Source: Gyromitra esculenta
Taxonomy: Eukaryota > Ascomycota > Pezizomycetes > Pezizales > Discinaceae
Direction of reading: 5' to 3'
Assembly (NCBI GenBank): GCA_038503075.1
Contig: JBCAML010000006.1
Location: forward strand, 806,001-870,000
DNA length: 64,000 bases
Positions 1 through 64,000 of the stretch are shown one piece after another. The position numbers were made by a program, and so were the translations under genes. Below the pieces are notes generated by a model. That model had not been told where the DNA came from. It searched no databases and saw nothing but the letters and a program-made list of their open reading frames with translations. The number at the start of each line of letters is the position of its first letter. Position 1 is the stretch's first letter.

Positions 1-2769
1 AATCCCATGGATTTCAGTTGTACGAATACGTTCGAGCATCGAAATTGCGCTCGACTCCTGGCTATTGCTCGAAAGAACAGACTTGAGTTGAGGCTGAAGT
101 TGTTGAATCGAAATGAGAATCGTGTGAAGTGGGAGATGTGGAAGCCATGTCTCAATCTATTCGACCTTAGCACGGGACGTAGACTTAAATCAAAAAATTA
201 AACTCACCCAAATTGGCGATGGAGTAAACCCAGCACTTGGTGTTCCAGGGCTGGTTGTACCGACGTGGCTGGCCAAGCTAGTTGCACTACCTTGTCGCTG
301 AAACGCCCCTTCTGGGAGCTTCCCTCTCGCCTTTTCAGACATTCCTCGAAGCTGTAATGGGACAGCATCTTCGATTGAGGAAGATACTGAAGAATTCCTA
401 GATAGGGGTACTTGGTGGGAGACGTTTGGTGTGACAGATGACTGACTGCTTGGCTTTACATCTTCGTCCGAATCATCATCGTCTCCAATTTCAAATTGGC
501 TTGGAGAGGTAGGCTTCCCAGTCTCGGCCACTAGCCTACGAGGTTGTGCCCGTAGCTCTTCACTAAAAGTGGGCTTCGCAATACTCTCACTTCCATTTTC
601 GGCCCTATCCTTTCGCACCCTATTCTGGCGATCAATCTCCTCCTGCCCACTCTCCAGAGTGAAGTGGCGAAGAGCCTCAAATCGTTTGTACGAGCGCAGA
701 ACTGCATACACAAAATTTGGATTTTCTGTATACTTTGTCAGAAATACTGTGTGCTCTCACTATTGAGAGCCGTAAACAAACCTAGATATTGGTGTTCAAT
801 AATGGAATTCATTGACTCTAACAGTGAATGTAGCAAGGAGTGATTGGTCTCATTTGCAAGCAAAAATCCAGGAGCGGACATCGAGACGAAAAGCTGCACA
901 AGCTTCGCACTAGCTGCTGATGAAAGGTTTTGGACGTGTGGCGCCACATTCGCCACGATTGCTAGTAATGCTGGATACACCGCCCCAAGCTTGCCTTTAC
1001 TGCCAGTGATTAGGCTGTAAATAGACTATTTAATCATCAGAAATATGTGCTTAGCCATTAATAAATATATAGGAACTAACAGTGATTAAGTAGTCTGCGT
1101 AGGTCCCACTGAAAGATGGTATTCTGACACTTGCTGGCAAAGTATTTTGCCCTTCGAAGCGTTTGTTAAGGCTTTTTCCAAACTTGGGCTCCGTTGATAA
1201 AGTTTGCAAAACAAACACACACATACGTACTACCCCTGATTTTGAAGGATCCAGCCTATGCTCCAATGCGTAATATATAATTAATATAACAAAGTCATGA
1301 ACACGGTTGGTGTCGATTATGAAACTTCGAAATCGCTGTTTGAGCTTTAGCCATCTAGTTTTCACTTACTCGGGATAATATACCTTGTTGCATTGCAGGC
1401 TCTCCCAAAACAGCATAATCATCTCAGGCGCCCACTTGATGGTTTTCTGGCTACCAGGGAGATATGAAGTTGTGGCTTGAATCTATCCGAGAATGATAAT
1501 TATTAGAAAAGGCATGCCCATGTTGGTGCTTGATGTTTACCGGTTGATTCAAAACACGAGTCATTCCGTCAACTAAAAATTGAAAATCTTCAGTCCTGTG
1601 TAGCCGTCCTAAGTAATGCCGATAATTATTCTTCAACTGCACCTCACCCGAGCGACCCTCAGGCACAGGATACAGAAGTAAGGCCAGAAGTAATTGCAGG
1701 CAATACGTTACAAGAACTTGTCGAGGATCCGTGAAAACCACATGGTCATACGGAACCCTCCAGCTTGCAGGGTTATATTTTAGAGTCTAAAGGTTTAGCT
1801 ACCAACCTCTAGAATGTCACTTATAAAACGTGCAACTTCTCACCGTATTTAACAAGGAACACAAGGTAGGAAGCACCACTCTTTTATCGGTGCAAGTGAC
1901 CATGTATGTCAACGCCTTAGTTCCTTTAACGGGTAATATATCTATTTACGTGGTATCAGTGACTTCCCCATACGCTAATTCCGGAAATATGTAGGATGGA
2001 AGACAGACTGGCAGGCATAAACATAGCCTTCGAGGTGATAGCCAACAACAGTCTCAACGTTTCAATCTTGTTCGACTCAAATTCCTTGGTTGTTCCGACT
2101 GGTGTATTGCAACCAACACCACTTTGCCAAATTGCAAATGTAACTTTCGTCTTCGTTGAAAAACTCAGGGGCAAAGAGAACCCCGAATAAAACAATAGAT
2201 CAATCAAAGTATCTACCAGTTCTTCCATCAGCGGAGGAGCTAGCTCAAATCCTGCTTCAACGGTAGGGGATGCTGGAACGGTCTCATCTTTAGCATCTGC
2301 TTCGTCAAACAAAACCTCAGTTCTTCGTCTCCGCCGAGCAGCCCAAAAGAAGTTATTTTGCCATTCCTCGAGTTCATCTTTCTCATATATAAACGGAAGG
2401 ACTCTCGTCAGAACCCGAATACAATTTAAAGCATCCCTCTCTGGAGCTACTTCTGGATCAGGAAACGATACATGGTGCCGTAATATAAATAATCGAGAAG
2501 TTACGGCCAATATCAAGGTTTCGAGGTTCTCAGGATGTGCATCGCGAGTGCGACGGATATCGGCAGCTGAAAAGAGCGTGAAGACGTCCTCGGCAGATTC
2601 CGGGAGCTCCCAGAAGGATAACCAGTACGGATCGTTTGCAGGTATATTCTGGGTTGTATAAGTTTGGGAAAATAAGGACGGGAAAGGTGGCTAACTGGGA
2701 TCTTACGTGTTCTTCTGCGAGGCGAAAAACACCTTTCTTGAAGGACAGCTTGCTGTCTCCAGCACCCAT
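1..2769 (-). CDS. HID1: HID1 family protein (partial, C-terminus beyond window)
   Basis: Homologue of the HID-1/Hid1-Ecm30 family, peripheral membrane proteins of the Golgi/trans-Golgi involved in vesicle sorting (family knowledge). The start codon at 2769 opens with MGAGDSKL, a classic N-myristoylation signal, which supports this start. I read exons 2769-2707, 2648 to about 2000, 1941-1844 and 1786-1541, then further exons down to the window edge. Joined codons give family-like strings such as NIPANDPYW and KYNPASWRVPYDHVVF. The donor after exon 2 looks like an unusual GTCTGT. A disordered Ser/Asp-rich part lies at about 190-710, and after an intron (from about 211 to 150) the helical C-terminal part WLPHLPLHTIL runs off the left edge. 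The fragment covers most of the protein. The short intron-bounded reading frames here are exons, not separate genes. Exact junctions in the 3' half are inferred. Confidence 0.88.
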
Positions 2770-3638
2770 GGCGAAGGGTAGGACTCCCGAGCTGTGCTGG
2801 AGTGATGTGAGGGCGGCGAATATGAGATGGTTGTGATTTCCCTAAAGAGCTGCTATGGAAGATCTGGCCGGGGATTTTGCGATAGTTGATGTGAACCTTG
2901 ATGGTGATGGCGATAGTGGTGGGGATGTCTGTGTTGCAGGAATATTACCGGTTGTCTGTTAGTTTAGACGAGCCTTATGCTCTGTAAAGGTATGTATTAG
3001 GATAACGCGCCAACATCCGAAACAACTGACCACAGTCTCACAATACTGTTGATCATAGAAACTGCTTGGTCCATACATCTCAGTTAGTATTCCACATGAG
3101 AATTGAGATACATTAACCGCATTGTAGTCCTGAAAGCTGTAAATAATTCTTATCCGAGTAGACTGCACATATACACGTACTTTGTATGCTCTACATCAAT
3201 CGAAAGAAAGTACATGTATTCGTATATACTCAATCTGCGCCTCAACATGTGGGGCGAAACCACTCGCGGAATGGGATAATGGAAATCTAGGGTAGTAAAT
3301 TCCTTATTAACACTTGGCTTATCATTACCTTGTTTACTCGATATGTATGTCGAGCATCTGATTTTCGAATTTTTTTTAATTAATGATGAGGTAAAGATAA
3401 CTCGATAGCGTATTCCCTTAATCCTTTGTGTCATTGGTGTCTTGTCTCTAGAATATTCCTCTTCATCGCGCTGGCTTCTATTTAGCATCCTACCATTAGA
3501 TTCTTGTGTAGTCTAAACAACATTTTTCATTTTCTCCTCCGCCTCCTTTACACCTTCCTTCGATTCATAACTATTTCCTAAGAGCCAACTGTGTAGAATC
3601 CACCCTACCACCAGCTACCTCGAGGAGGGTCGGCCTCG
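2770..3638. other. Intergenic, no gene seen
   Basis: This stretch is upstream of HID1 and downstream of the AIG2-like gene, both on the minus strand. It must hold the HID1 promoter. Open frames here are short, without known motifs or intron structure. I see no repeat or RNA gene. Confidence 0.6.
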
Positions 3639-4290
3639 TCAACTTCTACAAACCTCTATCAATGGTGGCCATATATTCACCCGGAAAAATTGGAACATAC
3701 CAGTGTACTCCTTGGACTCCCTCATCCACCTCGAGAGTTTAGATTTCACGAATTCTTGGAAATCCCACTCTTCATCATTTAGTTTATCTCGTCCAGCGAT
3801 GTATATATATGTCTCAGTATCGACTTCCTCGCTTCCTCCTTCACCATTTTCGTTGAGTGTCTGAATCCTAACCTTTTTGCGTTCATATTCGCTCCCTTCA
3901 AATATGTCGAGGCGCCAAATATCGCCTTCTGTAAGACCTTCGACGTATGTCCCACGAACAGTTTTCCCGGCCTCCGGGACGATCCCAGGATAGTCAACAA
4001 AACGTACTTGATAACAACAGTAAGAATGGAGAACTGCGGGATGAATTCGGAGTGAGGCGATCTGCCAAGGTTCTGGGGACGCAGTGCCATAGATCACTCG
4101 ACAGAGGACCGGAGATGCCATCAGGGTGCCTATAAGACAATGAAGTTAACTGGGAATGAACGAAGGATAGAGTAGTACAAGTAGGATACGGGAAGAGGAG
4201 AGGTTTCCTAGGCATACCATAGAAGAAGGCGGAATTTCCTGTGGTTTGTGGGCGAGAAGTCTTCTTCGTCTCTGTGTGTTGATGCATCAT
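3639..4290 (-). CDS. AIG2-like / gamma-glutamylcyclotransferase-fold protein
   Basis: Two exons, 4290-4218 and 4129-3639, joined through a GTATGC...TATAG intron, give 187 residues. The join restores FFYGTLM at residues 22-28, the substrate-binding loop (YGTLx) of the GGCT-like fold. The acidic segment LDIFEGSEYER carries the Glu expected to act as general acid/base in this superfamily (family knowledge). Most fungal members are uncharacterised; a role in removing gamma-glutamyl or similar amide-linked groups is inferred from the fold only. A read without the first exon would lose the catalytic loop, so the upstream start is preferred; Met1 and Met2 are both possible starts. It is divergent from CYK3, with a 737-base shared promoter region. 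Confidence 0.87.
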
Positions 4291-5027
4291 TTAACTTTCC
4301 CACCAGAATTCATACCCACAGGCTACAGGCTACAGGCTACTAGAATGATTTGGTCTCAAAACCAAGATAGGAGTTCCCAAAGCACGCCAAGTAACGGATT
4401 TGGCGCAATAGCTCCTGTCCCGTATGGCGTTATACCATACGTGATTGGAGGCGCAAGCGAGTTGAGTGGCTAGGAACTGTGAGTTATCAACCTTATCTCA
4501 TCCATCCCCTTTCCCCGCCCTCGATCGCTTCCCCTGAGATTCCCCCACAGCTCACAAGGCGGCTCCTTCGTCATATGCATCTCTGCGCATCAATCCCCAA
4601 GCCAAAAGAGAGAGACAAGCCTCTGCCAGAAGCGGAATCTTGTTGACGCGGCAGCTGCCGGGACAACCACGCAGCTGCAACCCACTGGCTTATTCCTAGT
4701 CTCGCGTTCCGCGTGTGACCCTGGCCTGGCTATGTTGTTTGCTGCTACCTACCTTCTAAATCATCCCCCATCCCACCCCCCAGCAATCTCACTTCCTATT
4801 AACCATATCTACAATCTTTCTCTGCACCCCACATATACAAACACAGATATCCTTTAGCATCCTAATCGCCCATTAATCTAGATACTCGGTGTGCTCTCAT
4901 TTCACTCGTTTTAGTTTTACCTACTATATTCACACGGACCACTACGCCTTGCGCAACAATTTCACGAGTCTCCCCTCCGCCTCCGGGTCCCGCCGAGAGA
5001 CCAAAAACACAGGAGAAATAAAAGGAC
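4291..5027. promoter_or_regulatory. Shared divergent promoter region (AIG2-like / CYK3)
   Basis: Non-coding stretch between two divergently transcribed genes. It contains three tandem copies of CAGGCTA (4319-4339) close to the AIG2-like start, and C-rich/CT-rich tracts from about 4740 to 4830 that are typical of fungal promoters and 5' leaders. No TATA box stands out. Confidence 0.45.
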
Positions 5028-8000
5028 ATGCCGGGCGAAGGTCCGCCTTTACCGAACAGGTTCCCCTGCTTGTGTAAGGCAATTTACTCATGGAGCGGAG
5101 AGGTATAATACTGTCGATCTATATCATTACATAGCTCCCGGGACTAATGACGTTTCGTGCTGTTTAGACAAAACGCGATCTCGGTTTCGTCGAGGGCGAT
5201 CTCATCGAATGCCTTAATGCTGGTGATGGGCAATGGTGGATGGGCCGTCTACGGCGCAATAAGCAGGTTGGCCTGTTCCCATCAAACTTTGTGGAGGTTT
5301 TGGATGATCCTATACCACCTTCAAGACCAGTTTCACGAAATGGAGCTCCAAGTCCTATTTTTGGCGCCGGTGGCAACCTCTCCAGAGCAGCCTCTCCAGC
5401 GCCGGCACGCTACTCTAGAGCCTCTTCGCCGCAACCGCCTGCCCACCACTATTTGGATGATCCTCGGTCCCGTTCTCCAATGCCATACCAACAGGGCTAT
5501 CATTCGAGGGCAGCTTCACCAAACCCCTATCTCCGAACTACCTCTCCCAACCAATACACACGAGGCGCTTCGCCAGCTCCTTCTATGTCAAGAAGAGAAT
5601 ATACGCCGAGATCAATTTCCCCAGCGCCCCTGTCGCACTACCACTCCAGAGCTCCCTCGCCTGCTCCATCAATAATGCAATACCATCGTGCCGCTTCCCC
5701 AAATCCATACGGGAATCATAGTGGCCAAGAAGAAAATGCGCCGCCTCCAGCACCACCCCCGCATAGGTATCAGCGTGCTTCCTCTCCATTACCACCTCGA
5801 GAAGGGCGGCGTACACCAGCCCCTTCTGGCGCACATTCTCCCGCTATGCTGGGCAACACCCCAAGCCCTTTACGAAACGCCATGGAAGATGTTATGGAAA
5901 GCCTACAGCACATGACAGCTCGCGACGACAATCGTCCACAAACTCCCGTTGATCCTTGGTCTCCTGAGGCATTTGCGCAACAATATCACCCATCACCATC
6001 AGGTAGAAAAGGCTATACTCGACCCGAAACTTCACTTGGTATAGGTGACCGGGACGACGGGCACCATGACGAGGAAGAGTACGGAATGGCAGTATATCCT
6101 GAAAATCAGCGCCCGCCTAATTTCAATAATTACAGCGAGAGAATGGAAGACCGACTGAACCGATTCCAACTCTCAAACCATCCATCCGGGCGCTATAGAC
6201 CAGACGAAGATGATATTCCCCCTCCACCTCCTCCGAAAAATACAGCATACGATAACATGCGACCCCAGACAGGCGACCCAGTTTTACTGGGGAATCGGAA
6301 ATCGCTGTACGACATAAATGATCGCCGAAGCCCGGGCCCAAATAAGTTGATTCGTCCTAGGCCACTTTCTAGAACAACAACAATCAAATCTAGTGCAACA
6401 TCTAACCAATCTAGTAGTACTAATGCCACCACCTCAACTGCATTGACTAGCGCTAGCATTATGAGTGGGATAAGTGCCGGTGGATTTTCGGCAACCAGTG
6501 CAGGAAGCTTGGCACGCAGAAAAGAAAAGTCAACAAGTGTAATTGGAGTAAGTGGCGTCAGTTTACAAAAGCAAATGTTTGGGGGCCTGGGGAGGTCACA
6601 AACTCCGACCTTTAGTGCTGGAAGTGGTTCGGGGTCGGGGTCGGGAGGAGTAGGCCCAGGCATGTTGAGAAGGGGGCAAACGTGGGGTGCCTCAGAAGTT
6701 ACTTCGGGTACTGGTGCACTGGGCGGGTTGGCAGCACCAAAATCGGGAGCAAAACCAAAAAAAACAGGCTTCCTAAAGAAAATTTTAAACAGTGCGAAAA
6801 CGAGTACTGCTTCTGCGAGAAGCGTAGCAACGGGAATTGGCTCGTCGGCCCCAACCTCGACATCTAGGAACATCCCTGATGGTATTAACGCAATTGCTGG
6901 TGGGTGGGCACCAGTTCAGCAGCAGAGCCAAGATTGGGTCCAAGTTCGAAGGGATGTCAATCGATCAAACACGCTATCAAGGAACGAGCGAATAGAAAGG
7001 CAAGAGAAGCAACAATTGATGGATCAGATTGTTCTTCGGCCAGTCGACGCTTTAGACGATGATGTGGACGGCGACGAGGCCGCAGATGGAGGTGTAGTGG
7101 AGAATCCTGCGGACTTCGATACAGCGAATCTAGCATTAGTTGATAAAGGTGCTAGATTCATTGGTAATTTACCTCCACTTACAACTCCGGAAAGCTTGGC
7201 AGCACATCATGTTTGTCGTCCATATCGGAGCGACTTGCAGCGGTTACGTGCTATATTTACCTGGGTGTCGGAAAAAGTTGCTTGGGAGCATCCAAGTGGG
7301 TCGCTAGGTGGAGAGCCAGGACAAGAAAGCTTGGACCCAAGGATTGTTATCCAGCAAAAAAGAGGAGGTCCAGCGGAGGTAGCTGAAGTAGTTATGGGAA
7401 TGTGCAATGCTGTAGGGATACAATGTGAGATCGTCCGGGGTTATCTGAAAATTCCTGGAGAAGCCTTAGATGTGGAATCTTGTCCGCGGCCAAATCATTG
7501 GTGGAATGCAGTTGCTGTCGATGGAGAATGGAGATTCATGGACTGCTCACTCGCCTCCCCAACAAACCCAAGACGAGTTATGTATTCATCAGCTTCCACT
7601 ACACAAGCAGAATTCTTTTATTTTCTAACCAAGCCCAGCCACCTGTGCTGGACGCATGTGCCAATGATTCTGGAACAGCAGCATATGGTCCCCCCATTAC
7701 CTGCTGCTTTCTTATTAGCACTTCCATGTGCTTGTCCACCATTTTTCAGACACGGCCTACAAATGAACAACTTTGATACCAGTCTAACCAGAATTGAAAA
7801 CCTTGAGGTTGCACAGATTGAATTCACCGTCCCAATCGATGTTGAATGTATTGCGGAAGTGGAGGTACGCGGATTTGCGATCGATCAGGGCGGTGACGTC
7901 TTCGGAAGTGAGGAGGTTGTAAAGAAGAGATCGCTTTGCCAAGTTGTTTGGGAGAATGGAATTAAAACATATCGGGTCAAAGCGGTACTCCCTGGAGACG

Positions 8001-8149
8001 AAGGCCATGGTGTTTTAAAAATTTATGCTGGAAAAAGAGGATTGATCGTGAGCTATATCCCCGCGCAGAGTACGGATTATCAGATCAGCGGCGAACTAAC
8101 TTTAGTCGTCCCCGACAGCACTCAATTCGAGATAACCCACACCCATTAG
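5028..8149 (+). CDS. CYK3: Cytokinesis protein 3 (SH3 + transglutaminase-like), frame broken near the C-terminus
   Basis: Cyk3 acts at the actomyosin ring and promotes septum formation (family knowledge). Exon 1 is 5028-5102 and exon 2 runs from 5168, giving 1018 residues to the stop at 8149. The N-terminal SH3 domain (about residues 12-70) shows AIYSWSGE, QWWMGRL and GLFPSNFVEVL, and needs exon 1 to be complete. Residues ~80-320 are Pro/Ser-rich with SPAP/ASP repeats and PPPPPP tracts; residues ~400-600 are low complexity. The transglutaminase-like domain (about residues 700-830) keeps the His in NHWWNA and the Asp in FMDCS, but the position of the catalytic Cys reads GGPAEVAEV, so it looks enzymatically dead. 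The stop at 8149 cuts the protein before a conserved tail that continues in another frame (next entry). Confidence 0.93.
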
Positions 8150-8550
8150 CATTTGCTCTACCAATAATCCATACGGGCGAAAACCCACCATACGACTTCT
8201 TAGTCAGACACCCTACGCCTCATGCACAACGGCATGACCTTTATGTATCCCAACCACAGTGCGCAAGGCTAGCGGTCAACAACACTTTCGTATTCGCAGT
8301 CCGGCAGCATCCTAGCGAAGGGTTAACTAGTGATAGCCTTAACAACGGTCCAAAACCGGCGAAATTAGCGATCCAGACACCCACCGGCAAGATCTTGAGA
8401 TTAATGAGGAAGGCCGATACCACTGAATCAGACAACGGAATGATCTGGGAGACGATCATAAAGTGTGGTGAACGAGGCGCTTGGAGAGCCTTGGTGTTGG
8501 CAGATAGGAGCGCCAGATGGTGTGTCTATGCCGAGTGGACTGTTGTATAG
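8140..8550 (+). pseudogene. CYK3: Displaced C-terminal segment of CYK3 (+1 frame)
   Basis: Directly after the CYK3 stop, the next frame is open from 8140 to a TAG at 8548-8550. It encodes about 135 residues starting HPLAFALPIIHTGENPPYDF and ending ARWCVYAEWTVV, the usual Cyk3 C-terminal domain. The two frames meet in the CACACCCATTAG run at 8139-8149; one extra C in CCC would join them. No GT-AG intron fits here. It is either a real frameshift, which would truncate Cyk3, or an assembly/sequencing error in a C run; the conserved codons downstream show no decay, which favours error or a very recent mutation. Confidence 0.82.
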
Positions 8551-11124
8551 CCGATTATTTCACCCTTTAATACTTTGTTTGTTTCACTTTTTTTGCTCTA
8601 TACATCTATGGCGTAGCACTTGTTCTGCATTTTTCTCGTTGCCTTTGGGAGGGGTTTATTTACATATTCTTTTATTCTTGCACTTAAATTTTTTCATGAG
8701 AAATGGTAACAAGGTAGGATAAAATTATTGGACTTTATGTATATTTCTATGACTATAGTTATCAGGGTTTCTTTGTACTTCGCTCACCCAACCTTCTGGA
8801 CTTGGATGGTAGAGCCAAGCTTTGTTTTTGGACATACATTACTTAATTATTATACTTCGTATTGAGAACCCTTGGTTCAAGTTTCCGCGAGAAAGGGATA
8901 TTAGTATGATTTATGAGTATTGTTCGTGACACTACCCAATGATAGCTTAGATTTACATCTGGCGCTTGCCGTGTTTTTCTTTTTTGGTTCCGGTATGATC
9001 TACCTTTGTATCGAATGCATATTAGGCGCAAACCCTGTTGTCAAAAGCTCGAAGTACCAAGGGGGTACGGGAAAGTAATGCACATTCCCTCGATTCTCAA
9101 TCACGCAACTAGATAGTACGATAAAAAATTAAATGGGAAGTTTGATTATATAGAATCTAAGGCTAGTAGGAAACCCAAAATAAATCTTGTCGTCATTTAT
9201 CATCATGAAGAATTTTGGTTGAAGACTAACAATCCCATGTTCTCTTTACTTAATACGTGCATTTTCATGGAGTGGAGCTAGATATTTCATCTTAGACGGT
9301 GGCTATTCGAGGTTATCAATAAAAGATCTATTTATATTGAATTTTGTGTTGTGATGGAACGGGGTGTTTGGATGTTTGGGCATTATTAAGCCAAAATGTG
9401 CATCACTTTCCCACATCCCTTGGTACATTTATATTAACGAGAAAATAATGTCTGTTTGGTTTGGTACTAGCAAAGGAAAACCTCTCAACAGCGGTGAACT
9501 TAAATTCAACTACATGAATTAATACCTACATGTATTTACATGAGCATGTCTTCCTTTAGACTTGGGAAGTTTTCTTGGCTATTTGCTGATTTTAATGGCT
9601 ATGATCAAGTTTAATCTGTCTCGAGTGCTGTTGTCTAGCATACATATATCGAACCAACAAGCTTTACATGCAGTGTACTAAGGGGGTTGGAAAAGTCTGT
9701 TGATAGATAGCGGTGCAGCTATTTTCTCAGGGGACTCTAGCTTGTTTGAATTTTGCAATTTTACTGACTAATTTAGTTTTATTTTAATATATAGCATTCT
9801 CCATCCTTTACCATTTTTATCAGGCCTCTCTAGGAAGTTACAAAGTGGGATCAAAAACTGACAGCTCTTACCTGCGCCTCCACCTGTTAGATGACTTTCC
9901 TCGACCTCCATAGTACTTCAAGGTTAACCGCGCATTCTGAAGGCATGCACATATATAGGCGTATGAGAAATTTTTGACACCCTACCTCACTGGCACCAGC
10001 GAGAGAGCAACTAAGGTGTCTTCCACACCTGCACTTGTTAAAAAAAGGTTTGTAAAGCGGGCGGATCTAGGTAGCAACCAAAACCCGCTTCGTATTTTGG
10101 CACTTGCAATGCAACCTCACACCCTTAACCTCATATTAAGATCTTAGTCCTCAACCAGAGATGCTTGAACAGAGCCTACTTGCTTAAATAAATATCTAAA
10201 GTTAGCTGTAATAATCTCTGAATTGCTACAATGCTACGTTGATGCAAAGTTGAGGCAAGGGTTTGGTTGCTGCCTGGTTTATTTTACAGACCTTTTTTTA
10301 TTTAGCTAACAAGAAGCTTAACCACAGGTATAGTGTAACGTTGATGCCCGCAAATGACGTCATATCGCCTACGCGGCTTATGAGGTACATGCACTCTTAG
10401 GCAACGAAACTCTAGATATAACTAAGAATTGATCTCAGATGCAGGAACCCTCGCAATGGTATCTGATCCGTGTTCACCTGAAGCCACTTAAGAATCTTCG
10501 AGCTCTTTTGTCAATATGGTAAACAAAGTAGTAAGTAACTCGGTAGAAAGACGGAATGAACAATAGGCGCCAAGCCACGCCAGGCACTAGAGCGATTGTG
10601 GCTCCAGGCAAAGCAAGCAGGAAAGCACAAGCAGTTCAGGTTCGTAGTCAGTTCTATGATCATCTCTCCCGCTGCTGGTTTACTGCCCATTTTTTCGAGA
10701 CGTGCAAAGGAAAGTCCCAACGCTGATCGCTGCCCCACCTCTTGCACGAGCTGGTGCTGTGAAAACACATATCATATCGTCAGCTGGCTATTCAGCCTTC
10801 GCACAGCCTTTGCTTGGTTCGTCTGGAAAGCAAAGAATATAATAAATATTTTACTGTTTTCCCTTCTTTCTTTCTCTCTTTCTTTCTCCGCCCACATCTG
10901 TCGCGCACCATCAACTCACTACCCATCCAAACTTTTGCACAATTACTAGCCCTCCCGTTCATTTATTCCCCCCGATTTTCTTTCTCTCCTATATTCTTTG
11001 CTGCGTTCTCAATCCATTATCCTCTCTAGTCAATCTGTGGCTAGTCGTAAAGAGAATCACCCCGCTCTCCCCCACCTTGATTTCTTTCTCTGAAACCCGT
11101 CGGGCAGCAACACCAGTTGTAAAC
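8551..11124. other. Long intergenic stretch, no gene seen
   Basis: About 2.5 kb, AT-rich, with no open frame of convincing length or motif on either strand. It holds the CYK3 3' end on the left and the GLC8 promoter on the right. Visible items are a palindromic TGACGTCA (10355-10362, a CRE/ATF-type site by consensus) and a long pyrimidine-rich tract at about 10850-11040 just upstream of GLC8, which is probably its 5' leader. Small open frames in that tract are CT-repeat artefacts. Confidence 0.55.
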
Positions 11125-12182
11125 ATGTCTCATTCGCCTCCTGACCTTGACGGCCCTGGCAGCAAACGTCCTCGAGGCAAGTTTAGCTACCTTCTCATTC
11201 ACAAATTTTGCGCACATCCAATATAAGCAGCAGCTACATACTAACATGCAACCCCAGGGATCCTGAAGAACTCAAGCTCCTACCATCGCTCGCCAACCCA
11301 GAAGCCAGTTGCTGTTCTACCCCTCTCGCCTTCCTGTGAAAATATCCCTTCATCCTCTCCTATGGAACACTCGCTATCCGAAAAAGATGTAACTCTCCAA
11401 AATACCCTTCAAAATGCTGGGCGACGCCGTTCATCAGCAGGCCAAACCCCTGTCCGCGTTGGCTCTCGCCGTGAATCCTACGTGAATAGTAAGGACGGAG
11501 AGGTCGAAGATCAGGAACCATCTCCGCGCCTCAAATGGGACGAAGCGAACCTGTACTTAACCGAACAGCAAAAGTCAAGTACCATGAAAATCACTGAGCC
11601 GAAGACGCCGTACGCGAAACGCTATGATCCTCTAGAGGACGAAGTCGAATTCAGAACCCTCGACGCTGAAGACTTAGTCGTAGATGAGTTGGACGCCGTC
11701 GAGGCCAATGCCGGAGAGGGATCAAGTTCTACTGGAAAAAGGGTTAGAAAAGAGTACGCTATGCGGGAGGAGGATATTCCGGGTTTGGAACTTGGAGAAC
11801 CCGAAGAGGCTGTGCCATTAAAGTTGAAGGAGAGCCATTCGCCGAAACAAGTTGTTGTACAAGATGACCACACAAGAGATCACCACGGAGAACCTGGTGA
11901 TGACCCGGAAACGCCGGAGGAGGAGGAAGAGAAACACAGGAAGTTTGCCGAAATGAGAAAAAGGCACTATGAAATGAAAGAGGTGGCCAACCTCTTGGGG
12001 TAGGTCTTGAATCTCTCAATTCAGAGTTGAAAATAAGGCTAACAAGGCGATTTAGACACCCTGAAGAACTTGATGAAGAAGATGACGACGGTGATGTTTT
12101 AGTCGAAGACGCTCAAAACGGCATCCCCGATCTTCCAGGAGCATACCCTGGGCTTGCGAATGGCACTAAATTGTTGGAATAG
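11125..12182 (+). CDS. GLC8: Protein phosphatase 1 inhibitor-2 homologue (Glc8)
   Basis: Modulator of type-1 protein phosphatase (yeast Glc8, animal inhibitor-2). Exons 11125-11176, 11258-11999 and 12056-12182 give 306 residues. The first join rebuilds RPRGILKNS, the [K/R]GILK motif that docks on PP1. [13 protein letters not shown] matches the KWDE region, and [10 protein letters not shown] carries the TP site phosphorylated in the family. The C-terminal [19 protein letters not shown] corresponds to the helix that covers the PP1 active site. The protein is highly charged and probably disordered alone. Intron 1 starts GCAAGT, not GT, and has a perfect CTAAC branch site (11241-11245). No GT donor keeps the GILK frame. 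Confidence 0.9.
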
Positions 12183-13278
12183 CCACTTGAAAGCTAGCGG
12201 GAAACCCTCGGGGCTTGAAAATCGACTTTCGCCTACCCTATCTGATTCTGATGACCCTCGAAACCAATGACGACAAGCAGGAAAGAGTGTAATTGAGGAT
12301 TTGCGAGCAAAGTATCGTGGATGAGGTTACATGATCCTGTTTTGTAACTCTGCCATTTTCCTTCCCTACGGTCCTTATATCATCTCTTTCGTCGTGCCGT
12401 CGGCAAGCCCCATGTTTCAATCGCTAGTTTTTTTTTTTACCTTGCCCCCATTCGATTGTCCGTGTATATGAGACAGAGGCCAGAATTCTACGAATATCTA
12501 TCCTAATATGAAACTACAAAATAGATAAGATAGAGATGGTGCTCGATGTTTGTTGACCTGAACTGTTTTTTGGCAGATCCGAGTAGAAAGTTATATCACA
12601 AATTTTTATATGGGATAATTTTTCCCTAAAATCCACACCCAAGGACGTGAGTTACAAAATAAAACATCGGTACCAAGAAATTACTCAGCCGATTTTTTCA
12701 ATAAACATAAATAATAACCTAGAAGTAGATATTATTTTCTATGCCTCTTAGTTCGACAGCCGTCTACATGTACTTAAGCTAACTAATATCATAAAAACTC
12801 GGTCATATGTTCATAAGAAGCTGGTCTAGTCTAAGACAGAAAGACATATATGTTGGTCTGAATGGTTAGATCTATAGGGTTCAAGGTTCGAGTCGAAAAT
12901 ACTGTTTATTTGCTGACTGCAATTGAGCCTCAAGCAGTTGCACAGTTCAGGCTAGTCGCAATTCGTTATGATCAGATTTTGAGCTTTGGCCGGGCAGCTC
13001 TGCAACCGAGACCGGAACTCCCAAACCATCTCTTGTATATCCCAAAGCGTGAGCAAGGAGGACTCGGGCCCAAATAAGCGAGCGGTTTGGTAAAATAATT
13101 ACACTTATCTCCTCTTCTGTACTTTAGGGTGTTGATGAGCTCCAGTTTAAGAACCAAAGGGAAAAATCGGTCACTGGCTTTCTGTTTTAGTTACGTGTAG
13201 CCGTGTTCATTTCCGGAATCAAAATAAATTTCCTAGCTGCCTGTTTAGCAAAGACTCTGAAAAATCCCTAGTATGCTA
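12183..13278. other. Intergenic, no gene; weak pol III-like boxes
   Basis: 3' flank of GLC8, AT-rich. Around 12853-12896 a TGGTCTGAATGG string and a GGTTCGAGTC string resemble A and B boxes of tRNA-type promoters, about 30 bases apart. No cloverleaf with an anticodon arm can be drawn, so at best it is a decayed tRNA-derived SINE. The open frame over it has no known motif. Confidence 0.35.
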
Positions 13279-13570
13279 CAGTCACTCACGGGGTGACGGC
13301 GAATCCTGTCTGATGGCGAACAAGGGTTGCTCGGGCCAAGCACTAAACCAGCAATGGTAATTCCCCAAGAAAACACGAAAAGCACCCAACAGCGAATTCA
13401 AGAATAAAATAGTCCTGAAATAGCACCTATGATCAATAGATTGAAGAGACTAATTAGGAATCTAAAATTTCTAATGTTTTGTGAAAAAGTTGTGAATCCT
13501 ATGGTTTGGAGATGTAACCGGACCCCTGTTCGCCATCAGACAGGATTCGCCGTCACCCCGTGAGTGACTG
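13279..13570. mobile_element. MITE with perfect 44-bp terminal inverted repeats
   Basis: Termini 13279-13322 and 13527-13570 are exact reverse complements (44 of 44), beginning CAGTCACTCACGGGGTGACG. The element is flanked by TA on both sides (13277-13278 and 13571-13572), the duplication made by Tc1/mariner-type transposases. The 200-base middle is non-coding. Perfect termini suggest a recent arrival. Confidence 0.88.
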
Positions 13571-13766
13571 TAGCTACTGTATGCATAGGAGAAAGCTTAT
13601 TTTCTCCCTAGAACTCCTAAAATATATAAATAGCTTTATGTGAAAAACCTCATATACTCGTGGCTAAGAAGAATATAATTGGCCAGTCTTAGGGAGCCTT
13701 ACACGCTCGAACCATCAGGTATAGGAAGCTCTTGAAAACATGCATACATGTAGCATAGAGTTGGTA

Positions 13767-13999
13767 CAGTTGCGTCCACAAGTCCCTACGGTTTTTGAAG
13801 TACTACAACACAACAAATGATGTCAGACTACTCCCTCTGAAAAAGTAAACACGATAGAGGGGATAACCCCATCATACTATTGAGCTTTTATTGCTGCACA
13901 AGAAGAGGAGATTGTAATAGCTTGTTTTTAGTTGAATTCGATGTTGTTTCATCGCGTTGTAGTACCCCAAAAACCGCAGGGTCTTGTTGGACACAACTG
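13767..13999. mobile_element. Tc1/mariner-type MITE (CAGTTGCGTCC family)
   Basis: Imperfect ~48-bp inverted ends: the left begins CAGTTGCGTCCACAAGTCCC, the right as reverse complement CAGTTGTGTCCAACAAGACC. Both sides are flanked by TA. The interior is non-coding. The same end sequence recurs at about 17523-17766, so this is a dispersed family. Confidence 0.82.
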
Positions 14000-14868
14000 T
14001 ACATCTACACGTAATCATCTATTGATATTCTAGTGCAACATTCGGGTGGGCGGCGCTGGGTAATGTTTTTAGCTACTGCGTATATATGTGTGGTAGAGTT
14101 ATGTTTAGGTGTCCCTTTGGATGGGTATAACTTCATTTTCATCAACCCTTCCTACCTCACGAACAAAGACTTTATTTTATAGTTCACAATTGAGGGAAAT
14201 TTCTTAATTTAGACACTCTGAAAATCCACTCTGGGGAGTCACGGTACTGAGTGATGTCCAGATATCATTGAATTTATAATTAGTGGCGGTTGGAGGAAGC
14301 AGTAATCATTCCTGCCTGTAAAAGAAATCAAATCGCCTAGGGATTAAAGCCGAGAAAAGGACAAAAAAAACAATGGCAGATCTAGTAGCGGCTCCAAGTT
14401 TAAACATGGTTATAGCCATGGCTGAGCGGGTTATCTCGGCTTGTGCACGATCAGCAGTGATGGTTTTTGCAAATCATGGAAAAAAAATTCACCTCAGTGA
14501 AAATTTGTAGCCCTGTTCACGAAACGCAGTCTACCATCTCAAACACGGTACCCACGCGATTATACGGGCTTTCGGTGATCATTCTCAGAACATACAACCT
14601 AATGCCAATGCCTAGCAGAACGCTGGGTGAATGACGTGGTTGACACTGAGCAGCTCATCGGAGTGGTAAGAGCTGGACAGCGTTAAGCCAAAGTTCTGTG
14701 AAGAGAAGAGGAAATCCCCAGAAATCCTTTACTTATACACGCGCCAAGCAAAATGGCATCACGTAAGCGATATCCCATGACCTCGGTTATGGAACAACCC
14801 TTAAGATATCGGGACCAAACTACGACTCCTCTCGATTGACTGCAATATAATCTTTTTCATTTGCCAAT
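14000..14868. promoter_or_regulatory. SDH3 upstream region
   Basis: Non-coding stretch between the MITE and the SDH3 start. I see no further repeat, RNA gene or open frame; the proximal part must act as the SDH3 promoter. Confidence 0.4.
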
Positions 14869-15569
14869 ATGTTTTCCGACACCGCTTTCAGAGTTGCTTC
14901 TAGGCGTATGTACCATTCATAAAATAGAGTTGGTTCCTTGCTTTGGAGCTGACGTCTATTTTCTCCACATATAATAGTGTCTTCAAGACAAACCAGTTCG
15001 TTTCTCATCAAATCCACCTTTAAAAGGGCGTCGGCATTGAACCTTTCCGGTATCCAGACTAGGTATAAAGATTCAATCTTATGTGTTCGGTGGTTGTTTA
15101 TTTCACTAATGAAATATCTAGGTCAGCCGCTACGAATGCCTCTGAAAATGTTACCCAAGATCAAGCATATTCGATTCTCGTGGCCCAACGCAGATTGCGT
15201 CCGGTCTCACCTCATCTCAGTATTTACCAGCCTCAGCTAACCTGGTATACATCTGGCGCGAACCGAATCGCTGGTACCGCTCTCTCTGGTGGAGTGTACA
15301 TTTTCGCCCTCGCCTACCTAGCTTCTCCTGCACTTGGGCTACATCTTGAATCAGCGACCATTGCTGCCGCATTTGGTGCTCTACCTGTTGCTGCGAAGAT
15401 TGGGATCAAGGGGATTATTGCATTGCCATTTACATATCATTCGTGGAGCGGAATTAGGCATTTGATTTGGGATACTGGGAAGTCATTAGACATCAAAGGG
15501 GTTTATAGGTCTGGGTACGCGGTACTAGGATTGACAGCACTTAGCACGGTTTATTTGGCCTTCCTGTAA
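14869..15569 (+). CDS. SDH3: Succinate dehydrogenase cytochrome b560 subunit (SdhC/Sdh3)
   Basis: Membrane anchor of mitochondrial complex II that helps bind heme b and ubiquinone (family knowledge). Exons 14869-14905, 14978-15062 and 15122-15569 give 189 residues. The spliced N-terminus is Arg/Ser-rich without acidic clusters after residue 4, as expected of a mitochondrial presequence; only splicing gives an ATG in frame. The mature part starts near QRRLRPVSPHLSIYQPQLTW, the conserved quinone-site segment, and includes HSWSGIRHLIWDTG, matching the SDHC signature H-x3-[GA]-x-R-[HF]-x2-W-D, whose first His ligates heme. Three hydrophobic segments follow. Exon 1 is only 37 bases and inferred from the reading frame and presequence character. 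Confidence 0.93.
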
Positions 15570-15736
15570 AGCTGAATCCTGGAATCTATCATTTGACTTT
15601 GAGTGATTGCGGGGAAAAGGTTGCAGTTCTGGAGTTTTTTTTACCGGTGCACAATGATATCAGGATGCAACTTGTACTTATCTAGACTCCATCGCCAGTT
15701 TATGAAACATTTTCGCTTTTAGAAATGTAAGATGAT
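15570..15736. other. SDH3 3' flank
   Basis: Short non-coding stretch between SDH3 and a transposase relic; nothing further seen. Confidence 0.4.
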
Positions 15737-16100
15737 ATGGTAAGAGAGGCAGCAGGAGACCCAGTATATCTTATTATCGACAATGCAAAAAACCATAGTC
15801 CCTTCAAAAGGTGGCTTGAAGAGAAGGGTGTGATTTTAAAAGAGATACCCACTTATTCGCCAGATCCCAAGTCCGTTGAGCATGCTTATTCTTTAATTAA
15901 AGCTCTATCCCAAATTGTATTTATTAGGTAGGTATACATGTATCAAAGATGGGGCTAGAGAGAAGTTAGAGGAGGCTATTACGCATTGTTGGGAGTTGCT
16001 AGATTCTAAGGGGTTTGATACCTTGGCAGAATCTATGGTGGAGAGGGCGGAGAGGGCGGAAGCAATAATTGAAGCAGATGGATGGTATACAAGGTATTAA
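15737..16100 (+). pseudogene. Tc1/mariner transposase relic, C-terminal half
   Basis: Encodes YLIIDNAKNHSPFKRWLEEK, then PTYSPDPKSVEHAYSLIK, the second Asp and last acidic residue (Glu in VEHA) of a DDE transposase catalytic domain. A short insertion and frame change near 15,905-15,930 interrupts it; the next frame continues RYTCIKDGAREKLEEAITH and ends ADGWYTRY. No N-terminal half lies upstream on this strand. It is dead, and lies opposite in direction to the relic at 16,620-17,400. Confidence 0.8.
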
Positions 16101-16619
16101 TTTATACTAAATACATGTATATCTCTTATTTTTTATCTTAAATATATACCTTGATTTGTGGCTGTGGTAGCGGGCTCGGCGTTTGGGGAGCGCGCGCCGA
16201 GACGTGGCTGCAACGAACGATTCCGTGTTTTTTTGACAACGTGCAATACTAAGTTAGAAGAAGGATAAACCTTTCATGGGTACATGTATTTGTCCTACGG
16301 TATGGTTACCTATCAGTGATACCTTTATGCCACTACACACATAGGCACGGGCGTAGTAACGACAGAAAAATACATATCCATAAACCACAAGCTGAAAAAT
16401 AAAGTCTGGCTCTTCTAGGCTTATAGATAGCAACGAGTACAACCCACCAAACCAGCCCACTTAAACCAATAAATAGGTGATTTTTATCCCCAGGATGAAG
16501 GTTAAGGAAAGCAAAGGTAAGGAAGCTTCTCCACTTTTTTGCTTATTCCATTTCTTACTTTTCGCTGTCAATTTTGGCTTTAGGGTTGGAGCTTGCTGCT
16601 ATGTACTTAGTAGGTTCAT

Positions 16620-17400
16620 TAAAGAACCAGACTCTATTCTTTAGCTGGTACATAGTTCAAACACAAAATTCTGATAATGTAGTCAGGTCTATTCTCTCGA
16701 ATCTTGTTAGCTAGCATGACCTCAAGCTTCAACCCATCACTCTTCACATTAGACTTCTTGGGGTGACCCCCTCGGGCAGATTCAGGGTCACCATGTACAG
16801 GTAGAAAAATAACTAAATTTTTAACCCATAAATCCATCCAGTCATAAGTCTGCTAACCTTCCGTTCAAAGGCCCTGATCCTTAACTCCATACTCTCTCTG
16901 GTTCATTTTTCGTGAGGGTAGCGAAAAATCCACTATGGGTGTGTGCCTCCCCCCTTCTCTACAGTCACTTCATCACCCCACATACATTGTTTCTTCCACA
17001 TTTCCTGGAACAATGTTGATGACTAAATGCCCAGTCTAATCGTTTCTTGGCGTTTGATTCTTCTAATCGTGTGCGATGCATTGCTCACAATTTTCGCAAA
17101 TGTTTTTGTGCAGTCGTTGTCTTACTGTTGAGGTAGAAACATCCGGCACTACCATCACACAGATTCTCTCATAACTTTGGTGACGATTATCAAGAACTGC
17201 ATGCAGAATTTGTTTATCTTGTGTCTTGGTAGTCTTCTAAGGACCTCCCCTACCACCTAACCTATCAAAACTTTCTTTGTCTTTTTTGCAGGTGTCGTAG
17301 ACTGTTGATATTGGAACCCCAAGGTTCTCCGATATCTCAAGAAATGGCATTTGCATTATTTGCATACCCACAATTTTGCCTCTCTGGGACGGGTTAAGTG
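16620..17400 (-). pseudogene. Tc1/mariner transposase relic, N-terminal half
   Basis: Read on the minus strand from 17,400 the sequence gives QRGKIVGMQIMQMPFLEISE and then LGVPISTVYDT, a Tc1-type helix-turn-helix, followed by HAVLDNRHQSYERI and VSTSTVRQRLH, the second DNA-binding half. Further left come many stops and frame changes, with recognisable RYPHEK-like and ERVWS strings around the first catalytic acidic residue, and a last open piece (DLWVKNLVIF...) at 16,634-16,837. It covers the part of the protein missing from the plus-strand relic at 15,737-16,100, so one copy may have been split by an inversion, or these are two copies. Confidence 0.72.
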
Positions 17401-17522
17401 CTTTCCCGCAATTGGTTTATGTCTATCACTTCATCTTGGGCGCTGGGTCGGAATTTGTGGATAACGCGAGGTCTGGGGGGGCTCGTGGGTTGGCGTGGTG
17501 TTTTGGTTGCGACCGCAATTCC

Positions 17523-17766
17523 AGGTTTTGTCCAACAAGACCCTGCGGTTTTTGAAGTACCACGACACAGCGGGCTTGGGATTAATGGGCAGAAATCGGC
17601 CAGAATATTTGGTATTCAATGGAAAGAATGTATGTAAAACGGTTGGCTACTATGCGATTTGTTTAAGTAGTAATAAGAGTAGGGTGAAATTCTACTTTAT
17701 TTTTAAAGAAGGTTTGTCATCACCTGGTTGTATTGCGGTACCGCAGGGACTTGTTGGACGCAACTA
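17523..17766. mobile_element. Tc1/mariner-type MITE, second copy
   Basis: Ends resemble those of the element at 13,767: the left contains GTCCAACAAGACCCTGCGGT, the right as reverse complement contains GTTGCGTCCAACAAGTCCCT. The outermost bases are decayed, so the borders are approximate. It sits directly upstream of the transposase relic and about 330 bases before the septin start, so it may lie in the septin promoter. Confidence 0.7.
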
Positions 17767-18098
17767 TTCAATACAACGTTGTTGCTGTCGCTCAGTGGAA
17801 GCGAGCAACAAGCCCGTGCTGAGCTCTTGGCATAGCTCAATTCAGGGGCCAGGCTGCATGGGCTGCTCTCCTTTTTCAGATAACCTTTTCCTTCTCCTCA
17901 ACCTCTCCTGCTCTGCTCTGCTATACTTCAACTCTGCTACATCAATCCCAGCATTTCTTTCTCAGCCCCTACTTGTCCCTCTATCCTCCCTTCCCTCCCA
18001 TCCATCTCTCACTCACGCTTGTCCCCGGCCCTACACCGTCAGACTTGCGTTGAACCTGCCCTGTTATAAGCCAACAGAAAAAATAAAGAATCGTAGCC

Positions 18099-19629
18099 AT
18101 GCCTTCCGGTCACGTCGATAACGCGATTGGTATCGCTAATTTGCCAAACCAGAGGCATAAAATTGTGGCCAAGAGGTAATGAAAGCTCCATAAACTACCC
18201 CCATATTCCCGGAGATCTCACCATGAGATCACAAGTTAACGCCTTTCGCCAATCTCGCAGAGGCGCCGCTTTCACCATCATGGTTGTTGGTGAGAGTGGT
18301 TTAGGGAAGACCACGTTCGTAAACACACTCTTTAGTACAACCATCAAGAATTATTCCGAGCATCGCCTTCGTCACAAAAAACAGATGGATAAGACCGTAT
18401 GTGTATACATGGAGCTCCAATTCATACTCCAATTACTGACTCTTTTCCAGGTCGAGATTGCCATTACTAAAGCCGAGCTCGAAGAGAAATTCTTCAAAGG
18501 TATATCCTGAATTCCGCCCATATTTTTGATTCGTCTTTTGATTGGATGATAAATTTAATATCTATACAGTTCGCCTTACTGTCATTGACACTCCCGGTTT
18601 CGGAGACTACGTCAATAACCGAGACTCGTGGATGCCAATCATTGAATTCTTAGATGACCAACATGAGTCTTACATGCTTCAGGAGCAGCAACCTCGCCGT
18701 ACAGACAAGATTGATCTTCGTGTTCATGCCTGCTTGTACTTCATTAGACCTACTGGTCACACTTTGAAACCTCTTGACATTGAAGTCATGAAGCGTCTTT
18801 CCTCACGTGTGAACTTGATTCCTGTTGTTGCCAAGGCGGATACCCTTTCTCCAGCGGACTTGACCCTTTTCAAGCAGAGGGTAAGCTTTAGCTCCGATCT
18901 CCAAAAATAATTGGCTACTCACATAATCACAGATTCGGGCGGTTATCGAGGCTCAGGGCATCAAAATCTATCAGCCCCCTATTGAGGAAGATGATGAAGC
19001 TGCTGCCCAACATGCTCGTAGTTTGATGGTAAAGAACCCCTTCTGTCTCAGGCCAATGAGGCGAAATTGATTTTTTTTTTTTTAGGCTGCCATGCCATTT
19101 GCTGTTATTGGTAGTGAGAAGGATGTAAAGACTGCGGATGGTCGCGTAGTCAAGGGACGTCAATACTCTTGGGGAGTGGCCGAGGTGGAAAACGAAGAAC
19201 ACTGCGATTTTAAGAAGCTGCGCAGCATCCTAATTCGCACACATATGCTCGACCTAATCCATACAACTGAGGAACAACACTACGAGGCCTACCGTGCACA
19301 GCAGATGGAGACCCGCAAGATGGGAGAGGCTCGCCCTAGGAAGCTTGACAATCCCAAGTTCAAGGAAGAGGAAGAAAATTTGAGGAAGAGGTTTACGGAA
19401 CAGGTCAAGAAAGAGGAGGCTAGGTTCAGGCAATGGGAACAGAAGTTAATCTCAGAACGCGATCGCTTAAATAAAGATCTTGAGAGCACCCACGCTGCGT
19501 ACGTTTTACATCTTGGTTTTTCGTTACTTTAATTTATGCTAATTGATATCGGAAAACAGGATCAAGCAATTAGAGATGGAGCTAGAAAATATGCAGGGGA
19601 ATGTAGTCCGGAGCCACGGTAGACGCTAA
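18099..19629 (+). CDS. CDC12: Septin, Cdc12/AspC class
   Basis: GTP-binding filament subunit that organises septation sites and hyphal tips. Seven exons: 18099-18175, 18261-18396, 18451-18499, 18570-18880, 18933-19028, 19086-19498 and 19560-19629, giving 383 residues. Visible motifs are the P-loop GESGLGKT (residues 36-43), DTPGFGD (G3), AKAD (G4) and the septin-unique region near [20 protein letters not shown]. The C-terminal ~60 residues ([20 protein letters not shown] onward) form a coiled coil. The opening [13 protein letters not shown] and the [12 protein letters not shown] segment place it with yeast Cdc12 and Aspergillus AspC rather than Cdc3, Cdc10 or Cdc11. All introns are GT-AG; the poly-T stretch at 19073-19083 is an acceptor tract. 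Confidence 0.95.
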
Positions 19630-20258
19630 CATATTTCTTTGGGTCATGCAAACGCGGAGATGATGAGCATAAGCGTTGTGGCAAGTAAGAGGATATGCGG
19701 TTGATGAATCCGGTAATTTGACGGGGAGGGTACAGCCGTTTTTACTATTATAAGCGGCTTCACATACAGGGTCGTTTCTATTGAACAACCCACATTCTAA
19801 AACAATCTCCTTAACTTCTACGACACAGTTCTAGCGGTGGTGTTTTCTTTGTTTTCCTTCTAGCTTATTCTTTTTTCTTCCATTTAACTACCCTACTTAT
19901 TTGTAGTTTCTATCCTGTTTCTTTTGCGTTTTGGTGCCGAAGAGAGGCATCTCCTTCTAAAATGCAGGATTTTCTATCTTGGCATCCCAAATAATTCTTG
20001 CTGATCCTTTAAGACTGAACCCCACGTTCTGCCACACCCATCGGACAATTATTCGTACATACTCGTGACGCAGAAAAAAAAAAAAAGCAAGGCAATATCT
20101 AGAAGGGGAAGAGAAACAATGAGTGAACCACGATGCAAACAAGCCACAGGGTTCATGAATGTTCAAGAGGCATTACTAGCCCCTAGCTACAAGAGACGAT
20201 ATATATGGATAGATGGATTGTGTGCGAGCAGGAATGTTATTACGTGACAAGAAGATAT
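19630..20258. other. Convergent 3' region (septin / p24)
   Basis: 3' flanks of two converging genes. AT- and T-rich, with a poly-A run at 20073-20084. No gene or repeat is seen; it should hold both polyadenylation sites. Confidence 0.5.
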
Positions 20259-21153
20259 TTAGGTAAGCTTTTGCTTGATGAAAAAAGCCCGAAGATGTGA
20301 TAATTGCCACGCACAGGTGGCCCCTAATAGAAGCAACTGAATCAAGGTCCATCTAACAACCCGGGCATTCGTAGACTCTGACTGATCTCTGAACTCAGCT
20401 TCACGTTCCTGCATCTCACCATTAGATACTCTTCCAAAATCATGGGGCTAACTTGTAGAACCAAATTTTGAGCTCACCCTTTGGAAAACTTGCTCCCTCC
20501 TGATGTCCTGCAACCTTGCATTCAGGTCCTTCACTCGCTGCACAATATCGGCTAGCTTATCTTTGTCCTTGCTTTCAATCTCACTCGTCTCACCAATGGC
20601 TAGGTCGAGGTGAAGCTTCACACCCTCCGGGTTGTTCGAGAACCAACCACCGTTAGAGCCAGCGTGCGATGCCCAGAAGCAGAGACGATGCTCGCCGGAG
20701 TCACCGGCGGTGAAGGTAAACCGGCCAGAGGAAGATCCTTTTTGGTTCACAACTCGATGATCATTGTCGAAGATTTCCTGGGGGATATTAGAATAGTAAG
20801 GGTACAAAATGAACAGAGTCAAATACATCAACGGTGATCTGGATGGCAAGCTGTGGGTTATCGTTGAAAGTGTGCGTGTTCGAATTGTACTCCTCTGCCC
20901 TAAATTGACCTGGACGTTGTGGAAATTGTGTCATCAGTTTTTTTGTTCTGTTCAGTAGCCTCTTCCAGGTTTATTTCATTGCCTCTCTCCATATATTGTA
21001 AGACCTACCAACAACCAATGTATCTTTAGGCAGCTCCTCGAAAAAACACTTTGGCGTGACACCATCAATATAAAAATAAAGCCCGAAACTCGGGATAACC
21101 TGTGATGCCGCAAGTAACAGTGACAACGGAGAAACTAATAATGAGGGGCGCAT
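20259..21153 (-). CDS. p24/emp24 family cargo receptor (alpha-type, Erp1-like)
   Basis: Type I membrane protein of COPII/COPI vesicles. Exons 21153-21009, 20909-20827, 20777-20478 and 20408-20259 give 225 residues. Residues 1-24 form a signal peptide ending near IPSFG. A GOLD domain follows, starting [20 protein letters not shown], with its two disulfide cysteines (CFFEE and GEHRLCF). A coiled coil follows ([20 protein letters not shown]), then one membrane segment ([15 protein letters not shown]) and a short cytosolic tail ending FFIKQKLT with paired aromatic and lysine residues for coat binding. The [13 protein letters not shown] insertion and tail resemble yeast Erp1 more than Emp24 or Erv25; subfamily assignment is less sure than family. 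Confidence 0.92.
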
Positions 21154-21931
21154 TTTAAAGAGTGTTGTAGAATCTTGAACTCGGGGAACGATGAAATAGG
21201 GGTCATGTATAGGACTTTGAATGTGAGTTTAGGAGGACGACAAGCTGGCCTTCCAAGGCGGTGTGTGGTTACCCGGCCCTGGGTTTCGCGTGCATCCCTT
21301 CGTTCGTTTTCAGGCACAGGAGCAACCGTATGTACTCCTTAAATACGACCTGCACCTGCCCCAAGCTAGGCCTGATATGGTGCAAAATGTGGCCATATCA
21401 TCTGTATCCTACCAGTCAAAAGATCTCTCGAGAAAACCACAGGACTGATATGTGGCTCATGCAAATCTCAAGCATTTGACTGGGCCACCCAGTGCTATAT
21501 TAAGCTTAGTTCGGGATAGGGGTAGGTCATACAGTTTCTGGCAGAATTATTGTAGAATTGTGGCGACTCATGATCTAAAGCTTTTATTGGTCTTCCGGGG
21601 ATCATTGGAAAAATATTGGCAGTGGTATTGGCAGCTCGGGCACTCGCTTACCCTCGCTATTCTAAAGTACTACTCATGTCGCCAGATTTATAATGCCAGA
21701 TGACTAAAGTCTGACTATGGATATTGAGCGCGAAAATGGATCCCAGACACCGGTGAAAACCCCAAAGAAAGCTCGATTCTTCAACAACCACAGGGTATAG
21801 GAAATTATAATAACTAAGATACATTGTCTAAAGTGTACTGAAGTTGCTGCCGCTCTCAAAATACTGCTTTTTATTGTATCTCATACCAAAGACATGATAA
21901 TTCCGACCTTAGTCAGAATTTAGTCATAGTA
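21154..21931. other. p24 upstream region, no gene
   Basis: Promoter side of the p24 gene, then unassigned sequence. Open frames here have no recognisable motifs or intron structure. Confidence 0.45.
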
Positions 21932-22168
21932 CGGGTGTCGGGATAAGTCTGTTACCAGGTGGCAGTGCGAATAAGAGAAAACAACCTTTCCTCTCAGCCC
22001 ACAACTCTCAGCGAGTCCTGATAAGGCTTCTAATAAGGGAAGGATGCTATGCACTAGGTATCATTCAAGTTCTACGTTAATTGGTAAAATCTAGAGATTC
22101 AGGCAAGCTTAGGTCCCTCAAGAGATGGACTGCACTGCCACCTAGTAACAGACTTACCCCAGCACCCG
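21932..22168. mobile_element. MITE (CGGGTGTYGGG family), intact copy
   Basis: The left end CGGGTGTCGGGATAAGTCTG and right end (as reverse complement) CGGGTGCTGGGGTAAGTCTG form ~38-bp inverted termini, flanked by TA (21930-21931 and 22169-22170). The non-coding interior aligns with the element split at 22,619 and 54,089. It is the unsplit reference copy for that element. Confidence 0.8.
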
Positions 22169-22618
22169 TAGTACAAGGCCCAGGCATAAAGTGAGCGAAC
22201 GGGCATGGGTCTGCAAGAAAAGCAGGCGAGAGCGATATTAACTCACTACAAAACATCAGGGATAACCAGTCAAAAGGCTTCTCTCACACCCAATGCTGCC
22301 AAACCAAGAAAGAATTGAAAGAAAACCGTTACTTAGTAAAAGCACATCATAGATGAATTTAGAGAAAAGCAGGGAAAAAAAGGTAGCGATTTTCATCTTA
22401 TTGTTGTGATTATCCTTTAGTTGACTCTATAGTAATCGCTGTGGTTGAGTGACTGAGCCATGAAGGAAAAGCCACTGTGCCACTTATAACTCTGGATCTG
22501 CATGTGTCAACATAAAATTGTGATTGTAGCTGTTCATTATTATCAGCCGTCCTTATGGTGTTCTGTCCTGCATGCAGACCTCTACTGTTCGGTCACTTTA
22601 TGCCTGGGCCTTGTACTA
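22169..22618. repeat. Segment with outer inverted repeats between two MITE copies
   Basis: The ~40 bases after the first MITE (GTACAAGGCCCAGGCATAAA and onward, 22168-22210) recur in inverse orientation just before the second MITE (22572-22614). The similarity continues past the MITE end, so the two copies sit in a larger inverted arrangement or flank a separate ~450-bp element. No coding content seen. Confidence 0.6.
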
Positions 22619-23175
22619 CGGGTGTGGGGGTAAATTCGATGACAGGTGGCGGTGCAAGTAGAAGCTGTCAACCTTTCTTCCGACTCCACAACTCTTCGAG
22701 AGACTTTCATGGATAGAAGCAATGTGTTGTGATTGATAGTTTGGTTACCGGGCTGTTCTGTTTTGTTGTTGTTCTTTATGTTTCCTTTGGTTTCCATTTA
22801 CAATGAGTCGTACGTTTGTCATCGAAGGGCTGGAATATGGGTATATAAGTGAAGGGCTTTCCCCTCTTATAGTACTTTTCCTTCTTCTTTCTTTAAGCAA
22901 CGTCTTCTATTGTCCACTCTTTGTATCCTACAATACAAACCTCGGTTACACCTCGTAATCCTTCGCTGTCGCCGTCTTTGAGTCATCATAACTGGAAGAA
23001 CTTGTAGAGCCTGTGGAACATCTGTATACCCTCTCGTCGCTAGTTTCTTGTTCAAGTAGCACTGCTTTCATGGATGGTTGTTGTGCTGTTTGGTTAGTCG
23101 TGCGAGTGTTAGGTTGCTTTATTTTGTTGTTGTTTCGATATGCTTCCCTTGGTTTTCTTTACAATGAGTCATATG

Positions 23176-24008
23176 TTTCATGGATGGTTGTCGCGTTGTT
23201 TGGTTAGTGGCACGGTTGTTTGGTTGATTTGTTTTGCCGTTGTTTCGATATACTTCCCTTGGTTTCCTTTACAATGAGTCATAGGTTTGTCATCAGGGAG
23301 ATAGATTATGGGTATATAAGCGAAGGGATTCCCCCTCTTGTAGTACTTTTCCTTCTTCTTTCCTTAAGCAACGTCTTCTATAGTCACTCTTGTATTCTAC
23401 AATACAAAACCTCGGTTACACTTTGTAACTTCTCGCTGTCGCTGTCTTCGAATCCTCATCATTCGAAGAACTCGTAGAGCCTGTGGAATCTTCGCGTACA
23501 CTCTCGTCGTTAGTTTCTTGTTCAAGTAGCACTGCTTATCTCTCACGGTTTGATCTCTCGTTAAGCCCTTCAGTATCCCTGAAGGTGAGCAGTGCTACTT
23601 AAGCGAGAGGTCAAGCGACAAGAGTCACGATGTTTCTACAGGTCCTACGGAGGTCTAACTCAAGGCAAGTTAAGTATGGGAGTGTTCACAGCAACAGCGA
23701 CCGCGAGAGTTCTAAGGCAGAACCGAGATAGTATTAAAACAATATGGTAGAAGTAAAGTAAGAACGTTGCTTAAGGGAAGAAGAAGAAGAGAATAAAATG
23801 ACACAAAACCCATCCTTTAATACCCCGCTTTTTCCACGAGAAAACCAATACCCGAAGAGAACCGAAATACAATAACATTATCTTTTTTACCGCAACCCCT
23901 AAACCATAATAACCAACAAGTCAACACCTAACCCTATACCCAATTATCAATCCATGAAATTATCCCGGGGGATACCCGAGAGTTTGACAAGAATCTCGCT
24001 CCTTGGGA
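23176..24008 (+). mobile_element. Solo LTR, family B, inside B-outer 5' LTR
   Basis: Begins TTTCATGG, ends CTTGGGA (mutated from TTGAGA). Flanked by ATATG/ATACG. It is itself split by the family A LTR at 23541. Confidence 0.83.
23541..23959 (-). mobile_element. Solo LTR, family A, inverted
   Basis: On the plus strand it begins TCTCACGG and ends CCATGAAA, flanked by TTATC on both sides. It lies inside the family B solo LTR, right beside that LTR's U5 hairpin. This is the fifth nesting level. Confidence 0.88.
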
Positions 24009-24310
24009 ATACGTTTGTCATCAAAGAGATGGAATATGAGTATATAAGCGAAGGGTTTTCCCCTCTTGTTGTACTTTTCCTTCTTTTTTTAAGCAACATC
24101 TTCTATAGTTCACTCTTGTATTTCACAATACAAACCTCGGTTACACTCCATAACCTTCTGCTGCCGCCGTCCTCAAGTCCTTTTTACTTGAACCACTCGT
24201 ACAGCCTGTGGAATCCCGTATACACTCTCGCCGCTAAGTTTTCCATTTAAGTAGCACTGCTCATCTAGGGGGATACCTGAGAGCTTGACGGAAAACCTTG
24301 TCCCTTGAGA

Positions 24311-24321
24311 TTACGTTGCTT
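24311..24321 (+). promoter_or_regulatory. Primer-binding site of B-outer
   Basis: TTACGTTGCTT follows the 5' LTR directly. It contains the complement of AAGCAACGT, present in the LTRs at the predicted mRNA start. No TGG expected of a tRNA primer site is present. Confidence 0.7.
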
Positions 24322-24385
24322 CCTCATCCGCACCCTCTACCCTGCCTTTTTTCCCGCCTAGCAGAAAAAAGCAACCAACGCCATC

Positions 24386-26040
24386 ATGAGCAATCCCACC
24401 CCCGCCCCTTGGACCTTCCCCACCTTTGAGAATTTCCAAGCCGCCGCTAACGCCGACCTCGCCTCTGCTTATGAGGAAGTTCGTTCCCACTATCAACAGT
24501 GGATTGAAAACCTCACCTATGCTGACCTACAACTCGAAGAGGTCACCCAGGAGAGGAATAACATGACGGGGAGGTTTAACACTTGCCAATCCCAACTGCA
24601 AGCGGCCGAAGCAGAAGTCGTTCGCCTCCGCAACGTTCTCAAGGAGCGGGTTTCTTGTCAAGCTCTCGAGTATCCCTCGAGATGAGCAGTGCTACTTGAG
24701 TAGGAAACCAACAGCGAGAGTGTGTACGGAGATTCTACAGGCTCTACGAGGGGGTCAAGTTATGATGACTTGAGAACGGCGACAGCGGTGGGTTACGAGG
24801 TGTAACCGAGGATTGTATTGTGAAATACACGAGTAAACAATAGAAGACGTTGCTTAAGAAAAGAAGAAGAAAAAGCGCAACAAGAGGGGAATTCCCTTCG
24901 CTTATATATTGCATTCCAACCCTTCCGATGACAAAGCCCTGACTCATGATAACAGAAACCCAAAGAAACGGAAAGAAACATTAGTTTAACGCAACAACTA
25001 TCAACCCTTACACCTAACCGTCCGATAAAACATCCATCCATGAAAAACGTCGCCCCCCCTCCCCCACCACCCGCACCATCTCCACCAGCTCACACTCAAG
25101 AAGGCCACTCAGATAAAATGCCTGACCCAGATAAGTTCAACGGGTCTTGCGACAAACTCCCCGGCTTCGTTCTGCAACTCTGGTCAAAACTCTTGGTTAA
25201 CGCTGACCGCTTCTCCAGCAGCAATAACATGATATTGTATGCTATCAGCCGTCTCGAGGGGGCCGCCCTTGAACAAATCCGCCACTCTGTCCTCCCTGAT
25301 GGGACCACTACCTGGAATGATGCCGCCGAATTAATTGCAGCCTTGGAAACCGCTTTCGGTGACCCTGACCCTCTTGGTACCGCCCGCTGTGAACTACATC
25401 AACTCCGACAAGGAAAGCGAGATTTTTCTGCCTACCTTGCCGACTTCCAATGCATCATGGGGCGCCTGAACTATGACGAGTCTGTAAAAAATGATGCCCT
25501 GGAATACGGCATGTTGGACGAACTAAAGGAAGCAGTGGTAACCGTCGTCAATTTTCCCATCACCTTTACTTCCTTCTGCTCCTTCCTCCTTTGCTTAGAT
25601 AATTGCATTCGAGCAAGAAGAGAGGAAAAGAAAAACGCTGTCCGCAATACTATGGGACAATTTATCGCCCCTGCCGCCGCCCCCACTGCCTTCACCCCCA
25701 CCTCATCCTTTGCCTCCGGAGGGCTCGCCCCCATGGATCTCTCCTTCGGACGTACCTCCACTCCTCGCCCTGTCCTCGAACAACGCTATGTCCAGATAAA
25801 TGGAAGAAGAAAACTTTCCCCAGAGGAAAAAACATGGAGACAGACAAACAACTGCTGTTTGTTTTGCGCTGGGGAAGGACATTTCATCTCCAACTGCCCC
25901 TCCGCCTCTAAACGACTGGCCATGAGAGGAGCTGTTACCAGTGCCACCGCCGCCCCTCCTGCCCCTTCTGTGTTTCCTCCGCCTTTGCCACCACATTTTC
26001 CTGCCTTCGACGCAGCAGACTAAGTTGAGTCTTTAAACTA
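24386..26040 (+). pseudogene. gag of B-outer (interrupted, premature stop)
   Basis: Starts MSNPTPAPWTFPTFENF and is interrupted at 24637 by a solo LTR. Removing it joins RLRN to VAPPPPPP in frame. It contains the retrotransposon gag core (LPGFVLQLWSKLLVN to DELKEAV) and one CCHC zinc knuckle, C-x2-C-x4-H-x4-C, in CLFCAGEGHFISNC. A TAA at about 26021 ends it a few codons before the conserved gag stop TAG at 26039. Confidence 0.88.
24637..25045 (-). mobile_element. Solo LTR, family B, inverted, in gag
   Basis: Plus strand TCTCAAGG...CCATGAAA, flanked by AACGT on both sides. Its U5 hairpin has the variant stem TCTCGAG/CTCGAGA. Confidence 0.9.
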
Positions 26041-26076
26041 GTTCAACCAGAGTCGCCTTGTGACCCTGCTCTGGTT
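26032..26076 (+). promoter_or_regulatory. -1 frameshift signal of B-outer
   Basis: Slippery TTTAAAC (26032-26038), then TAG, a 6-base spacer and the stem AACCAGAG (26045-26052) / CTCTGGTT (26069-26076). The layout is that of A1 with a different but still paired stem. Confidence 0.8.
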
Positions 26077-26686
26077 CATTTTTCTTCTTTGTCTGCGTTT
26101 TCTATCTCTGGGTTTTCAGTGTCTGAAGCGTGTGTGGAGGATAAATTAGATGGGGAACATTTTGTAATTTCATGTAACCTTTCCCATCAAAATAAAAATA
26201 TAAAAACACACGCACTTCTAGACACTTCTCACGGTTGGATCCCTCATTAAGCCCTTCAGTATCCCTGAAGGTGAGCAGTGCTACTTAAACGAGGCATCAA
26301 CACGTTCGAAGAGTACAATGTTTTCTACAAGTTCTACAGTGTAGTCTATCTCAAGGCGAGATAAGTGCAGCAAGGGTTTGGAGGTAGAACCGAGATAGTA
26401 TTGAACGAATGCAGCAGAAGTAAAAAGAAAATGTTGCTTAAGGAGAGAAGAAGAAAACAAAGAACAATTAAAATCCGTCGCTTAAATACCCCGCTTTTCC
26501 ATACCAAGCCTAATACCCAATGACAACTGAAACACAAAGACTTTATCCAACAAACCTGAAATCCGTAACAACCATCTAACCGAACCCTAGCCCTATACCT
26601 AATCTTAATCCGTGAAAACACTGGAGCCTCAGGGTTCGCCTTCATTGATGAAAATTTTTTGTGTCACCATTCTTTGCCACTATTTC
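26060..26686 (+). pseudogene. Start of pol of B-outer (protease region)
   Basis: Continues after the frameshift site with VSEACVEDKLDGEHFVISCN and THALLDT. A solo family A LTR (26227-26617) sits exactly inside the aspartic protease motif; the frame resumes GASGFAFIDENF after it. A1 then interrupts at 26687. Confidence 0.85.
26227..26617 (-). mobile_element. Solo LTR, family A, inverted, in protease motif
   Basis: TCTCACGG...CCGTGAAA on the plus strand, flanked by ACACT. It separates the Asp-Thr codons from the Gly codon of the DTGA active site. Confidence 0.9.
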
Positions 26687-27088
26687 TTTCACGGATTAAG
26701 GATTGGTTATAGGGTTAGAGTTTGAGTATATGGTTGTTGTGTTTTTCGGTTGTAAGACAATGTTATTGTATTTCGGGTGTTATCGGTTATTGGGTTTTGT
26801 TGGGGAAAAGCGGGGTATTTAAGAGAAGGATTTCGCTTGTTTTTCGTGCTTTCTTTCTTCTTACAGCGCGTTCGTTTCACTTCTGCTGTATCTGTTATAA
26901 TTCCACTTCGATTCTATCTTAGAATCCTCGCTGCCGCTGTGAAACATCGCCGATACTTCGCCTTGAAGTATACCTTTCGTAGGACCTGTAGACTATACCG
27001 CACTCCTCGAACGTATTGGTTTCCCGCTTAAGTAGCACTGCTCACCTTCAGGGATACTGAAGGGCTTAACGAGAAGCCAACCGTGAGA
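26687..27088 (+). repeat. 5' LTR of A1
   Basis: Starts TTTCACGG, ends CCGTGAGA. TATTTAAG (26816-26823) is the likely core promoter. At 26861-26874 the sequence reads TTACAGCGCGTTCG where the 3' LTR has the longer block containing AAGCAACGTT, so the self-primer motif is missing in this copy. Confidence 0.93.
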
Positions 27089-27099
27089 TTACGTTGCTT
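27089..27099 (+). promoter_or_regulatory. Primer-binding site of A1
   Basis: TTACGTTGCTT immediately after the LTR. Its last nine bases are the complement of AAGCAACGT at 32323 in the 3' LTR R region. No tRNA-type TGG start. Identical sites flank A2 (41763-41773, minus) and A3 (48596-48606, minus). Confidence 0.75.
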
Positions 27100-27130
27100 G
27101 CTCATCTACACCTCCTACCGCTAACTCCTC

Positions 27131-28462
27131 ATGAGTTCCCCCGTTGACCCCTCCTCCAGCACAGAAGGAGCCGCCGTCGCAGCCTCAGGCTTCCCCACTA
27201 AGGAAGCCTTTGCCAAAGCTTACAGAGATGATCCAGTCGAGCTATACAATCAACTGCGAGAATTAAACCAGAGCCTGGAGGACCAAATAAGCATCCTTCA
27301 AGATAACGAGAAAGACGCTGAAGTAAAACTCAGCACTGCTCAAATTCAAACCGACAATGCCCTCCGACATGCCACACAACAGGATCAAAGGGTTACCGAA
27401 GCAGCCAGCCTTATCGCTAGACTGCGTCAGGAGCGAAACGAAGCCCGCGCAAACCTCTCAGTCCCCCCGGCCCCACCAAACCTCACCGCCACTCCCCCAC
27501 CACCGACATCTTCTATCCATCGCTCCGAACGTATGCCAGATCCAGAGAAATTCGACGGATCTAGAGTTAAACTCCCCGGCTTCATCCTCCAACTTCGTTC
27601 AAAACTCGCTGTTAACAGAGACCGATTCGCGGATGAGAATACCATGATTCTCTACACAATTAACCGCCTGGAAGGAGCGGCCCTAGAACAAGTTCGACAC
27701 ACAGTTCTTCCCTCTGGCCTCACCACCTGGACCAGTGCAGCCGCTCTCATTGCCGCGTTAGAAACTGCCTTTGGAGACCCCGATCCTACCGGTACCGCAC
27801 GAAGGGAACTCCACCAACTCCGTCAAGGAAAACGCGACTTCTCTGCTTACCTGGCTGATTTCCAACGCATCATGGGCCAACTCAACTTCGATGAAAATTC
27901 GAAGATGGACGCCTTGGAGCACGGAATGTCAGAAGAGTTGAAAGAAGCCATGGTATTTGCCACCGCCGTCCCCACTAACCTCGGAGAAATGATCACCACC
28001 CTCACCCGCCTGGACAATCGCATCCGAGCTCGAAAAGCTGAAAAACGAGGCAATACAAGAGACAATATGGGACAATTCAGCTCTCAAGCGATGACCCCCT
28101 TTGTCCCTGCCTCATCATTCGTACCAGGCGGCCTTGCCCCAATGGATCTTTCCTTCGGAAGAACCAGTAACCTGTCTCGCCCCCCGCAGGACCAACGTTA
28201 CACAATGGTAAATGGAAGGAGAAAGCTTTCGGAGGAAGAAAAACAGTGGCGCCGCTCCACTGGGAAGTGTATGTTCTGCGCCGCCCCCGACCACTCTTAC
28301 GCCAGCTGTCCCTCGGCCCCTAAGAAACCCACTATGAGAGGAGCTCTCACTGCACCACCCGCCAATAGAACACCTCCCGCCTCCGCTCTTCCACCACCAC
28401 CTCTCCCCCCCCAATTTTTTGCTTTAGAATCAGCAGACTCATCCAACGAGTCTTTAAACTAG
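27131..28462 (+). CDS. gag: Gag polyprotein of A1
   Basis: 443 residues; forms the virus-like particle and packages element RNA (family knowledge). An N-terminal coiled coil (LNQSLEDQISILQDNEKD and on) leads into a Pro-rich linker. The gag core domain spans about residues 135-290 (LPGFILQLRSKLAVNRDRF to ELKEAMVFA), and one CCHC zinc knuckle lies in CMFCAAPDHSYASC near residue 385. The tail is Pro-rich. The frame ends TCT TTA AAC TAG, which contains the slippery site used to reach pol. It is intact, unlike the gag of A2, A3 and B-outer. Confidence 0.94.
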   Translation: MSSPVDPSSSTEGAAVAASGFPTKEAFAKAYRDDPVELYNQLRELNQSLEDQISILQDNEKDAEVKLSTAQIQTDNALRHATQQDQRVTEAASLIARLRQERNEARANLSVPPAPPNLTATPPPPTSSIHRSERMPDPEKFDGSRVKLPGFILQLRSKLAVNRDRFADENTMILYTINRLEGAALEQVRHTVLPSGLTTWTSAAALIAALETAFGDPDPTGTARRELHQLRQGKRDFSAYLADFQRIMGQLNFDENSKMDALEHGMSEELKEAMVFATAVPTNLGEMITTLTRLDNRIRARKAEKRGNTRDNMGQFSSQAMTPFVPASSFVPGGLAPMDLSFGRTSNLSRPPQDQRYTMVNGRRKLSEEEKQWRRSTGKCMFCAAPDHSYASCPSAPKKPTMRGALTAPPANRTPPASALPPPPLPPQFFALESADSSNESLN

Positions 28463-28497
28463 TCCAACCAAGGCTGATCAGTGACCCTGCCTTGGTT
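28453..28497 (+). promoter_or_regulatory. -1 ribosomal frameshift signal (gag-pol of A1)
   Basis: Slippery heptamer T TTA AAC (28453-28459) lies in the gag frame directly before the TAG stop. After a 6-base spacer there is a 9-bp perfect stem, AACCAAGGC (28466-28474) / GCCTTGGTT (28489-28497), with a 14-base loop. Slipping back one base enters the pol frame, which is open from there on. Heptamer, spacer and pairing are kept in A2, A3 and B-outer with compensating changes. Confidence 0.88.
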
Positions 28498-31400
28498 CCC
28501 ATTTCTTTACCTTTGTCGGCATTTTCTATTTCAGGTTTCTCAGTATCGGATGTGTGCGTGGAAGATCAATTGGACGGGGAACATTTCGTTATAGCTTGTA
28601 ACATTTCCCATAATAATAAAACAATTAAAACTCACGCACTATTGGACACTGGAGCCTCAGGATTTGCCTTCATCGATAAAGACTTTGCGAGTCACCACTC
28701 CCTACCTCTCCTACCTTTAAAAAATCCCAGACAACTTGAAGTGATTGATGGCCGTCCAGTCTCATCGGGAGACATTACCCATATCGCCAACATCAACCTC
28801 TCGATTCAAGAACACCAGGAACAGGCCCCCTGCTTTGTTACTCGGCTGGGACATTACCCTCTCGTTCTTGGAATCCCATGGATGAACTACCACGATGTCC
28901 AACTCCACTTCGCCAAAAAACGCATTGAGTTTAACTCTAAACTCTGCAGAACCCATTGCGCACCACGCTCCCCTCCGGTATCTATCCCAGCCATTTCAAC
29001 ACCTCCTCGACTCAACATGTCTTTCATTGGTGCCGCTAGCTTCAGAACCCTCACCAGGAAACGAACATCACAAGCTTACGCTATGTCCCTTTATGAGATT
29101 AATAAAATCATAGACAAAACGACAACCAAAGAGGAATGGAAGTCTAGAATTCCAGAAGAGTATCACGACTTCCTTGATATGTTTGACAAAAGTAAAGCTC
29201 AAGGACTCCCTCCACGCCGTTCGTATGATCACAAGATACAACTAATAGAGGGAAAGGATGCCCCTTTCGGACCCCTCTACGGAATGTCCCGGGAAGAATT
29301 AATCGTTTTGAAGAAGTATATCGAAGATAACCTCGAAAAGGGATTTATTCGCGCTAGTTCCTCCCCTGCTGGATCCCCTGTCCTTTTCGTCAAGAAAGCT
29401 GATGGGTCCCTACGACTCTGTGTGGATTACCGTGGCCTTAATGCTATTACCGTTAAGGATCGCTATACTTCCCCTCTCATCCGTGAAACCCTAGACCGAC
29501 TTGCGAAGGCGCAATGGTATACTAAACTGGACCTTCGTGATGGATACCACCAAGTGCGCATTGCAGAGGGGGATGAATGGAAGACCGCTTTTCGCACGCG
29601 CTATGGCCTTTACGAGTACCAGGTTATGCCATTCGGCCTAACCAATGCCCCCGGAACTTTCCAACGATTCGTGAACGACTGCCTCACCGAATACCTAGAT
29701 ATTTTCTGTACGGCATACCTAGATGATATTCTCATCTACAGTGATACCTTCTCCGAACACCAAACCCATGTCCGGAAAGTCCTACAAACACTTAAGGACA
29801 ATAGCATCCTTCTAAAACCGGAGAAATGTGAATTCGAGGTACAAACGACCAAATACCTGGGCCTAATACTCACACCTGACGGCATTAAGATGGACGAAGA
29901 GAAACTCAAGGCTGTCAGAGAATGGGGAACACCAAAGAGTGTAAAAGATGTTCAGGCATTCCTAGGCTTCGCCAATTTTTATCGACGGTTCATCTTAGGA
30001 TTCTCCAAACTAGCTGCCCCTCTTACTGCGCTCACCAAGAAAGGCATCCTCTTTGAGTGGTCTGTCGAAGCTGACATAGCTTTCGAAAACCTCAAATACG
30101 CCTTCACCACCGCCCCGATTCTTATCCATTTTGATCCTGATAAGAAGATCATAGTGGAAACTGATGCCTCAGACTTTGTATCCGGAGGAGTACTGTCGCA
30201 GTACGACGATAATGGTGTCTTACACCCAGTGGCTTTCTTCTCAAAAAAACATTCCCCTGCGGAATGCAACTACGAGATCTACGATAAGGAACTGTTAGCC
30301 ATCATCCGCGTTTTCGAAGAATGGCGCCCTGAACTCGAGGGATCAAAGCACCCGATCGATGTAATTAGCGATCACAAAAATCTGGAATACTTCATGAGCA
30401 CGAAGCAACTCAACCGACGCCAAGCTAGATGGGCTGAATACCTATCACGTTTCGACTTTGTGATCACGTATCGACCAGGAAGCCAAGGGGGGAAACCCGA
30501 CGCTCTCACTAGGAGATCAGGAGACCTCCCCAAGGAAGGGGATGAAAGACTGGCACACCAGAGCCAAGTGGTGTTAAAGAAGGAAAATATAGATCCCAAG
30601 CTAAGTTTGTTATCGGCTTCTTTGTCAAATGAAGCCGCTGAACTGGATGCACCCCTAGGAAAACTCTTTCTGGAAGGATATACCGCTGATAAATTTCCCG
30701 AAAAAATACTTCTAGCCCTCAAGAATAAAGAGCAACAATCAAAGGAAATAACCCTTAGTGAGTGTACGGAGGAAAACAATAAACTCTATTACCGAGGAAA
30801 CCTTTATGTGCCGGACTTCGACCCCCTTCGCTTGGAACTTATCAAAAGACATCACGACACCCCCGTGGCGGGGCACCCAGGACGAGATAAAACCTTCGAG
30901 CTTATAAGTAGAAGTTTTTACTGGCCAAAGATGAGAGAGTCGATCGGCCGCTATGTACGCAACTGCCATATCTGTCAAAAGGCTAAGCCGGTTACCCAAC
31001 GTACACAAGGTGTTCTCCGTCCTCTACCCATCCCTAATCGCCCATGGCAGGAAGTTTCTATGGATTTTGTTACAGGCCTCCCAGAATCCGATGGTTATGA
31101 TGCAATCATGGTAGTAGTAGATCGCTTATCAAAAATGCGCCACTTGATACCCTGCAATACTACGGTCAATTCCAGGGAAGTAGCTAATCTATATCTCCAC
31201 CACGTCTGGAAACTCCACGGGTTGCCTACACATGTTACATCGGACCGAGGTACTCAGTTTACCGCCCACTTTTGGAAGGAACTTTGCCAACATTTGGGAA
31301 TTCAATCTCGAATGTCCACTGCGTTTCACCCTGAAACCGATGGACAGACAGAGCGACTTAACGCCGTTATGGAGCAATACCTACGCTCCTATGTGTCCTA

Positions 31401-32154
31401 CCAACAGGAAGACTGGAGCAAGTGGCTACCGATGGCTGAATTCTCTGCTAACAATCAAGAGTCAGCCAGTACTAAAGCCTCCCCTTTCTTTGCAAATTAC
31501 GGCTACCACCCACGTTTCGATACCTCCATGGTTCCTGTGAAAGCTTCTCCCCAGAGCCTCGATGCGGCCTCCTTTGCTCAGACCATGCAAGACTTATATG
31601 ACTACTTAAGAACGCAAATAAGGACGGCACAAGATGTTCAGGAAACTGCTACCAATAAGCATCGTACGCCAGCCCCTTCCTATCAAGTCGATGATCAGGT
31701 CTTTGTTTCAATGAAAAACATTAGGACAATACGCAATGCTCGAAAATTGGACTGGAAGTGGATGGGACCTTATCCCATTAAAAAGATAATATCCCCTTTC
31801 GCCTACGAGATAGATCTTCCCGTTTCAGTTAAATACCATCCCGTCTTTCACGTTTCTTTGTTGAAACCCGCTGCCAACGATCCTCTCCCTGGACAAGTAG
31901 TACCCCCTCCATCACCAGTCGTGGTTAATGAACAGGAGGAATATTTTATCGAAAAAATCCTCGAACAGCGAACATACCGTGGACAACAACAATACCTCGT
32001 CGAATGGACTGGCTATGCACATCCCACCTGGGAACCCGTGGAAGATCTCCTGGAAACGGCTGCCCTCGATGTATTTCTCTCCACGACGATGGCCGATATT
32101 CCTAAAGTTCGCAGGAGCTCACGCTTGAAACGGGGGGCTACTTTCACGGATTAA
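28459..32154 (+). CDS. pol: Pol polyprotein of A1 (protease, RT, RNase H, integrase, chromodomain)
   Basis: About 1230 residues, open from the frameshift site; the frame has no ATG near its start (28492 is TTG), so it is reached by frameshifting. Order: aspartic protease (HALLDTGASG, ~28640), reverse transcriptase with YLDD (~29715), RNase H (ETDASDF ~30165; SDHKNLEYF ~30370), then integrase with an HHCC zinc finger (HH, GH, then NCHICQ; 30850-30980). The DDE core follows: MDFVTG (~31060), TSDRGTQF (~31235) and GQTERLN (~31345). A C-terminal chromodomain (EEYFIEKILEQR to WTGYAHPTWEPVEDL, ~31935-32060) marks it as a chromovirus. The last codons cross the purine tract and end inside the 3' LTR (stop at 32152-32154). 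All catalytic residues are present. Confidence 0.95.
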   Translation, partial: LVQPRLISDPALVPISLPLSAFSISGFSVSDVCVEDQLDGEHFVIACNISHNNKTIKTHALLDTGASGFAFIDKDFASHHSLPLLPLKNPRQLEVIDGRPVSSGDITHIANINLSIQEHQEQAPCFVTRLGHYPLVLGIPWMNYHDVQLHFAKKRIEFNSKLCRTHCAPRSPPVSIPAISTPPRLNMSFIGAASFRTLTRKRTSQAYAMSLYEINKIIDKTTTKEEWKSRIPEEYHDFLDMFDKSKAQGLPPRRSYDHKIQLIEGKDAPFGPLYGMSREELIVLKKYIEDNLEKGFIRASSSPAGSPVLFVKKADGSLRLCVDYRGLNAITVKDRYTSPLIRETLDRLAKAQWYTKLDLRDGYHQVRIAEGDEWKTAFRTRYGLYEYQVMPFGLTNAPGTFQRFVNDCLTEYLDIFCTAYLDDILIYSDTFSEHQTHVRKVLQTLKDNSILLKPEKCEFEVQTTKYLGLILTPDGIKMDEEKLKAVREWGTPKSVKDVQAFLGFANFYRRFILGFSKLAAPLTALTKKGILFEWSVEADIAFENLKYAFTTAPILIHFDPDKKIIVETDASDFVSGGVLSQYDDNGVLHPVAFFSKKHSPAECNYEIYDKELLAIIRVFEEWRPELEGSKHPIDVISDHKNLEYFMSTKQLNRRQARWAEYLSRFDFVITYRPGSQGGKPDALTRRSGDLPKEGDERLAHQSQVVLKKENIDPKLSLLSASLSNEAAELDAPLGKLFLEGYTADKFPEKILLALKNKEQQSKEITLSECTEENNKLYYRGNLYVPDFDPLRLELIKRHHDTPVAGHPGRDKTFELISRSFYWPKMRESIGRYVRNCHICQKAKPVTQRTQGVLRPLPIPNRPWQEVSMDFVTGLPESDGYDAIMVVVDRLSKMRHLIPCNTTVNSREVANLYLHHVWKLHGLPTHVTSDRGTQFTAHFWKELCQHLGIQSRMSTAFHPETDGQTERLNAVMEQYLRSYVSYQQEDWSKWLPMAEFSANNQESASTKASPFFANYGYHPRFDTSMVPVKASPQSLDAASFAQTMQDLYDYLRTQIRTAQDVQETATNKHRTPAPSYQVDDQVFVSMKNIRTIRNARKLDWKWMGPYPIKKIISPFAYEIDLPVSVKYHPVFHVSLLKPAANDPLPGQVVPPPSPVVVNEQEEYFIEKILEQRTYRGQQQYLVEWTGYAHPTWEPVEDLLETAALDVFLSTTMADIPKVRRSSRLKRGATFTD
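32127..32141 (+). promoter_or_regulatory. Polypurine tract of A1
   Basis: GAAACGGGGGG followed by CTAC and then the 3' LTR. It is the expected plus-strand primer and is also read as pol codons. A2 has GAAGGGGGGAG at the same place. Confidence 0.75.
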
Positions 32155-32550
32155 GGATTGGTTATAGGGTTAGAGTTTGAGTATATGGTTGTTGTGTTTT
32201 TCGGTTGTAAGACAATGTTATTGTATTTCGGCTGTTATCGGTTATTGGGTTTTGTTGGGGAAAAGCGGGGTATTTAAGAGAAGGATTTCGCTTGTTTTTC
32301 GTGCTTTCTTTCTTCTTCTTCTAAGCAACGTTCTCGTTTCACTTCTGCTGTATCTGTTATAATTCCACCTCGATTCTATCTCAGAATCCTCGCTGCTGCT
32401 GTGAAACATCGCCGATACTTCGCCCTGAAGTATACCTTTTGTAGGACCTGTAGACTATACCGCACTCTTCGAACGTATTGGTTTCCCGCTTAAGTAGCAC
32501 TGCTCACCTTCAGGGATACTGAAGGGCTTAACGAGAAGCCAACCGTGAGA
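32142..32550 (+). repeat. 3' LTR of A1
   Basis: TTTCACGG...CCGTGAGA. TATTTAAG at 32271-32278 and AAGCAACGTT at 32323-32332, 52 bases further on; the U5 hairpin CCTTCAG-GGATA-CTGAAGG is at 32507-32525. Confidence 0.94.
32507..32525 (+). promoter_or_regulatory. Conserved U5 stem-loop (reference copy)
   Basis: Seven-base-pair stem with an invariant GGATA loop, preceded by AAGTAGCACTGCTCA and followed by GCTTAACGA. Nearly every LTR of both families in the window has the same structure with different but pairing arms. Confidence 0.8.
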
Positions 32551-32555
32551 ATTTC

Positions 32556-33221
32556 CTCTTAAAACCCCTCGCCGATTAGAAGTCATTGACGGCTGAACAA
32601 TTGCCTCGGGAGATATCACCCATCTTTGCCACTTGGAACTTTCCATCCAACAACATGAAGAAAAAGCTCTGTTCTTCGTCACCAAACTAGGCCATTACCC
32701 CCTAGTACTCGGCATCCCATGGATGAATCTCTACGATGTCCACCTACGATTTGCCAATAAAAGCATTGAATTCAATTCTGAGTTCTGCACCACCCACTGT
32801 GCTCCAAAACAACCCATCGTATCCACCGCCCCCATCCCACTGCCAGCCAAGATCAACGCCGCCTTTATTGGTGCCGCCAGCTTCCGCATGCTCGCTAGAA
32901 AAAGGGGTATCCAGGTCTATTCAATGTCTCTTTACGAAATCAACAAGGTCCTCGATAGTAAAACTACAAAGGAAGAATGGAGACAATGAATACAAGCCGA
33001 ATACCACGATTATCTAGACATGTTCGACAAAACCAAAGCTCAAGGACTCCCCTCTCGCCGTCCATACGACCATAAGATCATACTCCAAGAAGGCAAGGAA
33101 CCACCATTCGGCCCTCTCTATGGCATGTTACGAGATGAAATTCTAGTTCTAAAGAAGTACATCGAAGACAATTTAGAAAAAGGTTTTATCTGCGCTAGCT
33201 CATCCTCTGCTGGTTCTCCTG
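32556..33221 (+). pseudogene. pol of B-outer, protease-RT linker segment
   Basis: Resumes after A1 with PLRRLEVIDG-like text and then an in-frame TGA. It continues LGHYPLVLGIPWMNLYDVHL, then after another TGA near 32,987 MFDKTKAQGLPSRRPYDHKI and EKGFICASSS. Interrupted at 33222 by a family B LTR. Confidence 0.85.
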
Positions 33222-33575
33222 TTTCATTGACGGTTGTTTTGTTGGTTAGTTAGGTACATGGGTACATGGTTGTTTTGCTTCATTGTTGTACTTACTGTTT
33301 CTTTAGGTCTTTGGTTACAATGAGTCATATGTTTGTCATCAAAGGGATGGATCGTGGGTATATAAGCGAAGGGTTTTCTCCACTTTGTACTTTTTCCTTC
33401 TCTTCTCTTTAAGCAGCGTCTTCTATTGTCACTTTACTTGTATCCTGCAATACAAGCCAGGATCCTCACATAATCCTTCGTAGCCTCCGTGATACCTCTC
33501 ATACTATCACGCCACTACATCAACGTAGTTTTGCTGTTGGGATCACTATAACTCCCTTCCATCGTAGAGCCTGTG

Positions 33576-33983
33576 TTTCACGGATTAAAGATCGGGTATA
33601 GAGTTAGGTCTCGGTTAGACGGTTGTCATGGATTTGGAGGTTGGAGCATAATGTTATTGTATTTCGGTTTTTATCGGCTATTGGTTTGTCAGGAAAAGCG
33701 GGGTATTTAAAGGATGGATTTTGTCGTTCTTTGTCTTTTCTTCTTCTTTCCTTAAGCAACGTTCTCGTTTACCTTCTCCTGTAATTGTCGGAATACTACC
33801 TCGGTTCTACCTCAGAACCCTCGCTGTCGCTGTTCACTCCACTGCACTTATCTCACCTTGGGATAGACCCCTCATAGAACTTGTAGAAACATCGCACTCT
33901 TTAAACGTGTTGTTACCTCGCTTAAGTAGCACTGCTCACCTTCAGGGATACTGAAGGGCTTAACGAGGGACTCAACCGTGAGA
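33576..33983 (+). mobile_element. Solo LTR, family A, nested
   Basis: TTTCACGG...CCGTGAGA, flanked by CTGTG and CTGTA (one mismatch). Same orientation as its host LTR. Confidence 0.85.
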
Positions 33984-34045
33984 CTGTAGAATCATCGTTT
34001 AAACTCCTGTCGCTAGTTTTCGTTCAAGTAGCACTGCTCACCTTT

Positions 34046-34454
34046 TCTCAAGAAGCGGGGTTCTCGTCAAGCTCTCAGGTATCCCCCGAGATGAGCAGTG
34101 CTACTTGAACGAGAAACCAGTGACAAGAGAGTGCGCAAAGGTTCTACAAGCTCTACAAGTTGATCAAGTTCTGATGACTTGATGGCGGCGACAGTGAGGG
34201 ATTACGAGGTGTAACTGAAGTTTGTATTGTGGAATACAAGAGTGAACAATAGAAGACGTTGCTTAAAGAAAGAAGAAGGAAAAGTACAACAAGAGGGGAA
34301 ATCCCTTCGCTTATATACCACATTCCAACTCGTTCGATGACAAAGACTTGACTCATTGTAGCGGAAACCCAAAGAAACACGAGACATAGTAACACAACAT
34401 AACAACCCTGTACCCCTGTACCTAGCCGACCAACGAAAGCAACCATCCATGAAA
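34046..34454 (-). mobile_element. Solo LTR, family B, nested and inverted
   Basis: TCTCAAG...CCATGAAA on the plus strand, flanked by CCTTT on both sides. It entered the host LTR at the base of its U5 hairpin. Confidence 0.88.
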
Positions 34455-34504
34455 CCTTTGGGGATACCAAAGGGCTTGACGAAACCTCGCTCCTTGAGAT
34501 CCTG

Positions 34505-35815
34505 TCCTCTTTGCTGCCAAACCTGATGGGTCTCTACGTCTTTGTGTAGACTACCGCGGCCTTAACGCCCTTACTGTCAAAGACCATTATACATCCCCCC
34601 TGATTAAGGAAACACTGGACAGACTCGCAAAAGCCCAGTGGTACTCAAAACTCGACCTCCGAGACGGCTTTCATCAAATCCGCATCACTGAAGGGGAAGA
34701 ATGGAAGACGGCCTTTCGAACCCGTTATGGCTTATATAAATACATGGTTATGCCATTCGGCCTTACCAAAGCCCCTGGTACCTTTCAACGATTCGTAAAT
34801 GACTTCCTTCGAGAATACCTAGATCTTTTTTGCACCGCCTACCTCTATGATATCCTTATCTATAGTGATACTCTCGCTGAACATAAGGTACATGTCAGAC
34901 AAGTCCTGAACGCCCTCAAGGCCAACAATATTCTTCTCAAACCTGAGAAATGCGAATTCCATGTGCAGTCAATTAAATACCTCTGCCTAATCCTCACGAC
35001 CGAAGGCATTAAAATGGATGAAGACAAACTTAAGGCCGTACATGATTGGAACCGACCTAAGTGTATCAAAGATGTCCAAGCCTTCCTCGGCTTCGCAAAC
35101 TTCAATTGCCGATTTATTCTAGGATTCTCTCGCCTCGCTGCCCCCCTTACTGCCTTTACAAAAAAAGGTATCGTTTTTGAATGGACCATCGAAGCTGAAC
35201 TTGCATTCGAAGCTCTCAAGGACTCCTTTACCAAGGCCCCTGTACTCGTCCACTTTGATCCTCGAAAGAAGATCTTCATGGAATCTGACGCATCTGACTT
35301 TGTTTCGGGAGTAGTCCTCTTCCAACTCGACAATAACGGCATACTCCACCCTGTAACCTTCTTCTCTAAGAAGCACCCACCTGCTGAGTGTAACTATGAG
35401 ATCTACAATAAGGAACTCCTGGCTATTATCCGCTGCTTTGAGGAATGGAGACCTGAACTTGAAGGTTCCGAACTACCCATCTCTGTCATTACGGACCATA
35501 AGAACTTGGAATATTTCATGACCACCAAGCAACTGAACCGAAGACAAGTCAGATAGGCAGAATATCTTGCACATTTCGACTTTGTCATTACGTATAGACC
35601 AGGAGTACAAGGAGGAAAACCGGACGCATTGACAAGGAGATCAGGAGATCTCCCTGAAGAAGGAGATGAAAGACTACAACATCAACACCAAGTAGTCTTG
35701 AAGGAAAAGAACTTAGACCCCAAGTTGAGTTTGTTTTCGGGTTCGTTATCAAACGAACCCGCTGAATTGGATGCTCCCCTCGAGGCCTTGATGAATGACG
35801 GATAAATTACTGACC
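34505..35815 (+). pseudogene. pol of B-outer, RT and RNase H segment
   Basis: Reads CVDYRGLNALTVKDHYTSPL to RNase H ASDFVSGVVL and on to [18 protein letters not shown]. The RT active site reads YLYD instead of YLDD, and a stop replaces Trp after RRQVR (about 35,554). Interrupted at 35821 by a solo LTR. Confidence 0.9.
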
Positions 35816-35820
35816 CATTC

Positions 35821-36229
35821 TTTCATGGATGGTTGTTTCGTTGTAAGGTCGGATGTATAGGTGTTTGGATGGTTTATTTCGCTGTTGTTCGTTATGTTTC
35901 TTTTGGTTTCTCTTACAATGAGTCATACGTTTGTCATCGGAAGGATGGAATATGGGTATATAAGCGAAGGGTCTTTCCCTCTTGTTGTACTTTTCCTTCT
36001 CTTCTCTTTAAGCATAGTCTTCTCCTGTACACTTGTTGTATCCTACAATACAACCCTCGATTACACCTCGTAATCCTTCACTGTCGCCATCTTCAAGTCA
36101 TCATAATTTGAACCATTCGTAGAGGCTGTAGAAACTTTGTATACCCTCTCGTTGCTGGTTTCTCGTCCAAGTAGCACTGCTCATCTCAGGGGATACCTGA
36201 GAGCTTGACGAGAACCTCGCTCCTTGAGA
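35821..36229 (+). mobile_element. Solo LTR, family B
   Basis: TTTCATGG...CTTGAGA, 409 bases, flanked by CATTC (35816-35820 and 36230-36234). Hairpin stem TCTCAGG/CCTGAGA. Confidence 0.92.
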
Positions 36230-36234
36230 CATTC

Positions 36235-36303
36235 CCACAAAAAATCCTTCTAGCACTCAGAAATGGCGAACAACAATCCAAGGAAATCTCCCTCGGTGAT
36301 TGT
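36235..36303 (+). pseudogene. pol of B-outer, short segment between LTR and A2
   Basis: Encodes KILLALRNGEQQSKEISLGD, the region just after RNase H, then is cut by A2 at ATTGT. Confidence 0.75.
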
Positions 36304-36736
36304 TCTCACGGTCGAGTCCCTTGTTAAGCCCTTCAGTATCCCTGAAGGTGAGCAGTGCTACTTAATGAGGTATCGACGCGTTCAAAGAGGGCAGCGTTTC
36401 TACAGGTTCTACGATAGGTCTATCTCAAGGCGAGATAAGTGCGGCGAGATGAACAGCGACAGCGAGGATTCTGAGGTAGAATCGAGATAGTATTTCTTTA
36501 ACAAGTACCGCAGAAGGTAACGAGAACGTTGCTTAAGAAAAGAAAAGAACGAAAACAAGAGCGACTAAAATCCTTCCTTAAATACCCCGCTTTTCGGTAA
36601 CACAGACAACAACCCGACAACAACCGAAATACAACGACATTATCCCAACAACCATAACCGAAGAACAAAGGAATTATACAACCATCTAGATCAATCGATA
36701 CAATATCACCAGTCAAACCACGAGGCATCCTTTAAG

Positions 36737-39700
36737 TCAATCCGTGAAAGTAGCTCCCCCCTTCAAGCGTGAGCTCCTGCGAACACTAGGAGTAGCCAAG
36801 GTCGGGATAGTTAAAAACTCTTTTAGTGCCGAAGTATCTACAAGGTCTTCAGCGGGTTCCCAGGTAGGGTGAGCATAGCCGGTCCATTCGACAAGGTACT
36901 GTTGTTGTCCACGATGTGTTCGTTGCTCGAGGATTTTCTCGATAAAATATTCCTCCTGCTGGTTAACGATAATTGGAGGTGGAGGGGGTAGGATTTGTCC
37001 TGGAAGAGGATCGTCGGCAACGGGCTTAAGGAGTGACACGTGGAAAACGGGATGGTATTTGACTGAAGAAGGAAGGTCAATCTCGTATGCAAAAGGAGAG
37101 ACTATCTTTTTTACTGGGTATGGTCCCATCCATTTCCAGTCGAGTTTTCGCGCATTACGAACTGTCCTAATATTCTTCATCGATACGAATACTTGATCAT
37201 CGACTTGATAGGCAGGAGCGGGAGTTCGATGTTTATTAGTAGAGGTCTCCTGGATATCCTGGGCTGTCCGAATTTGTATCTTGAGGTAGTCGTATAGGTT
37301 TTGCATCGTGGTTGCGAAGTTAGAAGAGTCTAGGCTTTGGGCGATGGCGGTTGCGGGGACAATAGAGGTATCGAAGCGGGGATGGTAACCATAGTTTGCA
37401 AAAAAGGGCGAAACTTTAGTAGTAGCCGATTCTTGGTTGTTGGCTGAGAATTCTGCCATGGCTAACCATTTACTCCAGTCTCCTTGTTGATAAGACACGT
37501 ATGAGCGCAGGTATTGCTCCATAACTGCGTTTAGTCGTTCCGTCTGTCCATCGGTTTCTGGGTGGAATGCAGTAGACATTCGAGCCTGGATTCCTAAGCG
37601 CTTGCAGAGTTCCTTCCAGAAGTGGGCTGTGAACTGTGTACCTCGGTCGGAGGTAACGTGTGTAGGTAGCCCATGGAGTTTCCATACATGTCGAAGGTAT
37701 AAATCGGCGACATCTCTAGAGTTGACCGTGGTATTACAAGGGATTAGATGGCGCATTTTTGATAGGCGGTCTACGATGACCAAGATAGCATCATAGCCTT
37801 CGGATTCTGGGAGGCCTGTGACAAAATCCATAGAGATCTCTTGCCAGGGACGATTTGGAATGGGCAGTGGGCGGAGGACTCCTTGTGTTCATTAGGTAAC
37901 TGGTTTGGCTTTTTGGCATATATGGCTGTTACGCACATAGAGACCGATAGAATCTCTCATCTTTGGCCAATAGAAACTCCTACTTATTAGTTCAAAGGTT
38001 TTATCTCGTCCGGAGTGTCCTGCGGCAGGGGAGTCATGATGTCTCCGAATAAGCTCTAGACGAAGAGGGTCAAAGTCGGGCACATAGAGTTTCTCCCGAT
38101 AGTATAGTCGGGTATTCTCCTCCGTGCATTCGCCTAAAGTGATCTCCTTTGATTGTCGATCCTTGTTCTTTAACGCTAAAAGTATCTTTCTGGGAACTTG
38201 TCAGCAATATATTCTTCTAGAAAGAGTTTTTCTAGGGGGGTGTCCAGTTCAGCGGCTTCATTTGATAAAGGAGCCGACAACAAACTTATCTTAGGATCAA
38301 CATTTTCCTTTTTTAGCTCCACCTGGCTCTGGTGTGCTAGTCGTTCATCCCCCTCCTTGGGAAGATCTCCTGATCTTCTTGTTAACGCATCCGGCTTTCC
38401 TCCTTGACTTCCCGGTCGATAGGTGATCACAAAATCAAAACGTGATAGGTATTCGGCCCATCTGGCTTGACGGCGGTTAAGTTGTTTAGTGCTCATAAAA
38501 TATTCCAAATTTTTATGATCACTGATAACGTCGATTGGGTGTTTTGAGCCTTCCAGTTCCGGACGCCATTCTTCAAAGACTCGGATGATGGCAAGTAGTT
38601 CCTTGTCGTAGATTTCGTAGTTACACTGCAGGTGAGTGTTTTTTTGAAAAGAAGGCTACGGGATGTAAGATTCCTGCGTCATCGTACTGCGATAGGACTC
38701 CGCCTGATACGAAGTCTGAAGCGTCGGTTTCTACAATGATTTTTTTGTCAGGATCAAAGTGGATGAGGATGGGAGCAGTGGTGAAGGCATGTTTTAAATT
38801 TTCGAAGGCGATGTCGGCTTCGACAGTCCATTCGAAGTTAATACCCTTTCTTGTGAGTGCAGTAAGAGGCGAAGCGAGTTTAGAAAATCCCAGGATAAAC
38901 CGACGGTAAAAGTTAGCAAATCCTAGGAATGCTTGGACGTCCTTAACGCTTTTTGGAGTTCCCCATTCTCTGACGGCCTTTAACTTTTCTTCGTCCATCT
39001 TGATGCCGTCAGGGGTGAGAATTAGGCCTAGGTATTTGGTGGTTTGTACTTCGAACTCACATTTCTCCGGTTTCAGAAGGATGTTATTGTTCTTGAGCGT
39101 CTGTAGAACCTTCCGAACATGAGCTTGGTGTTCAGTGAAGGTGTCGCTGTAGATGAGAATGTCATCTAGGTACGCAGTACAAAAGATATCTAGGTATTCA
39201 GTGAGGCAGTCGTTTACAAAGCGTTGGAAGGTACCTGGGGCATTGGTGAGTCCAAAGGGCATGACCTGGTATTCGTAGAGACCATAACGGGTTCGGAAAG
39301 CGGTTTTCCACTCCTCTCCTTCAGCGATTCGGATTTGGTGATAACCGTCGCGTAGGTCGAGCTTGGTATACCATTGGGCCTTCGCTAGTCTATCAAGGGT
39401 TTCTCGTATAAGAGGAGAGGTGTATCGATCTTTGACCGTAATGGCGTTTAGGCCCCTATAGTCAACACATAATCGGAGGGAGCCATCCGCCTTTTTTACG
39501 AAGAGTACAGGGGAGCCGGCAGGAGAAGAGCTGGCGCGAATAAAACCTTTCTCTAGGTTGTCTTCGATGTATTTCTTGAGGACAATAAGTTCCTCTCTTG
39601 ACATTCCATAGAGCGGCCCAAATGGTGCGTCCTTCCCCTCCATCAATTGTATTTTATGATCGTAGGGGCGGCGTGGGGGTAGTCCTTGCGCTTTTGCTTT

Positions 39701-40447
39701 ATCGAACATGTCCAAAAAATCGTGGTACTTAGCGGGGATCCTAGACTTCCATTCTTCTTTCGTGGTTTTATTGTCTATGAGTTTGTTTATCTCATAAAGG
39801 GACATGGCGTACGCTTGGTGGGTGCGTTTTCTAGTGAGGGTCCTAAAGCTGGCCGCGCCAATGAAGGATATATTCATTTTGGAGGGAGTGGGAATCGATG
39901 GGGAGATGACAATGGGGGAGTGAGGGGCACAGTGCGTGGTGCAGAGCTTAGAGTTAAACTCAATGCGTTTGTTAGCGAAATGGAGGTGCACATCGTGGTG
40001 CTTCATCCACGGTATGCCTAGCACTAGGGGGTAGTGGCCCAGTTGGGTCACAAAGCAGGGTGCTTGTTCTCGATGATTTTGGATGGATAGGTTGAGGTTA
40101 GCGATGTGGGTAATGTCTCCGGAGGCGACGGGTCGACCATCGATAACTTCAAGTTGTCGGGGTGTTTTTAAAGGGGTAAGGGGGAGAGAATGGTGACTCG
40201 CGAATTTCTGATCAATAAATGCAAATCCTGAGGCCCGGTGTCCAGTAAAGCGTGTGTGTTTATAATTTTATTGCTATGGGAAATCTTGCATGCTACTACA
40301 AAGTGTTCCCCATCCAATTGATCCTCCACGCTTATACCAGAAACCGAAAACCCCGAAATAGAAAATGCAGACAAAGGTAAGAAATTTGAAACCAAGGTAG
40401 GGTCACTGATCGACCTTGGTTGGACTAGTTTAAAGCCTCGCTTGAGG
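36737..40447 (-). pseudogene. pol of A2 (several frameshifts)
   Basis: Homologous to A1 pol but in pieces. A one-base deletion falls in the protease motif (DTG then frame change, ~40,235) and a two-base deletion in RNase H (HSPA, ~38,625). A one-base deletion follows RNase H (FPER, ~38,180), and two stops come right after the integrase zinc finger (KPVT, ~37,890), where one zinc Cys is also Ser (NSHIC). The integrase core and chromodomain (37831-36737) are intact. The YLDD of RT is intact in the 40,051-38,621 piece. Confidence 0.9.
40390..40434 (-). promoter_or_regulatory. -1 frameshift signal of A2
   Basis: Minus-strand TTTAAAC (40434-40428), TAG, 6-base spacer, stem AACCAAGGT/ACCTTGGTT. 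Compared with A1 the terminal G-C pair has become U-A in both arms. Confidence 0.82.
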
Positions 40448-41712
40448 CGCTTGCGGATTCTAGAGCAAAAAATTGAGGCGGGAGAGGTGGCGGCGGTAAG
40501 GAAGAAGCCGGGGGCGAACGGTTAGCAGGTGGGGCTGTGAGGGCTCCTCTCATCGTGGGTTTTTTGGGAGCAGAAGGGCAATTGGCGTAGGAGTGATCCG
40601 GAGCGGCACAGAACATGCATTTTCCAGTGGCACGGCGCCACTGTTTTTCTTCCTCCGAGAGTTTTCTTCGTCCGTTGACCATGGTGTATCGTTGGTCTTG
40701 AGGAGGGCGAGAAAGATTGCTGGTACGTCCGAAAGATAGGTCCATGGGGGCTAGTCCTCCTGGGGTGAAGGAGGAGGCAGGGGTGAAGGCGGCGGGGGCA
40801 CTGAATTGACCCATATTATCTCTGGCGTTTCCTCGTTTTTCTGCCTTACGAGCTCGGATACGATTATCCAGTCGGGTAAGGGTGAGAATCATCTCCGGGA
40901 GGTTGGCAGGGGCGATTGGGGCAAACACCATGGCTTCTTTTAGTTCTTCTGACATGCCGTGTTCCAATGCGTCCATCTTAGAGTTCTCATCAAAGTTCAA
41001 CTGGCCCATGATTCTTTGGAAATCGGCTAAGTAGGCCGAGAAATCCCTTTTTCCTTGACGGAGCTGGTGGAGTTCCCGTCGAGCAGTTCCGGTCGGATCT
41101 GGATCTCCGAAAGCAGTTTCCAAGGCGGCGATGAGTTCTTCTGCGTTGTTCCAACTGGTGAGTCCTGAGGGAAGAACTGTATGTCGGACTTGCTCTAGGG
41201 CGGCTCCTTCCAGTCGATTGATAGTGTAAAGTATCATGGTAGTCTCATTGGCGAAACGGTCCCGGTTGACGGTTAACTTGGAGCGTAATTGGAGAATAAA
41301 GCCGGGGAGTTTTGCTCGGGATCCATCGAACCTGGGTCCGGCATGCGTTCCGATCGATGGGTATTTGACGGCGGGGGGGGGGTAGCTGTAAGGTTGGGTG
41401 GAGCGGGGGGCGCTGGGATGGTGGATCGAGCCTCATTCCGTTCTTGTCGAAGTCGAGCAATTAGGCTGGCGGGTTCGGTGACTCGTCGGTCTTGTTCGGC
41501 CGCATGGCCGGGGGCATTATCGGTTTGGATCGGGCAGTGTTGAGTTTTACCTCGTTTTCCCGGTCGCTTTCCTGGAGGACGTCAATCTGGTCTTCCAGGG
41601 CTTGGTTTAATTCCCTGAGTTCATTGTATAGTTCTGCAGGGTCGTCTCGGTAGGCCTGAGCGAACGCTTCTCTAGTGGGAAAGCGTTTTGCGGCGACGGC
41701 GGTTCCTTCCAT
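40425..41712 (-). pseudogene. gag of A2 (frameshifted)
   Basis: The start MEGTAVAAKRFPTREAFAQA is followed by loss of frame around 41,300-41,500. The rest (41237-40425) holds the gag core and zinc knuckle CMFCAAPDHSYANC. Ends at the conserved TTA AAC TAG. Confidence 0.88.
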
Positions 41713-42224
41713 GGTGGAGGAATATCCCGTGTGTTTGGTAGTGGTAGAAGGTGTAGATGTCGAAGCAACGTAATCTCACGGTCGAGTCCCTTGTTAAGCC
41801 CTTCAGTATCCCTGAAGGTGAGCAGTGCTACTTAATGAGGTATCGACGCGTTCAAAGAGGGCAGCGTTTCTACAGGTTCTACGATAGGTCTATCTCAAGG
41901 CGAGATAAGTGCGGCGAGATGAACAGCGACAGCGAGGATTCTGAGGTAGAATCGAGATAGTATTTCTTTAACAAGTACCGCAGAAGGTAACGAGAACGTT
42001 GCTTAAGAAAAGAAAAGAACGAAAACAAGAGCGACTAAAATCCTTCCTTAAATACCCCGCTTTTCGGTAACACAGACAACAACCCGACAACAACCGAAAT
42101 ACAACGACATTATCCCAACAACCATAACCGAAGAACAAAGGAATTATACAACCATCTAGATCAATCGATACAATATCACCAGTCAAACCACGAGGCATCC
42201 TTTAAGTCAATCCGTGAAAATTGT

Positions 42225-42314
42225 GCAGAATCTAATGGCCATCTCCTGTACCGCCAAAAGTTTTATGTCCCCGATCATGACCCCCTTCGCCTCCTCATCC
42301 TCAAACGACACCAT
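42225..42314 (+). pseudogene. pol of B-outer, segment before integrase
   Basis: Reads ESNGHLLYRQKFYVPDHDPL and LKRHHDA, the start of the integrase zinc finger, between A2 and A3. Confidence 0.75.
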
Positions 42315-43471
42315 GATGCTCTCACGGTTTGATCCCTCGTTAAGCCCTTCAGTATCCCTGAAGGTGAGCAGTGCTACTTAAACGAGAAGTCAAGCGACAA
42401 GAGTCACGATGTTTCTACAGGTCTTACGTGGGTCCAGCTCAAGGCGAGTTAAGTGTGGAAATGTTTCAGCGACAGCGACTGCGAGAGTTCTGAGGTAGAA
42501 CCGAGGTAATATTAAAACAATACAGTAGAAATAAAGTAAAAACGTTACTTAAGAAAAGAAGAAGAAGAAAACACAAGCGAACAATCTTCATCTCTTAAAT
42601 ACCCCGCTTTACAACCATTATGACTCATAACCGATAATAACCAAAACACAAAGACATTATAATCCTAACCAAGATCCTGTTACAACCCATGCAATATCTT
42701 TGACCCATTTACTCCATTGTATCCGTGAAAGTAGCCCTCCTCTTCAAGCGTGAGCTCCTGTGAACATTAGGTACGTCTACAGGAGTCGTAGTTAAAAAGG
42801 TATCGAGAGCGACAGTATCTTCAAGATCGTCAGCAGGTTCCCAGGTGGGATGAGCATAGCCTGTCCATTCGACGAGATATTCTTGTTTACCACGGTGTAA
42901 CCGTTGGTCTAAGATCTTCTTGATATAATACTCTTCTTGATCGTTAACAACAATGGGTACGGGAGGAGGAATTACTTGGCTGGGAAAAGCGTCATGAGCT
43001 GCTGGTTTCAATAGAGAAACATGGAAGACGGGGTGATATTTGACGGAGGACGGGAGGTCAATCTCATAGGCAAAAGGTGACACTATCTTCTTAACCGGGT
43101 AGGGTCCCATCCATTTCCAGTCCAGTTTCCGGGCATTACGTATGGTTCTAATGTTCTTCATTGATATGAAGACTTGATCATTAACCTGGTAAGCTGGAGC
43201 TGGCGTACGGTGCTTATTCGTGGCGGTCTCCTGGATGTCTTGGGCGGCTCTTATCTGCGTTCGTAGATAATCATAGAGTTCTTGCATGGTCTGACTGAAT
43301 GAGGCAGCATCTAAACTCTGGGCACTAGCTTTAATTGGAAGGAATGTGGTATCGAAACGAGGATGGTATCGATAGTTGGCGAAAAAGGGGGAGACTTTAG
43401 TACTGGCCGATTCCTGGTTGTTTGTGGAGAACTCAGCCATCGGTAGCCGCTTACTCCAGTCTCCTTGTTGA

Positions 43472-43880
43472 TCTCAAGGGGCGAGGTTTTCCGTCAAGCT
43501 CTCAGGTATCCCCCGAGATGAGCAGTGCTACTTGAATAGAAAACTAGGCAACGAGAGTGTTCACGAGATTTCACAGGCTCTACGAGGGGGTCAAGTATAG
43601 AGGACTTGAGAATGGCGACAGCGTAAGGTTATGAGGTATAACCAAGGTTTGTATTGTAAAATACAAGAGTGTACAATAGAAGACGTTGCTTAAGGAAAGA
43701 AGAAGAGAAAACGCAACAAGAGGGGAATTCCCTTCGCTTATATACCACATTCCAGCTCTTTCGATGACAAAGATCTGACTCATGACAACAGAAACCCAAA
43801 GAAACAAAAGGAACATCAGTAAAACACAACAACCACAGACTCATGCGCCTAACCAACCAACGTAACATCCATCCATAAAA
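43472..43880 (-). mobile_element. Solo LTR, family B, inverted, in A3 pol
   Basis: TCTCAAGG...CCATAAAA, 409 bases, flanked by GTTGA on both sides. It interrupts the integrase coding region. Confidence 0.92.
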
Positions 43881-45693
43881 GTTGATAAGACACATAGGAA
43901 CGTAGGTATTGTTCCATAATGGCGTTCAATTGTTCTGTTTGCCCATCGGTTTCAGGATGAAAAGCCGTCGACATCCAAGCTTGAATTCCCAGTCGTTGAC
44001 AAAGATCCTTCCAGAAGTGGGCTGTAAACTGAGTCTCCCGATCCGACGTAACGTGCGTAGGTAGGCCGTGGAGTTTCCAGATATGTTGTAGGTAGAGATC
44101 AGCGACGTCCCGAGAGTTGACGGTAGTATTGCATGGTATTAGATGTTGCATTTTTGATAGACAATCAACAACTACCATGATAGCGTCATAACCATCCGAT
44201 TCTGGGAGGCCTGTGATGAAGTCCATCAAGATCTCTTGCCAGGGACGGTTCGGAATAGGTAAAGGGCGGAGAACGCCCTGGGTTCGTTGAGTTGCGGGCT
44301 TTGCTTTCTGGCAGATATGACAGTTACGAACATATCTATTGATTGATTCTCGCATCTTTGGCCAATAAAAGCTTCTAGAGAGAAGTTCGAAAGTCTTGTC
44401 TCTTCCCGGGTGTCCTGCTGCTGGGATATCGTGGTGTCTTCGAATAAGCTCCAGTTTAAGAGGATTAAAGTCGGGGACGTAGAAGCATTCCCGATAACAT
44501 AAGAGGCCTTGATTATTGCTGCATTCACTTAGAGTGATCTCTTTCGACTGTTGTTCTTTATTTTCCAGTGCTGGGGGTATCTTTTTTGGGAATTTATCAG
44601 CGTCATAACCTTCTTGAAAGAGTTTTAAAAGGGGGGCGTCCAGTTCAGCGGCTTCATTTGACAAAGAAGCTAACAACAAACTTAGCTTGGGATCAATATT
44701 CTCTTTTTTTAACACCACTTGGCTCTGGTGTGCTAATCGTTCATCCCCTTCCTTGGGGAGATCTCCTGATCTCCTAGTCAACGCGTCTGGTTTTCCTCCT
44801 TGGCTTCCAGGGCGATAGGTGATCACAAAATCGAAGCGGGATAGGTATTCAGCCCATCTAGCTTGGTGGCGATTAAGTTGCTTAGTACTCATAAAGTACT
44901 CGAGGTTCTTGTGGTCACTAATAACGTCGATGGGGTGCTTGGAGCCTTCGAGTTCTGGGCGCCATTCTTCGAATACGCGAATAATGGCGAGTAATTCCTT
45001 ATTGTATATCTCGTAGTTACATTCAGCCGGTGAATGTTTCTTGGAGAAGAAGGCAACAGGATGTAATATTCCAGCATCGTCTTATTGGGATAGTACGCCT
45101 CCGGACACGAAATCAGAGGTGTCAGTTTCCACGATAATTTTTTTGTCTGGATCAAAGTGGATGAGGATTGGGGCGGTGGTGAAGGCGTGCTTTAGGTTTT
45201 CAAAGGCTATATCAGCTTCGACTGTCCATCCGAAGGTGGTGCCTTTTCGGGTAAGGGCTGTAAGAGGAGCGACGAGTTTGGAGAAACCGAGGATAAAACG
45301 ACAATAAAAGTTTGCAAACCCTAGGAAGGCTTGTACATCCTTTACACTTTTTGGGGTATTCCAGTCTCGGACCACTTTTAGTTTCTCTTCGTCCATCTTG
45401 ATGCCATTGGGGGTAAGGATGAGGCCTAGGTACTTAGTTATCTGTACTTTGAACTCACATTTCTCTGGCTTAAGCAAGATGTCGTTGTCCTTGAGTGTTT
45501 GAAGTACCTTCCGTACATGAACCTGGTGCTCAGCGAAAGTATCACTATAAATTAGGATGTCATCAAGGTAGGCTGTACAGAAGATATCCAGGTATTCGGT
45601 AAGACAGTCATTAACAAATCGCTGAAAGGTTCCAGGGGCGTTGGTCAAGCCGAATGGCATGACTTGGTATTCGTATAGTCCGTAGCGGGTGCG

Positions 45694-46102
45694 TCTCACG
45701 GTTCAGTTCCTTGTTAAGCCCTTCAGTATCCCTGAAGGTGAGCAGTGCTACTTAAGCGAGGTACTAACACGTTCGAGGAGTGCAGTGTTTCTACAAGTTC
45801 TACGAGTGGTCTATCTCAAGGCGAGATAAGTGCAGCGAAGGGAGCAGCGACAGCGAGGGTTCTGAGGGAGAACCGAGATAGTATTTCGACAGTTACAAGA
45901 GAAGGTAAACGAGAACGTTGCTTAAGGAAAGAAGAAGAAAAGAACAAGAACGACCGAAATCCATCGCTTTAAATACCCCGCTTTCCTTAACAAAACTTAT
46001 ACCCGAAAAATAACCGAACAACAAAGGAATTGTACAACCATCCAAACAACGATACAACCAACAACCGAACCGCGATTCATTACCCAAAATCAATCCATGA
46101 AA
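45694..46102 (-). mobile_element. Solo LTR, family A, inverted, in A3 pol
   Basis: TCTCACGG...CCATGAAA, 409 bases, flanked by GTGCG on both sides. A family A LTR inside a family A element. Confidence 0.92.
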
Positions 46103-47202
46103 GTGCGAAAGGCTGTCTTCCACTCATCTCCTTTGGCAATGCGTACTTGATGATAGGCGTCACGGAGGTCTAGCTTGGTATACCATTGTGCTTTGGCTAG
46201 TCGATCTAGCGTTTCTCTAATGAGCGGGGAGGTATATCGGTCTTTAACGGTAATCGCATTTAGGCCTTGGTAGTCCAAACAGAGTCTTAAGGAGCCGTCA
46301 GCTTTCTTTACAAAGAGGACGGGGGATCCCACGGGAGAAGAGCTGGCGCGAATAAAGCCTTTCTCTAAATTATCTTCAATATATTTTTTGAGGACAATGA
46401 GTTCTTCTCGTGACATTCCGTAGAGGGGTCCGAATGGCGCATCTTTCTCTTCCATTAGCTGTATCTTGTGATCATAGGAGTGGCGTGGAGGTAGGCCTTG
46501 AGCCTTAGTTTTGTCCAACATATCCAAGAAATCGTGGTACTCAGCGGGTATCCTTGCTTTCCATTCTTCCTTACTGGTCTTGTTCTCTAGGATTTTATTG
46601 ATCTCATAGAGTGACATGGCATAGGCCTGAGAAGTACGTTTCCTGGTAAGAGTTCTAAAACTCGCGGCACCAATAAATGACAAATTTAGCCTGGGGTGAG
46701 CGGGGATTGAAGGTGTTGATACAATGGGTAAATGAGGAGCACAGCGGGTGGTGCAGAGTTTAGAATTAAACTCAATGCGTTTATCGGCAAAGTGAAGGTG
46801 GACATCGTGGTGGTTCATTCAAGGGATTCCTAACACGAGTGGGTAGTGTCCAAGTTGGGTTATGAAACAAGGGGCTTGTTCCTGGTGTTGTTGAATGGAC
46901 AAGTTGATGTTGGCGATGTGGGTGATGTCTCCTGAGGCCACCGGACGGCCATCGATCACTTCAAGCTGTCTGGGAGTTTTCAGGAAAAAAAGTGGAAGAG
47001 AATGGTGACTCGCAAAATTCTTATCAATGAATACAAATCCAGAGGCTCCAGTGTCTAGTAAAGCGTGTGTTTTGATGATTTTATTGTTATGGGAAATATT
47101 GCACGAAACTACAAAATGTTCCCTATCCAACTGATCCTCTACGCTTATACCAGAAACCGAAAACCCAGAAATTGAAAATGCAGACAAAGGCAAAGAAATT
47201 GG

Positions 47203-47247
47203 AACCAAGGCAGGGTCACTGGTCAGCCTTGGTTGGACTAGTTTAAA
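47203..47247 (-). promoter_or_regulatory. -1 frameshift signal of A3
   Basis: Minus-strand TTTAAAC (47247-47241), TAG, 6-base spacer, stem AACCAAGGC/GCCTTGGTT as in A1, with loop changes. Confidence 0.82.
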
Positions 47248-48563
47248 GCCTCACTCGAGGCGTTTGCAGACTCTAGGGCAAAAAATTGAGGTGGGAGCAG
47301 TGGCGGTGGTAGGGAGGAGGCAGAAGGCGTTCGGTTAGTAGGTGGTGCGGTGAGGGCTCCCCTCATTGTGGGTTTCTTGGGGGCCGAGGGACAGTTGGCG
47401 TAGGAGTGGTCTGGGGGTGAGCAGAACATACATTTACTAGTAGAGCGGCGCCATTGTTTCTCTTCTTCCGAAAGTTTCCTTCTGCCGTTGACCAGCGTAT
47501 ATCATTGGTCCTAGGGGGGGCAAGTGAGGTTGCTTGTGCGACCGAAGGAGAGATCCATAGGTGCGAGGCCTCCTGGTACGAAAGACGAGGCCGGAACAAA
47601 GGGAGTCATTGCTTGGGAGCTGAATTGTCCCATGGTGCCACGTGTATTTCCCCGTTTCTCTGCTTTGCGAGCTCGGATACGATTATCCATTCGAATGAGT
47701 ACAAGCACCATGTCGTTGAGATTAGTCGGGGTGGCGGCGGCGAAAACCATGGCTTCTTTTAATTCCTCTGACATACCATGTTCAAGGGCATCCATTTTTG
47801 AGTTTTCATCAAAGTTGAGTTGTCCCATGATACGTTGAAAATCGGCTAAGTAAGCGGAAAAGTCTCGTTTGCCTTGACGGAGCTGATGTAGTTCTCGTCG
47901 GGCGGTGTCGGTGGGGTCGGGGTCTCCGAAGGCTGTTTCCAAGGCAGTAATGAGGGCGGCGGCGCTGGTCCAGGTGGTGAGGCCAGAGGGGAGTACAGTG
48001 TGACGAACTTGTTCTAGGGCTGCTCCTTCTAAACAGTTAATGGCGTAAAGGATCATGGTATTTTCGTCGGCGAACCGGTCTCTGTTAACCGCGAGTTTGG
48101 AATGAAGTTGGAGGACGAAACCGGGGAGCTTGGCTCGGGACCCGTCAAACTTCTCCGGGTCAGGCATGCGTTCTGATCGCGAGGTGTGGGCTGGTGGTGG
48201 GGTGGCGGTGAAGTTTGGTGGGGCTGGGGGTGCCTGGTTGGCGGTTCTAGCCTCGTTGCGTTCTCGTCGTAGTTGGGCGATAAGTTCGGCTGCTCCATTG
48301 ACTTGCTCTTCTACTTCTCTGGCGTGTCGGGTGCCATTATCTCCTTGGATTTTCGCACTAGTGAGTTTTATCTCTAATTCCTGTGTACTTTCCTGAAGAA
48401 CGTCAATTTGATCTTCGAGGGCTTGGTTGAGGTCCCAAAGTTGATAGTATAACTCGACGGGATCATCTTTGTAGGCTTGAGCAAATGCTTCCTTTGTAGG
48501 GAAGCGTTGTGCGGCGACAGCAGCTCCTTCAAATGAGGAGGCAGCGGGAGCAGAGGAGCTCAT
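47238..48563 (-). pseudogene. gag of A3
   Basis: Open from 48563 (MSSSAPAASSFEGAAVAAQR) to a stop near 47,511 (after RTSNLTCPP), with the zinc knuckle CMFCSPPDHSYANC in the following piece to 47,238. One stop or frame change separates the two; otherwise it matches A1 gag. Confidence 0.87.
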
Positions 48564-49022
48564 TGTTGCTTCGTTGTAGGAGGTGTCGATTTTGGAAGCA
48601 ACGTAATCTCACGGTTTGATCCCTCGTTAAGCCCTTCAGTATCCCTGAAGGTGAGCAGTGCTACTTAAACGAGAAGTCAAGCGACAAGAGTCACGATGTT
48701 TCTACAGGTCCTACGTGGGTCTAACTCAAGGCGAGTTAAGTGTGGAAATGTTTCAGCGACAGCGACTGCGAGAGTTCTGAGGTAGAACCGAGGTAATATT
48801 AAAACAATACAGTAGAAATAAAGTAAAAACGTTACTTAAGAAAAGAAGAAGAAGAAAACACAAGCGAACAATCTTCATCTCTTAAATACTCCGCTTTACA
48901 ACCATTATGACTCATAACCGATAATAACCAAAACACAAAGACATTATAATCCTAACCGAGATCCTGTTACAACCCATGCAATATCTTTGACCCATTTACT
49001 CCGTCGTATCCGAGAAAGATGC

Positions 49023-49618
49023 CCCCTCCTCCGGTCACCCAGGACGTGAAAAATCCTTTGAGCTCATCTCTAGGCACTTTTATTGGCCTAAAATGAGAGA
49101 GTACATTGGACGATACACTCGGAACTGCCACACCTGCTGATGAGCAAAACCTAATACCCTCGGCACTCAGGGTGTCCTTAAACCTCTTCCAATTCCAAAT
49201 CGCCCCTGGGAAAAATTATCGATGGACTTTGTCACCAGCCTTCCAGAATCTAGCGGTTTCGATGCTATAATGGTTGTAGTAGACAGGTTATCAAAGATGC
49301 GGCACCTAATCCCCTGCAATACCACCGTCAACACCGAACAGACAGCAGAACTCTACCTCCAAAACGTTTGGAAACTCCATGGATTGCCGTCCCATATCAC
49401 TTCTGATAGAGGAACACAATTCACTGCCAAGTTCTGGAAATATCTCTGCCAATGCCTGAATGTTGCCGCCCGCCCGCATGTCAACTTCCTTACACTCGGA
49501 AACCGACGGCCAGACCGAGCGTCTTAATGCTATTATAGAACAATATCTTCGTTGCTATGTTTCTTACCAACAAGACGACTTGGCCAAGTGGCTACCTATT
49601 GCCGAGTTTGCTGCTAAT
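49023..49618 (+). pseudogene. pol of B-outer, integrase segment
   Basis: Zinc finger part GHPGREKSFELISRHFYWPK and NCHTC (then a stop), followed by the DDE core: MDFVTSLPESSGFDAIMVVV and TSDRGTQFTAKFW. A frame change falls before the Glu-containing GQTERLN-like motif, near 49,490. Interrupted at 49619. Confidence 0.87.
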
Positions 49619-50039
49619 TTTCACGGTTGAGCGTTGTTGTTAGCTGGCTAGATGTGGGATGTACGGTTGATGCGTTATGTTGTGTTACGTTGGTTATTCG
49701 TTGCGTTTCTTTTGGTTTCCATTACAATGAGTCATGTGTTTGTCATCAAAGAGATGGATTGCGAGTATATAAGCGAAGGGCTGTCCCCTCTTGTTGTACT
49801 TTTTCTCTTTCTTTCCTTAAGCAACGTCTTCTATAGCACACTCTTGTATCTCACAATACATACTTCGGTTACACCTCGTAATCTTTCATTGCCGCCGTCT
49901 TCAAGTCCACTTCACTTGAACCAACCGTAGAGCCTGTGGAATCCCGTAAATACTCTCGTCGCTGAAGTTTTCCATTCAAGTAGCACTGCTTATCTCAGGG
50001 GATACCTGAGAGCTTGACGGAGAACCTCGCCCCTTGAGA
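49619..50039 (+). mobile_element. Solo LTR, family B
   Basis: TTTCACGG...CTTGAGA, 421 bases, flanked by CTAAT (49614-49618 and 50040-50044). Its start resembles family A (ACGG), but body and end are family B. Confidence 0.9.
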
Positions 50040-50044
50040 CTAAT

Positions 50045-50668
50045 AATCAAGAGTCGGCCAGTATTAAAGCTACACCCTTCTTCGCTAATTATGGCAATCA
50101 CCCTCCCTTTGATACTTCTGTTGTCCCCAATGACCACTCCCCACAAACCCTTGACGCTAATATCTTTGCTTCAAAGATGGAAGAGCTTAGAGACTTCCTT
50201 CGAATACAAATGAGAACGGCTCAAGACGTCTTCGAAACCAGTACCAACCGGCATCGTACCCCTGCCCCTTCATTTAAAATAAAGGACGAGGTCTTTGTTT
50301 ATATGAAAAATATGAGGACGACCAGGAACTTGAGGAAGTTAGATTGGAAATGGAGCGGCCCCTTTCCCATAAAACGACTAATCTCCGCGCATGCCTATTA
50401 AGTAGACTTACCGACGACAATGAAATACCACCCGGTATTCCATGTTTCGCTAATCAGAGCAGCCCCTACCGACCCACTTCCTGGCCAGTTTATCCCGCCG
50501 CCGCCTCCCGTCCAAGTCAATGAGATTGAAGAATATCTTGTCGAAAGTATCCTAAACTCTCGTACCCACCATGGAAAACTCCAGTATTTGGTTGAATGGA
50601 CAGGATACGCACTACCCACTTGGGAAGCTGCTGAGTATCATAAGGAGACAGAAGCGGTAGATGCTTTC
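50045..50668 (+). pseudogene. pol of B-outer, integrase end and chromodomain
   Basis: Resumes NQESASIKATPFFANYGNHP and runs to the GPY/F-like RKLDWKWSGPFPIKRL. After an in-frame stop come the Pro-rich linker and chromodomain EEYLVESILNSRTHHGKLQY and LVEWTGYALPTWE. Cut at about 50,668 by an unclassified insert. Confidence 0.87.
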
Positions 50669-52111
50669 TGTTATACCTGTACCTTTTGAAGGAGTTCCTG
50701 GCCCTGGAGTTACCCTATCTTTGGAGTTACCCTACTTTAGCACCTTCCGGATCGGGACCGGAGCCTGTTACCCTGCCTCCAATCCTTCCAGTAGGTATAG
50801 TATTTGGAGAAGGGGGGACAGCACCAGAAAAGACCTGTCCCGGAGGGCAAAAGTAACCCCTAGGCCGTCAAGCAAAACCGTCCGGCGGAATGGGACCCGG
50901 AGGGTATGTAGGGGAAGTGTCTGGTTTCGCTGTGGTTCAAACGGATTGCGAATCGGACCAAAACTGGCGGAGTTACAGACTGACAAAGATAAGGGAACGC
51001 AATGCTACACGACGATTCAGATAGGCGAAATGATCGTCTCGAAGAGACGAACGCAATGAAGACGAATACGTAACTCCTGTGTTACCGACATGCATATTGC
51101 TCGGAGAATCGCGGATCGGGGCCAAGGAACTCAATGGGTTTCATGGATGGTTGTACGTTGGTTGATTAGGTACATGGGTACATGGTTGTCAAGTGTCGTT
51201 GTTGTCTTCTACGTTCTCTTTAGTCTTCCTTATGATTAGTCATAGGTTTGTCATGGAAAAGTCGGGTTATGGGTATATAAGCAAAGGGCCTTCCCCTCTT
51301 GTTGTACTTTTTCTTCTTCTTCTCCTAAGCAACGTCTTCTATTGTCGCTTCACTTGTATCCTACAATACAAGTCAGGATTCTTACACAATCCTTCATCGC
51401 CTCCGTCATACCTTCCATTGTGTCACGCCACTACATCAGCATAGTTTCACTGTTGGAGTCATCATATCTCTCCTTTACCGTAGAGCCTGTGGAATCATCG
51501 TTTACACTCCTGTTGTTAGTCTTCGTTCAAGTAGCACTGCCCACCTTTGGGGATACCAAAGGGCTTGACGAAAAGTCACTCCTTGAGAATGGGGTATTGG
51601 GTATGGAGATAAGGCGAAGTTGTTTCATGTTGTCATAATAGTTAGCGCCTCTACACCACACTACACCCAAACATAGTAGAGAGGAGGCATTATAAATACT
51701 CTCGCAGTGGATGTAAACTCTGAGTCGGATCATTAGCGACGAAGAACGAGCCTTATCAATATTATATTGTTTCTAGCAAAATTACTTCCGTGCAATTTAC
51801 TCTTTTACTTGTGAATTACTTTTATCTCGCTTAGCAAGGCCTTGGCCCTTCAGCGTTTGTTATTAAAACCTTACTATTGGAAGTTCTTCACGGAACTTTG
51901 CTTGATCCCTACTTTGAACCCTACGGTTATCTTTTAGTGGTTCATAAGAAGTAGTTAGAACTTGCGCCTGTGTATTGTGTTGTGGATAGCAACCGGGCAT
52001 GTTATAGCGTCTAGATTGTTATCTAAAGCTTCTTGGAGATTTCCTGTGCGGTAAGAAGTACCGGTCTTACACTTTCCACCAACGATATCCTGATAAGCCA
52101 AAGAAAGATTT
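50669..52111. mobile_element. Unclassified insert in B-outer pol end
   Basis: Separates VDAF (50,668) from SVRRSSRL (52,112) of the B-outer pol C-terminus. About 1 kb after removing the LTR at 51139. The left part reads as Pro/Gly-rich, possibly old coding text; the right part from about 51,630 (TGTTGTCATAATAG) is AT-rich and resembles an LTR or untranslated region. I could not find a clear target duplication or a known domain. A fragment of another LTR element (copia-type) is one option. Confidence 0.5.
51139..51588 (+). mobile_element. Solo LTR, family B, in the unclassified insert
   Basis: TTTCATGG...CTTGAGA, 450 bases, flanked by ATGGG (51134-51138 and 51589-51593). Hairpin stem CCTTTGG/CCAAAGG. 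Confidence 0.9.
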
Positions 52112-52167
52112 GGTTAGTGTTCGCAGGAGCTCACGGCTATAAGGGGGGGAGTACTTTCAAGGATGGT

Positions 52168-52585
52168 TCTCACGGATCGATCCTTGTTTTAAGCCCTTCT
52201 GTATCCCAGAAGGTGAGCTGAGCTACTTAGACAAGAATCGTTGCGATAAGAGTAACGAAGTTTTCTACAGGTCCTATGTGGGTCTAACTCAAGGTGAGTT
52301 AAGTGTAAGGGTTTTCACAGCGACAGTGACCGCGAGGATTCTGAGGTAGAATCGAGGTAGTATTAAAATAATACAGTAGAAGTAAAGTAAGAACGTTGCT
52401 TAAGAAAGAAAGAAGAACAAAAAGATACAAGCGAACAGAATCCATCCTTTAAATACCCCGCTTTCCAACCACCCTGACTCATAACCGAAAGCAGCCGAAA
52501 CACAAAGACATTATAATCCTAACCGAGATCCTTATAGCAACCCATACAATATCCTTGACCCATTTACTCCCTTATATCCGTGAAA
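52168..52585 (-). mobile_element. Solo LTR, family A, inverted
   Basis: TCTCACGG...CCGTGAAA, flanked by ATGGT on both sides. Hairpin variant CCTTCTG/CAGAAGG. It lies 13 bases into the B-outer 3' LTR. Confidence 0.9.
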
Positions 52586-52594
52586 ATGGTTGTT

Positions 52595-53497
52595 TTTCAT
52601 GGATGGTTGTTTTGTCAGTTAGTTAGGTACAGGTGTACATGGTTGTTCTGTTTCATTGATATTCCTTATGTTTTTATGGGTTTTTGGTTATGATGAGTCA
52701 TATGTTTGTCATCGAAAGGATGGATTGTGGGTATATAAGCGAAGGGTTTACCCCTCTTTGTACTTTTTCCTTTCTTCTCTTTAAGCAACGTCTTCTATTG
52801 CCAATCTACTTGTATCCTACAATACAAGCCAGGGTTCTCACATAATCCTTCGTCGCCTCCGTGATACCTTTCTTTGTAGCACGCCACTACATCAACGTAG
52901 TCTCACGGTTGGGTCCCTCGCTAAGCCCTGCAGTATTCCTGAAGGTGAGCAGTACTACTTAGGTGGGGAAACAACACGTTCAAAGAGTGCGATGTTTTCT
53001 ACAGGTCCTACGAGGTGTTTGTATCTCAAGGCGAGATAGTAGTAGCAAAGGGAACAGCGACAGCGAGGGTTCTGAGGTAGAACCGTGGTAGTATTCAAAT
53101 AATACAGGAGAAGGTACGAGAACGTTGCTTAAGGAAAGAAGAGAAAGAGAAACAAGAACGACAGAAATCCTTCACTTAAATACCCCGCTTTCCTGTAACA
53201 CCAACAACAACTGGACAACAACCGAAATACAAAGACATTATTCCCATAACCAAAATATAACCAAACAACAAAGAGATTATACAATCATTCAAACAACGAT
53301 ATAACCAACAACCAGACCATGATTCATTCCCTAAGTCAATCCATGAAACGTAGTTTCGCTGTCGGAGTCCTCATAACTCCCTCTTATCGTAGAGCCTGTG
53401 GAATTGTCGCCTAAACTCCTGTTGTTAGTACTCGTTCAAGTAGCACTGCTCACCTTTGGGGATACCAAAGGGCTTGACGAGATCTCGCTTCTTGAGA
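52595..53497 (+). mobile_element. Solo LTR, family B, carrying a nested family A LTR
   Basis: TTTCATGG...CTTGAGA, flanked by TTGTT (52590-52594 and 53498-53502). Interrupted at 52901. Confidence 0.88.
52901..53348 (-). mobile_element. Solo LTR, family A, inverted, nested
   Basis: TCTCACGG...CCATGAAA, 448 bases, flanked by CGTAG (52896-52900 and 53349-53353). Confidence 0.9.
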
Positions 53498-54296
53498 TTG
53501 TTGTGCTGTTTGGTTAGTCGTGTGAGTGCTCGGTTGCTTTATTTTGTTGTTGTTTCGATATGTTTCCCTTGGTTTCCTTTACAATGAGTCATACTTTTGT
53601 CATCAAAGAGATGGAATATGAGTATATAAGCGAAGGGTTTTCCCCTCATGTTGTACTTTTCCTTCTTCTTTTTTTAAGCAACATCTTCTATAGTTCACTC
53701 TTGTATTTCACAATACAAACCTCGGTTACACTCCATAACCTTCTGCTGCCGCCGTCCTCAAGTCCTCTTTACTTGAACCACTCGTACAGCCTGTGGAATC
53801 CCGTATACACTCTCGCCGCTAAGTTTTCCGTTCAAGTAGCAGTGCTCATCTCGGGGGATACCTGAGAGCTTGATGGAAAACCTTACCCCTTGAGAACTGC
53901 TTATCTCGTGGGATACCTGAGAGCTTGACGAGAATCTCGCCCCTTGAGAGAGACCTAATGAAAATGGTAAGAGGTGGTGAATGCTATGTATTAAACATTG
54001 AATAAAGTTAGTTAGTAATGCAAATGAGTTTGAGTCCCCCAAGAAAAGAACTGCACCGCCACATGTCATCAGACTTTCTCCAACACCCGTAGTACTGTAA
54101 AAAAGGACCTATCATACGGACTATCAAGAGGGTATAGGACTATAATCAGGGTACAAAAAATCGTACCATCCTAACAGTCCTTGCCAAGTCCTAACCCCTA
54201 TTCGCCACGCTATAGTTCCGTTGCTATTGCGCCACGCCTTTTCCCCCTAACCCTAACGGCCTAGGTACGAGGCTGGTCCCGCACTAATACCTAATA

Positions 54297-54542
54297 CTCG
54301 ACGAAAATTAAAGTATCCGGACGCCAAGATATCTTTGACAAGGTTGACTCTCTCGGCAACTATGGGCATATGGTCCATACGTAATATTTTATGCTCAACA
54401 TAAGCAAGTATCTACATTATTTGATTCATTTGGTCCTTTTCGTGACTTGTTAAACAAGGATTGATGGGAATACACGCAGAAAGCTATGTGTTGTATGTGG
54501 GTTAGGGTTTTTTGACATCCGGATACGTTAATTTTCGTCGAG
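54297..54542. mobile_element. MITE (CTCGACGAAAATTAA family)
   Basis: The left end CTCGACGAAAATTAAAGTAT and the right end (as reverse complement) CTCGACGAAAATTAACGTAT form ~28-bp inverted termini. TA precedes the left end; CA follows the right, so the duplication is intact on one side only. The interior is non-coding. It ends about 125 bases before the PHO13 start and may lie in its promoter. Confidence 0.75.
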
Positions 54543-54666
54543 CACTGCTTTCGTCCCATATCTACCCTTTCTATTTCTCATACCCATCCCCATAGCAACC
54601 CCATCTCCATCTCCCATCCTCCCCATCCCCATTCATTGTCTCACGTCTTAAACTCTGCACGCATAA

Positions 54667-55871
54667 ATGGCTCCAGCGAAGCTGACAGGCAAGCCTGCAG
54701 AGATTGCTGCCTTTATTGACAGGTTCGATGTGAGTCGAGGAAAAATACCCCTCAGGCGCTTTCTTAATTGAGGCTTCACTAACAGATTTTGTCGTAGATT
54801 TTTCTGTTCGACTGTGACGGTATGATTCATACTTTCTATAATTAACGAATGACCCACGAGCTAATATTGGTTGTGGGTCGCTAGGTGTCTTATGGCATGG
54901 AAATACCCTCCTCCACAAAACCGTCGAGACATTAGATATGCTTCGGAGCAAAGGTGAATAAAGGTCACTGCCCTGTCTTTCGCTTTAATCCAAACCTAAT
55001 CCACTGCTCCCTGTCTCCAATTTTCTTGCCTAGGGTTACCGACTAACTTAATGGGTAGGAAAGCAAATAGTCTTTGTCACCAACAATTCCACCAAGTCTC
55101 GGCGCGCCTATAAGAAAAAGCTCGACGGTCTCGGAATCCCAGCGGAAGTTGACGAGATTTTTTGCTCCGCTTACTCTTCCGCAGTCTATATTAAGCGTGT
55201 TGTCAAGCTCCCTGCTGAAAAGAAGGTTTATGTGATTGGAGAATCTGGAATTGAAGAAGAGCTCCAGAACGAGGGTGTGAAATACTTTGGCGGGACGGAT
55301 CCTGAAGAGAGAGCTCAGATGCAGGAGGAAGACTACACGGCTTTTGCTCCCGATCCAGAGGTAAACAGTCAATTTTCACCGCTCTCTAGGGCCCTTTCAA
55401 GCCCAACTGACAATCACCCCTACTACTTAGGTCGGCGTAGTTCTCTGTGGTCTTGACAACTACATTAACTACCGCAAATACGCTAGAGCCTTCCAATACC
55501 TCCAGAACCCCGATACCCTTTTTCTAGCCACCAACGTTGACTCCACCTTCCCGAACAGAGGAAAGCTTTTCCCCGGAGCTGGCTCCATTTCTGCACCCTT
55601 GACGTATATGACCAATCGTACCCCGCTCTCCCTTGGGAAACCTTCTCAAGCTATGATGGACGCTATTGAGGGAAAGTTTCAGTTTGATCGGAAGAGGACT
55701 TGCATGGTTGGTGACAGGCTCAATACCGATATCAAGTTCGGTATCGAGGGTGGATTGGGAGGGACTCTAGCGGTCCTTACTGGTGTTTCAACTGAGGAGG
55801 AAATTCTCAGTTCGGACGCTGTTTCTACTCCGGACGTTTATCTAAACCAGCTTAGTGATTTGCTTGGATAA
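54667..55871 (+). CDS. PHO13: 4-nitrophenylphosphatase / phosphoglycolate phosphatase (Pho13)
   Basis: HAD-superfamily phosphatase that clears 2-phosphoglycolate and related metabolic side products (family knowledge). Exons 54667-54729, 54798-54819, 54885-54953, 55059-55360 and 55431-55871 give 298 residues. The tiny 22-base exon 2 carries FLFDCD, and splicing to exon 3 gives motif I, DCDGVLW, with both catalytic Asp. Motif II is FVTNNS, the Lys region is SLGKPS, and motif III/IV is MVGDRLNTDI. A C2-type cap lies between motifs II and III. All introns are GT-AG. Lengths agree with yeast Pho13 (about 310). It is the first gene right of the nest and looks intact. Confidence 0.95.
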
Positions 55872-56971
55872 ATATCATTGGCACCAGTTGAATTTTGGAG
55901 TTTTTTATAGAATAGATAGATGGGCCCTAGGTGATAAAATCATAGAACACACATAGAAGAGATGATCGTTAAGCGACTTCTATAGATTATTGATACCCAA
56001 TTCATGGCCACCTATCTTAGGAATTCAGGTCAGGGAAAACCTTTCCAATGCCAGTTACTAGCCACAACAACCTCTAAAATACCATTCAACACCAAGCACA
56101 ACTAGAGACACATGGATACCTCTGCCCAAGATGCACGCCCATGCACACACAGCGCGCTACCATGCTGCTTCTGCATCAGAATCTAGTTTTTTTTTTAGGA
56201 TATGGAGTAAATAGATAGAATAAATCAAGTAAATCACCACTTTAGCGATAGGGGCTTAATAAGGGTGTATTATTCTGCTAAGTCTACGCGAGCCAGAGCA
56301 TAGCTGGAGTGATGGGGGTATAGAGATACAGCACACATAAATAGCTACTATATTTAGTAGAAGCTAAGAGAATTTGGTCAATGGTAGGGGTGTTTATGTG
56401 GTGGGTGGGGTTTCCGTGTGTTTCCGGTTGTTCTTGGTGTTGGGTGGTATTTTAAAGGTTGCTATGGCTAATGACTGGCATTGGAATCAACACTTCTTAA
56501 AAATAGGCTCTGAATTCTTGCCTCTGTGCGGACTATGGAGTCTCAGGCCTCGCATAGGGCAACTACTACCAGAAAAAGTGGCTCTTCGAGAATAAAGTGC
56601 GAGTATTCAATTTAGTTGAGGGTCGAGACAAAAGCAACAAACATATTCCGGAGGCCATTTGTTGAGCAGTAACGTAAAATTGGCCTGCCACTCTCAAGAA
56701 TACAGATACCCGTCAAAATAAACTCTTGGCAGAGCACCCATAAACACTTCCTCAAGGAAAAAAATCCATACACCAGAACGAAATAAGACGATGTGAACCG
56801 CTTTAGAAAGAAAATAGAAAGGACAAAGAATCCAGCTATCACATATAACAACAAAAGATGAGTAGTTAAAATACAGAAACCGTCGTGCTCAAGGCACAGA
56901 AAAGAACAAATGCGTGGAGAAAGAAAAAAAGTGATGTATAAAAAGTACTACCACAAACTCTCAGAAAAGAT
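55872..56971. other. Convergent 3' region (PHO13 / UBP15), no gene
   Basis: About 1.1 kb of AT-rich sequence. It must contain both polyadenylation regions. Open frames at 56374-56595 and 56612-56854 lack motifs and are likely chance. No inverted-repeat element recognised. Confidence 0.5.
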
Positions 56972-61308
<4,337 letters not shown>

Positions 61309-62491
61309 TATCCAATGATGAAATAAGTATCAAGAGCTTGTTGGAGTAATCATACCATATCCATAGTGTTTATTTACTTTCGAACTAGGGAAGGGGAAAG
61401 ATGAACCAGATAGTAACCTCCTTCAAGTATAGGAGACAACGGAAGTGGACGGGGAGACGGCTAAGATAGTGGTTTGTATGATTTAGGCTATGGGTTTAAA
61501 TTTCTAATCGAGCTTGAGCGTGAAGAAAGATGATGTATGGATGTACGGATGTTCGTGATATTGGAGGGTGTATCGGTATAGTAGAGAACGGTGATCACGG
61601 CGGGGTGAGGACTTGGGAGAGGTGACAAGTTACAACAAACAACCTGGTGTAGGAGGGGCAACAGACAAAGAAGCTACTACTAGGTACCGAGAACGAGTCG
61701 AAGCCTTCTCTATACTAGCTGAAGATGAGCCTGAGGCGGAGGGGGTGGTGGTGGCGGTTGTGGTGGTGGCGGGGGGCGGGTACGAGGAAGGAGTAGAGGA
61801 GGCAGGTCGGGGGTCAAGAAGCGTTGGAAAAGCAAGCTAAGAAGTGGAAAGTGTAGCAGAGTGGCTATGGCTTGCGAATGTATGGTGAGGAGTTGAGGTA
61901 GGTTGAGCCGCTGCTGACTATTATTTTATTTCGTGATGAGGAAGGGGGGTGATGGCAGCTTGTCGCAGAGCGGATGCGTTCTCTCACAGGATGCGCTTGA
62001 TACATCTGTGCACAGTGCAGTGCTCTACGTAGTTGCTTCACGGGCGAGGGCAAGGTGTGGCTTAATGCGGGGCTCTTGTGTGTGTGCACCGCCACCGCTT
62101 GGGCCAAGCACATCCTTTCAGGTATTCGCCCATACCTGAAGCAGTACACACACTACTGTACCTCGCAACGGTGGCTGTGGCAGAGAATAAAAGTACGCGC
62201 ACATGTACGTACTTGATATGTGTATTTGGGCCAACTTCCTCGGTGGTTTTCTCTAGTTGTATTGTTGCTTGTGCCTGTCGCCATCTCATGCTTGTGCGGG
62301 GAACACCGTGAGACCCGCCTTTTGTGACTCGGTCCCGCATTCGACATCGTGCTGGATTGACTCAACCTCACTCCGTTCCCGCATCTCTCCCTCCCCCTTC
62401 CTCTACCCTCTACATAGGGCTTCCTGGCTATCTTATAGCACCATACCCACTCCCACTTTCCTTCCATTCAATCAATGGCATTCCCACCGCC
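61309..62491. promoter_or_regulatory. Divergent promoter region (UBP15 / mitochondrial kinase)
   Basis: Nearly 1.2 kb non-coding. It contains a strongly G-rich stretch on the plus strand (about 61,735-61,805, runs of GG/GGG/GGGGGG separated by T or C) and CT-rich sequence at 62,385-62,470 before the kinase start. Short open frames over the G-rich stretch are compositional artefacts. Confidence 0.5.
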
Positions 62492-63956
62492 ATGGCCTCC
62501 ATGTTCCCGTTCTCACGATGCTACAACTACTCGCTAGGATTTCCTCGTAAAGCATTTTCATATTTTCCAAACTTGGTATCGTCCCCCAGAATACTTTTTT
62601 CCCTCGCTGCCCAAACTCGATCTTTCAGATCGTCTGCAACTCATCAATGGCGCTCCTCTGTTGTCCTTGACTCGTATGTCGAGAAACCTGCTCGTCCAAT
62701 CTCGCTGCGGCAATTGATCTTTTTCGGTGGGCGCAACCTTGACGAGCGCCGTATTATCGATTTCGCAAACTATGTTCGCTCTGAACTACCCGTGCGTATT
62801 GCGCATAGGATCAGAGACATGCAAAAGCTACCTTACGTCGTTGTCACGAACCGGCACTTGTCAGAGGTGTACGAGCTTTACTATAGCGCGTTCGATGCAT
62901 TCCGAAAAATCCCTGAGATTAAGACCGTAGAGGACAACGACAATTTCTGCCAAGTAGTCCAGAGAACGCTGAAGGAGCATCTGACGGTGATACCCAGTTT
63001 GGCGATGGGGGTCTTGGAATGTAGAGACCTGGTGCCTGCTGAGGAATTGGATAGGTTCATGAATCGAGTCCTGCGTAGTGTATGGCGTCCTTTTTTTTAA
63101 AAAACAATATATATATATATTTAAAAAAAACGCAGCTTTGTAGTTGGTTGTCAATATGCTAAATTGATTATGTCTACCTACACAGCGGATCTCCCGTCGG
63201 GTGATAGCAGAGCAACATCTAGCTCTCACGGATACTTTCAACTCTCCCTTTCATTTCCCAGACTCATCGCCCCACCATACTGGCACGGATTTTGTTGGCG
63301 AAGTGTTCCCGCGCTGTAACGCCCGAGAGGTTGTCGAGACGGTCGGAAAACATGCTCAGGATCTAGCCCGCGAAGCTAATGGTTCTTCATCCCGTGTCCC
63401 TGAAATCCAAATCGAGGGTCACCTAGACACGACTTTCCCTTATATTCTCTCACATATCGAATATATCATCGGCGAACTCCTCCGAAATTCAATTCAAGCC
63501 ACCATTGACTGCCACTCTTCCTCGGCAAAGCTTCCTCCTATCAAAGTTCTTATCTGTCACGCCCCTCAGCACGTAATTTTCCGTGTCTCTGATCAAGGCG
63601 GTGGTGTGCCTGCCGACGAGCTGGCTGACCTTTGGTCTTTCGCCAAAGGTCCTCGCCCCCAGGCCCGACTCAAAAACTTTTCTCAAGTTCCAAAAATGGC
63701 TGCAACACTACAAGAGCTACAAAAGACGTCGCACACGCATTCGCGTCGGGAAGGCCAAGATAGCTCCTTGTCTACCTTGACATCCAGGCCTCCGCATCTA
63801 CGGCTCGGAATGGGGCTGCCTATGAGTAGAGTGTATGCGGAGTACTGGGCTGGTAACCTAGAATTGCACAGTTTGGAAGGTTACGGGACGGATGTGTTTT
63901 TGCAGATATCCAAGCTTGGGAATAAGAGTGAACAGTTGAACCTTGACGGTGTGTAA
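62492..63956 (+). CDS. Mitochondrial pyruvate/branched-chain dehydrogenase kinase
   Basis: PDK/BCKDK-family protein kinase that inactivates a mitochondrial 2-oxoacid dehydrogenase complex by Ser phosphorylation (family knowledge). Exons 62492-63079 and 63186-63956 give 452 residues. The start MASMFPFSRCYNYSLGFPRK opens an Arg-rich, acid-free ~60-residue mitochondrial presequence. The helical bundle domain follows (RQLIFFGGRNLDERRIIDFA), with RRVIAEQHLAL carrying the conserved His. The GHKL ATPase domain shows the N-box ELLRNSIQA, G1 box DQGGGVP and G2 box LGMGLPMSRVYAEYW, then GYGTDVFLQ. A poly-T run and an AT repeat (63090-63128) lie in the intron. I cannot say which complex is the target from sequence alone (Pkp1- versus Pkp2-type). 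Confidence 0.93.
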
Positions 63957-64000
63957 AGTAGGGAGATTCGGTGATATGGGTAATGAATTGTTTTAATTGT
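63957..64000. other. Kinase 3' flank
   Basis: Only 44 bases remain after the stop codon; nothing can be called. Confidence 0.4.

Follow-up and report, generated by a model that had tools for sequence, protein, structure and literature searches.

The window, by which we mean the whole stretch of 64,000 nucleotides analysed here, contains a cluster of LTR retrotransposons flanked by host genes (Table 1). Matches to the Cyk3-like host protein (5168-8146) reach 89% identity (83% where 97% of the query is covered), and the best named ones among the 120 listed come from Choiromyces (70%), Rhizina (62%), and Geopyxis and Pyronema (56%), all of which belong to the Pezizales. The elements belong to the Ty3/gypsy chromoviruses, and the fungus that carries them is Pezizales-like. 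Element A1 is nested within another, B-outer, and its pol open reading frame (28369-32154; 1261 aa) presents the domain order protease, reverse transcriptase, RNase H, integrase and chromodomain, as in Tf1/sushi chromoviruses, the protease match being weak (E 3e-4). The zinc knuckle CX2CX4HX4C of Gag, a Tf1/sushi trait, is found in A1 and in six of nine gag-frame translations examined. Judged by sequence, on domain order and Gag knuckle, the elements appear Tf1/sushi-like, and the group is active-looking. A search against viral contigs yielded one 27% match over a short stretch, which was not used.

The two LTRs of A1 are 95.9% identical over 410 aligned columns. They run from TTTCACGG to CCGTGAGA, not from TG to CA, with ATTTC on both flanks. 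An inverted LTR copy at about 26226-26617 has ends like those of the A1 LTRs. B-outer is broken twice (26226-26686), by this inverted copy inside its protease codons and by A1 about 70 bases beyond. A crude test for self-priming on one copy, comparing 27071-27140 with the LTR, gave no perfect match of 8-14 nt. Among the four copies in the window (A1, A2, A3 and B-outer), both frames are open in A1 only. The gag frame of B-outer closes at a TAA (26021-26023) ahead of the heptamer, its heptamer and stem being intact; the gag frame of A3 (47511-48608) stops short of its heptamer, and the pol frames of A2 and A3 are fragmented.

Table 1. Features of the window; host genes, retrotransposon frames and elements of the gag-pol junction
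Feature	Position	Strand	Remark
Hid1-like host gene	1956-2690		flanks element cluster
Cyk3-like host gene (SH3 + transglutaminase)	5168-8149		flanks element cluster
IPP-2 host gene	11245-12003		flanks element cluster
B-outer heptamer, stop, stem AACCAGAGT/GCTCTGGTT	26032..26076	+	8 Watson-Crick pairs and U.G
B-outer candidate S2 strand GGGTT	26110-26114	+
A1 5' LTR	26687..27088	+	ends from repeat and flanking ATTTC
A1 gag ORF, stop to stop	27125..28462	+	Retrotrans_gag, DUF4939, CX2CX4HX4C knuckle
A1 slippery heptamer T_TTA_AAC, gag frame	28453..28459	+	X_XXY_YYZ in zero frame
A1 pol, -1 frame	28453..32154	+	protease, RT, RNase H, integrase, SH3_Tf2-1, chromodomain
A1 gag stop TAG	28460..28462	+	directly 3' of heptamer
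A1 stem S1, 5' arm AACCAAGGC	28466..28474	+	6-nt spacer after heptamer
A1 loop string GTGACCC	28481..28487	+	identical in 126/132 copies
A1 stem S1, 3' arm GCCTTGGTT	28489..28497	+
A1 candidate S2, 3' strand GGTT	28534..28537	+	would pair with GACC 28483-28486; inferred
A1 GTCAC (pol +238)	28691..28695	+	complementary to loop GTGAC; possible long-range partner
A1 3' LTR	32142..32550	+	ends from repeat and flanking ATTTC
A2 heptamer, stop, stem AACCAAGGT/ACCTTGGTT	40390..40434	-
A3 heptamer, stop, stem AACCAAGGC/GCCTTGGTT	47203..47247	-
USP7-like host gene	57346-58269		flanks element cluster
Mitochondrial branched-chain dehydrogenase kinase host gene	62312-63956		flanks element cluster

The original prediction held that gag of A1 ends T TTA AAC TAG, that pol lies exactly in the -1 frame with no ATG near its start, and that a 9-bp stem follows six bases after the heptamer. 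The two reading frames and the arms of the stem agree with this description, and no conserved start codon occurs at the beginning of pol across copies; the arms given for A2, A3 and B-outer were likewise found as described. All four window sites combine T_TTA_AAC_TAG with a 6-nt spacer and a 9-position stem (S1), the spacer falling within the approximately 5-9 nt expected of a canonical -1 programmed ribosomal frameshift signal. The string TTTAAACTAG occurs in the window at 26032 and 28453 on the forward strand and at 40434-40425 and 47247-47238 on the reverse strand, and none of 100 shuffled windows held four or more matches to it. A covariance model was built from the four window copies together with one other (L001), so that those four match by construction (E <1e-17); its scan of the window found no fifth site, the next match having E 0.33. 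The Rfam gathering scan of the window gave no match. For A1 and B-outer the energy z of the 38-nt hairpin is -2.97 and -2.51, respectively, and in 88-nt windows all four sites lie near 0 (-0.20 to 0.60). Fold stability alone is thus unremarkable; the argument is carried by covariation and by the constraint on synonymous sites.

Copies were collected from the genome (47.1 Mb in 23 contigs), in which 588 instances of TTTAAACTAG were counted and 169 of the reversed control, and which harbours hundreds of copies of the element group. A pol-start query returned 702 candidates; the 150 that were scored and listed included 44 whose frame is open for 1200 aa or more. Eighty of the 150 were drawn, 43 of them having a pol of 1200 aa or longer and 37 being taken at random, and 60 of these were fetched, a sample enriched for long pol frames. 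A second batch comprised 60 of the 72 heptamer places (from 100 listed) that lay near no listed pol match; a third, of 20 short pieces, took 6 of the other 12 heptamer places, 8 loci from a gag search with L075 and 6 from the pol list. Two of the 140 loci fetched had no exact TTTAAAC and were left out, namely L023, whose junction is lost, and L123, which reads TTTAAAT with the stem present. The other 138 and the four window copies gave 142 junctions, and removal of 10 background heptamers, recognized by pol similarity outside the stem, left 132 copies, 128 of them elsewhere in the genome. The heptamer is kept in 59 of the 60 copies chosen by pol similarity alone and, in the copies holding it, is followed by TAG (130/132) or TAA (2/132).

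The stem exists in several recurrent forms: AACCAAGGC/GCCTTGGTT in 49 copies, AACCAGAGT/GCTCTGGTT in 26, AACCAAGGT/ACCTTGGTT in 18, CACCGAAGT/GCTTCGGTT in 17, CACCGAAGT/ACTCCGGTT in 3, and AACTGAAGT/GCTTCAGTT and AACCTGAGT/GCTCAGGTT in 2 each. A further 15 types are represented by single copies, 8 of which have a broken core pair, three of those by indels. The earlier statement that the stem changes only in pairs therefore holds for the four window copies but is too strict for all 132, among which wobble pairs occur, one subfamily has C.U at the outermost pair (the spacer then being 7 nt), and one or more core pairs are broken in 11 copies. For a phylogenetic test, a FastTree tree was calculated from pol +50 to +490, outside the signal, for 110 of the 113 long copies (L022, L095 and L107 were dropped because of stem indels), and in 1000 null runs the changes of each column were put on random branches. 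Sixteen double paired changes were counted, against a null mean of 1.66 and a maximum of 7; the covariation score was 3.18, against 0.92 +/- 0.36, and was reached in none of the 1000 null sets, and a paired fraction as high as the observed 0.968 arose in 20 of the 1000 simulated sets. The covariation test proposed in the original prediction was thus passed on the collected copies, with a null of our own in place of R-scape.

Because recombining copies would move the stem as a block and inflate the number of events, each recurrent type was also counted once. In the seven types, that is, only those seen twice or more, 55 of 56 core cells are paired, against a shuffled mean of 48.3 and with none of 100000 shufflings as high, so that the paired changes do speak for a selected RNA structure, as had been argued. 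In a count on seven rows 96.8% of positions pair, as opposed to 20.6-50.8% after a shift of the partner by 1-3 columns. The distinct pair types imply at least about five double changes. Two of the five measures in this seven-row count were not above shuffling (both-side changes, 144/500; further pair types, 443/500). RNAalifold recovers S1 and, beyond it, no strong further fold. Since its paired changes covary, S1 is shown to be kept by selection on RNA pairing.

Copies combining unpaired arms with intact gag and pol were sought among the 27 whose pol frame spans 1200 aa or more and whose gag is open over 380 codons or more. All eight core pairs are retained in 26 of them, GTGACCC in 27, and the stop is TAG in 26 and TAA in one. 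The sole exception, L010, has one A.C mismatch; in L005, with the same stem and loop, the predicted hairpin gains two pairs on its inner side (-9.1 kcal/mol). In the subfamily of L010, L005 and L030 (CACCGAAGT/ACTCCGGTT), with its internal A.C, these two extra inner pairs would use part of the loop string. Pairing is as frequent in copies with open gag and pol start (53/57) as in the others (51/56; p 0.74); decay consequently gives no extra support either way.

Synonymous variation was compared along the first 160 codons of pol. With L022, L095, L107, L067 and L092 excluded, five copies with stops in the first 60 pol codons were dropped from the remaining 108, and the other 103 were thinned to 80 representatives below 97% identity. 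The lowest value of all 142 eleven-codon windows (0.11) belongs to the one that starts at the heptamer, against a mean of 0.42 downstream. Codons 1-3 of pol overlap gag; the overlap-free window of codons 5-15 is still the third lowest (0.17). Residues vary there, with R/K/E at codon 7, S/L/P at codon 8 and L/S (Q in L075) at codon 14, and the loop codon GAC is present in 80/80 representatives and never as GAT. Coding constraint does not explain the conserved stem. In addition, L013 and L018, which have open gag and pol frames of 1234 and 1233 aa, carry a pol-frame TGA separated from the heptamer by one codon, so the change of frame must fall between this TGA and the gag TAG, which places it at the heptamer.

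We consider it very probable that the junction is a programmed -1 ribosomal frameshift signal which makes Gag-Pol in this chromovirus group, with a selected S1 and a probable second stem (S2). The majority of ribosomes would read TTA AAC TAG and release Gag. A minority would be paused by the RNA fold 6 nt past the heptamer, whereupon both tRNAs would slip back by one base, from UUA to UUU and from AAC to AAA, and pol would be translated; the slippage itself and its rate are deduced here from the frames and the sequence. S1 is maintained through selection on pairing, and the loop GACC(C) would form an H-type pseudoknot with GG(G)UU.

This second pairing, with a partner about 47 nt on, is new here, the account of the earlier reader having comprised only the one stem, and it probably forms, with a confidence that we put at a little better than even. 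S2 is proposed because of codon choice and G/T swaps, not covariation, and no compensatory change was found at S2 among the copies compared. The complement of the loop, GG(G)TT, sits at +80 to +85 in a Gly-Phe codon pair, and where codon 28 encodes glycine it reads GGG or GGT in 75/79 cases; from codon 36 on, these two make up 33% of the glycine codons. Of 11 third-base changes inferred on the tree for this site, 7 are G/T transversions, and the corresponding figure for 39 other fourfold columns is 20 of 286 (Fisher p 6e-6, with the events treated as independent). GGTT is present in 27/27 copies with open gag and long pol. The predicted pseudoknot would consist of an S1 of 9 positions, a first loop of 8 nt, an S2 of 4-5 bp and a third loop of about 32-36 nt.

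The strongest competing explanation, to which we assign somewhat less than an even chance, is a simple hairpin stimulator with no pseudoknot, the loop and the glycine codons being conserved through codon context, protein binding or packaging. Hairpin-only frameshift stimulators exist, and S1 alone covaries. Furthermore, the S2 complement is missing in 5 of the 80 representatives, including L075 and L078, in which gag is open for 439 and 448 aa, and glycine column 42 is GGG/GGT in 99% with no S2 role, so that site-specific codon bias of another cause does exist. A hairpin of this kind would nevertheless leave the GGG/GGT preference and the G/T excess to fall exactly at the complementary site, while six other glycine columns have a GGG/GGT share of just 7-37% and the loop GAC is invariant.

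Selection of the stem for packaging, dimerisation or reverse transcription, with incidental proximity to the heptamer, is improbable. More stretches at the start of pol are conserved at the RNA level, namely GGGGAACA (+123) and GTCACCA (+238), as such a role might suggest, but it would not account for the 6-nt spacing (7 nt with the outermost C.U), the canonical heptamer and the exact change of frame, which recur in 7/7 recurrent types. The loop of A1 contains a palindrome, CTGATCAG, that was considered as a dimerisation site and rejected, being retained in only some of the copies. The first of the conserved stretches, 28574-28611 (pol +121 to +158), holds GGGGAACA and TCCCA, both with conserved synonymous sites, and might fold into an 8-bp hairpin, AUGGGGAA/UUUCCCAU, of which RNAalifold gives a 3-bp core only. 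In the second, GTCACCA is held at the RNA level while the codon switches between AGT (Ser) and CGT (Arg), and GTCAC is kept in 75/80 representatives. The chance of the loop finding such a partner among conserved runs is about 0.03, and that of any two runs matching about 0.24; long-range pairing is therefore a lead only, and no covariation was found for GTGAC/GTCAC. It is conceivable, if unlikely, that GUGACC(C) pairs with either of two downstream strands but never with both at once, one being GG(G)UU at about 47 nt and the other GUCAC at about 205 nt, and that such a switching pseudoknot sets the Gag:Gag-Pol ratio.

It is very improbable that pol has its own start, by reinitiation or internal entry. 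The first pol-frame methionine is at codon 34 in 41/132 copies, but among the 80 representatives this codon is Met in only 32 (Ile in 20, Val in 16), and the synonymous constraint is centred on the heptamer and stem; an internal start was rejected, as there is no conserved start codon near the beginning of pol. That the arms match through a conserved peptide and not through RNA is less probable still: the pol reading shows fair conservation of Q-P and D-P-A-x-V, yet paired changes swap residues (in the 3' arm, Leu becomes Ser or Gln) with pairing retained, and synonymous codons are avoided, so protein-only constraint was discarded. Stop-codon readthrough can be set aside as next to impossible, since, for all that the stop lies directly 3' of the heptamer and the gag frame stays open over the 50 codons examined past it in 25/132 copies, pol is in a different frame that readthrough would not reach, and the next gag-frame stop comes within 5 residues in 55/132 and within 42 residues in 107/132.

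With its hundreds of copies and several compensated stem types, the element group amounts to a rich collection of natural mutants of a fungal -1 frameshift signal, and allows S1, the loop and the candidate S2 to be tested directly in yeast. Annotation could also benefit from a covariance model of the junction, as gene prediction can render such a junction as a false intron, of which Tcn1 is an example (PMC10085805).

Synthesis of Gag-Pol by -1 frameshifting is already known for this class of elements. Tf1/sushi elements outside fission yeasts are described as using predominantly programmed -1 frameshifting (PMC10085805), Verticillium is reported to contain Gypsy elements whose pol lies in the -1 frame (PMC3441728), and a 2003 survey (Gao et al.), as reviewed, found both -1 and +1 arrangements among fungal elements (PMC5009743). 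The present structure was not found among the listed matches of a search of the literature on fungal, truffle, Pezizales and chromovirus frameshift signals, whose scope was mostly papers outside subscription. Among 120 listed of 7878 homologous proteins, the pol N-termini showed no slippery-site motif except, speculatively, GKPKG in two (P0002, P0046), which could reflect a G_GGA_AAC heptamer in relatives. With the Tf1/sushi elements MAGGY, skippy, grasshopper, Tcn1, marY1 and sushi-ichi, those described here share the -1 Gag/Pol frames, chromodomain, SH3_Tf2-1 and CCHC Gag. Structural covariation or a pseudoknot was not found described for that group in the accessible parts of two accounts (PMC10085805; PMC3441728). 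The present elements differ in their LTR ends, TTTCACGG...CCGTGAGA, and in giving no self-primer match in the crude test.

Sireviruses are Ty1/copia elements. At the gag-pol junction of a plant sirevirus, a stem with covariant nucleotides is likewise reported, of 11 bp and with a 4-nt loop (PMC5009743). In contrast to the present elements, pol is in the +1 frame there. The signal of the coronavirus IBV has a 6-nt spacer, a long S1, a short S2 and a long loop. Its heptamer, U_UUA_AAC, is the one found here and is listed among the most shift-prone on mammalian ribosomes (PMC5009743); IBV is, however, an unrelated element, and here S1 has 9 positions and the candidate S2 4-5 bp. The Ty3/gypsy-derived genes PEG10 and Ma3 (PNMA) share a gag-frame heptamer with a downstream stimulator, described as a pseudoknot in PEG10 and as an H-type pseudoknot after a classical heptamer in Ma3 (PMC5009743). 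Whereas these are domesticated mammalian genes, the signal described here belongs to active-looking elements and joins a 9-position S1 to a third loop of about 32-36 nt and a candidate S2.
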